A stretch of 64,000 nt of DNA from Coffea arabica (lineage: Eukaryota > Streptophyta > Magnoliopsida > Gentianales > Rubiaceae). The notes beneath the pieces are model-generated. The model searched no databases and was not told the DNA's origin. It saw only the letters and a list, made by a program, of their open reading frames with translations. This document shows positions 1 to 64,000 of this stretch, in pieces; position 1 is the first letter of the stretch, and every line of letters starts with the position of its first letter. Position numbers and translations under genes: made by a program. The stretch is from contig NC_092312.1 of NCBI RefSeq assembly GCF_036785885.1, positions 12,604,001-12,668,000 of the forward strand. Direction: 5' to 3'.

Positions 1-60
1 GCTCCCTATTCAGTGCCCATAACAAAGCCACGCGGATAGCAAAGCCACCACCACTGAATG

Positions 61-159
61 GCAAAAGACCAAACTGCCCCTCAAGCTCACACAAATCACG
101 CTATAACCGGCCCATTTTCACTGTAGCTAAGCCAACTGACGCTTTTAGTATAGTAAAGA
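61..159 (-). mobile_element. Helitron-like 5' terminus (element enters from left edge)
   Basis: Read on the minus strand, the block starts TCTTTACTATACTAAAAGC, the usual form of a plant Helitron 5' end (TC start, no inverted repeat, no target duplication). The next plus-strand base is T, as expected for insertion between A and T. About 100 bp of this block recurs at 2298-2408 and its last 30 bp in altered form at 785-809. The matching 3' end would lie left of the window. The call rests on terminus form only; no replicase or helicase is seen. Confidence 0.45.
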
Positions 160-808
160 TATATATATATATATTATTTTAATAATAAAATTACATATGT
201 ATCCCTAATATTTTATTATATGTTAAGAAAAATTATTATTTTATATATTTTTAAAAAAATAAATAATTATATTTATTTTTTTTTTAAATCGAGCTCGAGT
301 TTTACATTGAGAGCTCGTCAAGTTCGAATTCGAATTCGAGTTTGGGAAAATTAAATTGAGATCAAGACTCGTTTTAATTAAGTCAAAACTCGACTCGACT
401 CATTTGCAACCTCATTTATGATACCAAAAAATCTTCACGGTGCATTTAAAAAAAATAAATAATTATATTTATTTTTTTTAAATCGAGCTCGAGTTTTACA
501 TTGAGAGTTCGTCAAGTTCGAATTCGAATTCGAGTTTGGAAAAATTAAATTGAGATCAAAACTCGTTTTAATTAAGTCAAAACTCGACTCGACTCAATTC
601 ATTTGCAGCCTCATATATCGTATATGATACCAAAAAATCTTCACGGTGCATTTCAAGATGGGCGGTGACTATGTCGTTATGCCAGGTCCGATTCCGATAT
701 AAAATGGTGACGAATAATCGGACTCGCAATAACCAATCACAAGCCTGATAAGCGGACCAAATCAATTGAACTCAAATTGCAAACTCCCGCTTTTAGTATA
801 GGTAAGAA

Positions 809-856
<48 letters not shown>

Positions 857-1100
857 TTAATAATAAAATTACATATGTATCCCTAATATTTTATTATATG
901 TTAAGAAAAATTATTATTTTATATATTTTTAAAAAAATAAATAATTATATTTATTTTTTTTTAAATCGAGCTCGAGTTTTACATTGAGAGCTCGTCAAGT
1001 TCGAATTCGAATTTGGGAAAATTAAATTGAGATCAAGACTCGTTTTAATTAAGTCAAAACTCGACTCGAATCGATTCATTTGCAGCCTCATATATCATAT
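160..1100. repeat. Tandem partial copies of the sulfotransferase upstream region and 5' head
   Basis: Three blocks repeat in order: an AT-rich stretch after an (AT)n run, a block rich in GAGCTCGAG and TTCGAATTCGAA, and a head block containing ATGATACCAAAAAATCTTC, which is the start of the sulfotransferase ORF. Head copies lie near 420-450, 605-655 and 1080-1135; only the last runs on into the gene. The first head copy breaks straight into the next AT-rich block. A pure (AT)20-type microsatellite lies at about 811-851. This looks like local tandem duplication of a gene's 5' end; no other gene is visible. Confidence 0.7.
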
Positions 1101-1868
1101 ATGATACCAAAAAATCTTCACGGTGCATTTCAAGTGCCAGGGCTCGCTGAATTCCGAAAGCACTTCCAGGCTCGAGACAGTGATGTCCTAATAATCACCA
1201 CTCCCAAGTCGGGCACCACATGGCTGAAGGCCCTCGCATTTGCCTTGATGAACCGAAATATTTATCCCATCAACCAGAACCACCCTTTGCTCAACCAAAA
1301 TCCTCATACTCTTGTGCTACACTTGGAATATCCTAACCCTTATGATAAACAGCACCCTGATTATTCTTTCCAAGGATCAAGAAGACTGCTTGGAACCCAC
1401 TGCCCGCTTGTGCTACTGCCGGAGTCAGTGATGAACTCGGGTTGCAAGATTGTCTATCTATGCAGAAACATTAAGGATATTTTTGTCTCGTATTGGCACT
1501 TCACTAATAAGTTGGGGAGTACTGAAACCTCTTTTGAGGAATTTTTTGACCTGTTTTGTAAGGGAGTGAGCTTATCTGGACCTGTTTGGGATCATGTTTT
1601 AGGTTACTGGAAAGCAAGCTTGGACAAGCCCCAAAAGGTACTTTTTCTGAAGTATGAAGAAATGACACAAGAACCAGCTTTTAACCCGAAACATCTTGCC
1701 GAGTTCTTGGGTTGTCCAATTTCTCAAGAGGAAGAGACAGCAGGAGTGGTTGATGAGATTTTAGGGCTTTGTAGCTTTGATCACATGAGGAATTTGCACA
1801 GGCGAAGAAACGAACGAGACACAGTAATGGTCATTGGGAAGAAAGATGTTCCAAATCATACTGCCTAG
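1101..1868 (+). pseudogene. Cytosolic sulfotransferase (SOT) family, truncated at both ends
   Basis: The ORF from the first ATG encodes 255 residues related to plant cytosolic sulfotransferases, which move sulfate from PAPS to hydroxyls of small molecules such as flavonoids, brassinosteroids or desulfoglucosinolates. Visible are the 5'-phosphosulfate loop TTPKSGTTWLKAL (residues 33-45), the GTHCPLVLLPES stretch with the expected catalytic His, and the 3'-phosphate site CRNIKDIFVSYWHF. Family members have about 320-350 residues. Here roughly 40 N-terminal residues are missing, and the match stops after a SFDHMRNL segment, so the conserved C-terminal RKG..GDW PAPS-binding region is absent. The upstream head is repeated twice more and Helitron-like ends flank the locus. 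It is probably a non-functional fragment, though the reading frame is open. The substrate cannot be inferred. Confidence 0.75.
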
Positions 1869-2149
1869 AAGCGGCCGAACAAAAGGAGTAAGCAGGAGGG
1901 GTTGGGCCAAAAGGTGAACGAGGCTTTTCGCTCCTCTCCTTCTTTAGTCGGAAGTTAGTACCAGGCCGGGAAAAGAGTTCCAGGCCTTAAGAGCTTAAGA
2001 GGAGATCGAATTCTCCCCGGAACTGGAAGATCATTATCAACGGATATGCTTTTTTTTTTCCCACAGGGGTCGAAAGCAGTTGAAGCGCAGGAAAACAGAA
2101 GCAATCAGTCTTCAAAAAACTTTTGTGTAATAAAGCTTGCACTTCTTGT

Positions 2150-2290
2150 GGCCACGCGGACAGCACCGAAGTTCCAAAGCCATGCAGACAGCAGCAAAGC
2201 CACGCAGCATCGAAGTTCCAAAGCCATGCAGACAGCAGCAAAGCCACGCGGACAGCATTGAAGTTCCACGGCCATGCAGACAGCTGATAG
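2150..2290. repeat. Minisatellite, about 45-48 bp unit, roughly 2.5 copies
   Basis: The phrase GAAGTTCCAAAGCCATGCAG recurs at about 2168, 2212 and, with changes, 2260, between CAGCAAAGCCACGC segments. It is GC-richer than its surroundings and related in wording to bases 1-60. Several overlapping open frames here come from the repeat and are not genes. Confidence 0.7.
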
Positions 2291-2297
2291 CACAAAC

Positions 2298-2405
2298 CCA
2301 CCGCCCACAACAAAAGACCAAACCGCCCCTCAAGCTCACACAAATCACAGTATAACCGGCCCATTTTTACTGGAGCAAACCAAACTCGCGCTTTTAGTAT
2401 AGTAA

Positions 2406-2408
<3 letters not shown>
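2298..2408 (-). mobile_element. Helitron-like 5' terminus, second copy
   Basis: This is a near copy of 61-159, ending CGCTTTTAGTATAGTAAAGA just before an (AT)n tract. On the minus strand that reads as a TC-starting Helitron 5' end with a flanking host A. It makes a direct repeat around the sulfotransferase relic. No convincing 3' hairpin plus CTRR end was found between 1868 and 2298, so the element's extent is open. Confidence 0.4.
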
Positions 2409-2445
<37 letters not shown>

Positions 2446-2569
2446 TTTTATTTATTTTGAAGTTCTTTCTTGATTGAGGTTAGTCCAAAACCATATTCAA
2501 TAACGCACCCATTAAAGAATACTTTTTTTTTTACCTGTTAAAGAATACTAGTAGTATTTATGTATTCGA

Positions 2570-2860
2570 TAACGCATGTGCATATAATATATTTGTTAAA
2601 TGAAATCAAATACAACTATATTACATGCTATTTGTACTGTTTAAATGAAATCAAATAAACATATACATTAGTTTTCAAAAATAAAAAAAAAGATTATTCA
2701 TACGCATAATCAATGAAGAATGAAAATTTTAATTTTGTAAAATATGAGGGGTGAAAAATTTTATTTTGTGAAATATGAGGGATGAAAAAATTCATTTATG
2801 AAATATGAGAAACTATAGATTCGATTATGTGAAATATAATTTGATAATAGCTTATTTATA
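2570..2860. mobile_element. Decayed fragment related to the MULE-like element at 23547-24664
   Basis: Phrases such as AAATGAAATCAAATA..CATATACAT, GTGAAATATGAGGGATGAAAAA and TATAGATTCGATTATGTGAAAT match the middle and right arm of the complete 1.1-kb element in the same order. No intact termini or target duplications are seen. The surrounding 2410-3690 holds no recognisable gene. Confidence 0.45.
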
Positions 2861-3724
2861 TTGATTCTCTAACCAATTAAATCAAACATGAATTACATTT
2901 TGTATTCAGTAAACTTTCAATTTGGTTCAAACTTGGCTCGATTAACATAAAATTCATACGAAGAAATATGAATTCGCCTCTTTAAAAACTCATATGAATT
3001 CGGCTTGATGAATAAATAAGCCAAACCTAAAAACAATTTGAAACTTGTTAAAATAGATTGACAAGCTTCAATACTAGAGTATTTGGTTTGATTGTGTTCA
3101 TTTATACTCCTATTTGCTAGTAACATTTTTGAAATTTTTGTGGGGCAAAAGTAAAATGTAAAACATATATCTAATGAATACCAAATTCTCAAGCTATAGG
3201 GGGAGTACAGCAAGTAATTGATATCAGAATAATTTTGTAAGTTTAAATTCACAATACAAACAAAATTTTTAAAATTTATAAGGGAGCAAATGAGATTTTT
3301 AAAATTCTTGGGATGCAGCTGGATCCGTCCTTGTCCAGTCCAGTTTGCATGTAACTGAAACTCCACTTTTTTCACCTTTTCTTGTCGAAGCAAGCATTTG
3401 TATCTAGTTGTTGTTATGTAATCAGAAATTCTGCGAATGGAAGTTAATGATTGAAAGCCATTTACACGAAAGTGAAAATACTATTAGCACTTTCAAACTA
3501 CTTTAGTGTCAAGTATTTTAAAGTAATAAAACACTGTAAGACACTGTAAATTTGCTTCGCATTGTACGCAACAAAAACCCATCTCGACCCATATCTCTTC
3601 TACAGAATCTAGACTTAAAAAGTTGGATCCAGATCCATCAAGGACCTAACGGCATAGTTGGGTAAATCTCGATCCATTGATAACTTGACATGCCTACTCC
3701 AAAGGTAAAGGGTATATCACTCTA

Positions 3725-5315
3725 TTATTACTTTAATTTAAATTAATCACAATTAATCTTTTAAAGTATATCACATTTTTCACTTTATCCCCTAATCATT
3801 TTTTTGTCTCACTTTATCCCCCATTGGACAAAATTATCCCTCTATTATTCTAAACTCTTATTTTTCTCTTTTATTTTTTTTCTTTCCCCTTTTTTGCTCT
3901 TTATTTTCTCTGTCTCTTTCTTCTTTCTTTAATTCTTCCTTTTTCCGACAAAAATTTTCATTTTAATGATTTGAATTAAAAAAGAGAAATTGCAGAGATC
4001 TATCTTCTCCTTAAATGATTAAAAGAATATTCAAATCACTTTCCTAAAATACAATTTTTAGCCTTTCAATTCTTTTAATTTTGGTTTTTCCTCTTTTCTT
4101 TTTAGTTTCTCATTTTATTATCAAAAAAATATGATAAGATGAAATTGTAACTTGATTAATAATTATCAATTGAAATTTGTGACACGTGGCATCATATAAA
4201 AAATCAAAATTAATTTTTGATGCCTTTTAAGCCTTCACCCCAGAAATGCAAATACAAATTCAAAATAAAATTTTCATTGAGATAGAGTTTTCTATTGGGA
4301 AGGATGAGAGAGAGAAGAAAGAGAAAAAAAATAAAAGAGAGGAAAAAAGGTAAATGAAAAGTCAAAATAATGGAAGGGTAATTTTATCCTATAGAGAATT
4401 AAGTGAGCAAAATTAAAGGTTAGAGGGTAAAGTGAGCAAAATGAGGTAGGGATTAGTTGTAATTAACTATAAGCGGCAAACCAACCCACTTAACTAAATT
4501 TACCCATACCCGTCCATGAATAGATGGGTATGGGTATATTAAATTTTTGTATATGGGTATAAATGGGTTACCCAATAATACATATTTAATAAATGGGTAT
4601 TATTGAATAACCCATCAAACCCAATTAATCCATTTAGAATTCTTTTCCCCCAAGTCTCTTCTCTTCTCCCACCCATTTTTTTTTTTCAAAATTTTCATTT
4701 TGTCATGATGTTAACTACTTTTGTTTCATTATTATTATTATTTGTCGGTTTTATCTTATTATTTTATTTTCTCTTAAGTTGTTAACTTGCTCATTTTTTA
4801 GATTACCAATTTATGATAAATTTTAGCCTCTTTTCTTATCTTTCTAAAATGAAAATTTTAATTTATATATGAAAAAAATGTTAGGGGTTCAAAATTTTTG
4901 GATTAAGTTTTTATATTAACTTTTATAGTATTTAGTTCAAATTTTTTTATTCTTATTATTCAATTATTAAATAATTTGTAATTTTGCGACACAGAGTATA
5001 AATGGAAAAAAATTGGTAATTATCCTTATTGAGTATTATAAGTAAATATTTAAAACTAATGATGGGTACAAAGAGTAGTATAAATTGATAACTTAGATTT
5101 CAAAAATGAATTTAAATGAGTTTACAAAAAATTAAAATAAATGGATTATAAATGGGTAATTGGGTTACCCAATTCATTTTTTGACTTACCCATTTATATC
5201 CATCTAATTAAATAGGTATAAATTAGTTGACTCACTTATACCTATTACCCATTTTACCAAACCTAAACCCGTCCAAGTCACCCATTTTGACATCTCTATA
5301 ATTAACCCTTAAAAT
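3725..5315. mobile_element. Older long inverted-repeat element, interrupted near its right end
   Basis: The left side (AATTAATCACAATTAATC, then CACTTTATCCCC and CAAAATTATCCCTC) is matched in reverse complement on the right (GGGTAATTTTATCC, GGGTAAAGTGAGC, GATTAGTTGTAATTAAC). The arms are about 100 bp or more. The right arm is split by the hAT MITE at 4468-5298. Outer boundaries are approximate and no outer target duplication could be fixed, so the superfamily is uncertain (MULE-like foldback is plausible). Confidence 0.45.
4468..5298. mobile_element. hAT-type MITE, 831 bp, with 8-bp target duplication
   Basis: Perfect 8-bp direct repeats TAATTAAC flank the element (4460-4467 and 5299-5306). 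The right end, read inward, begins TAGAGATGTCAAAATGGGT, typical of plant hAT MITEs; the left end TATAAGCGGCAAACCAACC is a degenerate mate. The interior is AT-rich with many ATGGGTA-type words and no transposase. It resembles the element at 44115-44870 in composition and ends. Confidence 0.75.
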
Positions 5316-7060
5316 AACTGGCCAATGTCTAGCCTGGCTAGTGCTCTCAAAATACACGGTACAAAAGCATAATAAAACTGGATATTGCATACAGGTGAAT
5401 TATATGTAGTCACCTTGTAAGTGGTAACTATATATGCCAGGACTACCATTTTACCTCCTCCAATTCTTTTTAGAGAAGTGATATGATATTAACACTCTCC
5501 TTTTGGTTAATCTTCTATCTGATAACATAACAAGACAATAATATCCATGGACTGAGCTGTTGAAAATTGACAAAAAGTTTACGCCACTAGTTGATTTTCA
5601 CCCAAACTTATTGTCGCCGTTTATTACTTCGGTGACAATCGCTGCAATTTCACCCCAATAGTCATGGACTTTGACAACAATATATCTATATCTATAGAAT
5701 ACACCACAACCCATTTAAATGTGGGGGAGGGGAGCGTGGGAGTTTGGTACCTATGGCTGAAGATAGTTTGTAGCTTTTGTTTGGTGTTATAGTAAAAAAG
5801 TATAATTTGTAATAAGAAAAAGAAAGCTATTAAAAGATTTAGTGTAACTGTATATTAAAGTATAAATATAGAAGATTAGGTAAAAATGGAATTCATAAGT
5901 TTCCTTCATAGTGCTTCTCGTTTGCATGAAACTAAAGTAGTAATCTATGGGATTTAACTTTTTCTTGTAGATGATAGTAGTTTGTTGTAATCATGTCTTT
6001 CCTTGTACTGGCTCTATTATCTTGTAGATAGGTTGAGAGCAGCAAAAGTTTTGGATATATTATTAGAAGCTATTTTTTAGTGTAATAATTTCGTTTGAAG
6101 ATTTGTAATTTTTGTAATACTTATTGTGGTACGATGCTTACAAAGGGACGGGAGCAATGTCAACTATTAGTGTCATTGGTTGACAGTTGTATAACATTCT
6201 TAGTGAGAATATATCTATAGTGCGCTTTTATTAATTGGATAGGTATTAGTCGAACTGTTGGTCAATAATGATGACTTGCTAGTACGTGGATCTGCTGTTA
6301 TAGATTGTGGTTGAATGTGAATAGCAATTGCAAGAAGGTTTGAACATATGAATTTTTTGATAGTGTTATCTAAGAGGCATGCTTGCTTGTTAGTTTTTGA
6401 AACAAAATTTGGATTGTACTTATTTTGTAATTTCTGTTTAGGTGGGAGACAGAGACATCTGAAATGAGTCACCTGTCAATTTGTTGGATAGCAGATGTGG
6501 TGTTGATGATCCATCAATGTTCATTTTTTTTTTTTGGTGGAACTTGTGGTCAAAATGAATTGAACTTTTGCATTGGAGATGTAGCACCATTTATAGGCGT
6601 CAAAAAATTTGTTGAAAAACTCTATATTTATACCATAAATTAGCACTCCAACCTTTTGTCCTTGTATGGTGAAAATGTTTTAGAAGAAAATGTTAGGTAG
6701 AAAATTTGACTAAACAACTCATTGGCTAAACCTTTTTCTCAATTAACACATAATATTTATTACATATAATAAAAATAAATGAGTTCTCCATGATATAATC
6801 ACATATTCCTTGCTGATACTTGTACCATCTGCTATCGAGGAATTAGGATTTGGGAACCATCTGCTATGTATTGCCCTTTTAACTTTCATATTTTTGTATT
6901 ACGTCGTCTTTATTTAAAAAAAAAAAAAAGAAAACAAACACGTTTTGCTTTACTCACCTACAATGAATCTGCTAACAATCTCCAAATTCCCGTGGATCAA
7001 CAAAGCCAATTTTTTATGGCCGTAAACGTGTAATCTTGTAAAAGAATGTGGCATCATGTC
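5316..7060. other. Gene-free AT-rich intergenic stretch
   Basis: No open frame with recognisable protein similarity, RNA gene or repeat structure was seen. The short open frames here lack family motifs. Confidence 0.5.
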
Positions 7061-7069
7061 TACCTTTTT

Positions 7070-7320
7070 ATCTTTTAATCTCCCATCCCATCCTCACACC
7101 CTCCTCATACCCAACTATCATTTTTTAACCTAGAATACGAGTCCTAAATTTAAGGAGACCTCCCACCTCATCCTCACACCTCTCCCATTCCTGACTGCCA
7201 TTTTTCGGATCTAGAATTCGAACCCTAAATTTGAGGAGAGAACTTTAAGAGCCTTCTCCTGAGCAACGGACCAAACCCCCAGTGGTCAGTAGAGCATCTA
7301 GTTGTGTTACTAATGATGCT
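7070..7320 (-). repeat. Two imperfect direct copies of a roughly 90-bp block; possible SINE relic
   Basis: Words of the form CTCCCA..CATCCTCACACC, CTAGAATTCGAACCCTAAATTTGAGGAGA occur twice (about 7080-7165 and 7163-7242). On the minus strand GGGTTCGAATTCTAG resembles a tRNA-type B box, so a tRNA-derived SINE is possible, but no convincing A box or tail was confirmed. Confidence 0.3.
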
Positions 7321-8113
7321 GAATAAAAGCCAAGATACACCTACATTATCACAATTTAGACGCAGGGTATTGGTCTCCCTCACAGAATTTGTGTACATCC
7401 AAATGCAAATAAATTGCGTGGCCGTCATTCAAGCAAATTAAAGGTCTAACACCGGACACAGCAGCACATGAAGGACCAACTCAATGTTCGAGTATCATTC
7501 AACAAAGTACCAAACAATATTAGCTCTTGCATTGACCATGAACAGAAGCTTGTGTAAGGCAAAAAATGCTGGCACAAGGCCAGAATGAATACTGGGGATT
7601 GTGGAAGTGGAATATATAATACATCTCGAAAATAGTTTATGATTATTTTTTGTAACTAAATTAAAGACGCTTCTGAATGACTCCTGCCCCAAAGTTATCG
7701 CTCAACTGCAGCCTGCAGGAATACGGCATGCCCGTATCAGCTCGGTACCTCAAGGGAGCCAAAACAACAGCCAAGCTGTTAACAGAGCAAACTCTGTGTC
7801 ACAAGGCCATTCAAATAGGTTACCTAGATCCCATTTTGTTTCAGAATTTCCGTAATTCAACAAAGACAGGCATACACTTCATAGAACCGTTAAGGCCAAA
7901 TATACGCCATTGTGTAACTTGTGTTACAGAACATAAGGCAAAAATACTGAAAGGTATTGATCCTGTTTCAACAACCACGAATTGTCAAACTTATGAGAAA
8001 CACCAGTCTTAACAATTGGCCAACATGGCTGTATAACAATCTTTAACTGTAGAAACTACTAACTGCTTTTAAACCATCAAAATACTAATTTCATATCTTG
8101 GAATCTATCAACC

Positions 8114-11100
8114 TCATTTGCGAGCTTCCACCTTCTTCTGCTCTTTGGCTGCAAGAGTAATCAACGAGACTTAGCCTCAAGTTGTAGACTCGGGATAAAT
8201 AAAATAGCATGTTGAACAGTTAAAAAAATGAAAACTACCAGCTTTCTCCTCTTCACGTTTTTTAGCAGCCTCTGCTCTTTGTTGCCTTATAAGGGCTAAG
8301 CGTTCTGCAAGTTCAACAATGTTTAGTCGACATAAGTTTTGTGGAAGTACATCATCTTTCAAAACTAAGCAGCATTCAAGGCCGAGTATATCAGCCAATC
8401 AATCATCATCTCATCCGCAAAGAATGAAACAAAGATAATAAGTCAGTGTCACGCTTAGAAGTCCTAATCCACAAAGGCAATCACATATTAGTATGCCAAA
8501 CACAAAGAAAAAGGAAAGAAAACACTGGGAATGAATGGAGAAGATGCTAGATTTTTTCCAGATTTCAAATCTACAAGCAAACAAGGCCAAGGCTCAAGTT
8601 TGTGCAGGAAACTATATGGCATTTACAAAACCAATGGACCTCAGATTTTTATAGTGCCAAACAAGGTTATTAAGTTAGCAACAGAAACATATCAATAAAA
8701 GAGATCCCACTCTTATGCTTCAAAAACCCATCAACTATAATAACATATACTGCTCCAGCATCATGCAAGTTGTAGATGAGCGCATTCAATTTAAGATGGA
8801 TCAGATTGAGTTGTACAAAAACCATGCTCCAAGATCTTTTAAGAGTTATGTGACATGCTAAATTTTCTAATTTAAATGGAAAAATTCAAAGATAACACCT
8901 TCTAACAAAACTCAGTTGCAAACTGCAAATAGCATACCTAAATCTTTCCTCGCTTGTTCTGTTTTCCCCTGTTCTTGAAGCTTCATATACCTTTCATGGG
9001 CTTTCTGTCTTTCTATCTCCTCTCTGCAAACAAGAAAAGTTTGTTAGAATTGCAGAAAAAAATTCAAACATGAACCACCTACTGCAAAAACAAACAATAA
9101 AAATAGGAAATGCTTGATATAATCAATGTAGACTACTAGAAGAATAGACGAGTAACCATTACAAACCTTTCACGACGTGAAAGTTCAGTTGTTTTCTCCA
9201 TCTGCAAAACACAAGGAACGGTTCAACCTAGATACCATGATATAATCAAAAGAGTGTACACATCATTTGAGGCTCTCTTACATCAATGTCTCTAGCTTTC
9301 ACATTTTTTGGCTTAGCCAAATTGGGATTCTCAATCTGAATAACACCCTGGGTGCCTTTACGCTTCTCCTGACAAAAGAAAATACCAAAAAAAAAGAAAA
9401 AAAAAAAAAGAATTGTAAGTTAAAGCACCTGCCTTTTCTGCAAAGAACTATAAATCGCACTAAACTATGCAATACAGTAATTTAAAAAGAGATACTATTC
9501 ATGCAATACAAAGCCACAATTTACTTAGTTCCACCTCATCCTCAGATTCCTCTTCAGACTCTTCCTCTGATCTCACATCTTCTTCCACTTGAGCTTCTTC
9601 CTGAAGGCATCACAGATTTAACAAAATGTGTTTGTCAGAAAGAGCAGCACCAGAATACCTTTTTCTTTTTCTTTTTTGTTGTGTTTTTTTTGGGCGGGGG
9701 GGGGGGGGGTTTCCCAATCAACATACAGTCTCAGAAAACCTTTAGATCCCAAGCATTTATGAAAGCACAAATGGACATTTAATATTCACAAAATGGAAAC
9801 AGATAAGTAACAGCTTGAAACCGTTCAACTATCCTGTCCCATCCAACACATAATACATTGACATCACCTCTTACCTAGAAGCCTACAAAACTATGCCAAA
9901 TCTGACATAATCCACCAAGAGTAAATCGACTACCATTGGCATTTTATTCCACTTATTTGTACATTTAAGAGGCATTTAATAACTGCATCATCTCTTCAAC
10001 TTCTCTGTCCCTCTGTGTTGGTGGATGGACAGGGCGAGGACAATTGGACTTAATAATCTAAAACAATTTGATAACTATGATAGAAATCCTAGACTGATGT
10101 ATCTCAAAATGAAAGCCAACAAAAATTAATCCCTAGCAAGTGATTCACTTGAACCTTAAAGACGCATTTAACTTATATACCACTAGAACTTTTCCTCCAA
10201 CCCATCATAAGAGTCACTCTTCAAACTCGTCCCTATCCACACACTCTCTTCCTCTGCATCCCCCTTCCATATATCACAACTTGAGCCTTCCCTGCCTAAT
10301 TATCTCTGGGGAATACAAGCCAGGGGTATCAGCTTTCTGAACATTACACTTTCAATACAGTAACCTAATTGCTTGCCAACTGAGCTCTCGATGTGGTTAT
10401 GTGCTGAATAATGTTTGGTATAATAATGTGAATTGCTTTTTTCAGCACTTCAAAGTTCAATTCTGCAGCAAAATTGAATTTTTCCTTCTTTGTTACAAGT
10501 AAGGTATCATTACAATCCTCCGCAGTCAATAGAAAGCATAATCTTACTGACCCCTATTATTTTCGAAATGAATATAAGGGGGCATTTACTTAAATAAATT
10601 ATACTTCTTTTCAAATAGTATTTCACATTTTATAAGAATTTGTAATATCCATTGTGACATAACATGATGCATCAAATGATATGCACACATGGAGAGATAA
10701 ATTTGTACGAGGACAAGGTTCCCCCGATACCCTTCCTTCACATCCTCATGCCTCTTCACACACAAGTCAATTACTTGGCCCAGCAAAATGGTAAAGTTCG
10801 AGACTCCCTATATACAGTTAATTTATCAAACATCACTAATGATTTGTGTTTGAACACCAGATAGCAAAATTATCTTTTTAACACTTATCAAGTAACTCAA
10901 AAGTTTTTGTGCACATCTTAAGCATTCTGATGCTGTCTTATCAACTGCATCCCTAGTTAGTCACTTCTATAGGTTTAACAAGTACAATACAGAACATCCA
11001 AAACTCATTTTCCATTAAGTTATGTAGACTTGAAGCCATGACCCCAAATAATCCCATTGATTAATGTTCAGATATTTAGTTCTCAATGTTTTGCAGATCA

Positions 11101-12709
11101 CCAGTCAATAAATATATATTAATTACGTAAAACGGATCATGGAGAATTTAAGGAAAGGGTAAGCATCCCCAACCAAAGATGAATAGCCTGTAGAAAAGAG
11201 ATTTGTAGAATACCATCAGTGAGTTGTTATATACCGGAGTTCAAAGCAAATATATCTACCTGTCTGAATGTGCGAGGACGAGAAGCAGATGTTCCAGCAA
11301 CTGTTACATTGTCAGAGGAAACAAAGCTATGTTAAGCAACTGTATATTACTTCAATACAAACCCTTAATCCACATGTATGAAATTTTCAAACACATGTGA
11401 GAAACTACAATGGACAGCATGATTTTCAGTTTCCATAATGAAACTTATTAATTCGGTAGCTTCTTTAGAGACTACAATTTAATAAGCCACTCACACTGAA
11501 ATATCAAGAGATTCAAGCATAGTTCAGATTCCTAAATAACCCCTTCCACTCCAAAAAAAAAAATGTATGATGACAAAATAAAGCTAAAAAGAAAGCCCCC
11601 TTATCATGCAAAAAGGACCCAAACATGAAATAAAATGAAGAAGAAATAGGTCCTCCAAATGAACTAATCTGACACTCTTCAGTAAATGAAAGCTTCTTTA
11701 TAAGAACCTTAAACTCAACAACTGCTATACCAAAATCAAGCCTGGCCGTGTAATATCCAAATTCACATGTACAAGTCAAAGACAGGTCAGTACACTATAT
11801 ATGAGTTGCACAACAAACTTGACCGCTGCACCATGTACAAATGCCAATATTAGACTAAATCACATGATCAGAATTAGACATTGTCCAAAACTATTGTTAA
11901 GACTAAATCACAAGTTATTAACTCTGTACATAGTTCCTAATTAGACTTCTCTACTTCCTTCTCAACATCTTCAGTAATATACTTCCAAACTCATAGATTA
12001 CCAAGCACATAGCCATTTCTTACAAGACACAGTACAAATTTCTGATAATTAATACGGATAACCACACTATCTACCATGCTACCAAATTCTCTTATTAAGG
12101 CAATTATTAATCTAATACGCAACTGTACTCTACACAGCTGTGCTGTACTGTAATATCTCAAACAATGGACGGGAACACAAACGTTGGATGATACAGTCTT
12201 CTTTATTTTATTTATTCAAAATAAGTGATAGTATAAGCTTATCGTGAATCTAGTCCGCGTGAATACTAGACAATTTTGTTCTCAATCCATCCGACCCAAC
12301 AGAAAGTTGGTTTCAGAATTAGTCAATTACACTTTACAGCAGCCCAATCTTAATAAGACAACAAAATTCCGAACTCAATTTCTCAAAAGAAATCCAACCT
12401 TAGACATAAATTTTTTATTCAAACAATATAGTATGTATACGTATGTATCTAATTAACCAAACCCATCATACAGATCAGCCAAAAGTCAGCTGAGAGATCC
12501 CAACAGCTTGCAAACTAAACCAAACAACAGACCCAATTTAAGTAAACCTTCAATCAATCTATCTAATAAAAAATCAGATCCACAATCAGAAACTGGAAAT
12601 TTCCGACTTAATTCCATCCAAACCAAATAAGCAGTGACATACTCATCTCTTCAGGAGTAGAGAATTGGCGGCGACCGGTGGGCTTTCCCTTAAACTTTCC
12701 CCTTCCCAT
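8114..12709 (-). CDS. PP28/PDAP1-type (casein kinase substrate, heat- and acid-stable phosphoprotein) gene, 8 exons
   Basis: Eight exons give a 483-nt CDS for 160 residues: 12709-12643, 11300-11260, 9600-9535, 9368-9282, 9201-9167, 9023-8938, 8304-8239 and 8148-8114. All introns are GT-AG and every phase joins cleanly. The protein begins MGRGKFKGKPTGRRQFSTPE, has a short S/R linker, an acidic Glu/Ser run in exon 3 (likely CK2 sites), then IENPNLAKPK and TTELSRREREEIERQ, and ends in a Lys/Glu/Arg helix (ALIRQQRAEAAKKREEEK ... KKVEARK). This order and the length match the PP28/PDAP1 family, a small conserved eukaryotic phosphoprotein whose plant role is poorly defined. The start is fixed by the family's invariant N-terminus. 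Intron 2 carries a 14-G run (9696-9709). Family assignment is very secure. Confidence 0.93.
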
Positions 12710-12729
12710 CTTTTGTCTGCTTCGAGTCT

Positions 12730-13820
12730 GTGAAAATAACTGAGAATTTCAAACGCAAAAATGGAACCACAGAAACGAAATAATCAGTTAATCCTCTGCT
12801 CCTGAAGAAGAGGCAAAAGAACAAGAGCAAGAAGATTCTTTGGGGGGTGGTTCTGGGTTCTTTCTGCTAAATGGGAATAAGTTTTTTTATCGGCAAAGAA
12901 CCCTCACTAGTTGTGGGAAGCGCTGCGGGAGATATTCATGGATTGTAGTGGAAGGGGAATATTGGAATGTAAAACGCCCCGGATACTTGAACAAAAGCGG
13001 ATTCACTTTTTATCACGGGTTACTTTCAACTTTCACCTCCAACTATTGCCATATTTGCATATAATATCCCTTTACTCCTCTCTATATTGTTGCTAGACGT
13101 CAAATAATTTGCATTGTTAAAATTGTGTTTGAAAGAGCCAAGCTTGAATCTACATTGCTTAGCACAATGTTAATATTATTGTATTTTATGCTTCTTAATT
13201 GAAAATCGATATGTACTTGAGAAGTTATTCGATAATAAACTTTATTCTGCTTTAGTTTGATTAATAATAAATCAATCAGATTGATATGTATTTGAGAAAT
13301 TAGTCAATGATAAAGTTTATTCGATTTTAGTTTGATTGATGATAAATCAATGTCGATTGATGCTAATTGACTAAACTCAATTCGACCTCTTACTTTTTTT
13401 TCATGGAGTTATAACCATTAAACAAATTAACATTAGAAAAGGTCATACCAAACTTGGATTGCAATTTTAAACTTAATTTTAGATAGGGTGAAACTTGCGC
13501 CTTGTGAATCATATATTTTCAACGAGATCCTACTAGAAAAGTATAAGAATTCATGGATAGGGGATGCATTTGTGTACATTGTGTTAGGATATATATATAT
13601 ATATATATATATTTCTAAGTTTGATTCAATAATAGAGATGAGAACACTATGAAGTTTGTTCAAGTTAGCTCTGATGTTCTATATTTGAGATAAGCAATTT
13701 ATTGTAACTGCCCACACAATTTCAATTGGACTAGTATATCAAAATACAGTCATAACCCTTCAATACCAAAGAGATGAAAAAAAGATCCAATTTAAGAGTT
13801 GAATGTGCAATTTAGAACAT
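12730..13820. other. PP28 gene upstream region and intergenic DNA
   Basis: The first 150 bp should hold the 5' UTR and promoter of the minus-strand PP28 gene. The rest is AT-rich with no gene recognised. An (AT)n run lies near 13590-13611. Confidence 0.4.
13208..13357. repeat. 75-bp tandem duplication, two copies
   Basis: GATATGTACTTGAGAA..TTAG at 13208 recurs with a few changes at 13283 (GATATGTATTTGAGAAATTAG), and each copy continues into TTTATTC.GATTTAGTTTGATT-type sequence. No coding content. Confidence 0.65.
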
Positions 13821-13822
13821 TA

Positions 13823-15347
13823 CTGGGGGAAAAAGCCCGCACAACGCGCGGGAGTTTAGTGCTTGTAATTAGAGATGGTTAATAATTATTATTTGATATT
13901 TTGTAGTATAAGAATTGAAGTATGACAATTTTATTATGTAATATTAAACAGAAAAATCATTAGTCAAAATATATAATATGCAATGAAACATAATTATAAG
14001 ATACGATCAACCACTTTGCATATAATCTAGTAGAATAAAAAACCTACTTATATCCGCTTATGCACTTTAGGAATATTAAAATCTATTGTTTAGTTTGAAT
14101 TTAATCTTGATATGAGGGCAATCCACCACATTATCTTGTCATACAAATGAGATTTGGACAATTACATACTTAAAGAAATCATTGCTGGTGGAATTTCGGT
14201 TCTTGCAAGCCAAATTCTTGATTTTATATTGATTTCAAGGATATATCATCACGAAACCTCCACATTGACCAATCAATCAATTATGATTTATTGTATGATT
14301 TAGGGCATATAACAAAGAATCTCCTCAATAAGGGTTACAATCACGAAACATCAGTTTTTGAGCTAATTGCAAAAATATACAACACCTAACATGCTAGTTT
14401 AGAGGAATAATTACCTCAAAAAAGTACTAAAGCGTCTCAATCCACTCAATTCAAGAAAACAATTAAAAGTAATGAAATACATACTTTTAGATTTGCAGCA
14501 AAATAGTTTTAAGTAGATAGTTTTAAGTAGATTTGCAGCAAATCAAATGAAGTGAAAATTTGCCTAGATGGAATCATCAATAAAATAGTAAACGATTTGA
14601 AAATTACCATAACTAATAGTTAAAAACAACAAAAGAAGTAGCTACAATCTATAAATGGAAAATTTTATGATGATAAACTTATTTTAAACCACAAATAACA
14701 ATTAGCAAATGTGATCTTCTCCCTATTAAGCTTGTCTAACATGGATAATTGAATTAAAACACTAAAAATTTATTTCATATACAACTTGCAAGATTATAGA
14801 TTTCTTCAACCAAAAAGTAGATTGACTAAAGAAAACGTACCTATTGAGAAACAAATAGGTTGCATGATTGTGATGGAACAAAACTATAAGTAAATAAAAT
14901 GAATTTGAATAGATGAGAGTTGCCATGGTAATCGTCAAGTAACCAAACTTCTCTACTAATTGGCATTAATTATGTATTAACATCTATATATAATAAGTTT
15001 GCAAATAACTGATGAGAAAGGCTTCAGAAAATTAAAAGACTTGGATATTAATACAATTAAATGATTAGAAGGGCTTTTATGTAATTTTACTAAAACACAA
15101 GGTAAATTCAATTGTACCCAATGTTGGATCGGATATCGAACACTGTTACATGTCAAACTTACCCCTAGCTTTGAATGTTTAAAAGGACATCTAAATAATT
15201 ACAACAAAACCAAATTAACTACAATGACTCATATTCAATGCTCTAATTGCACTTCAAACACTCTCACATTCCCAAAATAACCCTACCCTTGTATTTAAAA
15301 TCCAAAGATCATCTTTATCCTAAACTCATTCTTATATAGTATAAGGA
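13823..15347 (-). mobile_element. Short non-autonomous Helitron, about 1.5 kb
   Basis: On the minus strand the 5' end reads TCCTTATACTATATAAG, with a host A before it. The 3' end has a GC hairpin (CCCGCGCGTTGTGCGGG) followed by CTTTTTCCCCCAG and then a host T, so the usual CTAG is altered to CCAG. Insertion between A and T with no target duplication fits Helitrons. The interior is AT-rich with no Rep/helicase. The changed terminus suggests an inactive copy. Confidence 0.6.
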
Positions 15348-15409
15348 TATCCATGCTTTAATCTTGTACTTATTTTTTTATTACACAAAATTGAAGAAAT
15401 TAAACTCTC

Positions 15410-15800
15410 TTTTGGTCCGTTTGATGAATTCAAGGATGATGTCGAAGTGGCCATTGTACGATACATTGCAAAGGATAAGAGTTTTGTTAAATTCCTTTTC
15501 ATCTTCGACTTCACGTAATTTTAGAGAGGCCAATCCAGCGGCGAATAAATTGGCAAACTTGCAATTTTCCTCTGAGCTTTATTGCACGTCATATCACCAG
15601 CTTCCTTGAATTATTTGGACATCAATGTTATTAGATTGTAAAGGGTTTTCATCAATACGTACATTTTTTTTGTAAAAGGAGTAGTACTCCTATGTTAGGA
15701 AGTTCTTGAGCTCTTTGTTTGGTATTTTCTTAAATTCTTTGTAATTATTTTCCATTTTTATTAATAAAACAAGAGGCTGGCATCCTCACCTTGTCGACGG
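15410..15800 (+). pseudogene. LINE-type RNase H C-terminal fragment
   Basis: The frame reads SKWPLYDTLQRIRVLLNSFS then RNFREANPAANKLANLQ, resembling the end of RNase H domains in plant non-LTR elements, where a FREAN..ADxLA motif closes the domain. It is followed by a stop at about 15609 and an AT-rich tail with AATAAAA. No upstream reverse transcriptase is present; the Helitron ends just to the left. Confidence 0.45.
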
Positions 15801-15809
15801 AGTTTGCTG

Positions 15810-17265
15810 GTAAAATAAAAAAAAAAACTCTATTTTCTTTTAAAATAATACAAATGATCCATTTAGTTTACATAATGAAAATTCTTTTTTTTTTTTTTCT
15901 CTTTGAGAGGATGCAATAGCTTTTTATATTAGGAACAGTTTTATTTCAATAAATTAACCAAAAAAAGTAAAAATGAAAATTAGAGAGCAGCAATGAGCCG
16001 GGGCCGCCTGAACATCTGATCAATAACGTGACGCGCGAGCCGATAACAGGCCTTGGGCTTGTGAACTTTGACGGGCAAATTTGTGCCCAACAGTTTAATG
16101 TTTTGAACAAAATAATTTGGTCCTACTAAAGCCCAACTCATAAAATATTACAGATCGAGGAAAAAAGTTTTTTCCCAGTGTAATGTAATTTTGTCTGAGT
16201 TCTGATTTAGTCTTGAATTTTGCTCTCCAGGTGTTACAAGGACATATTCGATTTAGCTTAGGAACCTATAAAAGATATAAACGAAAATGAAAGAGACTAA
16301 TATTGGGGGGCTTATGGACGATTGGATGATTCTCTGTTTCAGAATTCAATCAAAGTATATATGGACGGTGCTTAGATACTACTAGATAGCCACTATGAGG
16401 AGCAAAATTTGAGGGTCTACTATTCCGTTTTTGTTTTCTTAGACAACATTCAAGTTTGGGGAAATTGCATATATCTTAGTAAAGTATTACACGGTCAGGA
16501 ATGAATCGAGATAATGAAAGCAAGGCCTTTATCAATTCTAAGCAAAGAAAAAGAGTTAACAAAGAAAATCATTCTAAGATTTCATTTGTCAGTTTTCGGA
16601 TGTGGTTACCAGAACAAATTAAAGACGACTAAACTTGGCCATCTTTAATTTAGTCATTATTAGTAAAGATCATCGAGTAGTGTTTGGTTTAGTTCCATTT
16701 GTTTCAGCGGTCAACAGCATGTAAAAGATCAGAACGGCTTGATAACTCTAACAAGTAATTAAGGTTATTACTTAGGACAATTTCAATTGTAAGACAACAA
16801 AGACAAAAAGGATCATAGAGTGTATGGGATAATTAATCACATGCATGTCAAAAAGAGCATAATTCTTGAGTGCCAAATTGTATAAAAAGATGCTAAGAAA
16901 TACCATCCACAAAACTGGAGATAATTGAAATTTGCACTTGATTAATACTTACACTTATACATGCCAAACCATCAGGTTATATTAATTAATTTCCTACTTA
17001 GCGTTATAAACAGGGAAGAAAACATCACATCACAAAAGTAAACTCCAAGATAACGATGAGAATTGTACGCAAATTTGTAATTACAGGATATATTTGATCA
17101 TCTCGATAGAAAATGAGCGCGGCAAAAAATGTTGATCCTGCTACATTATCTTTTACTGGAGAATTCAACAAAGTTCAGAAGAAGGAGTCCGAGTTGTTTA
17201 AATTCAATAGCCAGACATGAGGAATGAAATGGATTCACAATGGAATTTTAATATGTAATTAATCC
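15810..17265. other. Intergenic stretch, no gene recognised
   Basis: This is mostly AT-rich, with a small GC-richer patch near 15995-16090. The last few hundred bases should include the 3' region of the minus-strand glycosyltransferase. No gene or clear transposon terminus was found. Confidence 0.4.
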
Positions 17266-17269
17266 ACCA

Positions 17270-18637
17270 TTAGTTCAACAGCCCTTTCATCTTGTTAATA
17301 AACTCATCAATATAAGAACTTTCGGTGCCTTCTCTTAACAAGAAATCCCTCCATTTAGCATGGTTAGCTCTCACCTCCTTTCCAATCTCACTGCCATCAT
17401 CCATCACCATTCTTATAGCTTTGCAAACACCTTCTTTTGTAAACAATCCATCTTCATCGCCTTTCTCCACTTCGACTCCAACTCTAAGATCTCCACCCAT
17501 AAGTCTTGCATTGATGAATTGATCTCCAAATTGTGGCAGCAGCACCATCTGGCACTCATTCACCAAACCCTCTGATAATGATCCTGAACCACAATGAGTA
17601 ACAAAACACCCCACAGAAGAGTGCGCCAAAATCAATTGTTGTTGCACCCAACCTCCATAAACGACACCTCTTCCTTGAATTCTCTCGTTGAAACCCTCTG
17701 GTAAAGCCATTTCAATGGTCTCAGATCCTATAGGTGGTTTAAGGGCAGCCAAAAAGGGCAGACCTGTTAGCTCAAGTCCCTTAAGTAGTTCTTGAAACTG
17801 ATCCTTTTGTAGTCTGCATTCACTGCCAAATGCACAGAAAATCGCACTTTTAGCTTTGAATCCACTCAGCCACTTTTCCCATTTTTCTTCCAGAGTTGTG
17901 GTTGGCTGCTCTGGCAGTACAGGTCCAGCAAGAATGACCGGCTTCTTGAACTCTCTTTCAATAAACTCACAATAAGGGCCTTCCATTTCTCTACAAGTCT
18001 TGAAGCCTATGGCATCACAATCCTCAGCACTTATTAACAGGCGCTCCAGGAACGACAAACCACTGCCAATCTCCTTAACCTTTCCAGCAAAATTCAATCC
18101 ACGTGCTTCATGACTAAGGAGCTTAATGCAGGAAGAAGGAAAACCAGGCGGAGCCTTCATCAGATCAGCATCTGTCGTCTGTTCTCTGCGAAAGGTGTAG
18201 CCGGACATTGCAGAGCTCGTTGTGATAAAGAAGATGGATTTAATGCCTAAATGCCTAGCCAGTTTTGGCAACCAATGTGTAAAATCAAAGAAAACAACCT
18301 GGGGTTTGATCTCTTGGAGAATAGATTCAATCTGGGGCTGTGTGTTATCCATGGCTAGGCGCAGATTAGGTTGCAAATGAAAAGTAATGTCAGCAGTGGT
18401 TTCTGCACCAGGAGGAAGGCCTTCAACTTGAGGAACACATAAGGGTATGAAGTTGATGAGGTCTGGATAGAGATTGAACTGTTTCAACTGGGCTTGTGTT
18501 TTTGTGGGCAGCAAGAAGAAGATTTTGTGGCCTCCGTCAGCAAGCTTGTTAGACAAATGAAGAAATGCAGTGAGATGACCCATGGCAAACCACGGGTACA
18601 TAACAATGCTCATAGAATTGTGTTTGTCATCCACCAT
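17270..18637 (-). CDS. UDP-glycosyltransferase, UGT79/91 (sugar-to-sugar) type
   Basis: A single exon encodes 455 residues from the ATG at 18637. An in-frame ATG 25 codons upstream is possible, but this start puts the catalytic His at residue 21 (AMGHL) and its partner Asp at 118 (FFDFTHWLP), as usual for the family. The 44-residue sugar-donor PSPG box spans residues 330-373, beginning GWVQQQLILAHSSVGCF and ending PQFGDQ; the final Gln often goes with UDP-glucose or xylose rather than galactose. The FDFTHWLP and VTHCGSGSLSEGL wording is typical of UGT79/91 enzymes, which add a second sugar to flavonoid, anthocyanin or terpenoid glycosides in the cytosol. Length and motifs are complete, so it looks functional. 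Acceptor and donor cannot be settled by reading. Small scraps of a related gene occur at 22018 and 45591. Confidence 0.9.
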   Translation of the reverse strand: MVDDKHNSMSIVMYPWFAMGHLTAFLHLSNKLADGGHKIFFLLPTKTQAQLKQFNLYPDLINFIPLCVPQVEGLPPGAETTADITFHLQPNLRLAMDNTQPQIESILQEIKPQVVFFDFTHWLPKLARHLGIKSIFFITTSSAMSGYTFRREQTTDADLMKAPPGFPSSCIKLLSHEARGLNFAGKVKEIGSGLSFLERLLISAEDCDAIGFKTCREMEGPYCEFIEREFKKPVILAGPVLPEQPTTTLEEKWEKWLSGFKAKSAIFCAFGSECRLQKDQFQELLKGLELTGLPFLAALKPPIGSETIEMALPEGFNERIQGRGVVYGGWVQQQLILAHSSVGCFVTHCGSGSLSEGLVNECQMVLLPQFGDQFINARLMGGDLRVGVEVEKGDEDGLFTKEGVCKAIRMVMDDGSEIGKEVRANHAKWRDFLLREGTESSYIDEFINKMKGLLN

Positions 18638-18712
18638 TTCTATGTCCTTGTGCTTCGTCTTGTGGAAAGAGCAGAAGAGAGTTGGGAAGGACACTTGATG
18701 GATGGAATTCAA

Positions 18713-20655
18713 ATTAGGTCATGTACACACTTTTCACTATTCACTCTCTCGACTATTGATGCTGAACCTATCCAACATTTTTCATGTTACTATGTGTATC
18801 TCCAAGTGCTTACCTGCATAAGATATCAATTTCTATTCAGTCTCAGAGGAGATGGAGATGCTAGTTTCTAGTTTGCTATCTTAGTATATATGCCTGCTTA
18901 TTTTTCTTGATTGGGGAGGTATGCTTAAGGTATTTTTACCTCAGTTACCTTGCAAAAATATTCTAATAACAATTTGAGCTCTACATTCTTTTTTCTTTAG
19001 CATGGTAACTCAGCCATGAGAAATAATAAGCTAGGGATTCAAATGCTTTATTCTCGAGATAAAATCAAGCTAGCTTATAATATTAACTGGAAAAAAGGAA
19101 AAGGAAAAATAAAGCTAGCTAATTAAGCAGTATAAAAATTTTGCTAGAACATACAATGAATGGATCGACAAGGAAATGGATACTGGTGATCCACTAGTGC
19201 TTTTATTTTATTTCTTGGCATGCAAGGAAAGGAAGCAGAAATATAGTACATGGTAATACAGAAATCTATCGTTAAAATGGTCCTGCCGATTTTCCACTAC
19301 CTGCAAGTGTATATGCAACATTATATTGATTTTTCCATTTCTTTTTTTCCTTTTTTAAAATGAAAATAAAATTTTCATTGACTCACATCATCTGTCGAAG
19401 CAGAGAACACATCTAAGGTAAAATTATCCAATCATAAAACGCAACCATCGCTAGAAAGAAACATTAAATGTGTCGAAACATTGCCACATCTGCTCATCCT
19501 CTTAACCTTTTTGTTTCTGTCCGTTTTTTCCCACAGTTTACGTTTTTCTTCTTTATGGTCTACCATACCAATGAATCTGGTTATGATAAGAATGGCACCC
19601 CTTTTTATTGAAAAAATTATTCTGACTTCTTCCATGGCCTTTTTTTTTTTATAAGCACAATATGGATTTTAACCAACTGAGGAATATATTAACTCATCCC
19701 AGTTTTCAATGGAGAAACTATTCAATGGAGAAACTATCTCTTGCATTCAAAATCTTATAGGAGTACTTCTAAATTTTGACGCTAAAAAAATAAAAGAATC
19801 TGAATAACATCACACGAGCAAAAAATGATAGTCCAACAACTGTAGCGGCAATTTTTGTTAGGTCATCTAATATGTGAGAGCAAAGACAGTTTAATCTGGA
19901 AAATCCTTAAATAAAACGTCTCCAATTGCTCGGTAGGTCTGGAATTTTGGAATTCTACTTTTGTTCATTTGTATGCAGATCTGGAGATCAAGAGTGGAGG
20001 GGAAAGAGTTGAGTGGTCCTGGATAAACTGAGAATCGATGGAAAAGCGTCAATCTGATAGTATATGTCCTCCAATCATTTGTGTTTTTGATCCAATTCAC
20101 ATTCATTTGTGCTTATATTGGCACGTGCGCGCATACACACATGTACATGTATGTGTATATATATGTGCGCGTGCGCATGTACAATAATGAGAAAAGCTCA
20201 AAACACCAACAAGTATAGAAATGAATATGATATGAGAACATACCTGAATTGATAACCCCATAGGTAGATCTATTGTCAACTTGGTGGAGATCCGAACATT
20301 GAACTGCAGGGATAGAGAGATAAAGATGTATAGAGGTATATGCTGAGAAAATGACCAGAGAAATTAATACATCTTTATACTGAATGATGAAGATGGGGCT
20401 GGTTTGGAACTTGGAAGGAACATGTAACTACCATGCTTGAAAAGTTTCTGATAGAATTTTTCCAGGTTTCATGCATCCTTTATGGGAGAGTTACAAGTAC
20501 AATATTTTCCAAGTTCCTCTTGTTATCTGTTATATAATAATCTGCATTATTGTTATTACTACTATGATTATCATTGTTGTTATAATTAATGAGAAAACAG
20601 AAGGTAGATCTTCTTTTTAAATGTAAATGTGCCATTAAACAATCTGAAGGCTAGC
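18713..20655. other. Region upstream of the UGT; degenerate copy of the later duplicated block
   Basis: On the minus strand a TATATA at about 18882 could serve the UGT promoter. From about 19370 to 20640 there are scattered matches to 21400-22000 (for example AATCATAAAACGCAACC..GCTAGAAAGAAA, TTGTCAACTTGGTGG, GAGAGATAAAGA), so this is an older diverged copy of the A block. No intact gene. Confidence 0.4.
20121..20183. repeat. 63-bp perfect alternating purine-pyrimidine tract
   Basis: Every step from 20121 to 20183 alternates purine and pyrimidine, with GCGCGC, ACACAC, TGTACATGTA, TATATATA and GCGCGTGCGC segments. The two ends (GCACGTGCGCGC and GCGCGTGCGC) can pair as an inverted repeat. Such DNA favours Z-DNA or cruciform formation. 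It is absent from the related blocks at 21400-22000 and 45020-45600. Confidence 0.85.
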
Positions 20656-20740
20656 TGCGAAATTTGGAACAAATTCTAACCAGTTTTAGAGCCAAAGAAC
20701 GTTGTAATATTACCCCAAACTCAAACCTACCCAACTTGTA

Positions 20741-21394
20741 GAAACTTCAAGTCGATCTGGTGAAGATATGGGTGAAAGTTTGGTGGTTTGACACTTTGTT
20801 ATCAGATACGTATTGGTCAAAAAAAATTTTCATGACAATAGTTACTAATTAATTAGTTATGTTTTAATTAGATGAATGATATTCTTAGGTATAACTACTT
20901 CCCTTGGCGTTTTTTTTTTTTTTTTTGACATGATAAAACAAGAAACAAGCTTTATGGCTCCAGATTCTCTGTTATACAAGTGGATATTACGCCCATATTA
21001 TGCTATACATCTTTCAATATTTGGTGTGCTGTTTCACTGGCTTGGTGTTCGTTAATATTTGGTACAGCTTTACACTGAAATATCAGCGTACACTAACCCA
21101 GTGGTATTATGCACCAAATATTACAAGATGAATGCCACTTAAGGAGCAGGGTAATTTGGATGTTACACCTATTTGTGTAACATACGATTCGAAATCAAAT
21201 TTTATCGTTGAAATTGTTGGATATCGTCTAGCATGAAATGCTTGACAAAATCCTGATGGAAATTCCACCAAAAGTACAAATTGGTTGCTATATATATATT
21301 TGGCAAAATGGGCGAATTCATGCACAACACTTTTAAAATGCAATTCTAACAAGGCTGCTAATCAAACTTCATTAACTAAAGGTCCTATCACTGA
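20741..21394. mobile_element. 654-bp insertion relative to the paralogous block
   Basis: The paralog reads straight through CCCAACTTGTAATCGTCTCC. Here that site is split, with TA on both sides (TTGTA | insert | TAATCG). A 2-bp TA duplication would suit a Tc1/mariner-type element, but no terminal inverted repeats are evident. A deletion in the other copy is the alternative. A poly(T) run lies near 20912. Confidence 0.4.
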
Positions 21395-21577
21395 CTAATC
21401 GTCTCCTTCTTTTGTCAAGGCTTGAATAATGGAAGCATAATCCCCTTCAAAGATACAGCCCGTAAATTTTTGCAAGTCGAACAGCTTTGCGTGCAGCCAC
21501 CTCCCATAAATTACCCAACCATAAAACATAACCGTTGCAAGAAAGAGCCTTATAAGTATAATACGAATTTCAACCAA
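21395..21577 (-). pseudogene. RNase H-like scrap (LINE-derived), split by the insertion
   Basis: The frame ends with AKLFDLQKFTGCIFEGDYA then SIIQALTKEGDD, resembling the central part of plant RNase H-like domains (..EGDS..II.AL..). In the paralogous block the frame continues without interruption; here it stops at the edge of the 654-bp insertion. Confidence 0.4.
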
Positions 21578-22017
21578 AAGAGGGAGACCCCATATATATA
21601 TATATATATATATTTGAGAATTTAGCTCTTACTTTCTAAATCTTGTGAGAGTATTTTAACATTTTGACCTAACATCAGCATAAACTTACACATCCATTTA
21701 CAATAATAAGAACCCCCGTCAGTAATTTGAAGTTTACATGTAAATGAGAGAAAATAAAAAAGAAAGAAGAACTCAAATCAGTACCAGCAGGTAGAGAAAC
21801 AAATATGTATGATAAGCATAAACTTACGTTATGGGATACAAAACATACCTTGAATTGACAATCACATATGTATGTTGTCAACTTGGTGGCAATCCGAATA
21901 CTGAACTACAGAGATGGAGAGATAAAGACATGAAGAGAAAACAGAAAGTCTTTTGAATTGAAACGCCCTATTAAACTATCTGAGGGTTGCTAATTTAGGT
22001 GATTTCCTAGAAATTTA

Positions 22018-22080
22018 GGTGGAGCCTTCATCTGATCTGCATCTGTCATTTGTTCTTGTTCTCTGCAAAAGGTGTAGGCC
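22018..22080 (-). pseudogene. UGT gene scrap
   Basis: About 60 bp match the UGT gene at 18148-18205 (GGAGCCTTCATC..GATC.GCATCTGTC and TCTGCAAAAGGTGTAG), covering the region just before the middle of the protein. It is directly followed by a (GT)n run and a cystatin-like scrap, so unrelated gene pieces have been joined. Confidence 0.7.
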
Positions 22081-22117
22081 AAAAGGAAGTGTGTGTGTGT
22101 GTGTGTGTTCAATTATC

Positions 22118-22345
22118 GATTTTGTTCGAGAAGGTTGAGAATGCGAACTCACAAAATTTGGTATTGTGGTGTCAAGGAAACTATCACATAACCTTCCAAG
22201 CCTACGATTCTGCAGCTGATGATGCTGATGCCTTCCAAAGTGTGGAGCCCACTATTAGACGATTCAGAACCAGCCGCGTATGCTCCAAACGTTGTGCCAA
22301 CTGCCAACCATGCCACATTAAAATCTTAATAAGGAAAGGAGAACG
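22118..22345 (+). pseudogene. Degenerate cystatin-like exon
   Basis: The frame reads FEKVENANSQNLV then QGNYHITFQAYDSA, aligning with the last exon of the cystatin-like genes at 25380 and 40716 (EKVE.AN.QL..GVNYYITFQAKDF). The end is scrambled (RTSRVCSKRCANC) and no companion exons are present upstream. Confidence 0.6.
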
Positions 22346-22614
22346 CCACATAACATTGAAGACATTAACCAAGTAATCCCCAAAAAATTGAAAAAAAAAA
22401 AAAGTAATCATAACGTTGTTAATCCTGAAGCTCTCTCCTTTTTTATTTCCACTTGTAAAGTTTAGAGTGAATTAGTCAATTAATTATAAAGATTGTTGCT
22501 GAAGCTTCCCCTTTTTCTACCCGAGTGATAAGTTTGGAGTGACAGAAACATGCATCAATTCTCAAAATTGCACTTTTATGTTTTGTTACTCGTTATGTAA
22601 TAGCACATTTAAAT

Positions 22615-22870
22615 CTTGTTTGATAACTCAATTCAACACTTAAACTTAATGGATTCAAATTTTAATATATTCAAACGTGTTTGATAATAAAAAATTAAAC
22701 GTCTGAATTAATTAATTGACAGTGAATTTCTTAAGCAAAACTTGCTCCAAAAAATAAATGATAAACTATTCAAATATATTTGATTTAATATTTAACAATT
22801 CAATAATTTAATGGATTCAAACTTCAAATTTTAGATTTTAAATTTCAATTTTATCAAATGCACCTTTAGA
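22615..22870. mobile_element. Possible small MITE
   Basis: TTGTTTGATAACTC..GGATTCAAA on the left is partly mirrored by TTTGAATCC..TTTATCAAATGCACC on the right, suggesting a short inverted-repeat element. Ends and target duplication are not clear. Confidence 0.3.
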
Positions 22871-23546
22871 AAAAGTTTAAGATTGGCGCGATTAGAACAA
22901 ATTCTTCCCTTCCTTTTGTAATTTTTCCTTTATAATAAGCCCCCGCAATTGTAGATGAACTTTTGTCACTGCGTTGCCTTAAGTGATTTGGTATTTTTTG
23001 CTATTACCCTTAAAAAATTTGTTGCCCATACTTGGTTGAACACGTAAGGAAGTTGGCACATGGCACAACCTAGCTTAACTTTTTTTGGAAAATACCAATA
23101 TTGATATATATCTAAATTTATTCCCCTTTTTGCCCCAGACAAAAGGAGAGTTCGGATTGCATTTTTATGGAATTTTTTAAAAATATTCTCTTTACACATT
23201 TTCTAATCACATACGTCACAGCTTTTAAAAAATATTGAATAAATCTTATATATAATGTCATCATATATAAGATTAATTTAAAATTATAACGTCCAGTTCC
23301 TATTTTTCGGTTTGTTATTAATGGTTATTTATGGTGGAACTTGGAAGGCCTTCTTGCTTGTGTTTCCATTTCGGTCTTTTCTTGGTATTTTGCGGTGAAA
23401 TGTTTTGACTGCTTTGCCCTCCCCCCTCTCCTGTATATGTCAAGAATAGTTGGATAGAAAAGTCAAATAGGGTAACTTTTTAAGTACACATCTTGGGCGG
23501 GGAGATTGGCAAACAACTGTGGAGGATTGAATTCGGATTTTTAATT

Positions 23547-24664
23547 GGGAAAATCGTCCAAAATGTCTCTCATATTTTGTAAAATAACTTTTTACGTCTC
23601 TCACTTTTAAAAGTATAATTTTATGTCTCTTACATATTCACATCGGTCAAATTTAGTCCCTAACTAGGTTTCCGAACATTTTTTGGCCGGAATTCATCAT
23701 GTGCAAAGCACGTGATCATTTTTTAAGGGTAAATTTGTCAAATTATATTCTATATAATCTGATCTATAGTCCTCCATATTTTATAAAATAATTTTTTCGT
23801 CCCTCACATTTTATAAAATGATTTTTTTATCCTTCACATTTCACAAAATGAATTTCTCCATCCCTCACATTTCAAAAAATGAATTTTCATTTCTCACTAA
23901 TTATGTGTGAATACATTTTTTTAAACACATGTATATGTCTATTTGATTTTACTTAATAATAATAGCATAAATACATGTATGTAATTGGGCCCAACTTGTG
24001 GGCTATCTTCTCTTTTTGTATGATTATGACTAATATTTACCAATAGAACCTTAATTTGCATATTCTTATTGTATCTTGATCGAAAATAATTTTATTGGCC
24101 AACTTGACAATGAATGCAAGATATTTTACTAGCTAATACCAGATGAAATCAAATGATCACGCATAATATATGGTATTTGTATTGTTAAGTGAAATCAAAT
24201 AGACATATACATATATTTATGCTATTCGTATTATTAAGCAAAATCAAATAGACATATATATGTGTTTAAACAAAATGTATTCACACACACACACACACAC
24301 ATATATATATTTTTAGGGTTTTTCTCACACACATAATTAGTGAGGGATGGAAATATTAATTTTTTAAAATGTGAAGAATGGAGAAATTTATTTTGTGAAA
24401 TGTGAGGGACGAAAAATTTTATTTTATAAAATATGGAAGACTATAGATTAGATTATGTAAAATATAATTTGATAAATTTACCCTTAAAGAATGATCACGT
24501 GCTTTGCATATGATGGATTTCGGCCAAAAAAATGATCGAAAACCTAGTTAGGGACTAAATTTGATCGATGTGAATATTTAAGAGACATAAAATTACACTT
24601 TAAAAAATGAGGGACAAAAAAAATTATTTTACAAAATGTGAGTTACGTTTTGATCGATTTTCCC
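23547..24664. mobile_element. MULE-like MITE with long inverted arms and 9-bp target duplication
   Basis: Termini are GGGAAAATCG (left) and CGATTTTCCC (right), and the arms pair over roughly 350 bp each (about 23547-23915 with 24320-24664). A perfect 9-bp direct repeat TTTTTAATT flanks it (23538-23546 and 24665-24673). The paralogous block has one copy of that 9-mer and no insert (near 39983), giving a natural empty site. Long arms plus a 9-bp duplication fit Mutator-like elements. No transposase is encoded; a CA/TA microsatellite lies at about 24284-24310. Confidence 0.88.
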
Positions 24665-24725
24665 TTTTTAATTTGTGTTTTGGGTTGGGAGAGGGGAATA
24701 ACTGGGGCAGATAACATCAGCTGAT

Positions 24726-25589
24726 ATGAGTAATTCATTTGAAAATCACAATGTTGGTGATATAGGTGGAGATCAGGAAGATTCTTCAGGGCCTTCACCA
24801 CCCCAAAAGAAGCACAAGCTTGATGATAAAGAAAGCCATGGTGCCAAGGAGAAGGAAAAGGAGATGCCAACATCAGAAAAGGATTCCTGTTGTTCAAATG
24901 AAATTTTTACCATTTCTGATGAGCAATTTGAGAAATTGAAGTTGGACTATTGCCCCGAAGGGGTCGAAGAGATTGATCAAGATGTATGGACCAAGTATTT
25001 TAAAGAGATCGAGGAGAGTGAGGTATTTATGTGTGGTATTTGTGATGTTCTGCATTGTTTTTTCTTTTTTCCCCCCTTTGTCTCTCTTAATCTAGATTGA
25101 TCTTATTTGGGGCATCATACCTTTGTGTTAGGGTTTTGACATTTATCATTATCCTGGTCTATGTTTGATGGCTCGATTTACTCCCCTGGATGTTGACAAT
25201 TTCTCGAGCGACATGGCTGAACTGTCAAAAGCTGCAATTGTGCATTTCAACAAGGAAAAAGTATGTGTTCCAAAAATTAATTTTTCTTTTACTCTTTTCC
25301 TCTGTTAATATTTATCACTTTTTACAGCTGCATTAGTCTGTTACCTATTTCAAGTGAATTAAACAGTAAAATCTTTCAGATTAAGAATTACAAATGGGAA
25401 AAGGTTGAGACGGCAAATGCACAACTTTGCGGTGCTGGTGTCAATTACTACATAACCTTTCAAGCCAAGGATTTTGTTACTAATGCTCTTGATACCTTCC
25501 AAGCCTTAGTCTGGCAGGGGCGAAAACCACCGAATCCTGAATCTATTGATGTGCAATTCTGCCGGCTCAAATCAGTTCCTGCAACTTGA
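24726..25589 (+). CDS. Cystatin-like domain protein, copy 1, three exons
   Basis: Exons 24726-25022, 25132-25260 and 25380-25589 (GT-AG, all phase 0) encode 211 residues. Exon 1 (99 residues) is charged, with a basic PPQKKHKLDDKE stretch that could be a nuclear signal and an acidic FTISDEQFEKLKLDY part. Exons 2-3 form a cystatin-like fold: YHYPGLCLMARF, the helix SKAAIVHFNKEK, EKVETANAQLCGAGVNYYIT, FQAKDF, and a closing VQFCRLK strand. Phytocystatins inhibit papain-type proteases through a QxVxG loop; here the loop is QLCGAG, so inhibition is doubtful. There is no signal peptide. A close paralog lies at 40047. The domain family is clear, the function is not. Confidence 0.82.
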
Positions 25590-27500
25590 CCTATGCTGTT
25601 CCAGGTATTTCAATCTAATTGGGTTTCTGATATTGGTTTTGAACTTTTATGAGTTATCAGTTTATAGGTGGAAATTAGGAATTGGCTAGAATAGCAGCAT
25701 GATCTCCACACTGTGTTTTTCTTCCATATACTGGGTAAGTATAATGAGCCCGTGTCTCATGATTTTAGAAAGATACCAAAAGTCAGCAGTGGAGGTCCTT
25801 CTGGAACAATTTATTCAGGAACTTTCTCCATGGTTTATATCGTACTTCCTCTGCTATGTCCACACAAATAACTTTACAGAAATCTACTAAGTTGATGATA
25901 TAGTAGGCTTCTTCCGCCTCAGGGTTGTCATATGGTGAAAATCTGGTCTTGACATGAAAACTACAGTTGGCAGTTGACTAATATGCTGGTTCTACAATCA
26001 TCAGAGTTCTAGTCTATGAGTCTGTTAAGTTGACATATGGTTTTTGCTGGGTGTAATCATGGGCATGCTACATGCATGTTTTGAGGCTTGATGTGGGTTT
26101 GATTTTGTTGTTGTTGCAATCTTTATACAAAGCAACAATTATTGTCTTGGCTGCTGCTATACATTGACTTGTTATGGATGTGGGATATTCGGCTCTGTCT
26201 TTCAAAAACTTCAAATTTGTTGCCTAGTCCGAACCCTTTGTTGCTATTGAATATACTATTCTTGGATGCAAAGGTAATTTAGGTGTGGTGGGGAGGCTAT
26301 TTTGTCACTTTGTTGCAGATAATCTGTACTTCATTTTTTCTGGTGATTTTAGTTTGCGAGGGACTCGAATAGGCATAACATGTTGTGTAATGTCTTGTTT
26401 TTCTGGTGTGGCATAATATATATGTTCTGATTACAAGTCAACTTTGTTGCATAACTACACATGCTATTGGAATTAAAGATTGCTACTTTTCACAATCATC
26501 AAGGTTAACTGGAAATGTTGCTTGGCATTTTAGTATGTGTTTCATATCTCACATGTTGCTTGATTTTAGCATTTCGTTCCCATATAATCTGGTAGTAACG
26601 CTGCTCATGCAATGTACATATTCTAATTAAGGGCCAATTTTAAGTTTTTGAGTTTATTGTTTGTGATGTTTCCAAGTTTGTAAAGTGCATTATATATATA
26701 TATTTTTTGTTTGTGGACCTTTTTGTGTTTCAGTTTGTTCTTTTAGCTTATGAATTCTTGTTCAGTTGCTGCGTTCATTTTGGTGGCTGTAATATCACAA
26801 ATCTACAGGTGCCCTTTTTGCTTTTAGAAGAAATGTATCCTCGCAAACTTTCTGAAACTAAAATTTCTCATCTGCAATCAACTTTAAGGTTATTAAAGGA
26901 GTTTAAAGACTTAAAAGAAAATTTATGTGAATTGATAGGCCAATTATGTTCTGCAAGTATAAATGAAGTTTGATGAGCTTCAAAGATCCATGTTTACTAA
27001 CTTGGTATTCAACTTTAGAATCTTTGAGTCCACTGCCAACAACATTGAACCAAAAGATAAGTGAATTTGACAAGCCTGTGAATGTGATTTTGGATCCCTG
27101 CAGACTGTAGAATATGCCTCTCTGCTAGAATTTATTAGCAAAACCAAGTATGGGAGAGGTTTATCGCATGTAGCTAAACATTTATGCAGAATTTGTTTGT
27201 TTCAATCGCATGTAGCTGCAATCTTGTGGCTGCCTTGATTGTCAAGTAAGGCCTTGCCCATACTAGTTCTATGGTAATTCTTGGCACCTGGCCAGTTCTC
27301 TTTCCGAGTCGATGATAAACAAGTTGAAATTGTTGTTGTTTAATAAATGTCATTCACAGGTTTTCTGTTAAACGTGCAGGTTATGGAGATTGTTCCATAT
27401 CGCACTATTAGTTTGCTTCTTTTTAGCTGATATAGATGACTAATGTATGTAAGAAATAGAACTTTGTTTGATGAAGTTAGATGGCTGCTGGCTGAAGCAG
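25590..27500 (+). other. Downstream of cystatin-like gene: 3' UTR or extra exons
   Basis: Sequence is conserved between blocks B and B'. A frame at 26815-26973 encodes LLLEEMYPRKLSETKISHL followed by a Leu/Lys-rich helix and is identical in the second copy (42151-42309). It follows a polypyrimidine stretch and CTACAG, so it could be a last exon of another transcript form. A diverged third copy of this part lies at about 29880-30900. Confidence 0.35.
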
Positions 27501-27879
27501 ATTGCTGCTAAGGTTCTTGAACTTAGTAACAGGAGACTTGATTCGTGACAAATTTGGCTGTCATGTAAGTTCTGTATGTGGCACCAAATCTCACCTTGGA
27601 TGCTGGATGACACACTTTGTGCTGTTGAAGTTCTTGAACTTCGATTATGACTTGATTTTGCTGATAACTGGTTATTACTTAAGTGTGTGGGATTACATTC
27701 AACGGGCTGTGTTAGTCTGTCAACGTTGCTACACATTTTGCTATTGGGCATTCTAGATTGTATTACATGTGATTTTGCTTTTACGTAGCTATCTTGAGAA
27801 GTGGATGATGTTTTAATTGTTTTTAGGAGATTAGGAAAATTTGTTGGATTGGGAAACATGTGAAAGTACAAATCTTCCA

Positions 27880-29150
27880 AGGAAGAAATGAGTGCTTCTC
27901 TGACTGGGAGAGCACCATTAATACATTTCCAGATGAATACCTTGATTTTGTGTTTGATGTTGAGCTTCCGCAGGGTGCTTCAGATTTGCTTGCTTTGTTG
28001 ACTGCCTTCTTCAAAATTTGTTCTAGCAGCCTCCCTGTTTTCCTTTCTTGTTGAGCTTTCTCCCATTGGCCACTTGTACCCAAAGCTTACAGTGTAATTC
28101 CCTCCTGCACTGAGCTGCCAATAGTTGAAGTCTTCTCTGTCTGACAGATTAATAGGAATGTTTAGGATCCTCTCTGCATCAGTCTGATTGAAAAGTCTGA
28201 AAATGGTATTTCTGTTCCATCTTCTGTGGTTGATGAGCTGCTGCACTGTTTCAAAATCACAATTATTAGGTCTGGGAGTAGTTGGTTTGCCAGAAGGTGA
28301 TTCTGGTATCCACCTGTGCTCCCAAATGTTAGTGCTTCTTCCATTATATCCCTTTTTCAATTTGACCCCTGGCTTTCAGTAGTCCTTTCCAGATCCAGGA
28401 TGCATTGCTTTGTGCTTTAAATGAGAGAATTGACTCCTTGGGGAAGTACTTAGCTTTCAACACTTCGCTGACCAAAAGATTTGGTTTGGTAAGTAGTCTC
28501 CAGATCTGTTTCCCTAGCAGAGCTTTATTAAAGGCACCTTTCATACTTGAAGGCAACCCATTTCATCGTGCCTGCCATTTTCACAATGGTTCCTCTAAGT
28601 AAAGGCTTTGGCAGGTCTGCTAGAAATAGCATCTTCAAGTGTCTTCCTTCCTTTCCTCCCATCTGTGGGATTATAACATCTTTACCCTTTTTAAATACTG
28701 CTCCTATCTTCCTCCCCACTTCTTTTGTTACCCAATGTATAGGTAGATTCCATGCCTGCACCCACAAGGGGGCTATCTCAAAGGCTTCTGTTGTTTCTTC
28801 TATCCCCTCTGTTCATCTATTCAGAACCAGGATTTGGTTGTCTATCATTCACGGTCCTCCTTCCACTATTCTTTCCTTGTCCTCTTTGTTAGAGATGTTG
28901 AATTGGAACAGGTCAGGTCCTAGTTGCACCACTGTCAGATTTTTTGGATATCCCCAGGCAGCTGTACAAAATTTTTAACACCTGTCAAGTTTGCATTTTT
29001 CTCTCCTACTACTCTTCCAATGTGACTGTCCTTGCACTCTCTTACTCCACCTTCCAGATCTCTCAGGTCCAAAGTAGCTCTAGAGAGTTTGTTCCCAGCT
29101 AGGGAGAATTTTTGCAAGATTTCTTCTAATTCCGACTCCATTGATATTAT
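27880..29150 (-). pseudogene. LINE (non-LTR retrotransposon), internally deleted
   Basis: On the minus strand, ORF1 begins near 29141 (MESELEEILQKFSLAGNKLS) with the DUF4283-type plan: an ECKDSHIGRVVGEKNAN segment, then WVQAWNLPIHWVTKEVGRKI and GGKEGRH..LKMLFLADLPKPL. Just after KWVAFKYERCL the sequence jumps to the end of ORF2: ALLGKQIWRLLTKPNLLVSE, KAKYFPKESIL, SNASWIWKGLL, NIWEHRWIPE. So the gag zinc knuckle, endonuclease and most of the reverse transcriptase are missing. Stops and frameshifts interrupt what is left. The 3' part fades at the edge of block B and no poly(A) is visible. Confidence 0.75.
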
Positions 29151-29199
29151 AAGAGGTGCTAAGGGTATTCCTCGCTCTAGTACTGGGAAATGAAAATTA

Positions 29200-30900
29200 A
29201 AAATGCTAAAAACAGAGGAGAAAATTAGATCTGCATATAAGGTAAGGAAGGGAAGAAACTGGTAGACTCAGGGAGCTCAAGATCCTAATACTACTGATGG
29301 GTATACCTCACAAAATATTACTGGAAATTGAAAGTTAAAAAGCTGAATAGAGAAGATAAGCTAAATCTATACATAAGAAAAGAAAGGGAAGAAAACAGTG
29401 GGAATAAAAGCTCAGAATCCATACACTACTACCACTTCTATTTCGCTGGCAAGGAAAAGAAGGGGTAGCATTCAAGTTTTACCTGGGTTGAAGCTTCTTA
29501 GTTGTTGCACCTCTCATATTTGTACTTCAGCTTTTCTGTCTTCTTCATTACTTCGTTAGTTCGTTAGGTTTGGCTGCATTGAATGCTTCTACAGGATCAG
29601 ACAAGTCCAGATTTGATCCACATTTTGAGGATTTCCTGATAAAAGTGCAGGAGATTAAGTGAAACAATCAGAAATCTCAAGGGAGTTTTGTGAAATTATC
29701 CCATTATTTAACAAGCATACTCTTTTTTAACTTTTCTGCTGAAAGCCAACACCCCAAAATGGAGGTGAATTTTTGGTAATTTATTCATGATTTTCTCTAG
29801 TTAGTTTATACTTTAATTCTTCTAGTATACCCTCTATTTATGAGAATTATCTTGTGAATGTCTCACAAAATGTGATTGCAGTGTTGTTCTGTGAGTTCTG
29901 GCAAACAAATTGAAGGATTAGAAAGGCTTAAAGCAATTTGCATGTGAATTGATGGGTGTGTGTTCAGAAAATAAAAGTGAATTTTGAATAGATCTGATAT
30001 ATGCAGATCACTTCCAACAGTAGAATCTGGGAGATCACTTCAAACGTTGTTGTGCCCAGAAATACCTGAATTTCACAAGCTAAAACAATTATGGGATAGA
30101 CTTATTACCTATGGCTAAATTTCTGCTCTCAAGGAGAACTTGTGCTTTTCAATATTTAGTGGATTTGGTTGTAGAAGGATATTGTGCTGCCGTAGGACTT
30201 TAGTCCATGAAATGCTTAAGATGCAATCTGGCGGTTAGTTTGCTTATCGTGTAACATGTGGCCCCATCCTCATTCTATTGCAATTCTTGGCAATTGGTGA
30301 TGCAGTATAGCTTTTCAATTCTAAATTGCAAGTTCCACAATTTCAGAGGCAAAGATGATATAGTTGAAATTGTTTCCAGGGATTATTTTTTGCACATCAT
30401 TCACAGCTTTTTTGTTCGACAATTTCAGAGGCAAAGATGATATAGTTGAAATTGTTTCCAGGGATTATTTTTTGCACATCATTGGCAGCTTTTTTGTTCG
30501 ACCTGCAGGAGGTTATGGAGATTTTATCATGCAAAAGATTATGAAGCTTGAGTAATTTGATGCTCTTTATAGTTAATGCAGGTCTTGAACTGTGTAAAAG
30601 AAGACTAGCTTCGGGTCACGGTTGGTTATTATAACGTCTGTTAAGTTATCTATTTGGTGCTACATTCCATCGTGGATGAGGGATGACAGTATGTGCTGCT
30701 GAAGTCCTTGAATTTCGTACTATGGGGTTTTAATTTGTGTGATATAGTTGGCAGTCATATGGCACTACTCTGCGCGCGCGCATTATGCTGACCATTGGAT
30801 ATTTGAGGCATTAGTGGACTAGTGAGATGTTAATAGTTTTACTTTTGACGGTCTAAATGGATTTGATTGTTTTCTGCACTCGAGGAAATCTGTGGAAGGC
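29200..30900. repeat. Diverged third copy of the 3' part of block B
   Basis: Loose but ordered matches to 26880-27650 include TGTGAATTGATGG..TGT.CAGAAA..AAAGTGAA, GGTTATGGAGATT, and GATGACA.TATGTGCTG.TGAAGT.CTTGAA. No open gene remains. Confidence 0.45.
30339..30502. repeat. 82-bp tandem duplication, two copies
   Basis: AATTTCAGAGGCAAAGATGA starts at 30339 and again at 30421. The copies are nearly identical, differing at the CATTCACAGC / CATTGGCAGC step. It is not present in blocks B or B'. Confidence 0.85.
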
Positions 30901-33660
30901 AAGTTGCTTTCGATATTTAGTCGATTATTAAATTATTTAGCAAAAAATCATAAAAATTGGCGCACTTACAAGGGGAAAAATCGCTCTCCGTTTCAGAGGC
31001 GCAAGGTAGTTTTTGGTTGCAAGGAAAAATGTAGGAAATTGAAAGGAAGGTATTTTTTTGCTTTTATGTATGTAGTTTTTGGCTGCATTTTCTTCTCTCT
31101 CTTTTTTTTTTTTCCCCATTTTCTTCTATTTTTGTCACTTTGACATTTTTAATTCAAACCAGAGGGGATTATGCATAGCTTTTAAAATTATAAAGGGATT
31201 ATGTAAAAATGCTAAATCACAAGGGGATAAAATATAATTTATCCAAAACTTAAAAACTACACGGTGAATTCAAAACGGAAATAATGAGATGGTCATGTTT
31301 TCCCTGTCAAATTAAAATCTGTAGCGAAACTATCCGCCAGTGCTCTAGCGTTTTACATACTACATTGCGGCTATGCTCTAAGAAATTTTACAGAAAGATG
31401 TCTCTTTTTTTTCGCCTTAAATATTTTGAGTAGTGCCCGGTCATTCATTCGTCTGGTCAACAGCCAGTAGCAAAGCACCAAACCAGGCGGCGACGGAAAA
31501 AGTTAAACAGCAGTTAGAGAGCAAATCTCGCCATTTTTTGTTTTTTTTTGGCGCCCTTTTATGTCACTAATCGCATTCATAAGCCAAAATAAATGGGCTA
31601 TTGCCAATTTTGGAAAATCGTAGTTCCTTTTAACCACTGGTTGGAAAAAAAACCAGTGGTCTTTGACAATCCATTGTGATTTCTTGAGCAAGTTTCCTAT
31701 AGTATGATTAATTAACACTAATACCATTTGTTGATGAGAAAGAAAAAGAGCACTTGTAAGGTTATAGAACAATGGAGTCAAGTTCGTTATGTCCTCTATT
31801 AGTGTTGTTGTTGCCTCGACACCAAAGCTTATTTTAGCTGACAATTTCATGTGGATGTCTTCGCAATTGGTTTTATATTTCATTTCTATTCCATCCTTCT
31901 TCCTTTGCCTTTCATAGATAGTTCCAACGACACCAACTACGTCGTGATATCTGTGTAGATATACGAGATTATTTTCGTATTGTAATTTTCCCCTTCTCTT
32001 TCAAACATCCCCCTCTCCACCTTTCGAACTCACAAACTGCATACGGGGACATCTTTTTCTTTTCATAACCGCCAAAGTTTGCTCTTAATTACCGGCAAAT
32101 ACAAGTAAGATTTCACTCGAAGTTATAAAATGCGGTGCACATTGCTTGCTGGAACAAGGAATCAGTAATTAGAAGTACTAGAAGCTATGTGTTAGACTAT
32201 ACTATTATTTCTTACATCTCTCATTCCCCTCTCTGTTTCTATGTCAGGTCAGAAGGGATTAGCCCTCTCCAGGCGGTGCAGTAGTGCTGGTTTCTGCCAA
32301 TGCTTTTTGAAGCATGTACAAGGCTTTCTAGCAGTTTAACCGAATTACAGTAATAAAATCTCCGGGATTTTCTTCGAGACTTGACCAGAGCATCAAGCAG
32401 AACCGCCTGCTTTCTTGACAGCAGATGGCGCGTTTATGGAGGAAATCCCCAAGTTTTTGAAAAGCGTGCTCAAATAATCAAAAGTGCCGAAGAAACTAGT
32501 TCAATGTATTTACTAATCGATGTATTTTTCGAATACGTTGATTTAGTAATAATGGCCTAGACAAGTCGAAAAACGCAGTGCATGTGGTCTTTTGAGAAAA
32601 ACATCTTGTATTTTTTTTTTTAATCAAACTCTATCGGATAAGCCTACTGATTTTAATTTCCATTACCAAATTCTCTCACTCTTGAGTTCGGATTATTTAT
32701 TGGGTGCCCCCTCATTTGGATAATTCAAAAAAGGTAATTAACATCAAACTAAAATTGCATACACACATAATGTTAAATCAATATATTATGTTAAATTTAA
32801 ATTTTGGTAGAGTCGTGTGTGTGTGTTGAGTTTCAAGTTTGGAATTTTTAGGATTCTCTTATCAAATCCTATTGGATTATTCATCGTTATCTCTCATCAA
32901 TATCAAATTCTAACGGATTATCCATCGGTCATCTAATCGGATTAACCATTGGGTCGTGTACTTGCGGGGGTATTGGATTTTACACTGCCCATTGCCATTC
33001 CTATTTGAGAATTACTTATTCTAAATTAATTCACTTCTTGGGAATTGACTCAATATTTGAAAACGGATTAGCAAATTGTAATCGCAGTTTTCATCGAGCT
33101 TTACAGTGGACCGCGATGATTAGGGATAAGAGTCCTACGAACAAAAAATATTGCTCAAACTAAAAGCAAGACCAATTTAGCGATTATGACAGAAACGAAT
33201 TGAGAAATCAAATGTACAGCATACTCTCCTTAAATCACCATTTTTTGAATACTCTTTTTCCAGTGGTGCAGGAATGCTTGCCACCCTTAGTGCCTGTTTG
33301 GAATTATAGTGGCTTATTAAACAGAATTTAATTTGATAGAAATTTTTTAAAGTGCTTAGTGACTTATTAAAAAAAATACTTGATCTAATAGAGTTTAAAA
33401 TAAAAGTACTTATTAAGTGCTTAGGTATGTTATATGGATGCATACTTCATACTTATTATGTATTGGATGGATGATATGTAATACTTAAAATTCATGGTTT
33501 TCTCCCCTTAAACATATAAAGTTTTCAAAACTGTCCTTGTAAATTAAACTTTTTCCCGCCACAATAATTTGGAAAATCTAGTCAAATAATAAACTTTTTC
33601 CCGCCACAATAATAATAAACACCCTGCTAGTACCAAAAGTTAAAACAAGCATCTCTGAAC
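30900..33660. other. Intergenic stretch, no gene recognised
   Basis: An open frame on the minus strand at 31503-31883 (126 residues) has no family motif I recognise. The rest is AT-rich with short poly(T) tracts and no clear transposon ends. CTTTTTCCCGCCACAATAAT occurs twice (about 33550 and 33597). Confidence 0.35.
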
Positions 33661-33768
33661 TTTCTGTATCTAGGCTAGTCTAAAACCCTCTCCGTCCCTT
33701 TCTCTTAGACAATTCCTCACCCACACCATCTTACTTCCTTCCTCGTCTTGTTCTTAGCAGTTTCCTCC

Positions 33769-35355
33769 ATGGCTAATCAGGTATCCGAGTGCCTTTGCTT
33801 TAGTCTTCTTGACGTCAACGGTAAACGAAGCAAATTTTCGCTTTGTTTCACTTGCAAAAATCGCATTTTCCCGTATTTTCCATGCTCCTAATGTCGGTTA
33901 AAATTGTATCTTTACTCTAAAATTTGGATTTTAAGCAAACAATTAATACTTTGTCTTCTAATTTTTCTTTCCTTTTCTGGACATTTCTAAAATAGAGCAA
34001 GTTATATATACGGTTATTGCATAAGAGAAAGGTTGATGCTTATTACGTTAAAGCACTACAGTATCTACCTCTTTTGTTGGTTTCTTGTAGCCAGAGCACC
34101 TCCTCAAAAAAAAACAAAAAAAAAAAGAAAGAAGTCATACACAGTTTTTGACTCAAATTAGAAATTATACGTGGTATATAGCTAAATGACACCTTTTTTT
34201 TTTTTCATTTTCCTCCATTTTTACTCGTGACTGCCTGCCTGCCCCTTTAATGAATTTTTTTTAAGTCATTCATTTTACTTTCTTCTTAACAGGCAGACCA
34301 TTCATGGCTGAAGGTGCCAGGGGTTGTACTACCCGTAGCTGATCAAGGTCCTCATGGTAATATAAGTAAATTCATGATTTTTTTATTTTTCATATTTTTT
34401 TGTACTTGGAGAGGATATTAATTTGTATAATTCGTTTTTGCGTTGTGTCAAGACATATGTTGGGCTTACGTGGCTCCAGAGACAATGTCCTCGCAACACA
34501 AGGCATTGCATGCAGACAAAGATCATTTGCCATTATCCAAACAACAAGTTGTTAACTGTACAAAAAGTTGGTACCTGAACAGTGAGGTAGCTGATGCTGA
34601 AAAAGATGCTACATTTACTATCAAGCGAATATTTCTATACACGGCAGCTGTAGAAATTTGTCTGGAGTGGGATTAGCCATTCAACAGTGAAGATAAGAGA
34701 TGTAACCCACCTCGTGGGGCAAGTGGTACTTGTTTTGAAAAAACCTTTATATTGTGTTTGTTAACTCATCGTAATAGGTTATTAATTCATTGTAAACACA
34801 CAGACCCAGCATTTTTTTGTGCAAGATATCGTTGTTCCAGAGAGTGATGAAGAAATTAGAGAAGCAATCTCAAAGTTTCCAATTGCTGGAGCAGTGCATA
34901 TATACGACAGCTTAATAAATTGGAAGGAGGTTGGAACAAATACGATTATTAAACACGTTTAAGAATTCATGCATGAAAACCTTGTAACACTAAACCTTTT
35001 ACAGGGCATCTACGCTGGACCGACTCTGGATGAAGAGATTAATAGTTCTGGCACCTTGGGCACACACGCAATCTTGTTGACCGATTTGCGTGTAGAGGAT
35101 GGGATAGAAATGTTTGAGTTTAAGAATTCTTGGGGCGACTGGGGGCAAGATGGCATTGGAAAGATAAGGAAAGAGCTTGTTTTTAGAATCTCATATTCAA
35201 CCGGGATTAGTTGGTCTTGGCTAGAGAAAGGCTTGAAATCAACTATGGACGTGGGTGTTTCAAAAGATCAAAAAAGAGATGGGGATGGAGGGGACAAAAG
35301 GGATTCTAGAACAAAATCAAAAGGAGGTAAATTTAGTGGCTTAGTTAAAAGGTAA
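33769..35355 (+). CDS. Papain-like (C1A) cysteine protease, mature-domain only; possibly decaying
   Basis: A workable five-exon model is 33769-33780, 34293-34356, 34453-34649, 34804-34929 and 35005-35355 (750 nt, 249 residues). It keeps all catalytic elements: the oxyanion Gln in PVADQGPHDICWAYVAPE with the active Cys, the His in LGTHAILLTD, and the Asn in FKNSWGDWGQDG. Papain-like proteases normally start with a signal peptide and a prodomain of about 100 residues; here the coding start MANQ leads directly into the mature domain, so secretion and normal folding are doubtful. The ancestral exon 3 seems to have run further (KRCNPPRG follows in frame), but a TAG at 34674 ends it; splicing at GTAGAA (34650) would avoid the stop while losing part of the domain. 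The tail after the Asn motif is Lys/Asp-rich and unlike papain. A more decayed copy is at 48540-49170. Confidence 0.6.
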
Positions 35356-35787
35356 AACCCAGGTGGCAACTAAAACAGGTGTGAAGGGAAGCAAAGGTGG
35401 CAGGTCAAGGCTAAGAAGTGGCGCCAGGTAAATGACAAATTTTACGGTTAAAAGAGTAACAAAAAGAGAAAAAATAGTTTTATATACTATTTGTTTTTTT
35501 CTAACATTTATATACTATTTGTTGTTGTGTATGATTAATGCTTATTTTCTCTGACGAAATATTAGTGGAATTGAGATGTTGAAGGGTGAACTAATTGGCC
35601 AATCATGCCCGTGCACTGGTACGTACTCACAGTTGTCTTATGGTAAGTAAAGAAACAGGATATTGTATTCTTTGTAAGGTGTACAAGTATATTTTGGATG
35701 TGGTATTCTTTTATTGGAAAATTATAGGTATTTTGGGTATATTAAAACTAAAATTTAATAGTCTTGTAACACCGTTTAAAAATAATA

Positions 35788-38700
35788 CTAGGCATTGTGC
35801 CCCGCGATTTTTGTGGGGTGTCCATTATTGATTGTTTAAGAATAATGTTAGATTTATTTAATAATTAATATTTAGAGTGTTTTATATGATAGTAGGGTTG
35901 GAATAATAAATAGAGGAACAATATATTGGATTAATATATTTATAAATAGATATTTGTATTTAATTTTTTAAGAGTAACATGATGTAAATATTATTTAAAT
36001 TAATGGAATGTAAATCATTTTTTAAGAGTTGAGATAAATTAATAATTCAAATAATTTCGATATGTTTATTTTTATATTGTTAAATATAAGTGGAAGTAGA
36101 ATAAAGAAAATTTAGGGAACAGATAATTGCTATGTGCAAGAAGCTGTAGTGGACACGTTTAATTATAATTGTTGGATAAAGTATCTGCTAGTTGATAATT
36201 GTTTTCATTGAGTAGGGTGAACATGATGACACTTCTTTCGTGTAAGAAGTGTTTTTGTGGGAATATTGGCCAACTTTCTGTTATTTCTATTCCTTCTAGT
36301 TGAAAGATCCATCGAGTTTTAGCATGATTGCAATTGATGACTCTTATGTTGTCTGTTTGTATATGCGAGGGTATATCACCAATGAGTACCTGAGATAGAA
36401 AATAGGGAAAAAATATATTTGTATTATGAAATGATAGTAGCAATGTAGTGTATGAATTATATTGATTGAAATGTAATTTGTATGAAACTCACCAAAGATT
36501 CAAGATCGTGCGATAGATAGTGGAAGAATTTAGTATTAGAAAAACTAAAAGAAAAGAACTATAGTGAAGAATATAAATTCATAAATATAATATATACAAA
36601 ATAAGGATTTTTAACAATTTGAAATTATAAATTTATAATCATATATTTGTATTTATTGATGAATAATTGTTTTTTGAATCAATAAATATTGGATTGATTT
36701 ATTTTTTAAGTTTATATATATTAGATACATGTCAAGTACATATGATTTTCATTCATTTGTATCAATACGAAATAACATAATCAATTTATATATATTGACT
36801 GGATACACATAAAATTTGTATTCATTTGCATATATTAGATGCATGTAGGATATTTAGCGATTTGCATATTTTTTCATATTTAATATTTTTGCTAATATAT
36901 ACATTTTGGAGAAAATTAATTAAATTTATATTTATTAGATACATGTTAAGTACGTATGATTTTCATTGATTTGTATTAATACGAAACAGTATAATTGATT
37001 TATATATACTGATTAGATACACATAGAATTTTTATTCATCTGCATATATTAGATGTACGTAGGTTTTTTAGGAATTTCCATATTTTTTCATATTTAATAT
37101 TTTTGCTAATATATATATTTTGGAGAAAATTAATAAACAAGTGAATAAATATAAAAGAAGGCTATTTTATGTATTAGATGTGCATAGCATTTTTAGTGAT
37201 TTGCATATTTTTTAATAGTTAATATTTTTATCAATATACACACTTTAGATAAAATTAATAAATAAGTGAGTTAATAAATAAGCAGATAAATATAAAGAAG
37301 GAAGGAAAATTATAAATATAGAAATAGTCTCAAAATTATAATTACTTGATATAAATAACACTTATTATACGTTAATACAATGTAGTATTATTAATTTATA
37401 TATATTAGATATACGATAAACACATATAATTTTCATTGATCTGCATTAATATAAAACAACATAATCGATTTATATATAATGATCAGATACATATAGAATT
37501 TTTATTCGTTAGTATGTATTAGATATACATAGGATTTTTAGTGACCTGTGCAATTTTTTGATATTTAATATTTTTTCAATGCACACACTTTTGACAAAGT
37601 TAATAAATAAGTGAGTTAATAAATAAGTGGATAAATATAAAGAAGGATGGAAAATTATAAACATAGAAATAGTGTCAAAATTATAATTATTTCACATAAA
37701 TAACACTTATTATATGTTAATACAAAGTAGTATTATTAATTTATATCTATTAGATTCATGATAAACATATATGATTTTCATTGATCTGCATTAATACAAA
37801 ACACCATAATCGATTTATATATATTGATATATATATTGATTAATATGTTTGTGTATATAGCAACCTGCATTTTTTTATATTTAATATGTTTGTTAATATA
37901 CACATTTTAGAGATGCACGTAGGATATTTAGCGATTTGCATATTTTTTCATATTTAATATTTTTGCTAATATATACATTTTGGAGAAAATTAATTAAATT
38001 TATATTTATTAGATACATGTTAAGTACATATGATTTTCATTGATTTGTATTAATACGAAACAGTATAATTGATTTATATATACTGATTAGATACACATAG
38101 AATTTTTATTCATCTGCATATATTAGATGTACGTAGGTTTTTTAGGAATTTCCATATTTTTTTCATATTTAATATTTTTGCTAATATATGTATTTTGGAG
38201 AAATTAATAAATAAGTGAATAAATATAAAAGAAGACTATTTTATGTATTAGACGTGCATAGCATTTTTAGTGATTTGCATATTTTTTTTAATAGTTAATA
38301 TTTTTGTCAATATACACACTTTCGACAAAATTAATAAATAAGTGAGTTAATAAATAAGCGGATAAATATAAAGAGGGAGAGAAAATTATAAATATAGAAA
38401 TAGTCTCAAAATCATAATTATTTGATATAAGTAACACTTATTATATGTTAATACAAGGCAGTATTATTAATTTATATATATTAGATATAGGTTAAACACA
38501 TATAATTTTCATTGATCTGCATTAATACAAAATAGCATAATCGATTTATATATATTGATTAGATACATATAAAATTTTTATTCGTTAGTATGTATTAGAT
38601 ATACATAGGATTTTTAGTGACCAACATAATTTTTTGATATTTAATATTTTTTTTTCAATACACACACTTTTGACAAAGTTAATAAATAAGTGGATAAATA

Positions 38701-39734
38701 TAAAGAAGGACAGAAATTATAAACATAAAAATAGTGTCAAAATTATAATTATTTCACATAAATAACACTTATTATATGTTAATACAAAGTAGTATTATTA
38801 ATTTATATATATTAGATGCATGCTAAACATATATGATTTTCATTGATCTGCATTAATACAAAACACCATAATCGATTTATATATATTGATTAGATACATA
38901 TAGAATTTTTATTCATTTGTATGTATTAGATGTATATAGGATTTTTAGCGACTTGCATATTTTTTTTGATATTTAATATGTTTGTGTATATAGCAACCTG
39001 CATATTTTGTTTATATTTAATATGTTTGTTGATATACACATTTTAGAGAAAGTTAATAAGTAAGCGAATAAATATAAAAAAGTGATAAAATTGTAAACAT
39101 AAAAATACGTTGGTCAATATACACGGCTTGAAAATTAAGATAATATTTTTTATTTTATAAATATTAAATTACTATAATACATTTTTCCAAAAGAATTTTA
39201 AAAAATAGCAGTATATCTAGTTTAGTAAACGATTTGAACACTTCCGCATATAGCATTTTTATTGATTTGCATAATTTTTTGAAAATCAATATCTTTGTTA
39301 ATATATAAAAAAGCAGAGGAAATTATATTTTGAAGAAGGAAACGTTTACAAAGTTAAAGAAGGAAGTTATACGTTGAAGGAAGTTAATTAATAAAATTGA
39401 TAAATTAATATATCTAATTTTTGTCAATAGAGTCCGATAACAATTGCAACAGCGAAAGATGGACAGGAAACAAAAGGGTCCGATAACATATTGCAGCAGC
39501 GAAGGATGGACAGCAAACAAAAGGACAAAACTGAGCATAAAATTACAAAGAAACCAGGACAAGGGCACAATTGGAAGAAGGGAACAAAAGCAGAAATGAG
39601 CAAAAAGGCACCAGCAGCCAAAGGGGCTGCACGGAAGCTGGAAAGGATCAAAAAGGACGAAATCAGCTGCGAAACCACAGCGAAACCGGCACAATCAACT
39701 GTAGATTTGGCTTCGCGGCTTTTTGTAGTTTAGA
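35788..39734 (-). mobile_element. Non-autonomous Helitron, about 3.9 kb
   Basis: On the minus strand it starts TCTAAACTACAAAAAGCCGC after a host A. It ends with a hairpin (CCCCACAAAAATCGCGGGG) followed by CACAATGCCTAG and a host T, matching the Helitron 3' signature of hairpin plus CTAG. There is no target duplication. The 5' 300 bp are GC-richer with a 46-bp double repeat at 39432-39523; the rest is AT-rich tandem repeats. No Rep/helicase is encoded. Termini were found by eye, so the pairing of the two ends is probable, not proven. Confidence 0.6.
36780..39060. repeat. AT-rich tandem duplication, 1074-bp offset, with inner sub-repeats
   Basis: AGGATATTTAGCGATTTGCA at 36847 recurs at 37921, and about 1 kb on each side aligns with small indels. 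Within each copy, shorter modules recur (TTTTCATTGATCTGCATTAAT, GATTTATATATATTGAT, AATAAGTGAGTTAATAAATAAG), so the structure is hierarchical. It fills the middle of the Helitron at 35788-39734. Confidence 0.8.
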
Positions 39735-39743
39735 TAGCTTCCG

Positions 39744-42700
39744 GTTCCTATTTTTCGGTTTGTTATTAATGGTTATTTATGGTGGAACTTGGAAGACCTT
39801 CTTGCTTGTGTTTCCATTTCGGTCTTTTCTTGGTATTTTGCAGTGAAACGTTTTGACTGCTTTGCCCTCTCCCCTCTCCTGTATATGTCAAGAATAGTTG
39901 GATAGAAAAGTCAAACAGGGTAACTTTTTAAGTACACATCTTGGGCGAGGAGATTGGCAAACAACCGCAGAGGATTGAATTAGGATTTTTAATTTGTGTT
40001 TTGGGTAGGGCGAGGGGAATAACTGGGGCAGATAACATCAGCTGACATGAGTATTTCATTTGAAAATCCCATTGTTGGTGATATAGGTGGAGATCAGGAA
40101 GATTCTTTAGGGGCTTCACCACCCCAAAAGAAGCACAAGCTTGATGATAAAGAATGCCATGGTGCCAAGGAGAAGGAAAAGGAGATGCCAACATCAGAAA
40201 AGGATTCCTGTTGTTCAAATGAAATTTTTACCATTTCTGATGAGCAATTTGAGAAATTGAAGTTGGACTATTGCCCCGAAGGGGTCGAAGAGATTGATCA
40301 AGATGTATGGACCAAGTATTTTAAAGAGATCGAGGAGAGTGAGGTATTTATGTGTGGTATTTGTGATGTTCTGCATTGTTTTTTCTTTTGCCCCCCCCCC
40401 CCCCCCCCCCCCTTTGTCTCTCTTAATCTAGATTGATCTTATTTGGGGCATCATTCCTTTGTGTTAGGGTTTTGACATTTATCATTATCCTGGTCTATGT
40501 TTGATGGCTCGATTTACTCCCCTGGATGTTGACAATTTCTCGAGCGACTTGGCTGAACCGTCAAAAGCTGCAATTGTGCATTTCAACAAAGAAAAAGTAA
40601 ATGTTCCAAAAATTAATTTTTCTTTTACTCTTTTCCTCTGTTAATATTTATCACTTTTTACAGCTGCATTAGTCTGTTACCTATTTCAAGTGAATTAAAC
40701 AGTAAAATCTTTCAGATTAAGAATTACAAATTGGAAAAGGTTGAGAAGGCAAATGCACAACTTGGCGGTGCTGGTGTCAATTACTACATAACCTTTCAAG
40801 CCAAGGATTTTGTTACTAATGCTTTTGATACCTTCCAAGCCTTAGTCTGGAACGGGTGGAATCCAGAATCTATTGATGTGCAATTCTGCCGGCTCAAATC
40901 AGTTCCTGCAACTTGACCTATGCTGTTCCAGGTAATTCAATCTAATTGGGTTTCTGATATTGGTTTTGAACTTTTATGAGTTATCAGTTTATAGGTGGAA
41001 ATTAGGAATTCGCTAGAATAGCAGCATGATCTCCACACTGTGTTTTCCTGTGTTTTTCTTCCATATACTGGGTAAGTATAATGAGCCCATGTCTCATGAT
41101 TTTAGAAAGATACCAAAAGTCAGCAGTGGAGGTCCTTCTGGAACAATTTATTCAGGAACTTTCTCCATGGTTTATATCGTACTTCCTCTGCTATGTCCAC
41201 ACAAATAACTTTACAGAAATCTACTAAGTTGATGATATAGTCGGCTTCTTCCTCCTCAGGGTTGTCATATAGTGAAATCTGGTCTTGACATGAAAACTAC
41301 GGTTGGCAGTTGACTAATATGCTGGTTCTACAATCATCAGAGTTCTAGTCTATGAGTCTGTTAAGTTGACATATGGTTTTTGCTGGGTGTAATCATGGGC
41401 ATGCTACATGCATGTTTTGAGGCTTGATGTGGGTTTGATTTTGTTGTTGTTGCAATCTTTATGCAAAGCAACAATTATTGTCTTGGCTGCTGCTATACAT
41501 TGACTTGTTATGGATGTGGGATATTCAGCTCTGTCTTTCAAAAACTTCAAATTTGTTGCCTAGTCCGAACCCTTTGTTGCTATTGAATATGCTATTCTTG
41601 GATGCAAAGGTAATTTAGGTGTGGTGGGGAGGCTATTTTGTCACTTTGTTGCAGATAATCTGTACTTCATTTTTTCTGGTGATTTTAGTTTGCGAGGGAC
41701 TCGAATAGGCATAACATGTTGTGTAATGTCTTGTTTTTCTGGTGTGGCATAATATATATGTTCTGATTACAAGTCAACTTTGTTGCATAACTACACATGC
41801 TATTGGAATTAAAGATTGCTACTTTTCACAATCATCAAGGTTAACTGGAAATGTTGCTTGGCATTTTAGTATGTGTTTCATATCTCACATGTTGCTTGAT
41901 TTTAGCATTTCGTTCCCATATAATCTGGTAGTAATGCTGCTCATGCAATGTACATATTCTAATTAAGGCGCAATTTTAAGTTTTTGAGTTTATTGTTTGT
42001 GATGTTTCCAAGTTTGTAAAGTGCATTATATATATATATTTTTTGTTTGTGGACCTTTTTGTGTTTCAGTTTGTTCTTTTAGCTTATGAATTCTTGTTCA
42101 GTTGCTGCGTTCATTTTGGTGGCTGTAATATCACAAATCTACAGGTGCCCTTTTTGCTTTTAGAAGAAATGTATCCTCGCAAACTTTCTGAAACTAAAAT
42201 TTCTCATCTGCAATCAACTTTAAGGTTATTAAAGGAGTTTAAAGACTTAAAAGAAAATTTATGTGAATTGATAGGCCAATTATGTTCTGCAAGTATAAAT
42301 GAAGTTTGATGAGCTTCAAAGATCCATGTTTACTAACTTGGTATTCAACTTTAGAATCTTTGAGTCCACTGCCAACAACATTGAACCAAAAGATAAGTGA
42401 ATTTGACAAGCCTGTGAATGTGATTTTGGATCCCTGCAGACTGTAGAATATGCCTCTCTGCTAGAATTTATTAGCAAAACCAAGTATGGGAGAGGTTTAT
42501 CGCATGTAGCTAAACATTTATGCAGAATTTGTTTGTTTCAATCCTGTGTTGATATGCTCCTCTAAGAAGGGTAGTGTGTTGTATATATTGTCTTGGCAAA
42601 AACTCACTGGATAAGATAATTAGGGCAGAGGCTTATGATCTATAGCTAAAGTTTTAAGAACTGGGCATATTTGATCCTATGAGGAGGACGGTTGGATTTA

Positions 42701-43417
42701 TTAGTTACTTTATTCAACTTGACAAAATGCTTTAGCTGCAATCTTGTGGCTGCCTTGATTGTCAAGTAAGGCCTTGCCCGTACTAGTTCTATGGTAATTC
42801 TTGGCACCTGGCCAGTTCTCTTTCCGAGTCGATGATAAACAAGTTGAAATTGTTGTTGTTTAATAAATGTCATTCACAGGTTTTCTGTTAAACGTGCAGG
42901 TTATGGAGATTGTTCCATATCGCACTATTAGTTTGCTTCTTTTTAGCTGATATAGATGACTAATGTATGTAAGAAATAGAACTTTGTTTGATGAAGTTAG
43001 ATGGCTGCTGGCTGAAGCAGATTGCTGCTAAGGTTCTTGAACTTAGTAACAGGAGACTTGATTCGTGACAAATTTGGCTGTCATGTAAGTTCTGTATGTG
43101 GCACCAAATCTCACCTTGGATGCTGGATGACACACTTTGTGCTGTTGAAGTTCTTGAACTTCGATTATGACTTGATTTTGCTGATAACTGGTTATTTTAC
43201 TTAAAGTGTGTGGGATTACATTCAACGGGCTGTGTTAGTCTGTCAACGTTGCTACACATTTTGCTATTGGGCATTCTAGATCGTATTACATGTGATTTTG
43301 CTTTTACTTGGCTATCTTGAGAAGTGGATGATGTTTTAATTGTTTTTAGGAGATTAGGAAAATTTGTTGGATTGGGAAACATGTGAGAGCACAAATCTTC
43401 CAAGGAAGAAATGAGTG
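39744..43417. repeat. Duplicated block B' (mate of 23298-27897)
   Basis: This is the same content and orientation as block B but without the MULE-like insertion, and with about 190 bp at 42545-42735 that B lacks. It begins ten bases after the Helitron end and stops at GAAATGAGTGC before unrelated sequence. Confidence 0.9.
40047..40916 (+). CDS. Cystatin-like domain protein, copy 2, three exons
   Basis: Exons 40047-40343, 40468-40596 and 40716-40916 encode 208 residues, with the same splice phases as the copy at 24726. The open frame is intact. Changes from copy 1 include SISFENPIVGD near the start, QLGGAG in place of QLCGAG in the first binding loop, and loss of three residues in the second hairpin (VWNGWNPESIDV). 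The QxVxG inhibitor motif is again imperfect. Intron 1 contains a run of 22 C at 40391-40412 where copy 1 has a short T/C stretch. Both copies keep open frames with only modest change, so they may be expressed, but nothing here shows expression. Confidence 0.8.
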
Positions 43418-43878
43418 CCCTGCAGTTCTCAATTCAGATTTAGCCAATGAAGTCTCTTTCGAGCTCAGCCCCATGTGTTAGCTTACAATGTCCGAGTAAT
43501 GCAACAATCGACTATAAACTCGTCTTTATTAATGACAGTGCAACTGTTCTAAACAATAAAAAGAAAAATTAGAGAAAAGTAAAGGATATCAAGTTCCTTA
43601 AAAATTTTGGTTGTCTTCGTTTGACTCTAATTCCTTCCTAAACGAGGAACAAATTATTAGAAGAAAATTACCCAAGAATACGCTCCAAGCCTTCCAACGG
43701 CTGTTATTTTATAGTTTTGAGTTTATGTGTGTTGGTATTAACTATTCAAAATTTATTACGAATTATAACCTACCCAGATTTCTGATGACGAGCTCATATT
43801 TTGTCTACTGATGACATTTTGTGTCAGCAAGGTAGTCGTTATATTCTATCACAGTATTGCCCCTTCAAAGCTTCCACC
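43418..43878. other. Unique stretch between block B' and the membrane-protein gene
   Basis: No recognisable coding content. The last 100 bp may be 5' UTR or promoter of the following gene. Confidence 0.35.
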
Positions 43879-44931
43879 ATGACGGACCAGCACGAGACGC
43901 GAGACGGAAAACCCAACAAAAACCTTCCTCAACCTTCTTCCGAGAAATTCCCAGTTGGATCCTCTGGTAGCGGGTTCTCTTCCGGGCCAAAGTACCCGAA
44001 CCCACCTGAGACGACTAACCCGGACCCGGCCACTCTCAGGGAGCAGTGGAGGTATGCTACTAGGCAGTATAGTAGATGGTATTCTCAAGCTTGGGGCGCC
44101 GCTATACTTGCGGGTAGAGGTGGCAATTTGTCCCAAGTCCCAATGGGTTACCCATGCCCATTGAGACTTTGGGCGGGATGGGTATTGAAATTTAATATTG
44201 GGTTTAAAATGGGACAAATCCCAATTGTACCCATTAATTGATGGGAAATTTTGGAAAATGCTTGGGTACCCATTGGGCTCAAATAGCAAGGGCTCCGTTT
44301 GGATTAACTATTTTTTAGGGGTGTTTTTGAAATATTTTATTGTATTAGTGTATATGAAAAATTTTTACTATAAAATTTTTTTGAAATATTTGATATACTA
44401 ATATGGATGAAATGTTTTTTGAGTTATTGTATATTACTGTAACATTGTATTTGAAAAACTTATTTTTTGAAAAAATAGCCAATCCAAACGGAGTCTTAGA
44501 TTCAAAAATTATCTTTAACAATTTTTATAGTCATGATTGTATATCTATCTTTTCCTTTATTTGTTAATCCAATTTTTAGTGATAATCCTGAGTATAAAGC
44601 ACTTGCATGTTTATTTAATAAAACTAAAAGAAATTTAATAAATCAAAAATATTAAAATTATATAAAAAATAAAAAAATAAATTAAAGAAAAAATATATAT
44701 AGAAAATATATTTGGGTATTGGGCGGGATCAATCTAAACCCATCCCAAAGTGATCCCGCCCAAATTAGTCCCAAAACATATATGGGTAAGGTTGGGCCCA
44801 AACCCATATGACTCGGTTCCATCTTAAACCCAAGCAAATCCCGCCCATCCCGCCCATTTTGCCACCTCTACTTGCGGGTCTGTCTTTCTTTGCTCTTGGT
44901 TGGATAATTAAGGGTTCTACAAAATTAAGGT
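43879..44931 (+). pseudogene. Small single-pass membrane protein gene, disrupted by a hAT MITE
   Basis: The ATG at 43879 has a good context (CCACCATGAC). The protein has a hydrophilic Pro/Ser/Gly-rich N-terminus (about 50 residues), then EQWRYATRQYSRWYSQAWGA leading into a hydrophobic helix. The frame is broken in that helix by the MITE at 44115-44870; after it the same frame resumes with LSFFALGWIIKG, completing one membrane span. The match to block A' starts at 44932, so the true C-terminus may be lost. The function is not known to me. The target duplication shows the insertion is the cause of the break. Confidence 0.65.
44115..44870. mobile_element. hAT-type MITE, 756 bp, inside a coding exon
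   Basis: Ends are TAGAGGTGGCAATTTG and, inverted, CATTTTGCCACCTCTA, classic hAT MITE termini. The 8-bp duplication CTTGCGGG flanks it perfectly (44107-44114 and 44871-44878). Subterminal regions contain many GGGTACCCAT / GGGCGGGAT words. No transposase is present. Confidence 0.92.
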
Positions 44932-44961
44932 TGCGAAATTTGGAACAAATTCTAACCAGAT

Positions 44962-45147
44962 TTAGAGCCAAGAACGTTGTGATATCACCCCAAACTCAAA
45001 CTTACCCAACTTGTAATCGTCTCCTTCTTTTGTCAAGGCTTGAATAATGGAAGCATAATCCCCTTCAAAGATACAGCCCGTAAATTTTTGCAAGTCGAAC
45101 AGCTTTGCGTGCAGCCACCTCCCATAAATTACCCAACCATAAAACAT
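44962..45147 (-). pseudogene. RNase H-like fragment, uninterrupted copy
   Basis: The frame reads KLFDLQKFTGCIFEGDYA, SIIQALTKEGDDYKLGKF, then FGVISQRSWL and a stop. The EGD..SIIQAL core resembles plant RNase H-like domains of LINE origin. It is the pre-insertion form of the scrap at 21395. Confidence 0.4.
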
Positions 45148-45590
45148 AACCGTTGCAAGAAAGAGCCTTATATATATATATATATATTTGAGAATTTAGC
45201 TCTTACTTTCTAAATCTTGTGAGAGTATTTTAACATTTTGACCTAACATCAGCATAAACTTACACATCCATTTACAATAATAAGAACCCCCGTCAGTAAT
45301 TTGAAGTTTACATGTAAATGAGAGAAAATAAAAAAGAAAGAAGAACTCAAATCAGTACCAGCAGGTAGAGAAACAAATATGTATGATAAGCATAAACTTA
45401 CGTTATGGGATACAAAACATACCTTGAATTGATAATCACATATGTATGTTGTCAACTTGGTGGCTATCCGAATACTGAACTACAGAGATGGAGAGATAAA
45501 GACATGAAGAGAAAACAGAAAGTCTTTTGAATTGAAACGCCCTATTAAACTATCTGAGGGTTGCTAATTTAGGTGATTTCCTAGAAATTT

Positions 45591-45654
45591 AGGTGGAGCC
45601 TTCATCTGATCTGCATCTGTCATTTGTTCTTGTTCTCTGCAAAAGGTGTAGGCC
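45591..45654 (-). pseudogene. UGT gene scrap, second copy
   Basis: Nearly identical to 22018-22080 and matching the UGT gene at 18148-18205, followed by a shorter (GT)n run. Confidence 0.7.
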
Positions 45655-45827
45655 AGAAGGAAGTGTGTGTGTGTTCAATTATCGATTTCTCTATTGCTGC
45701 AATTATTGAATTCAGCCAGACAAATTCCTTTTTTTTTTTTTCAACCTATAAATCATTGGTAGTTCTGTACTTGCCCCTTTCTCTATCATCGGTTGAGGTG
45801 AATCGAGGAACCTTAATTTCTTCCAGG

Positions 45828-46045
45828 AAACAAAATACAAGTTCGAGAAGGTTGAGAATGCGAACTCATAAATTTGGTATTGTGGTGTCAAGGAAACTAT
45901 CACATAACCTTCCAAGCCTACGATTCTCCTGCTGCTGATGCTGTTGATACCATCCAAGGTTTGGAGCCCACTATTAGATGATTCATAACCTGCCGTGTAG
46001 GCTCCAAAAGTGGCCCACAATGTCACATTAAAATCTCAAGGAAAG
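45828..46045 (+). pseudogene. Degenerate cystatin-like exon, second copy
   Basis: It begins with YKFEKVENANS like the functional exons, then a base change and a small deletion give a stop and frameshift (CATAAATT here against CACAAAATT at 22150). The later part still reads as ITFQAYDS in another frame. Confidence 0.6.
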
Positions 46046-46228
46046 GAGAACGCCACATGACATTGATGAATTGAACATTTACGTGCTTACATAAATCGGA
46101 GTCGAATGTAACATTTTTATTACAAACATATACAAACTATCTAAAATGAATTGGAATGTGTTCGAAAATTATTAAATAGTTTAAAAATAGTTATACTGGC
46201 ACATTGGTTTTCGAGTTAGATATTTTGT

Positions 46229-46555
46229 ACTCCATCCGTCTCATAAAAATAAGCTTATTTTCACCGCTGGTTTTCTAGTTATATATTTTGCACTCCATCT
46301 CATAAAAATAAGCTTATTTTCACTTTTAAACATATTAAGATGATAGTTATTGGGATCCTTTTTGGTTAGTAGTTTTCTTATATGCCCCCTTCTATTAATA
46401 CTTGTTTTAGTATTGTATTTAATACTTCTGGTAGAATGGATGACTAATACATTCATATACTAATTTATCCTTTCAAAAAAGGAAACAATTCTATAATTTG
46501 GAACAAACACAAAAGAAAAGTTGTCACATCCTCACGGGACGTAAGAAGTAGTAGT
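46229..46555. mobile_element. Possible Stowaway-type (Tc1/mariner) MITE
   Basis: The left end TACTCCATCCGTCTCATAAA has the Stowaway form, and the right end inverted reads TACTACTTCTTACGTCCCGT. TA is found at both edges. The block CTCATAAAAATAAGCTTATT occurs twice inside the left end. Confidence 0.4.
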
Positions 46556-46889
46556 ATGCAAAGTGGAAAATCTCATTTCTTTTTTATTAGGTAAAGGCAA
46601 TCGGTTTGTGATCATGGACAGAATTAGAGGGGCCCCCAGAATTTTATAAAATTAGGTTTTCCTCTCTTAGATTATTGAAATTTTTAAAAAAAATCTTTAT
46701 AAGTTAAACATTTTGACTAGTAAAAATCAGAAAATATTTTACATTATATACTTAAATAAATATATATATATTAAAATCTAAAAAATCTATTATTTCAAAA
46801 GATTAATCCTTATTAAATTAACTAAAAACATAAAACACATTTTTTTGAGAATAAATTACATATTTTACCACTCAAACTCAAGCACGAAC

Positions 46890-47056
46890 TTCACTTCAAT
46901 TTGCTTCTCGAGCTCCTTATACTTTATACGAGTCGAGTTCAAACTTTAATATCAGAGATTCATCAAGTTCAAGCTTAGATTATATAGTTCCAGCTCGAGC
47001 TTGAACATGCTAGTATTCAAGTTCGATTGAACTTGTTGACAGTTGACACCCCTATT
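46890..47056. mobile_element. Right end of a hAT-like element
   Basis: It ends TTGACAGTTGACACCCCTA, which inverted is TAGGGGTGTCAACTG, a common hAT terminus. The inside is rich in GAGCTCGAG / CAAGTTCGA words like those near 290-380. The left end was not found. Confidence 0.3.
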
Positions 47057-48480
47057 TTTAGAAAGAAAGTTACACTATATATTTGATCATAAAAGGAAAT
47101 TCTTAAACACATTATTGTTGAAGTTTGTATACAAAATGAAGAATAAAAAGATGCATAGCTAACAAAGAAAAAGAGAGGAAGAAAAAGGTTTAAAAAAAGG
47201 TTATTAGACCATATCCTTGTAATGAGGATATTATTGTCTTTTTGCTTTGCATAAACAGAGTCTTTTGCCAAAATAACCTTGTTTGTCAAAAAACATTCCT
47301 ACAATTATTCAACTCCAAATTTTATTACTAATCTAATCTTTTGACCATATCTCCTAACAAATACCAACCTCCTCTATGTTTTTTCAGTCAAATTCTCTAA
47401 AATCGGCAACTTCTTGTCAACATCATTAGCAACACATGAGGTCTAAAATAAAAGCACAAGTCTCCCATCCTTAATCTTACTTGCTATTCCTCCAATATAG
47501 CCATGTGCATAATGAATTCCCACCCATTGTTGTACAACAAAAAATCAAAACTAAAACCATAGAAAGAGTCAATAGAATAAACAAGTGAAGGAGACTTTTG
47601 TACAAACATACTGTTAATTCCAATTTCGTTGGATTTGTAGTGAGTTTCTCTTTTTTATTTAAAATAAGGAGGACATCAGAAAGAGAAAATCACCAGAATT
47701 GGAATGGAGGTGAATAATCAAATTTTAGATTTTGGGCCCATTTATGGAGGCATACTTAGGTTGAGGTTGAAGTATCCAAAACTTTTCAGATGAGAGAAAT
47801 TGTAGAAGAGTGACAAATAGAGATAGAGTATTCTAATCAAAAAAGGGATGATGGATTCATTTTAGATTGTATTAATGGCTAATGAAAGGGCTTATTCATT
47901 TTCGTTTGATTCTTATTGGATGGATGGTAGAAAATGTTACTATGGGAATAAAGTATGAAATTGAAACACTCTAGGAATATTCTGTTCAAAAAATTTTGTA
48001 CTAAGGGACATATAACTTAAGCAATAGAAACAAATTAAAGGATAACCCACTTCCTTGATTTTAGAAATAAGCCAAGGATAATCTACTTTCTTGATTTTAG
48101 AAATGAACCATACTACATATGAATAGAAACAAATTAAAGGACAACCCAACATATGGCTTAAGCGACAGAAACAAATTAAAGGATAACTTATTTCCTTGAT
48201 TTTAGGGATTTTCATATTTATATATCCCTTACTAATGTCATGATTTACAATTGCGTCTTGTAGGTAGACTCTTAGGCATTCCTATGTTTGTATATCCTAG
48301 TAATATCATGATTTAGAGTTACCTATCCTCTTGGTTGAGCATCTTCAAACCTCTCCTTTGTCTTGAATCCGGAAAAAAAATCAATCCTCTCCTTCCCCTT
48401 GAACTTGGAAAAAAAAAATCTATCAAGCTGATTAAGACGAATCGAAAAAGTAGACTGAACTTGACTTAAGGTAAGGAAGC
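47057..48480. repeat. Intergenic DNA with imperfect tandem repeats at 48010-48320
   Basis: ACAAATTAAAGGATAAC and TTCCTTGATTTTAGAAAT recur three times between 48028 and 48210, and TATATCC..ACTAAT.TCATGATTTA twice after that. No gene is recognised from 47057 to 48480. Confidence 0.5.
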
Positions 48481-48539
48481 GAGTGTTGAAAAACACTTCT
48501 TCTTCACAGTCTGCCTATCCATTAATGGTTTTTTTATCA

Positions 48540-49200
48540 TCCATTTTTACCTTCTTCTTAACAGGCTATCACTTCATGGTTAAAGGTTCCATGAGTTGTA
48601 CTACCTATAGTGATTGGGTAATATTCATGATTATGTTATTTATTATTATTATTATTTTATATTTGGACAGGATATTATTGTGCATTTTTCTGTTTTACAT
48701 TGTGCCAAGACATATGCTGGGCATATGTAGCTCCAGAGGCAATATCATCACAAATGAAGAATATTTACCACCATCCATCCAACAAGTTGTTAACTGTGCA
48801 AAAAGTTGGTAGTAGAAGATAATGAAAAAGATACTAAATATACTATCAATTGAGTATTTCTATATGAGGGAGATCTAGGAATTTGTTTGGATCAGGATTA
48901 CTAGTTCAATAGTCAAGATAAGAGATCTAACCCATCTCGTGGTGAAAGCATAGGTTGCCACTAAAAACTTGTTTTGAATAACTTTTTATATTGTTTAGGA
49001 GTCTATTGACTGATCATAATACATTATTAATTCATTATAAATGTACAGACTCAGCTGTTTTGTGGTCCAAGATTATGTTGTTCCAAAGATTGATGAAGAA
49101 ATCAGGGAAGCAATCTCAAAGTTTCCTATTGATGGAGTAATGCACATATAGAATGTTTAATAGATTGGAAGAAGGTTCAAATCTAGTGTATTAAATACCT
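48540..49200 (+). pseudogene. Decayed papain-like protease copy, cut by the retrotransposon array
   Basis: It aligns with the gene at 33769 in order. CTTCTTAACAGGC and the TCATGG.T.AAGGT.CCA exon start are at about 48550-48580. CAAGACATATGCTGGGC.TATGTAGCTCCAGAG gives the active-site ICWAYVAPE at about 48705-48735. The exon-4 part (GATGAAGAAATC.GGGAAGCAATCTCAAAGTTTCC) is at about 49090. Frameshifts and stops are present and the catalytic His/Asn exon is missing. The match ends at the LTR edge, so the element landed at the place corresponding to the intron after exon 4. Confidence 0.75.
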
Positions 49201-49345
49201 ATACTGTTGAGTTTGATCCCTATCTTTTGATGTTTACAAAACAAATGGATGATACTAATATTTCTTCAAGATATATTTTCAATTATGAAATTATTTGATT
49301 CCATGAACAAGTGCAATTGGAAGAAGACAAAGTATGCTGAAGCTG

Positions 49346-49573
49346 TCGGACGCTCAAAAAGACTGCATCGGACGTCCGACAACCATTGAGTATCTTCGGA
49401 CGCAGAAAACCAGCCTATCGGACGTCCTAAGGAATTGAAGAAAAATTCTCAGTTTTACATCATACATTCGGACGCAGAAAACCAGCCTATCGGACGTCCG
49501 AAAGAATTGAAGAAAATTTCTCAAACTCACTGACTGCTGTCGGACGCATAAAACAGTGCTATCGGACGTCCGA
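49346..49573 (+). promoter_or_regulatory. Palindrome cluster in the LTR U3 (repeated in all LTRs)
   Basis: There are four modules, each a half-site TCGGACGC followed about 14-17 bases later by TCGGACGTCC(GA). Three are perfect TCGGACGTCCGA palindromes and the second is altered to TCGGACGTCCTAA. It lies about 75-300 bp upstream of the TATA box. Clustered CG-rich palindromes are a reported feature of Sirevirus LTRs and are thought regulatory; a factor binding these has not been inferred here. Confidence 0.8.
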
Positions 49574-49647
49574 CACTACCAACGGCTAGTTGACTGTTCA
49601 GCTACTTTCTATCCGTTGGAAGCTTTAATGAGGCTCTTTCTTGGTCC

Positions 49648-49658
49648 TATATAAATAG
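49648..49658 (+). promoter_or_regulatory. LTR TATA box
   Basis: TATATAAATAG sits in the middle of the LTR, downstream of the palindromes, placing the RNA start (U3/R border) at about 49680. The same site recurs every 3055 bp, so each LTR could drive its own unit. Confidence 0.75.
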
Positions 49659-50066
49659 TGGTTGGTCAGATACTTCAAACAACTTTGGCACACTGAAGAT
49701 ACAAAAGATCTAGAGAGATTTTAGTGAGAAAATACTCCAAAAAGAATATTTGTAGTCTTAGTGGTGTGAGGTTCATTGTAAGCTTTTCATTTGTGAGTGA
49801 ATCTTTCATGAGTGTAGCTCTGTGAGGGTTGTCCTGAGGGATAGTAAAACGTCCTGGCTTGACCGAGTGCTGCTTGGGGCAAGGAGGAGGTGAACCTTCC
49901 TTTGTACACAAGAGTGATTGTAATTCATCAACTTGAAGTAGCTTGTTTCAATTAATCTACAAGCTCAAGAGGAGTTGGGTAGTTAATTGGTTTGCAATCC
50001 TTTCCTTTTTATTTACTTATTGTTTCGTTTATGATCTTTGCATTGGTTGTTTTTGGGCCTTACAAT

Positions 50067-50078
50067 TGGTATCAGAGC
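50067..50078 (+). other. Primer-binding site (initiator-Met tRNA)
   Basis: TGGTATCAGAGC, two bases after the LTR end, is the standard plant Copia PBS complementary to the 3' end of initiator-Met tRNA. It recurs at 53122, 56177, 59232 and 62287. Confidence 0.92.
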
Positions 50079-50120
50079 TTGGTCTCCTTGAGATTAAGCT
50101 CAATCGGCTTTGGAGTAAAG

Positions 50121-50840
50121 ATGACAACCAATAATGCTATGTTTTTTGAAGGACATTCTGTTATTAGACCACCTGTGTTTAATGGGTCAAATTATATGAG
50201 TTGGAAAGAAAGAATGATTATCTTTTTGCAATCTATTGATATCGAATTGTGGTTTATTATTAGTGAAGGTCCATATGATGCCTCTCTTATAGATGAAAAT
50301 ACTCATGCATCTAGACCGAAAACAAGAAGTGAACTGACTGCTGTGGATAGAGCTCATCTCACCTTAAATGCAAAAGCCATGAATGTGTTATATTGTGCAT
50401 TAGACTCAAATGAATCTATTAGAGTCAAGGGTTGCAAGTCAGCTAAAGAAATTTGGGACAAACTGAAAGAAATTCATGAAGGTAGTGAGAATGTTAGAGA
50501 ACAAAAGAAGTCCATTCTAGTTACAAAGTATGAATCTTTCAAGATGGAACCTCATGAAAATGTTGATCAAATGTATTGTAGATTCAATGATCTCATTAAA
50601 GATTTAGAGGTGCTGGAAAAAGAATATTCTCTTGGTGAGAAAAATAGAAAAATCCTGAATGCCTTGTCCAATGATTGGGAAAATAAAGTGACTGCTATTG
50701 AGGAGGCTAGAGATTTGAATACTATGCCTATTGAATCTCTTATTAACTCTCTTACCGCTTATGAGCTGAAACTTAAGACTAAGGTGCAAGAGGAAGAGGA
50801 TGCAAAAGTGCGAAAGAATATTGCTCTAAAAGCCTCATAA
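50121..50840 (+). CDS. Gag N-terminal half (UBN2/DUF4219-type), unit 1
   Basis: The ATG at 50121 starts the gag frame soon after the PBS; an upstream in-frame ATG at 49992 lies in the LTR and is unlikely to be used. The 239-residue product has the N-terminal FNGSNYMSWKERM module and a UBN2-type capsid domain (WDKLKEIHEGSENVREQKK, then YCRFNDLIKDLEVL and LNALSNDWENK). It forms the structural shell of Copia particles. A TAA at 50838 ends it; the same frame resumes immediately with an acidic stretch, so the full gag is split by one stop. G at 50757 gives Ala in TAYELKL. Confidence 0.85.
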   Translation: MTTNNAMFFEGHSVIRPPVFNGSNYMSWKERMIIFLQSIDIELWFIISEGPYDASLIDENTHASRPKTRSELTAVDRAHLTLNAKAMNVLYCALDSNESIRVKGCKSAKEIWDKLKEIHEGSENVREQKKSILVTKYESFKMEPHENVDQMYCRFNDLIKDLEVLEKEYSLGEKNRKILNALSNDWENKVTAIEEARDLNTMPIESLINSLTAYELKLKTKVQEEEDAKVRKNIALKAS

Positions 50841-51803
50841 GATGAAGATGATTCTGCCTCCCTAGATGAAGAAGATGTGGAAGGTGATGACAATGATATC
50901 GCTCTCATCACAAAAAGTTTCAAACGAATACTCAACAAGAGTAGATTCAGAAATGGTGGATCTAGCAATTCATTCCCAAATCAGTTCAACAACTCGAGAA
51001 ACAAAGGGAAGCTAGAGTTCAACAAAAAGCAAACTGATCAGTGCGTTGAATGCGGCCAACCTGGACACTATGCAAGTGACTGTCCAATGATGAAGAAAAA
51101 AGAAGGAAGAAAACCAAGAATAAACAAATTTCAATTCACATGGAATGAATGCAATTCCGATGGTGAAATTGAAGAGGAAGATCAATCTGCTCAATTGGCT
51201 TTCATGGCCATTGGAGATGATGAGGTAACATCTTCTAACTCTCAATTTGAAAGTGATGATGAAGATGATGATGATCTTGAATATTTCATTATAAAATTGC
51301 ATGATAGTTTGAAAGAATCTTATGTTAGAAACAAGGAGTTAAAACAGAAAATTAGTTTTTTGCTTCGAGATAATGCAAATCTTTTTCAACAAAATAAAAA
51401 GTTGAAAGCTGAAAATGATTACTTCAAAAAAAGTGAGACTGCTTTACACTTGGATCTTGATAGAAAAACAGGTTTTTGTGAAATGTTCAAAAGGGAACAA
51501 GATGATTTGAAAAGAAGAATGGATGATTTAAATGAGTTGCTTCAACATAAAAAACAGGACTGTTTTCAAAGTAATAAATCAAAAACTCATTTTAAGATAA
51601 ATTCTGCTGCAAATGAGTTTGCTATCCATAGGAGAAGACAAGTAAGATTTATTAAACTTGTTCATATAAATAATTCCCTGATTATGTGTAATTTCTGTTG
51701 TCAAAAAGGTCATATGAAAAGTGATTGCTATGTGAGAAAGAATATAAAAAAAGGCATGAAATACATGTGGATAGTTAGGCATGATGCTAACTTTAACAAG
51801 TAG
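50841..51803 (+). CDS. Gag C-terminal half (two zinc knuckles, coiled coil), unit 1
   Basis: This is in the same frame as the N-terminal half, directly after the TAA. The first ATG-like start is weak, so translation would need readthrough or internal initiation. It has an acidic start, a basic region, a first CCHC knuckle CVECGQPGHYASDC (51042-51083), an acidic stretch, a long coiled-coil region (KELKQKISFLLRDNANLFQQ onward) and a second CCHC knuckle CNFCCQKGHMKSDC (51687-51728). It stops at WIVRHDANFNK, where full Copia elements continue into the aspartic protease, so pol has been lost just before its first domain. The knuckles bind RNA for packaging. Confidence 0.8.
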   Translation, partial: DEDDSASLDEEDVEGDDNDIALITKSFKRILNKSRFRNGGSSNSFPNQFNNSRNKGKLEFNKKQTDQCVECGQPGHYASDCPMMKKKEGRKPRINKFQFTWNECNSDGEIEEEDQSAQLAFMAIGDDEVTSSNSQFESDDEDDDDLEYFIIKLHDSLKESYVRNKELKQKISFLLRDNANLFQQNKKLKAENDYFKKSETALHLDLDRKTGFCEMFKREQDDLKRRMDDLNELLQHKKQDCFQSNKSKTHFKINSAANEFAIHRRRQVRFIKLVHINNSLIMCNFCCQKGHMKSDCYVRKNIKKGMKYMWIVRHDANFNK

Positions 51804-52245
51804 GAGATTTTGTTAATCATTGCAGTGATTCTTGTTCACAATATTCTTCTTTTGATATTTCTGATATTTTGATTTGAGTTTTCGCTGATATTTTTGAATA
51901 CTACTGAATCTATATGATGTCAAAAAGGGAGAGAAAAGAACTATTCTGATCTAACGATGATTTGCTAATTTCTCAGTAATAAGTTGGTATGTTGGTATTG
52001 CTGAATTCTGCTATCATTTCTCTGTTTTTGTTTGAAATATTGGATTTTCTGTTATTGTTGTTGGATTATGGTTGCTGGTTATTACTCTCATCTTATGATG
52101 ACAAAAAGGGGGAGAGATGGATGCAATGTGTAAGGGGGAGTTATTATGAGATTATGAGTTTGGCTCTTAAAAGTTTTGATTGCAATGATTGAGGGGGAGC
52201 TTATACTTATTTTTGTTTCTTTCCATCCATTGTTTTGTCATCATC
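51804..52245 (+). other. Post-gag untranslated region with repeated PPT-like motifs, unit 1
   Basis: Purine-rich motifs occur at about 51922 (CAAAAAGGGAGAGAAAAG), 52102 (CAAAAAGGGGGAGAGATGG), 52132 (AAGGGGGAG) and 52191 (GAGGGGGAGC), ahead of the main PPT. Multiple PPT-like motifs before the 3' LTR are a described Sirevirus trait. No coding function is seen. The equivalent regions in units 2-4 look the same. Confidence 0.75.
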
Positions 52246-52259
52246 AAAAAGGGGGAGAT
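52246..52259 (+). other. Polypurine tract (plus-strand primer), unit 1
   Basis: AAAAAGGGGGAGAT directly abuts the next LTR start TGTTGAG. It recurs before LTRs 3, 4 and 5. Confidence 0.88.
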
Positions 52260-53119
52260 TGTTGAGTTTGATCCCTATCTTTTGATGTTTACAAAACAAA
52301 TGGATGATACTAATATTTCTTCAAGATATATTTTCAGTTATGAAATTATTTGATTCCATGAACAAGTGCAATTGGAAGAAGACAAAGTATGCTGAAGCTG
52401 TCGGACGCTCAAAAAGACTGCATCGGACGTCCGACAACCATTGAGTATCTTCGGACGCAGAAAACCAGCCTATCGGACGTCCTAAGGAATTGAAGAAAAA
52501 TTCTCAGTTTTACATCATACCTTCGGACGCAGAAAACCAGCCTATCGGACGTCCGAAAGAATTGAAGAAAATTTCTCAAACTCACTGACTGCTGTCGGAC
52601 GCATAAAACAGTGCTATCGGACGTCCGACACTACCAACGGCTAGTTGACTGTTCAGCTACTTTCTATCCGTTGGAAGCTTTAATGAGGCTCTTTCTTGGT
52701 CCTATATAAATAGTGGTTGGTCAGATACTTCAAACAACTTTGGCACACTGAAGATACAAAAGATCTAGAGAGATTTTAGTGAGAAAATACTCCAAAAAGA
52801 ATATTTGTAGTCTTAGTGGTGTGAGGTTCATTGTAAGCTTTTCATTTGTGAGTGAATCTTTCATGAGTGTAGCTCTGTGAGGGTTGTCCTGAGGGATAGT
52901 AAAACGTCCTGGCTTGACCGAGTGCTGCTTGGGGCAAGGAGGAGGTGAACATTCCTTTGTACACAAGAGTGATTGTAATTCATCAACTTGAAGTAGCTTG
53001 TTTCAATTAATCTACAAGCTCAAGAGGAGTTGGGTAGTTAATTGGTTTGCAATCCTTTCCTTTTTATTTACTTATTGTTTCGTTTATGATCTTTGCATTG
53101 GTTGTTTTTGGGCCTTACA
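52260..53119 (+). repeat. LTR 2
   Basis: 860 bp, same ends as LTR 1. It has A at 52951 where LTRs 1, 3 and 4 have C. By reading it differs from LTR 1 at three positions. Confidence 0.92.
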
Positions 53120-53175
53120 ATTGGTATCAGAGCTTGGTCTCCTTGAGATTAAGCTCAATCGGCTTTGGAGTAAAG

Positions 53176-54858
53176 ATGACAACCAATAATGCTATGTTTT
53201 TTGAAGGACATTCTGTTATTAGACCACCTGTGTTTAATGGGTCAAATTATATGAGTTGGAAAGAAAGAATGATTATCTTTTTGCAATCTATTGATATCGA
53301 ATTGTGGTTTATTATTAGTGAAGGTCCATATGATGCCTCTCTTATAGATGAAAATACTCATGCATCTAGACCGAAAACAAGAAGTGAACTGACTGCTGTG
53401 GATAGAGCTCATCTCACCTTAAATGCAAAAGCCATGAATGTGTTATATTGTGCATTAGACTCAAATGAATCTATTAGAGTCAAGGGTTGCAAGTCAGCTA
53501 AAGAAATTTGGGACAAACTGAAAGAAATTCATGAAGGTAGTGAGAATGTTAGAGAACAAAAGAAGTCCATTCTAGTTACAAAGTATGAATCTTTCAAGAT
53601 GGAACCTCATGAAAATGTTGATCAAATGTATTGTAGATTCAATGATCTCATTAAAGATTTAGAGGTGCTGGAAAAAGAATATTCTCTTGGTGAGAAAAAT
53701 AGAAAAATCCTGAATGCCTTGTCCAATGATTGGGAAAATAAAGTGACTGCTATTGAGGAGGCTAGAGATTTGAATACTATGCCTATTGAATCTCTTATTA
53801 ACTCTCTTACCTCTTATGAGCTGAAACTTAAGACTAAGGTGCAAGAGGAAGAGGATGCAAAAGTGCGAAAGAATATTGCTCTAAAAGCCTCATAAGATGA
53901 AGATGATTCTGCCTCCCTAGATGAAGAAGATGTGGAAGGTGATGACAATGATATCGCTCTCATCACAAAAAGTTTCAAACGAATACTCAACAAGAGTAGA
54001 TTCAGAAATGGTGGATCTAGCAATTCATTCCCAAATCAGTTCAACAACTCGAGAAACAAAGGGAAGCTAGAGTTCAACAAAAAGCAAACTGATCAGTGCG
54101 TTGAATGCGGCCAACCTGGACACTATGCAAGTGACTGTCCAATGATGAAGAAAAAAGAAGGAAGAAAACCAAGAATAAACAAATTTCAATTCACATGGAA
54201 TGAATGCAATTCCGATGGTGAAATTGAAGAGGAAGATCAATCTGCTCAATTGGCTTTCATGGCCATTGGAGATGATGAGGTAACATCTTCTAACTCTCAA
54301 TTTGAAAGTGATGATGAAGATGATGATGATCTTGAATATTTCATTATAAAATTGCATGATAGTTTGAAAGAATCTTATGTTAGAAACAAGGAGTTAAAAC
54401 AGAAAATTAGTTTTTTGCTTCGAGATAATGCAAATCTTTTTCAACAAAATAAAAAGTTGAAAGCTGAAAATGATTACTTCAAAAAAAGTGAGACTGCTTT
54501 ACACTTGGATCTTGATAGAAAAACAGGTTTTTGTGAAATGTTCAAAAGGGAACAAGATGATTTGAAAAGAAGAATGGATGATTTAAATGAGTTGCTTCAA
54601 CATAAAAAACAGGACTGTTTTCAAAGTAATAAATCAAAAACTCATTTTAAGATAAATTCTGCTGCAAATGAGTTTGCTATCCATAGGAGAAGACAAGTAA
54701 GATTTATTAAACTTGTTCATATAAATAATTCCCTGATTATGTGTAATTTCTGTTGTCAAAAAGGTCATATGAAAAGTGATTGCTATGTGAGAAAGAATAT
54801 AAAAAAAGGCATGAAATACATGTGGATAGTTAGGCATGATGCTAACTTTAACAAGTAG
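53176..54858 (+). CDS. Gag, unit 2, split by the shared in-frame TAA
   Basis: Same layout as unit 1, with the stop at 53893-53895 and the second half to 54858. T at 53812 gives Ser (TSYELKL) instead of Ala. No other protein change was noticed. Confidence 0.82.
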
Positions 54859-55314
54859 GAGATTTTGTTAATCATTGCAGTGATTCTTGTTCACAATATT
54901 CTTCTTTTGATATTTCTGATATTTTGATTTGAGTTTTCGCTGATATTTTTGAATACTACTGAATCTATATGATGTCAAAAAGGGAGAGAAAAGAACTATT
55001 CTGATCTAACGATGATTTGCTAATTTCTCAGTAATAAGTTGGTATGTTGGTATTGCTGAATTCTGCTATCATTTCTCTGTTTTTGTTTGAAATATTGGAT
55101 TTTCTGTTATTGTTGTTGGATTATGGTTGCTGGTTATTACTCTCATCTTATGATGACAAAAAGGGGGAGAGATGGATGCAATGTGTAAGGGGGAGTTATT
55201 ATGAGATTATGAGTTTGGCTCTTAAAAGTTTTGATTGCAATGATTGAGGGGGAGCTTATACTTATTTTTGTTTCTTTCCATCCATTGTTTTGTCATCATC
55301 AAAAAGGGGGAGAT

Positions 55315-56174
55315 TGTTGAGTTTGATCCCTATCTTTTGATGTTTACAAAACAAATGGATGATACTAATATTTCTTCAAGATATATTTTCAGTTATGAAA
55401 TTATTTGATTCCATGAACAAGTGCAATTGGAAGAAGACAAAGTATGCTGAAGCTGTCGGACGCTCAAAAAGACTGCATCGGACGTCCGACAACCATTGAG
55501 TATCTTCGGACGCAGAAAACCAGCCTATCGGACGTCCTAAGGAATTGAAGAAAAATTCTCAGTTTTACATCATACCTTCGGACGCAGAAAACCAGCCTAT
55601 CGGACGTCCGAAAGAATTGAAGAAAATTTCTCAAACTCACTGACTGCTGTCGGACGCATAAAACAGTGCTATCGGACGTCCGACACTACCAACGGCTAGT
55701 TGACTGTTCAGCTACTTTCTATCCGTTGGAAGCTTTAATGAGGCTCTTTCTTGGTCCTATATAAATAGTGGTTGGTCAGATACTTCAAACAACTTTGGCA
55801 CACTGAAGATACAAAAGATCTAGAGAGATTTTAGTGAGAAAATACTCCAAAAAGAATATTTGTAGTCTTAGTGGTGTGAGGTTCATTGTAAGCTTTTCAT
55901 TTGTGAGTGAATCTTTCATGAGTGTAGCTCTGTGAGGGTTGTCCTGAGGGATAGTAAAACGTCCTGGCTTGACCGAGTGCTGCTTGGGGCAAGGAGGAGG
56001 TGAACCTTCCTTTGTACACAAGAGTGATTGTAATTCATCAACTTGAAGTAGCTTGTTTCAATTAATCTACAAGCTCAAGAGGAGTTGGGTAGTTAATTGG
56101 TTTGCAATCCTTTCCTTTTTATTTACTTATTGTTTCGTTTATGATCTTTGCATTGGTTGTTTTTGGGCCTTACA
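55315..56174 (+). repeat. LTR 3
   Basis: 860 bp. It has C at 56006, like LTRs 1 and 4. Confidence 0.92.
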
Positions 56175-56230
56175 ATTGGTATCAGAGCTTGGTCTCCTTG
56201 AGATTAAGCTCAATCGGCTTTGGAGTAAAG

Positions 56231-57913
56231 ATGACAACCAATAATGCTATGTTTTTTGAAGGACATTCTGTTATTAGACCACCTGTGTTTAATGGGTCAA
56301 ATTATATGAGTTGGAAAGAAAGAATGATTATCTTTTTGCAATCTATTGATATCGAATTGTGGTTTATTATTAGTGAAGGTCCATATGATGCCTCTCTTAT
56401 AGATGAAAATACTCATGCATCTAGACCGAAAACAAGAAGTGAACTGACTGCTGTGGATAGAGCTCATCTCACCTTAAATGCAAAAGCCATGAATGTGTTA
56501 TATTGTGCATTAGACTCAAATGAATCTATTAGAGTCAAGGGTTGCAAGTCAGCTAAAGAAATTTGGGACAAACTGAAAGAAATTCATGAAGGTAGTGAGA
56601 ATGTTAGAGAACAAAAGAAGTCCATTCTAGTTACAAAGTATGAATCTTTCAAGATGGAACCTCATGAAAATGTTGATCAAATGTATTGTAGATTCAATGA
56701 TCTCATTAAAGATTTAGAGGTGCTGGAAAAAGAATATTCTCTTGGTGAGAAAAATAGAAAAATCCTGAATGCCTTGTCCAATGATTGGGAAAATAAAGTG
56801 ACTGCTATTGAGGAGGCTAGAGATTTGAATACTATGCCTATTGAATCTCTTATTAACTCTCTTACCTCTTATGAGCTGAAACTTAAGACTAAGGTGCAAG
56901 AGGAAGAGGATGCAAAAGTGCGAAAGAATATTGCTCTAAAAGCCTCATAAGATGAAGATGATTCTGCCTCCCTAGATGAAGAAGATGTGGAAGGTGATGA
57001 CAATGATATCGCTCTCATCACAAAAAGTTTCAAACGAATACTCAACAAGAGTAGATTCAGAAATGGTGGATCTAGCAATTCATTCCCAAATCAGTTCAAC
57101 AACTCGAGAAACAAAGGGAAGCTAGAGTTCAACAAAAAGCAAACTGATCAGTGCGTTGAATGCGGCCAACCTGGACACTATGCAAGTGACTGTCCAATGA
57201 TGAAGAAAAAAGAAGGAAGAAAACCAAGAATAAACAAATTTCAATTCACATGGAATGAATGCAATTCCGATGGTGAAATTGAAGAGGAAGATCAATCTGC
57301 TCAATTGGCTTTCATGGCCATTGGAGATGATGAGGTAACATCTTCTAACTCTCAATTTGAAAGTGATGATGAAGATGATGATGATCTTGAATATTTCATT
57401 ATAAAATTGCATGATAGTTTGAAAGAATCTTATGTTAGAAACAAGGAGTTAAAACAGAAAATTAGTTTTTTGCTTCGAGATAATGCAAATCTTTTTCAAC
57501 AAAATAAAAAGTTGAAAGCTGAAAATGATTACTTCAAAAAAAGTGAGACTGCTTTACACTTGGATCTTGATAGAAAAACAGGTTTTTGTGAAATGTTCAA
57601 AAGGGAACAAGATGATTTGAAAAGAAGAATGGATGATTTAAATGAGTTGCTTCAACATAAAAAACAGGACTGTTTTCAAAGTAATAAATCAAAAACTCAT
57701 TTTAAGATAAATTCTGCTGCAAATGAGTTTGCTATCCATAGGAGAAGACAAGTAAGATTTATTAAACTTGTTCATATAAATAATTCCCTGATTATGTGTA
57801 ATTTCTGTTGTCAAAAAGGTCATATGAAAAGTGATTGCTATGTGAGAAAGAATATAAAAAAAGGCATGAAATACATGTGGATAGTTAGGCATGATGCTAA
57901 CTTTAACAAGTAG
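56231..57913 (+). CDS. Gag, unit 3, split by the shared in-frame TAA
   Basis: Stop at 56948-56950. It has Ser at the variable site (T at 56867). The combination of LTR C and gag T is unique to this unit. Confidence 0.82.
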
Positions 57914-58369
57914 GAGATTTTGTTAATCATTGCAGTGATTCTTGTTCACAATATTCTTCTTTTGATATTTCTGATATTTTGATTTGAGTTTTCGCTGATA
58001 TTTTTGAATACTACTGAATCTATATGATGTCAAAAAGGGAGAGAAAAGAACTATTCTGATCTAACGATGATTTGCTAATTTCTCAGTAATAAGTTGGTAT
58101 GTTGGTATTGCTGAATTCTGCTATCATTTCTCTGTTTTTGTTTGAAATATTGGATTTTCTGTTATTGTTGTTGGATTATGGTTGCTGGTTATTACTCTCA
58201 TCTTATGATGACAAAAAGGGGGAGAGATGGATGCAATGTGTAAGGGGGAGTTATTATGAGATTATGAGTTTGGCTCTTAAAAGTTTTGATTGCAATGATT
58301 GAGGGGGAGCTTATACTTATTTTTGTTTCTTTCCATCCATTGTTTTGTCATCATCAAAAAGGGGGAGAT

Positions 58370-59229
58370 TGTTGAGTTTGATCCCTATCTTTTGATGTTT
58401 ACAAAACAAATGGATGATACTAATATTTCTTCAAGATATATTTTCAGTTATGAAATTATTTGATTCCATGAACAAGTGCAATTGGAAGAAGACAAAGTAT
58501 GCTGAAGCTGTCGGACGCTCAAAAAGACTGCATCGGACGTCCGACAACCATTGAGTATCTTCGGACGCAGAAAACCAGCCTATCGGACGTCCTAAGGAAT
58601 TGAAGAAAAATTCTCAGTTTTACATCATACCTTCGGACGCAGAAAACCAGCCTATCGGACGTCCGAAAGAATTGAAGAAAATTTCTCAAACTCACTGACT
58701 GCTGTCGGACGCATAAAACAGTGCTATCGGACGTCCGACACTACCAACGGCTAGTTGACTGTTCAGCTACTTTCTATCCGTTGGAAGCTTTAATGAGGCT
58801 CTTTCTTGGTCCTATATAAATAGTGGTTGGTCAGATACTTCAAACAACTTTGGCACACTGAAGATACAAAAGATCTAGAGAGATTTTAGTGAGAAAATAC
58901 TCCAAAAAGAATATTTGTAGTCTTAGTGGTGTGAGGTTCATTGTAAGCTTTTCATTTGTGAGTGAATCTTTCATGAGTGTAGCTCTGTGAGGGTTGTCCT
59001 GAGGGATAGTAAAACGTCCTGGCTTGACCGAGTGCTGCTTGGGGCAAGGAGGAGGTGAACCTTCCTTTGTACACAAGAGTGATTGTAATTCATCAACTTG
59101 AAGTAGCTTGTTTCAATTAATCTACAAGCTCAAGAGGAGTTGGGTAGTTAATTGGTTTGCAATCCTTTCCTTTTTATTTACTTATTGTTTCGTTTATGAT
59201 CTTTGCATTGGTTGTTTTTGGGCCTTACA
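58370..59229 (+). repeat. LTR 4
   Basis: 860 bp. C at 59061, as in LTR 1, but without LTR 1's two private bases. Confidence 0.92.
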
Positions 59230-59285
59230 ATTGGTATCAGAGCTTGGTCTCCTTGAGATTAAGCTCAATCGGCTTTGGAGTAAAG

Positions 59286-60968
59286 ATGACAACCAATAAT
59301 GCTATGTTTTTTGAAGGACATTCTGTTATTAGACCACCTGTGTTTAATGGGTCAAATTATATGAGTTGGAAAGAAAGAATGATTATCTTTTTGCAATCTA
59401 TTGATATCGAATTGTGGTTTATTATTAGTGAAGGTCCATATGATGCCTCTCTTATAGATGAAAATACTCATGCATCTAGACCGAAAACAAGAAGTGAACT
59501 GACTGCTGTGGATAGAGCTCATCTCACCTTAAATGCAAAAGCCATGAATGTGTTATATTGTGCATTAGACTCAAATGAATCTATTAGAGTCAAGGGTTGC
59601 AAGTCAGCTAAAGAAATTTGGGACAAACTGAAAGAAATTCATGAAGGTAGTGAGAATGTTAGAGAACAAAAGAAGTCCATTCTAGTTACAAAGTATGAAT
59701 CTTTCAAGATGGAACCTCATGAAAATGTTGATCAAATGTATTGTAGATTCAATGATCTCATTAAAGATTTAGAGGTGCTGGAAAAAGAATATTCTCTTGG
59801 TGAGAAAAATAGAAAAATCCTGAATGCCTTGTCCAATGATTGGGAAAATAAAGTGACTGCTATTGAGGAGGCTAGAGATTTGAATACTATGCCTATTGAA
59901 TCTCTTATTAACTCTCTTACCGCTTATGAGCTGAAACTTAAGACTAAGGTGCAAGAGGAAGAGGATGCAAAAGTGCGAAAGAATATTGCTCTAAAAGCCT
60001 CATAAGATGAAGATGATTCTGCCTCCCTAGATGAAGAAGATGTGGAAGGTGATGACAATGATATCGCTCTCATCACAAAAAGTTTCAAACGAATACTCAA
60101 CAAGAGTAGATTCAGAAATGGTGGATCTAGCAATTCATTCCCAAATCAGTTCAACAACTCGAGAAACAAAGGGAAGCTAGAGTTCAACAAAAAGCAAACT
60201 GATCAGTGCGTTGAATGCGGCCAACCTGGACACTATGCAAGTGACTGTCCAATGATGAAGAAAAAAGAAGGAAGAAAACCAAGAATAAACAAATTTCAAT
60301 TCACATGGAATGAATGCAATTCCGATGGTGAAATTGAAGAGGAAGATCAATCTGCTCAATTGGCTTTCATGGCCATTGGAGATGATGAGGTAACATCTTC
60401 TAACTCTCAATTTGAAAGTGATGATGAAGATGATGATGATCTTGAATATTTCATTATAAAATTGCATGATAGTTTGAAAGAATCTTATGTTAGAAACAAG
60501 GAGTTAAAACAGAAAATTAGTTTTTTGCTTCGAGATAATGCAAATCTTTTTCAACAAAATAAAAAGTTGAAAGCTGAAAATGATTACTTCAAAAAAAGTG
60601 AGACTGCTTTACACTTGGATCTTGATAGAAAAACAGGTTTTTGTGAAATGTTCAAAAGGGAACAAGATGATTTGAAAAGAAGAATGGATGATTTAAATGA
60701 GTTGCTTCAACATAAAAAACAGGACTGTTTTCAAAGTAATAAATCAAAAACTCATTTTAAGATAAATTCTGCTGCAAATGAGTTTGCTATCCATAGGAGA
60801 AGACAAGTAAGATTTATTAAACTTGTTCATATAAATAATTCCCTGATTATGTGTAATTTCTGTTGTCAAAAAGGTCATATGAAAAGTGATTGCTATGTGA
60901 GAAAGAATATAAAAAAAGGCATGAAATACATGTGGATAGTTAGGCATGATGCTAACTTTAACAAGTAG
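59286..60968 (+). CDS. Gag, unit 4, split by the shared in-frame TAA
   Basis: Stop at 60003-60005. It has Ala at the variable site (G at 59922), as in unit 1. Confidence 0.82.
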
Positions 60969-61424
60969 GAGATTTTGTTAATCATTGCAGTGATTCTTGT
61001 TCACAATATTCTTCTTTTGATATTTCTGATATTTTGATTTGAGTTTTCGCTGATATTTTTGAATACTACTGAATCTATATGATGTCAAAAAGGGAGAGAA
61101 AAGAACTATTCTGATCTAACGATGATTTGCTAATTTCTCAGTAATAAGTTGGTATGTTGGTATTGCTGAATTCTGCTATCATTTCTCTGTTTTTGTTTGA
61201 AATATTGGATTTTCTGTTATTGTTGTTGGATTATGGTTGCTGGTTATTACTCTCATCTTATGATGACAAAAAGGGGGAGAGATGGATGCAATGTGTAAGG
61301 GGGAGTTATTATGAGATTATGAGTTTGGCTCTTAAAAGTTTTGATTGCAATGATTGAGGGGGAGCTTATACTTATTTTTGTTTCTTTCCATCCATTGTTT
61401 TGTCATCATCAAAAAGGGGGAGAT

Positions 61425-62284
61425 TGTTGAGTTTGATCCCTATCTTTTGATGTTTACAAAACAAATGGATGATACTAATATTTCTTCAAGATATATTTTC
61501 AGTTATGAAATTATTTGATTCCATGAACAAGTGCAATTGGAAGAAGACAAAGTATGCTGAAGCTGTCGGACGCTCAAAAAGACTGCATCGGACGTCCGAC
61601 AACCATTGAGTATCTTCGGACGCAGAAAACCAGCCTATCGGACGTCCTAAGGAATTGAAGAAAAATTCTCAGTTTTACATCATACCTTCGGACGCAGAAA
61701 ACCAGCCTATCGGACGTCCGAAAGAATTGAAGAAAATTTCTCAAACTCACTGACTGCTGTCGGACGCATAAAACAGTGCTATCGGACGTCCGACACTACC
61801 AACGGCTAGTTGACTGTTCAGCTACTTTCTATCCGTTGGAAGCTTTAATGAGGCTCTTTCTTGGTCCTATATAAATAGTGGTTGGTCAGATACTTCAAAC
61901 AACTTTGGCACACTGAAGATACAAAAGATCTAGAGAGATTTTAGTGAGAAAATACTCCAAAAAGAATATTTGTAGTCTTAGTGGTGTGAGGTTCATTGTA
62001 AGCTTTTCATTTGTGAGTGAATCTTTCATGAGTGTAGCTCTGTGAGGGTTGTCCTGAGGGATAGTAAAACGTCCTGGCTTGACCGAGTGCTGCTTGGGGC
62101 AAGGAGGAGGTGAACATTCCTTTGTACACAAGAGTGATTGTAATTCATCAACTTGAAGTAGCTTGTTTCAATTAATCTACAAGCTCAAGAGGAGTTGGGT
62201 AGTTAATTGGTTTGCAATCCTTTCCTTTTTATTTACTTATTGTTTCGTTTATGATCTTTGCATTGGTTGTTTTTGGGCCTTACA
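61425..62284 (+). repeat. LTR 5
   Basis: 860 bp. A at 62116, as in LTR 2. Confidence 0.92.
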
Positions 62285-62340
62285 ATTGGTATCAGAGCTT
62301 GGTCTCCTTGAGATTAAGCTCAATCGGCTTTGGAGTAAAG

Positions 62341-64000
62341 ATGACAACCAATAATGCTATGTTTTTTGAAGGACATTCTGTTATTAGACCACCTGTGTTT
62401 AATGGGTCAAATTATATGAGTTGGAAAGAAAGAATGATTATCTTTTTGCAATCTATTGATATCGAATTGTGGTTTATTATTAGTGAAGGTCCATATGATG
62501 CCTCTCTTATAGATGAAAATACTCATGCATCTAGACCGAAAACAAGAAGTGAACTGACTGCTGTGGATAGAGCTCATCTCACCTTAAATGCAAAAGCCAT
62601 GAATGTGTTATATTGTGCATTAGACTCAAATGAATCTATTAGAGTCAAGGGTTGCAAGTCAGCTAAAGAAATTTGGGACAAACTGAAAGAAATTCATGAA
62701 GGTAGTGAGAATGTTAGAGAACAAAAGAAGTCCATTCTAGTTACAAAGTATGAATCTTTCAAGATGGAACCTCATGAAAATGTTGATCAAATGTATTGTA
62801 GATTCAATGATCTCATTAAAGATTTAGAGGTGCTGGAAAAAGAATATTCTCTTGGTGAGAAAAATAGAAAAATCCTGAATGCCTTGTCCAATGATTGGGA
62901 AAATAAAGTGACTGCTATTGAGGAGGCTAGAGATTTGAATACTATGCCTATTGAATCTCTTATTAACTCTCTTACCTCTTATGAGCTGAAACTTAAGACT
63001 AAGGTGCAAGAGGAAGAGGATGCAAAAGTGCGAAAGAATATTGCTCTAAAAGCCTCATAAGATGAAGATGATTCTGCCTCCCTAGATGAAGAAGATGTGG
63101 AAGGTGATGACAATGATATCGCTCTCATCACAAAAAGTTTCAAACGAATACTCAACAAGAGTAGATTCAGAAATGGTGGATCTAGCAATTCATTCCCAAA
63201 TCAGTTCAACAACTCGAGAAACAAAGGGAAGCTAGAGTTCAACAAAAAGCAAACTGATCAGTGCGTTGAATGCGGCCAACCTGGACACTATGCAAGTGAC
63301 TGTCCAATGATGAAGAAAAAAGAAGGAAGAAAACCAAGAATAAACAAATTTCAATTCACATGGAATGAATGCAATTCCGATGGTGAAATTGAAGAGGAAG
63401 ATCAATCTGCTCAATTGGCTTTCATGGCCATTGGAGATGATGAGGTAACATCTTCTAACTCTCAATTTGAAAGTGATGATGAAGATGATGATGATCTTGA
63501 ATATTTCATTATAAAATTGCATGATAGTTTGAAAGAATCTTATGTTAGAAACAAGGAGTTAAAACAGAAAATTAGTTTTTTGCTTCGAGATAATGCAAAT
63601 CTTTTTCAACAAAATAAAAAGTTGAAAGCTGAAAATGATTACTTCAAAAAAAGTGAGACTGCTTTACACTTGGATCTTGATAGAAAAACAGGTTTTTGTG
63701 AAATGTTCAAAAGGGAACAAGATGATTTGAAAAGAAGAATGGATGATTTAAATGAGTTGCTTCAACATAAAAAACAGGACTGTTTTCAAAGTAATAAATC
63801 AAAAACTCATTTTAAGATAAATTCTGCTGCAAATGAGTTTGCTATCCATAGGAGAAGACAAGTAAGATTTATTAAACTTGTTCATATAAATAATTCCCTG
63901 ATTATGTGTAATTTCTGTTGTCAAAAAGGTCATATGAAAAGTGATTGCTATGTGAGAAAGAATATAAAAAAAGGCATGAAATACATGTGGATAGTTAGGC
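62341..64000 (+). CDS. Gag, unit 5, split by TAA and cut by window end
   Basis: Stop at 63058-63060. It has Ser at the variable site (T at 62977), as in unit 2. The second zinc knuckle is present and the last 23 bases of the frame lie beyond the window. Confidence 0.8.

Follow-up and report, generated by a model that had tools for sequence, protein, structure and literature searches.

How does an LTR retrotransposon that carries gag and no pol come to stand in a long, nearly uniform head-to-tail row: by amplification in place, by integration of a ready-made multimer, by separate insertions side by side, or only in the assembly? This question is raised by the right end of a 64,000-nucleotide stretch of the Coffea arabica genome (contig NC_092312.1, positions 12,604,001 to 12,668,000; hereafter the window).

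Structure, extent, and insertion site of the array

Each unit consists of an LTR (860 bp), a primer-binding site (PBS), a Copia-type gag, and a polypurine tract (PPT), without pol. The five LTR starts (Table 1) were spaced at exactly 3055 bp in 4/4 intervals, and 3055 was also the top lag when the window was matched with itself, which confirmed the gag-only head-to-tail array with five LTRs and an exact 3055-bp period described in the initial annotation. The PBS was found only at 50067, 53122, 56177, 59232, and 62287 (both strands of the window searched), and the PPT contained AGGGGGAG (at 52250). The units within the window differed at four columns (unit positions 78, 262, 692, and 1553) and by no indel, in line with the few point differences already noticed; the shared LTRs, the young age, and the satellite-like layout also hold.

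Table 1. Coordinates of the array features and of the insertion site (window positions unless C3 is given).
Feature	Position	Strand	Basis or remark
Left host flank, part of ~1.99-kb host tandem repeat	48541..49204	.	94-95% match to repeats right of the array
Left target site duplication (TSD) copy, TATAC	49200..49204	.	read directly
Array portion in window	49205..64000	+	four complete 3055-bp units, then 2576 bp of a fifth
First LTR, 5' terminal, 860 bp, TG...CA	49205..50064	+	sequence and unit boundaries
LTR-internal 72-bp tandem repeat, 2.5 copies	49396..49573	+	
PBS TGGTATCAGAGC	50067..50078	+	starts two bases past the LTR
gag, N-terminal part, 239 aa, premature TAA at 50838-50840	50121..50840	+	PF14223, E 3.1e-27
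gag, C-terminal part, including the zinc knuckle, in frame with the N-terminal part	50877..51803	+	zf-CCHC PF00098, E 4.3e-5
PPT AAAAAGGGGGAGAT	52246..52259	+	abuts the next LTR
Second LTR, common to units 1 and 2	52260..53119	+	spacing, boundaries, sequence
Third LTR	55315..56174	+	spacing, unit boundaries
Fourth LTR	58370..59229	+	spacing, unit boundaries
Fifth LTR	61425..62284	+	spacing, unit boundaries
Right TSD copy, TATAC	C3:12722716-12722720		read directly; outside window

The array continues beyond the window to C3:12722715 and measures 69.5 kb in total (block 1). Mapping with matches of 150 bp or more resolved block 1 into 20 full units, three shortened ones (units 13, 14, and 22/23), and a terminal LTR; the earlier count of at least five units thus referred to a real array and is corrected to 23. 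Internal regions alternate with shared LTRs, an LTR stands at both ends, and the unit junctions are exact PPT-LTR-PBS throughout, two deletions excepted. A single TATAC pair encloses all of block 1, the right copy, whose presence the initial annotation had left to be established, lying directly behind the last LTR (Table 1). The flank was compared with the host repeats in pieces of 300 bp or more, and an empty site with one TATAC is kept in a neighboring ~2-kb host repeat (C3:12730361). Given the single TATAC pair and the surviving empty site, the whole of block 1 was therefore founded by one integration into a ~2-kb host repeat.

In a second block on C3 (block 2), 15,001 bp are 100% identical to the tail of block 1, and a 1201-bp probe taken in the 39-kb spacer matches a copy at C3:11472425, again with 100% identity. 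Block 2 and the spacer may represent either a segmental duplication or a join error. Both identities, together with a run of six adjacent identical full units in the array, are what would be expected had the assembler expanded a short array or joined two haplotypes. However, the variants of block 1 form an ordered ladder, its two deletions differ from each other, and its terminal LTR is distinct, none of which would be created by an assembler that merely copied units. Two more arrays of the family are present on another contig. An assembly artefact is considered improbable, and the doubt concerns the exact number of units and block 2 more than the existence of the array.

Gag, missing pol, and relatives elsewhere in the genome

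The initial description of the units as LTR-PBS-gag-PPT without pol stands with respect to the gag domain and the lack of pol, but the gag frame is broken by a stop codon, which is identical in 27/27 full units of blocks 1 and 2. Because the units of block 1 abut, there is no room for pol between gag and the next LTR, and a pol-bearing unit within the array was ruled out on the same ground. The best named protein match of gag was from Cinchona calisaya (Rubiaceae; 74%). The best named protein match of the UGT was likewise from Cinchona calisaya (Rubiaceae; 82%).

Three dispersed copies were examined closely, using matches longer than 120 bp: C21a and C21b, which belong to the A-type subfamily of the C3 array, and C17, which belongs to a sister subfamily. 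The array's gag stop was absent at that place in all three, and their gag was open over 552, 535, and 560 aa, respectively. The dispersed single copies examined have both a 5' and a 3' LTR, and the three are flanked by 5-bp TSDs (ATTTC, GGGTG, and ATTTT; TATAC at the C3 array). Thus, the family retrotransposed in the past. All 12 A-type dispersed loci tested (2 read, 10 probed) were gag-only, with no pol-sized gap before the 3' LTR; judged indirectly by the place of this LTR, none of the 12 dispersed gag loci among the matches listed was a pol-bearing partner. As 0/10 dispersed loci probed showed a tandem arrangement one unit downstream, array expansion is not the rule for insertions. The sister subfamily forms two further arrays on C5, one of them ~237 kb long (~77 units by length). 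Sampled units of the C5 arrays retain an open gag, and one end is cut inside a unit, so that the TSD is not readable there. The genome search proposed in the initial annotation thus yielded dispersed copies and brought the number of arrays known for the wider family to three or more.

Some LTR elements have insertion hot spots, which would count for separate elements having inserted independently side by side on C3. Yet there is only one TSD pair, adjoining units have LTRs in common, and all full units share a gag stop that the three dispersed copies lack at that place. On the grounds of the TSD, the shared stop, and the variants described below, this origin is extremely improbable and was rejected.

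Variant pattern and probable growth of the array

Over 31 units, 24 columns were variable. When only full units from block 1 were compared, 20 columns varied, and in 8 of these the minor state was common to at least two units. The two A-type C21 copies (alignments of 400 bp or more) carried the state expected to be ancestral at 8/8 shared columns, so that the shared states must have arisen within the array. Position effects were assessed on the full units of block 1, with the shortened units 13, 14, and 22/23 and block 2 set aside. Total distance between units showed no significant correlation with position in a Mantel test (r 0.13; 2407/20,000 shuffles as high). Two tests picked after this result gave 21 state switches along the array versus 46.2 ± 4.4 when shuffled (0/20,000 as low), so that the shared states cluster by position, and 2.21 differing sites between neighboring units versus 3.63 over all pairs (0/20,000 shuffles as low). 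Private states were common to units 1 and 4, and likewise to units 2 and 5, which corresponds to the copying of a three-unit block. The first LTR has the states 78A and 262A, which are absent from every other full unit; the terminal 3' LTR has one copy of the 72-bp repeat more than the first, and this extra repeat and two states are absent from the penultimate LTR. Distinct first and last LTRs are as expected where exchange is rarest. In the larger C5 array, unit divergence is higher towards one end.

A long multimer made beforehand, either concatenated cDNA or the rolling-circle product of a one-LTR circle, could have integrated and later undergone minor exchange. The single TSD pair around the array and the exact junctions, two deletions excepted, fit this origin as well, and concatemer, template-switch, and circle routes are kept open in the available parts of two studies of related arrays (PMC11899658; PMC7215508). 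Mere ageing of such a multimer, however, predicts mostly private variants, whereas 8/20 columns of block 1 are shared, array-derived, and clustered; nor does it predict the repeated three-unit block. A ready-made multimer is accordingly regarded as the unlikely origin, and the clustered variants favor growth in place by unequal exchange, although the variants do not separate unequal exchange from gene conversion, and a short multimer could have supplied the first dimer or trimer. Of the two origins put forward in the initial annotation, unequal crossing over is thus favored, and the multimer is disfavored as a long array but possible as a short start.

Taken together, the reading given a probability of roughly 0.7 is that a single gag-only Copia-type insertion was amplified in place, by unequal exchange or sister-chromatid repair, into a young satellite of 23 units. 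A non-autonomous element of the TR-GAG kind integrated once in the host tandem repeat, leaving the TATAC duplication; repeated exchange or repair, first between LTRs and later between whole units, would then have produced the row of alternating LTRs and internal regions, as the variant pattern suggests. Because every full unit has the identical gag stop, this growth would require no intact Gag from the array itself, which would behave as a young satellite. The dispersed relatives, in turn, spread by retrotransposition, as their TSDs show, presumably using the Pol of an autonomous partner. A rather speculative extension is that the family has a built-in tendency, perhaps via the 72-bp LTR repeats and the 12-bp palindrome that they carry (TCGGACGTCCGA), through which some new insertions become satellites, and thereby seeds new loci repeatedly; the sister arrays, whose sampled units have an open gag, could also serve an autonomous partner as a Gag-supply cluster of dozens of promoter-plus-gag units.

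Relation to known elements and significance

TR-GAG reportedly stands for terminal-repeat retrotransposon with GAG domain (a designation said to be that of Chaparro et al. 2015). In the available parts of the respective sources, such elements have LTRs, PBS, PPT, and gag without pol (PMC6022998), were observed to transpose in Arabidopsis ddm1 (PMC8704663), and were described in Coffea (PMC5818461). The C3 element resembles them in its TG...CA LTRs, PBS, PPT, and gag without pol; it differs in that arrays are not described in those parts, whereas here arrays of 23 and ~77 units occur and the C3 gag is broken. In tandem LTR retrotransposons of rice and other plants, LTRs alternate with internal regions and are shared, a single TSD pair is present, and identity is high (PMC11899658); according to the sections available, two loci, each with two internal regions and three LTRs, are detailed, and 28 selected tandems encode conserved retrotransposon domains. 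Block 1 has the same alternation, LTR ends, and single TSD pair, but gag-only arrays of tens of units do not appear in the available main text of that study. Cassandra, a TRIM element, likewise forms long rows of near-identical LTRs and internal regions and has the identical PBS string (TGGTATCAGAGC; PMC7215508, section 2.1), but, in the text available, it lacks gag, carries 5S in its LTRs, and has at most 12 repeats per array. The internal domain of a TRIM is non-coding, whereas that of the C3 element contains a gag domain. Long arrays derived from LTR-retrotransposon sequence are known as CRM1TR and CRM4TR in maize, Sobo in potato, and the Lathyrus satellites, for which gene conversion, unequal exchange, or rolling circle was proposed (PMC3648361 and PMC7004042, as far as available). 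Like a satellite, the C3 array is a long head-to-tail row of near-identical units, probably homogenised by exchange. However, the CRM repeats are pieces of LTR and UTR, Sobo is LTR-related, and the Lathyrus satellites come from short arrays inside elements (same sources), whereas the repeat unit on C3 is the whole element.

Neither TR-GAG elements nor tandem LTR retrotransposons are new in themselves; gag-only arrays of this length appear to be new in the literature searched. The birth of a satellite from a complete, datable mobile element is visible here, where the insertion site, the TSD, and the empty site can be read alongside the growth history and the single-copy relatives. Within one genome, one wider family occurs as single copies, as an array of 23 units, and as another of ~77 units, so that the two proposed routes to tandems of LTR elements, exchange in place and multimer insertion, can be tested directly.

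Unit structure and insertion site

The exact 3055-bp period proposed in the initial annotation was confirmed, with unit starts from 49205 onward (five up to the window end), and the units in this part of the array indeed differ at only a few points (4 variable columns, 0 indels). Each unit contains a gag matching PF14223 (E 3.1e-27) and zf-CCHC (E 4.3e-5), predicted to be Copia-type from the Pfam gag match. A TAA at 50838-50840 interrupts gag, the C-terminal part of which continues in the same frame. The absence of pol, also claimed initially, holds: the unit leaves no space for it, and the PPT abuts the next LTR. As defined in PMC6022998, TR-GAGs encode gag alone, or gag plus protease, but no other part of pol; transposition was observed for one TR-GAG, as described in PMC8704663.

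The assembly comprises 1.198 Gb in 131 contigs, the window corresponds to C3:12604001-12668000, and the 200 kb that follow it were also analyzed. The main array on contig C3 (block 1) contains 20 full units, as assembled. Two units are shortened by a single 920-bp deletion spanning their border, one has a 766-bp internal deletion, and the terminal LTR (932 bp) carries one additional 72-bp repeat. The right-hand target-site duplication (TSD), which the initial annotation had left to be located, was found: TATAC precedes the first LTR and follows the last. Both flanks are parts of a ∼1.99-kb host tandem repeat, of which one neighboring copy (C3:12730361) has the site in its unoccupied form, ACC-TATAC-CTTGTAAG. 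TATAC on both sides, together with this unoccupied site, thus demonstrates that block 1 was founded by one integration event.

In the host-repeat region, 48519-49177 matches 34244-34932 at 72%. The window also contains an ORF (34963-35352) with a weak papain-like match under the Pfam cut-off, a direct duplication (24665-27895 and 39986-43418; 97.2% over 2568 bp, 98.7% over 686 bp), and complex tandem repeats (36645-39057; periods of ∼105, 125, 214, and 345 bp).

Features of the window and of the element arrays (bare positions are window coordinates; C3 and C5 are contigs)
Feature	Position	Strand	Description
Sulfotransferase frame, host gene	1053-1868	+	PF00685, E 2.5e-57
UDP-glycosyltransferase, host gene	17270-18718	−	PF00201, E 2.6e-11; 82% to Cinchona calisaya
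LTR			860 bp; ends TGTTGAG...CTTACA; one per unit
PBS			TGGTATCAGAGC; two bases past LTR
PPT			AAAAAGGGGGAGAT; directly adjoins next LTR
Host tandem repeat around element	48541-49204; C3:12722716-12732348; C3:12796661-12811538		
Block 1	C3:12653205-12722715		69.5 kb
Spacer between blocks	C3:12732349-12771720		39 kb
Block 2	C3:12771721-12796660		One truncated unit, seven full units, terminal LTR
Larger subfamily B array	C5:31500765-31737645		∼237 kb; ∼77 units by length
Second subfamily B array	At least C5:44498561-44537200		Irregular units

Variant pattern and growth of the C3 array

Comparison of 31 units from block 1 and a second C3 block farther right (block 2), 27 full and 4 partial, yielded 24 variable columns. 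The 20 full units of block 1 show variation at 20 columns; at 8 of these, the minor state occurs in at least two units. Because both A-type single copies on C21 (the A type being the subfamily of the C3 array) have the other state at all 8 columns, the shared states originated within the array. Total differences between full block 1 units gave no significant Mantel result, and the private changes of units 11 and 12 are taken as the reason. Two tests picked after the Mantel test revealed clustering: the shared states change 21 times along block 1 versus 46.2 ± 4.4 times with shuffled units, and the mean difference is 2.21 sites between neighboring units versus 3.63 over all pairs (0 of 20,000 shuffles as low in either case). 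One derived state is common to units 1 and 4 and another to units 2 and 5, a pattern that reads as the copying of a three-unit block, and six full units in succession are identical. To judge from these sequences, the variant pattern most probably bears the marks of unequal exchange or similar in-place repair. A long multimer that only aged was considered as well; the clustered shared states, the apparent block copy, and the identical units speak for in-place exchange or repair instead. Tandem LTR retrotransposons that share LTRs and have a single TSD pair are described in PMC11899658 as frequent in rice and present in other plants; that source leaves both routes of origin open.

The first and last LTRs show 5 differences in 860 sites and are further distinguished by the 72-bp repeat. 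With 1.3e-8 substitutions per site per year, as cited in PMC5818461, the array would be ∼0.22 million years old, a rough figure, given that exchange can affect terminal LTRs and that the rate derives from a different plant. In two single copies, the 5′ and 3′ LTRs differ at 7/860 and 10/859 sites.

Block 2 ends in a terminal LTR identical to that of block 1, and its variants follow the order seen in the block 1 tail. When shifted by 73,945, the blocks are 100% identical over 15,001 bp, which comprise the end of the array and 9.6 kb of its flank; they differ by the 766-bp deletion in block 1 versus a private change in block 2. The spacer, compared with both flanks, showed no match except the host repeat. 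A copy of a 1201-bp spacer probe lies 1.28 Mb upstream on C3 (C3:11472425; 100%), and another lies on C4 (98%). Block 2 and the spacer stem either from segmental duplication in the very recent past or from an assembly join error.

Related copies and arrays in the genome

All counts of copies and arrays are minimum values, since each genome search considered the best 40 matches. A gag query from C21a, one of the two A-type copies, matched at least 12 loci outside the C3 array, its own included (best 40 of 4569 candidates). C21a, C21b (the other A-type copy), and a single copy of sister subfamily B on C17 have TSDs of their own (ATTTC, GGGTG, and ATTTT), and their gag is open over 552, 535, and 560 aa; at the position of the array's gag stop, a stop codon is absent from all three (the local C17 alignment is gapped nearby). 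In C21a and C21b, no pol separates gag from the 3′ LTR. At the 10 other loci, 150-bp probes placed at or close to the predicted beginning of the 3′ LTR all matched the LTR (10/10); thus, gag and 3′ LTR are not separated by a pol-sized insert there. One unit farther downstream, the side that was probed, a second probe matched the element at none of the 10. Two dispersed copies, C11:40044496 and C11:40056681, lie 12,185 bp apart, near four unit lengths (12,220), both without a further unit directly downstream.

The search for other arrays, suggested by the initial annotation, uncovered two, both of subfamily B and both on C5, with a period of 3071 bp and ∼89% identity to C3 unit 2 over the compared stretch. 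The larger has an intact 5′ LTR at its start; because its 3′ end is cut within a unit, its TSD is unreadable. Short probes matched the element at 32/32 positions inside this array versus 0/14 past its end. Of 12 probes at exact multiples of 3071, 10 (including the reference) are identical over 300 bp, and the remaining two have 1 and 2 differences; later probes are shifted in phase, and the period is therefore imperfect in places. Units close to the 5′ end share 98.9-99.4% identity with the 3′-end unit. The second array lies ∼50 kb from the end of C5 (44,587,295 bp). Sampled units are 99.6% identical between the two arrays and 98.3% identical to the C17 copy. Gag is open in three sampled units (560, 560, and 549 aa); shorter frames (384, 310, 297, and 226 aa) indicate that B units are not all intact.

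The literature searched, mostly at listing level and with few subscription papers, yielded no array in which complete gag-only elements number in the tens. Cassandra arrays are given in PMC7215508 with up to 12 repeats. Satellites built from retrotransposon pieces are known (described in PMC3648361, PMC9659126, and PMC7004042), and, according to PMC9659126, a whole element may give rise to a satellite.
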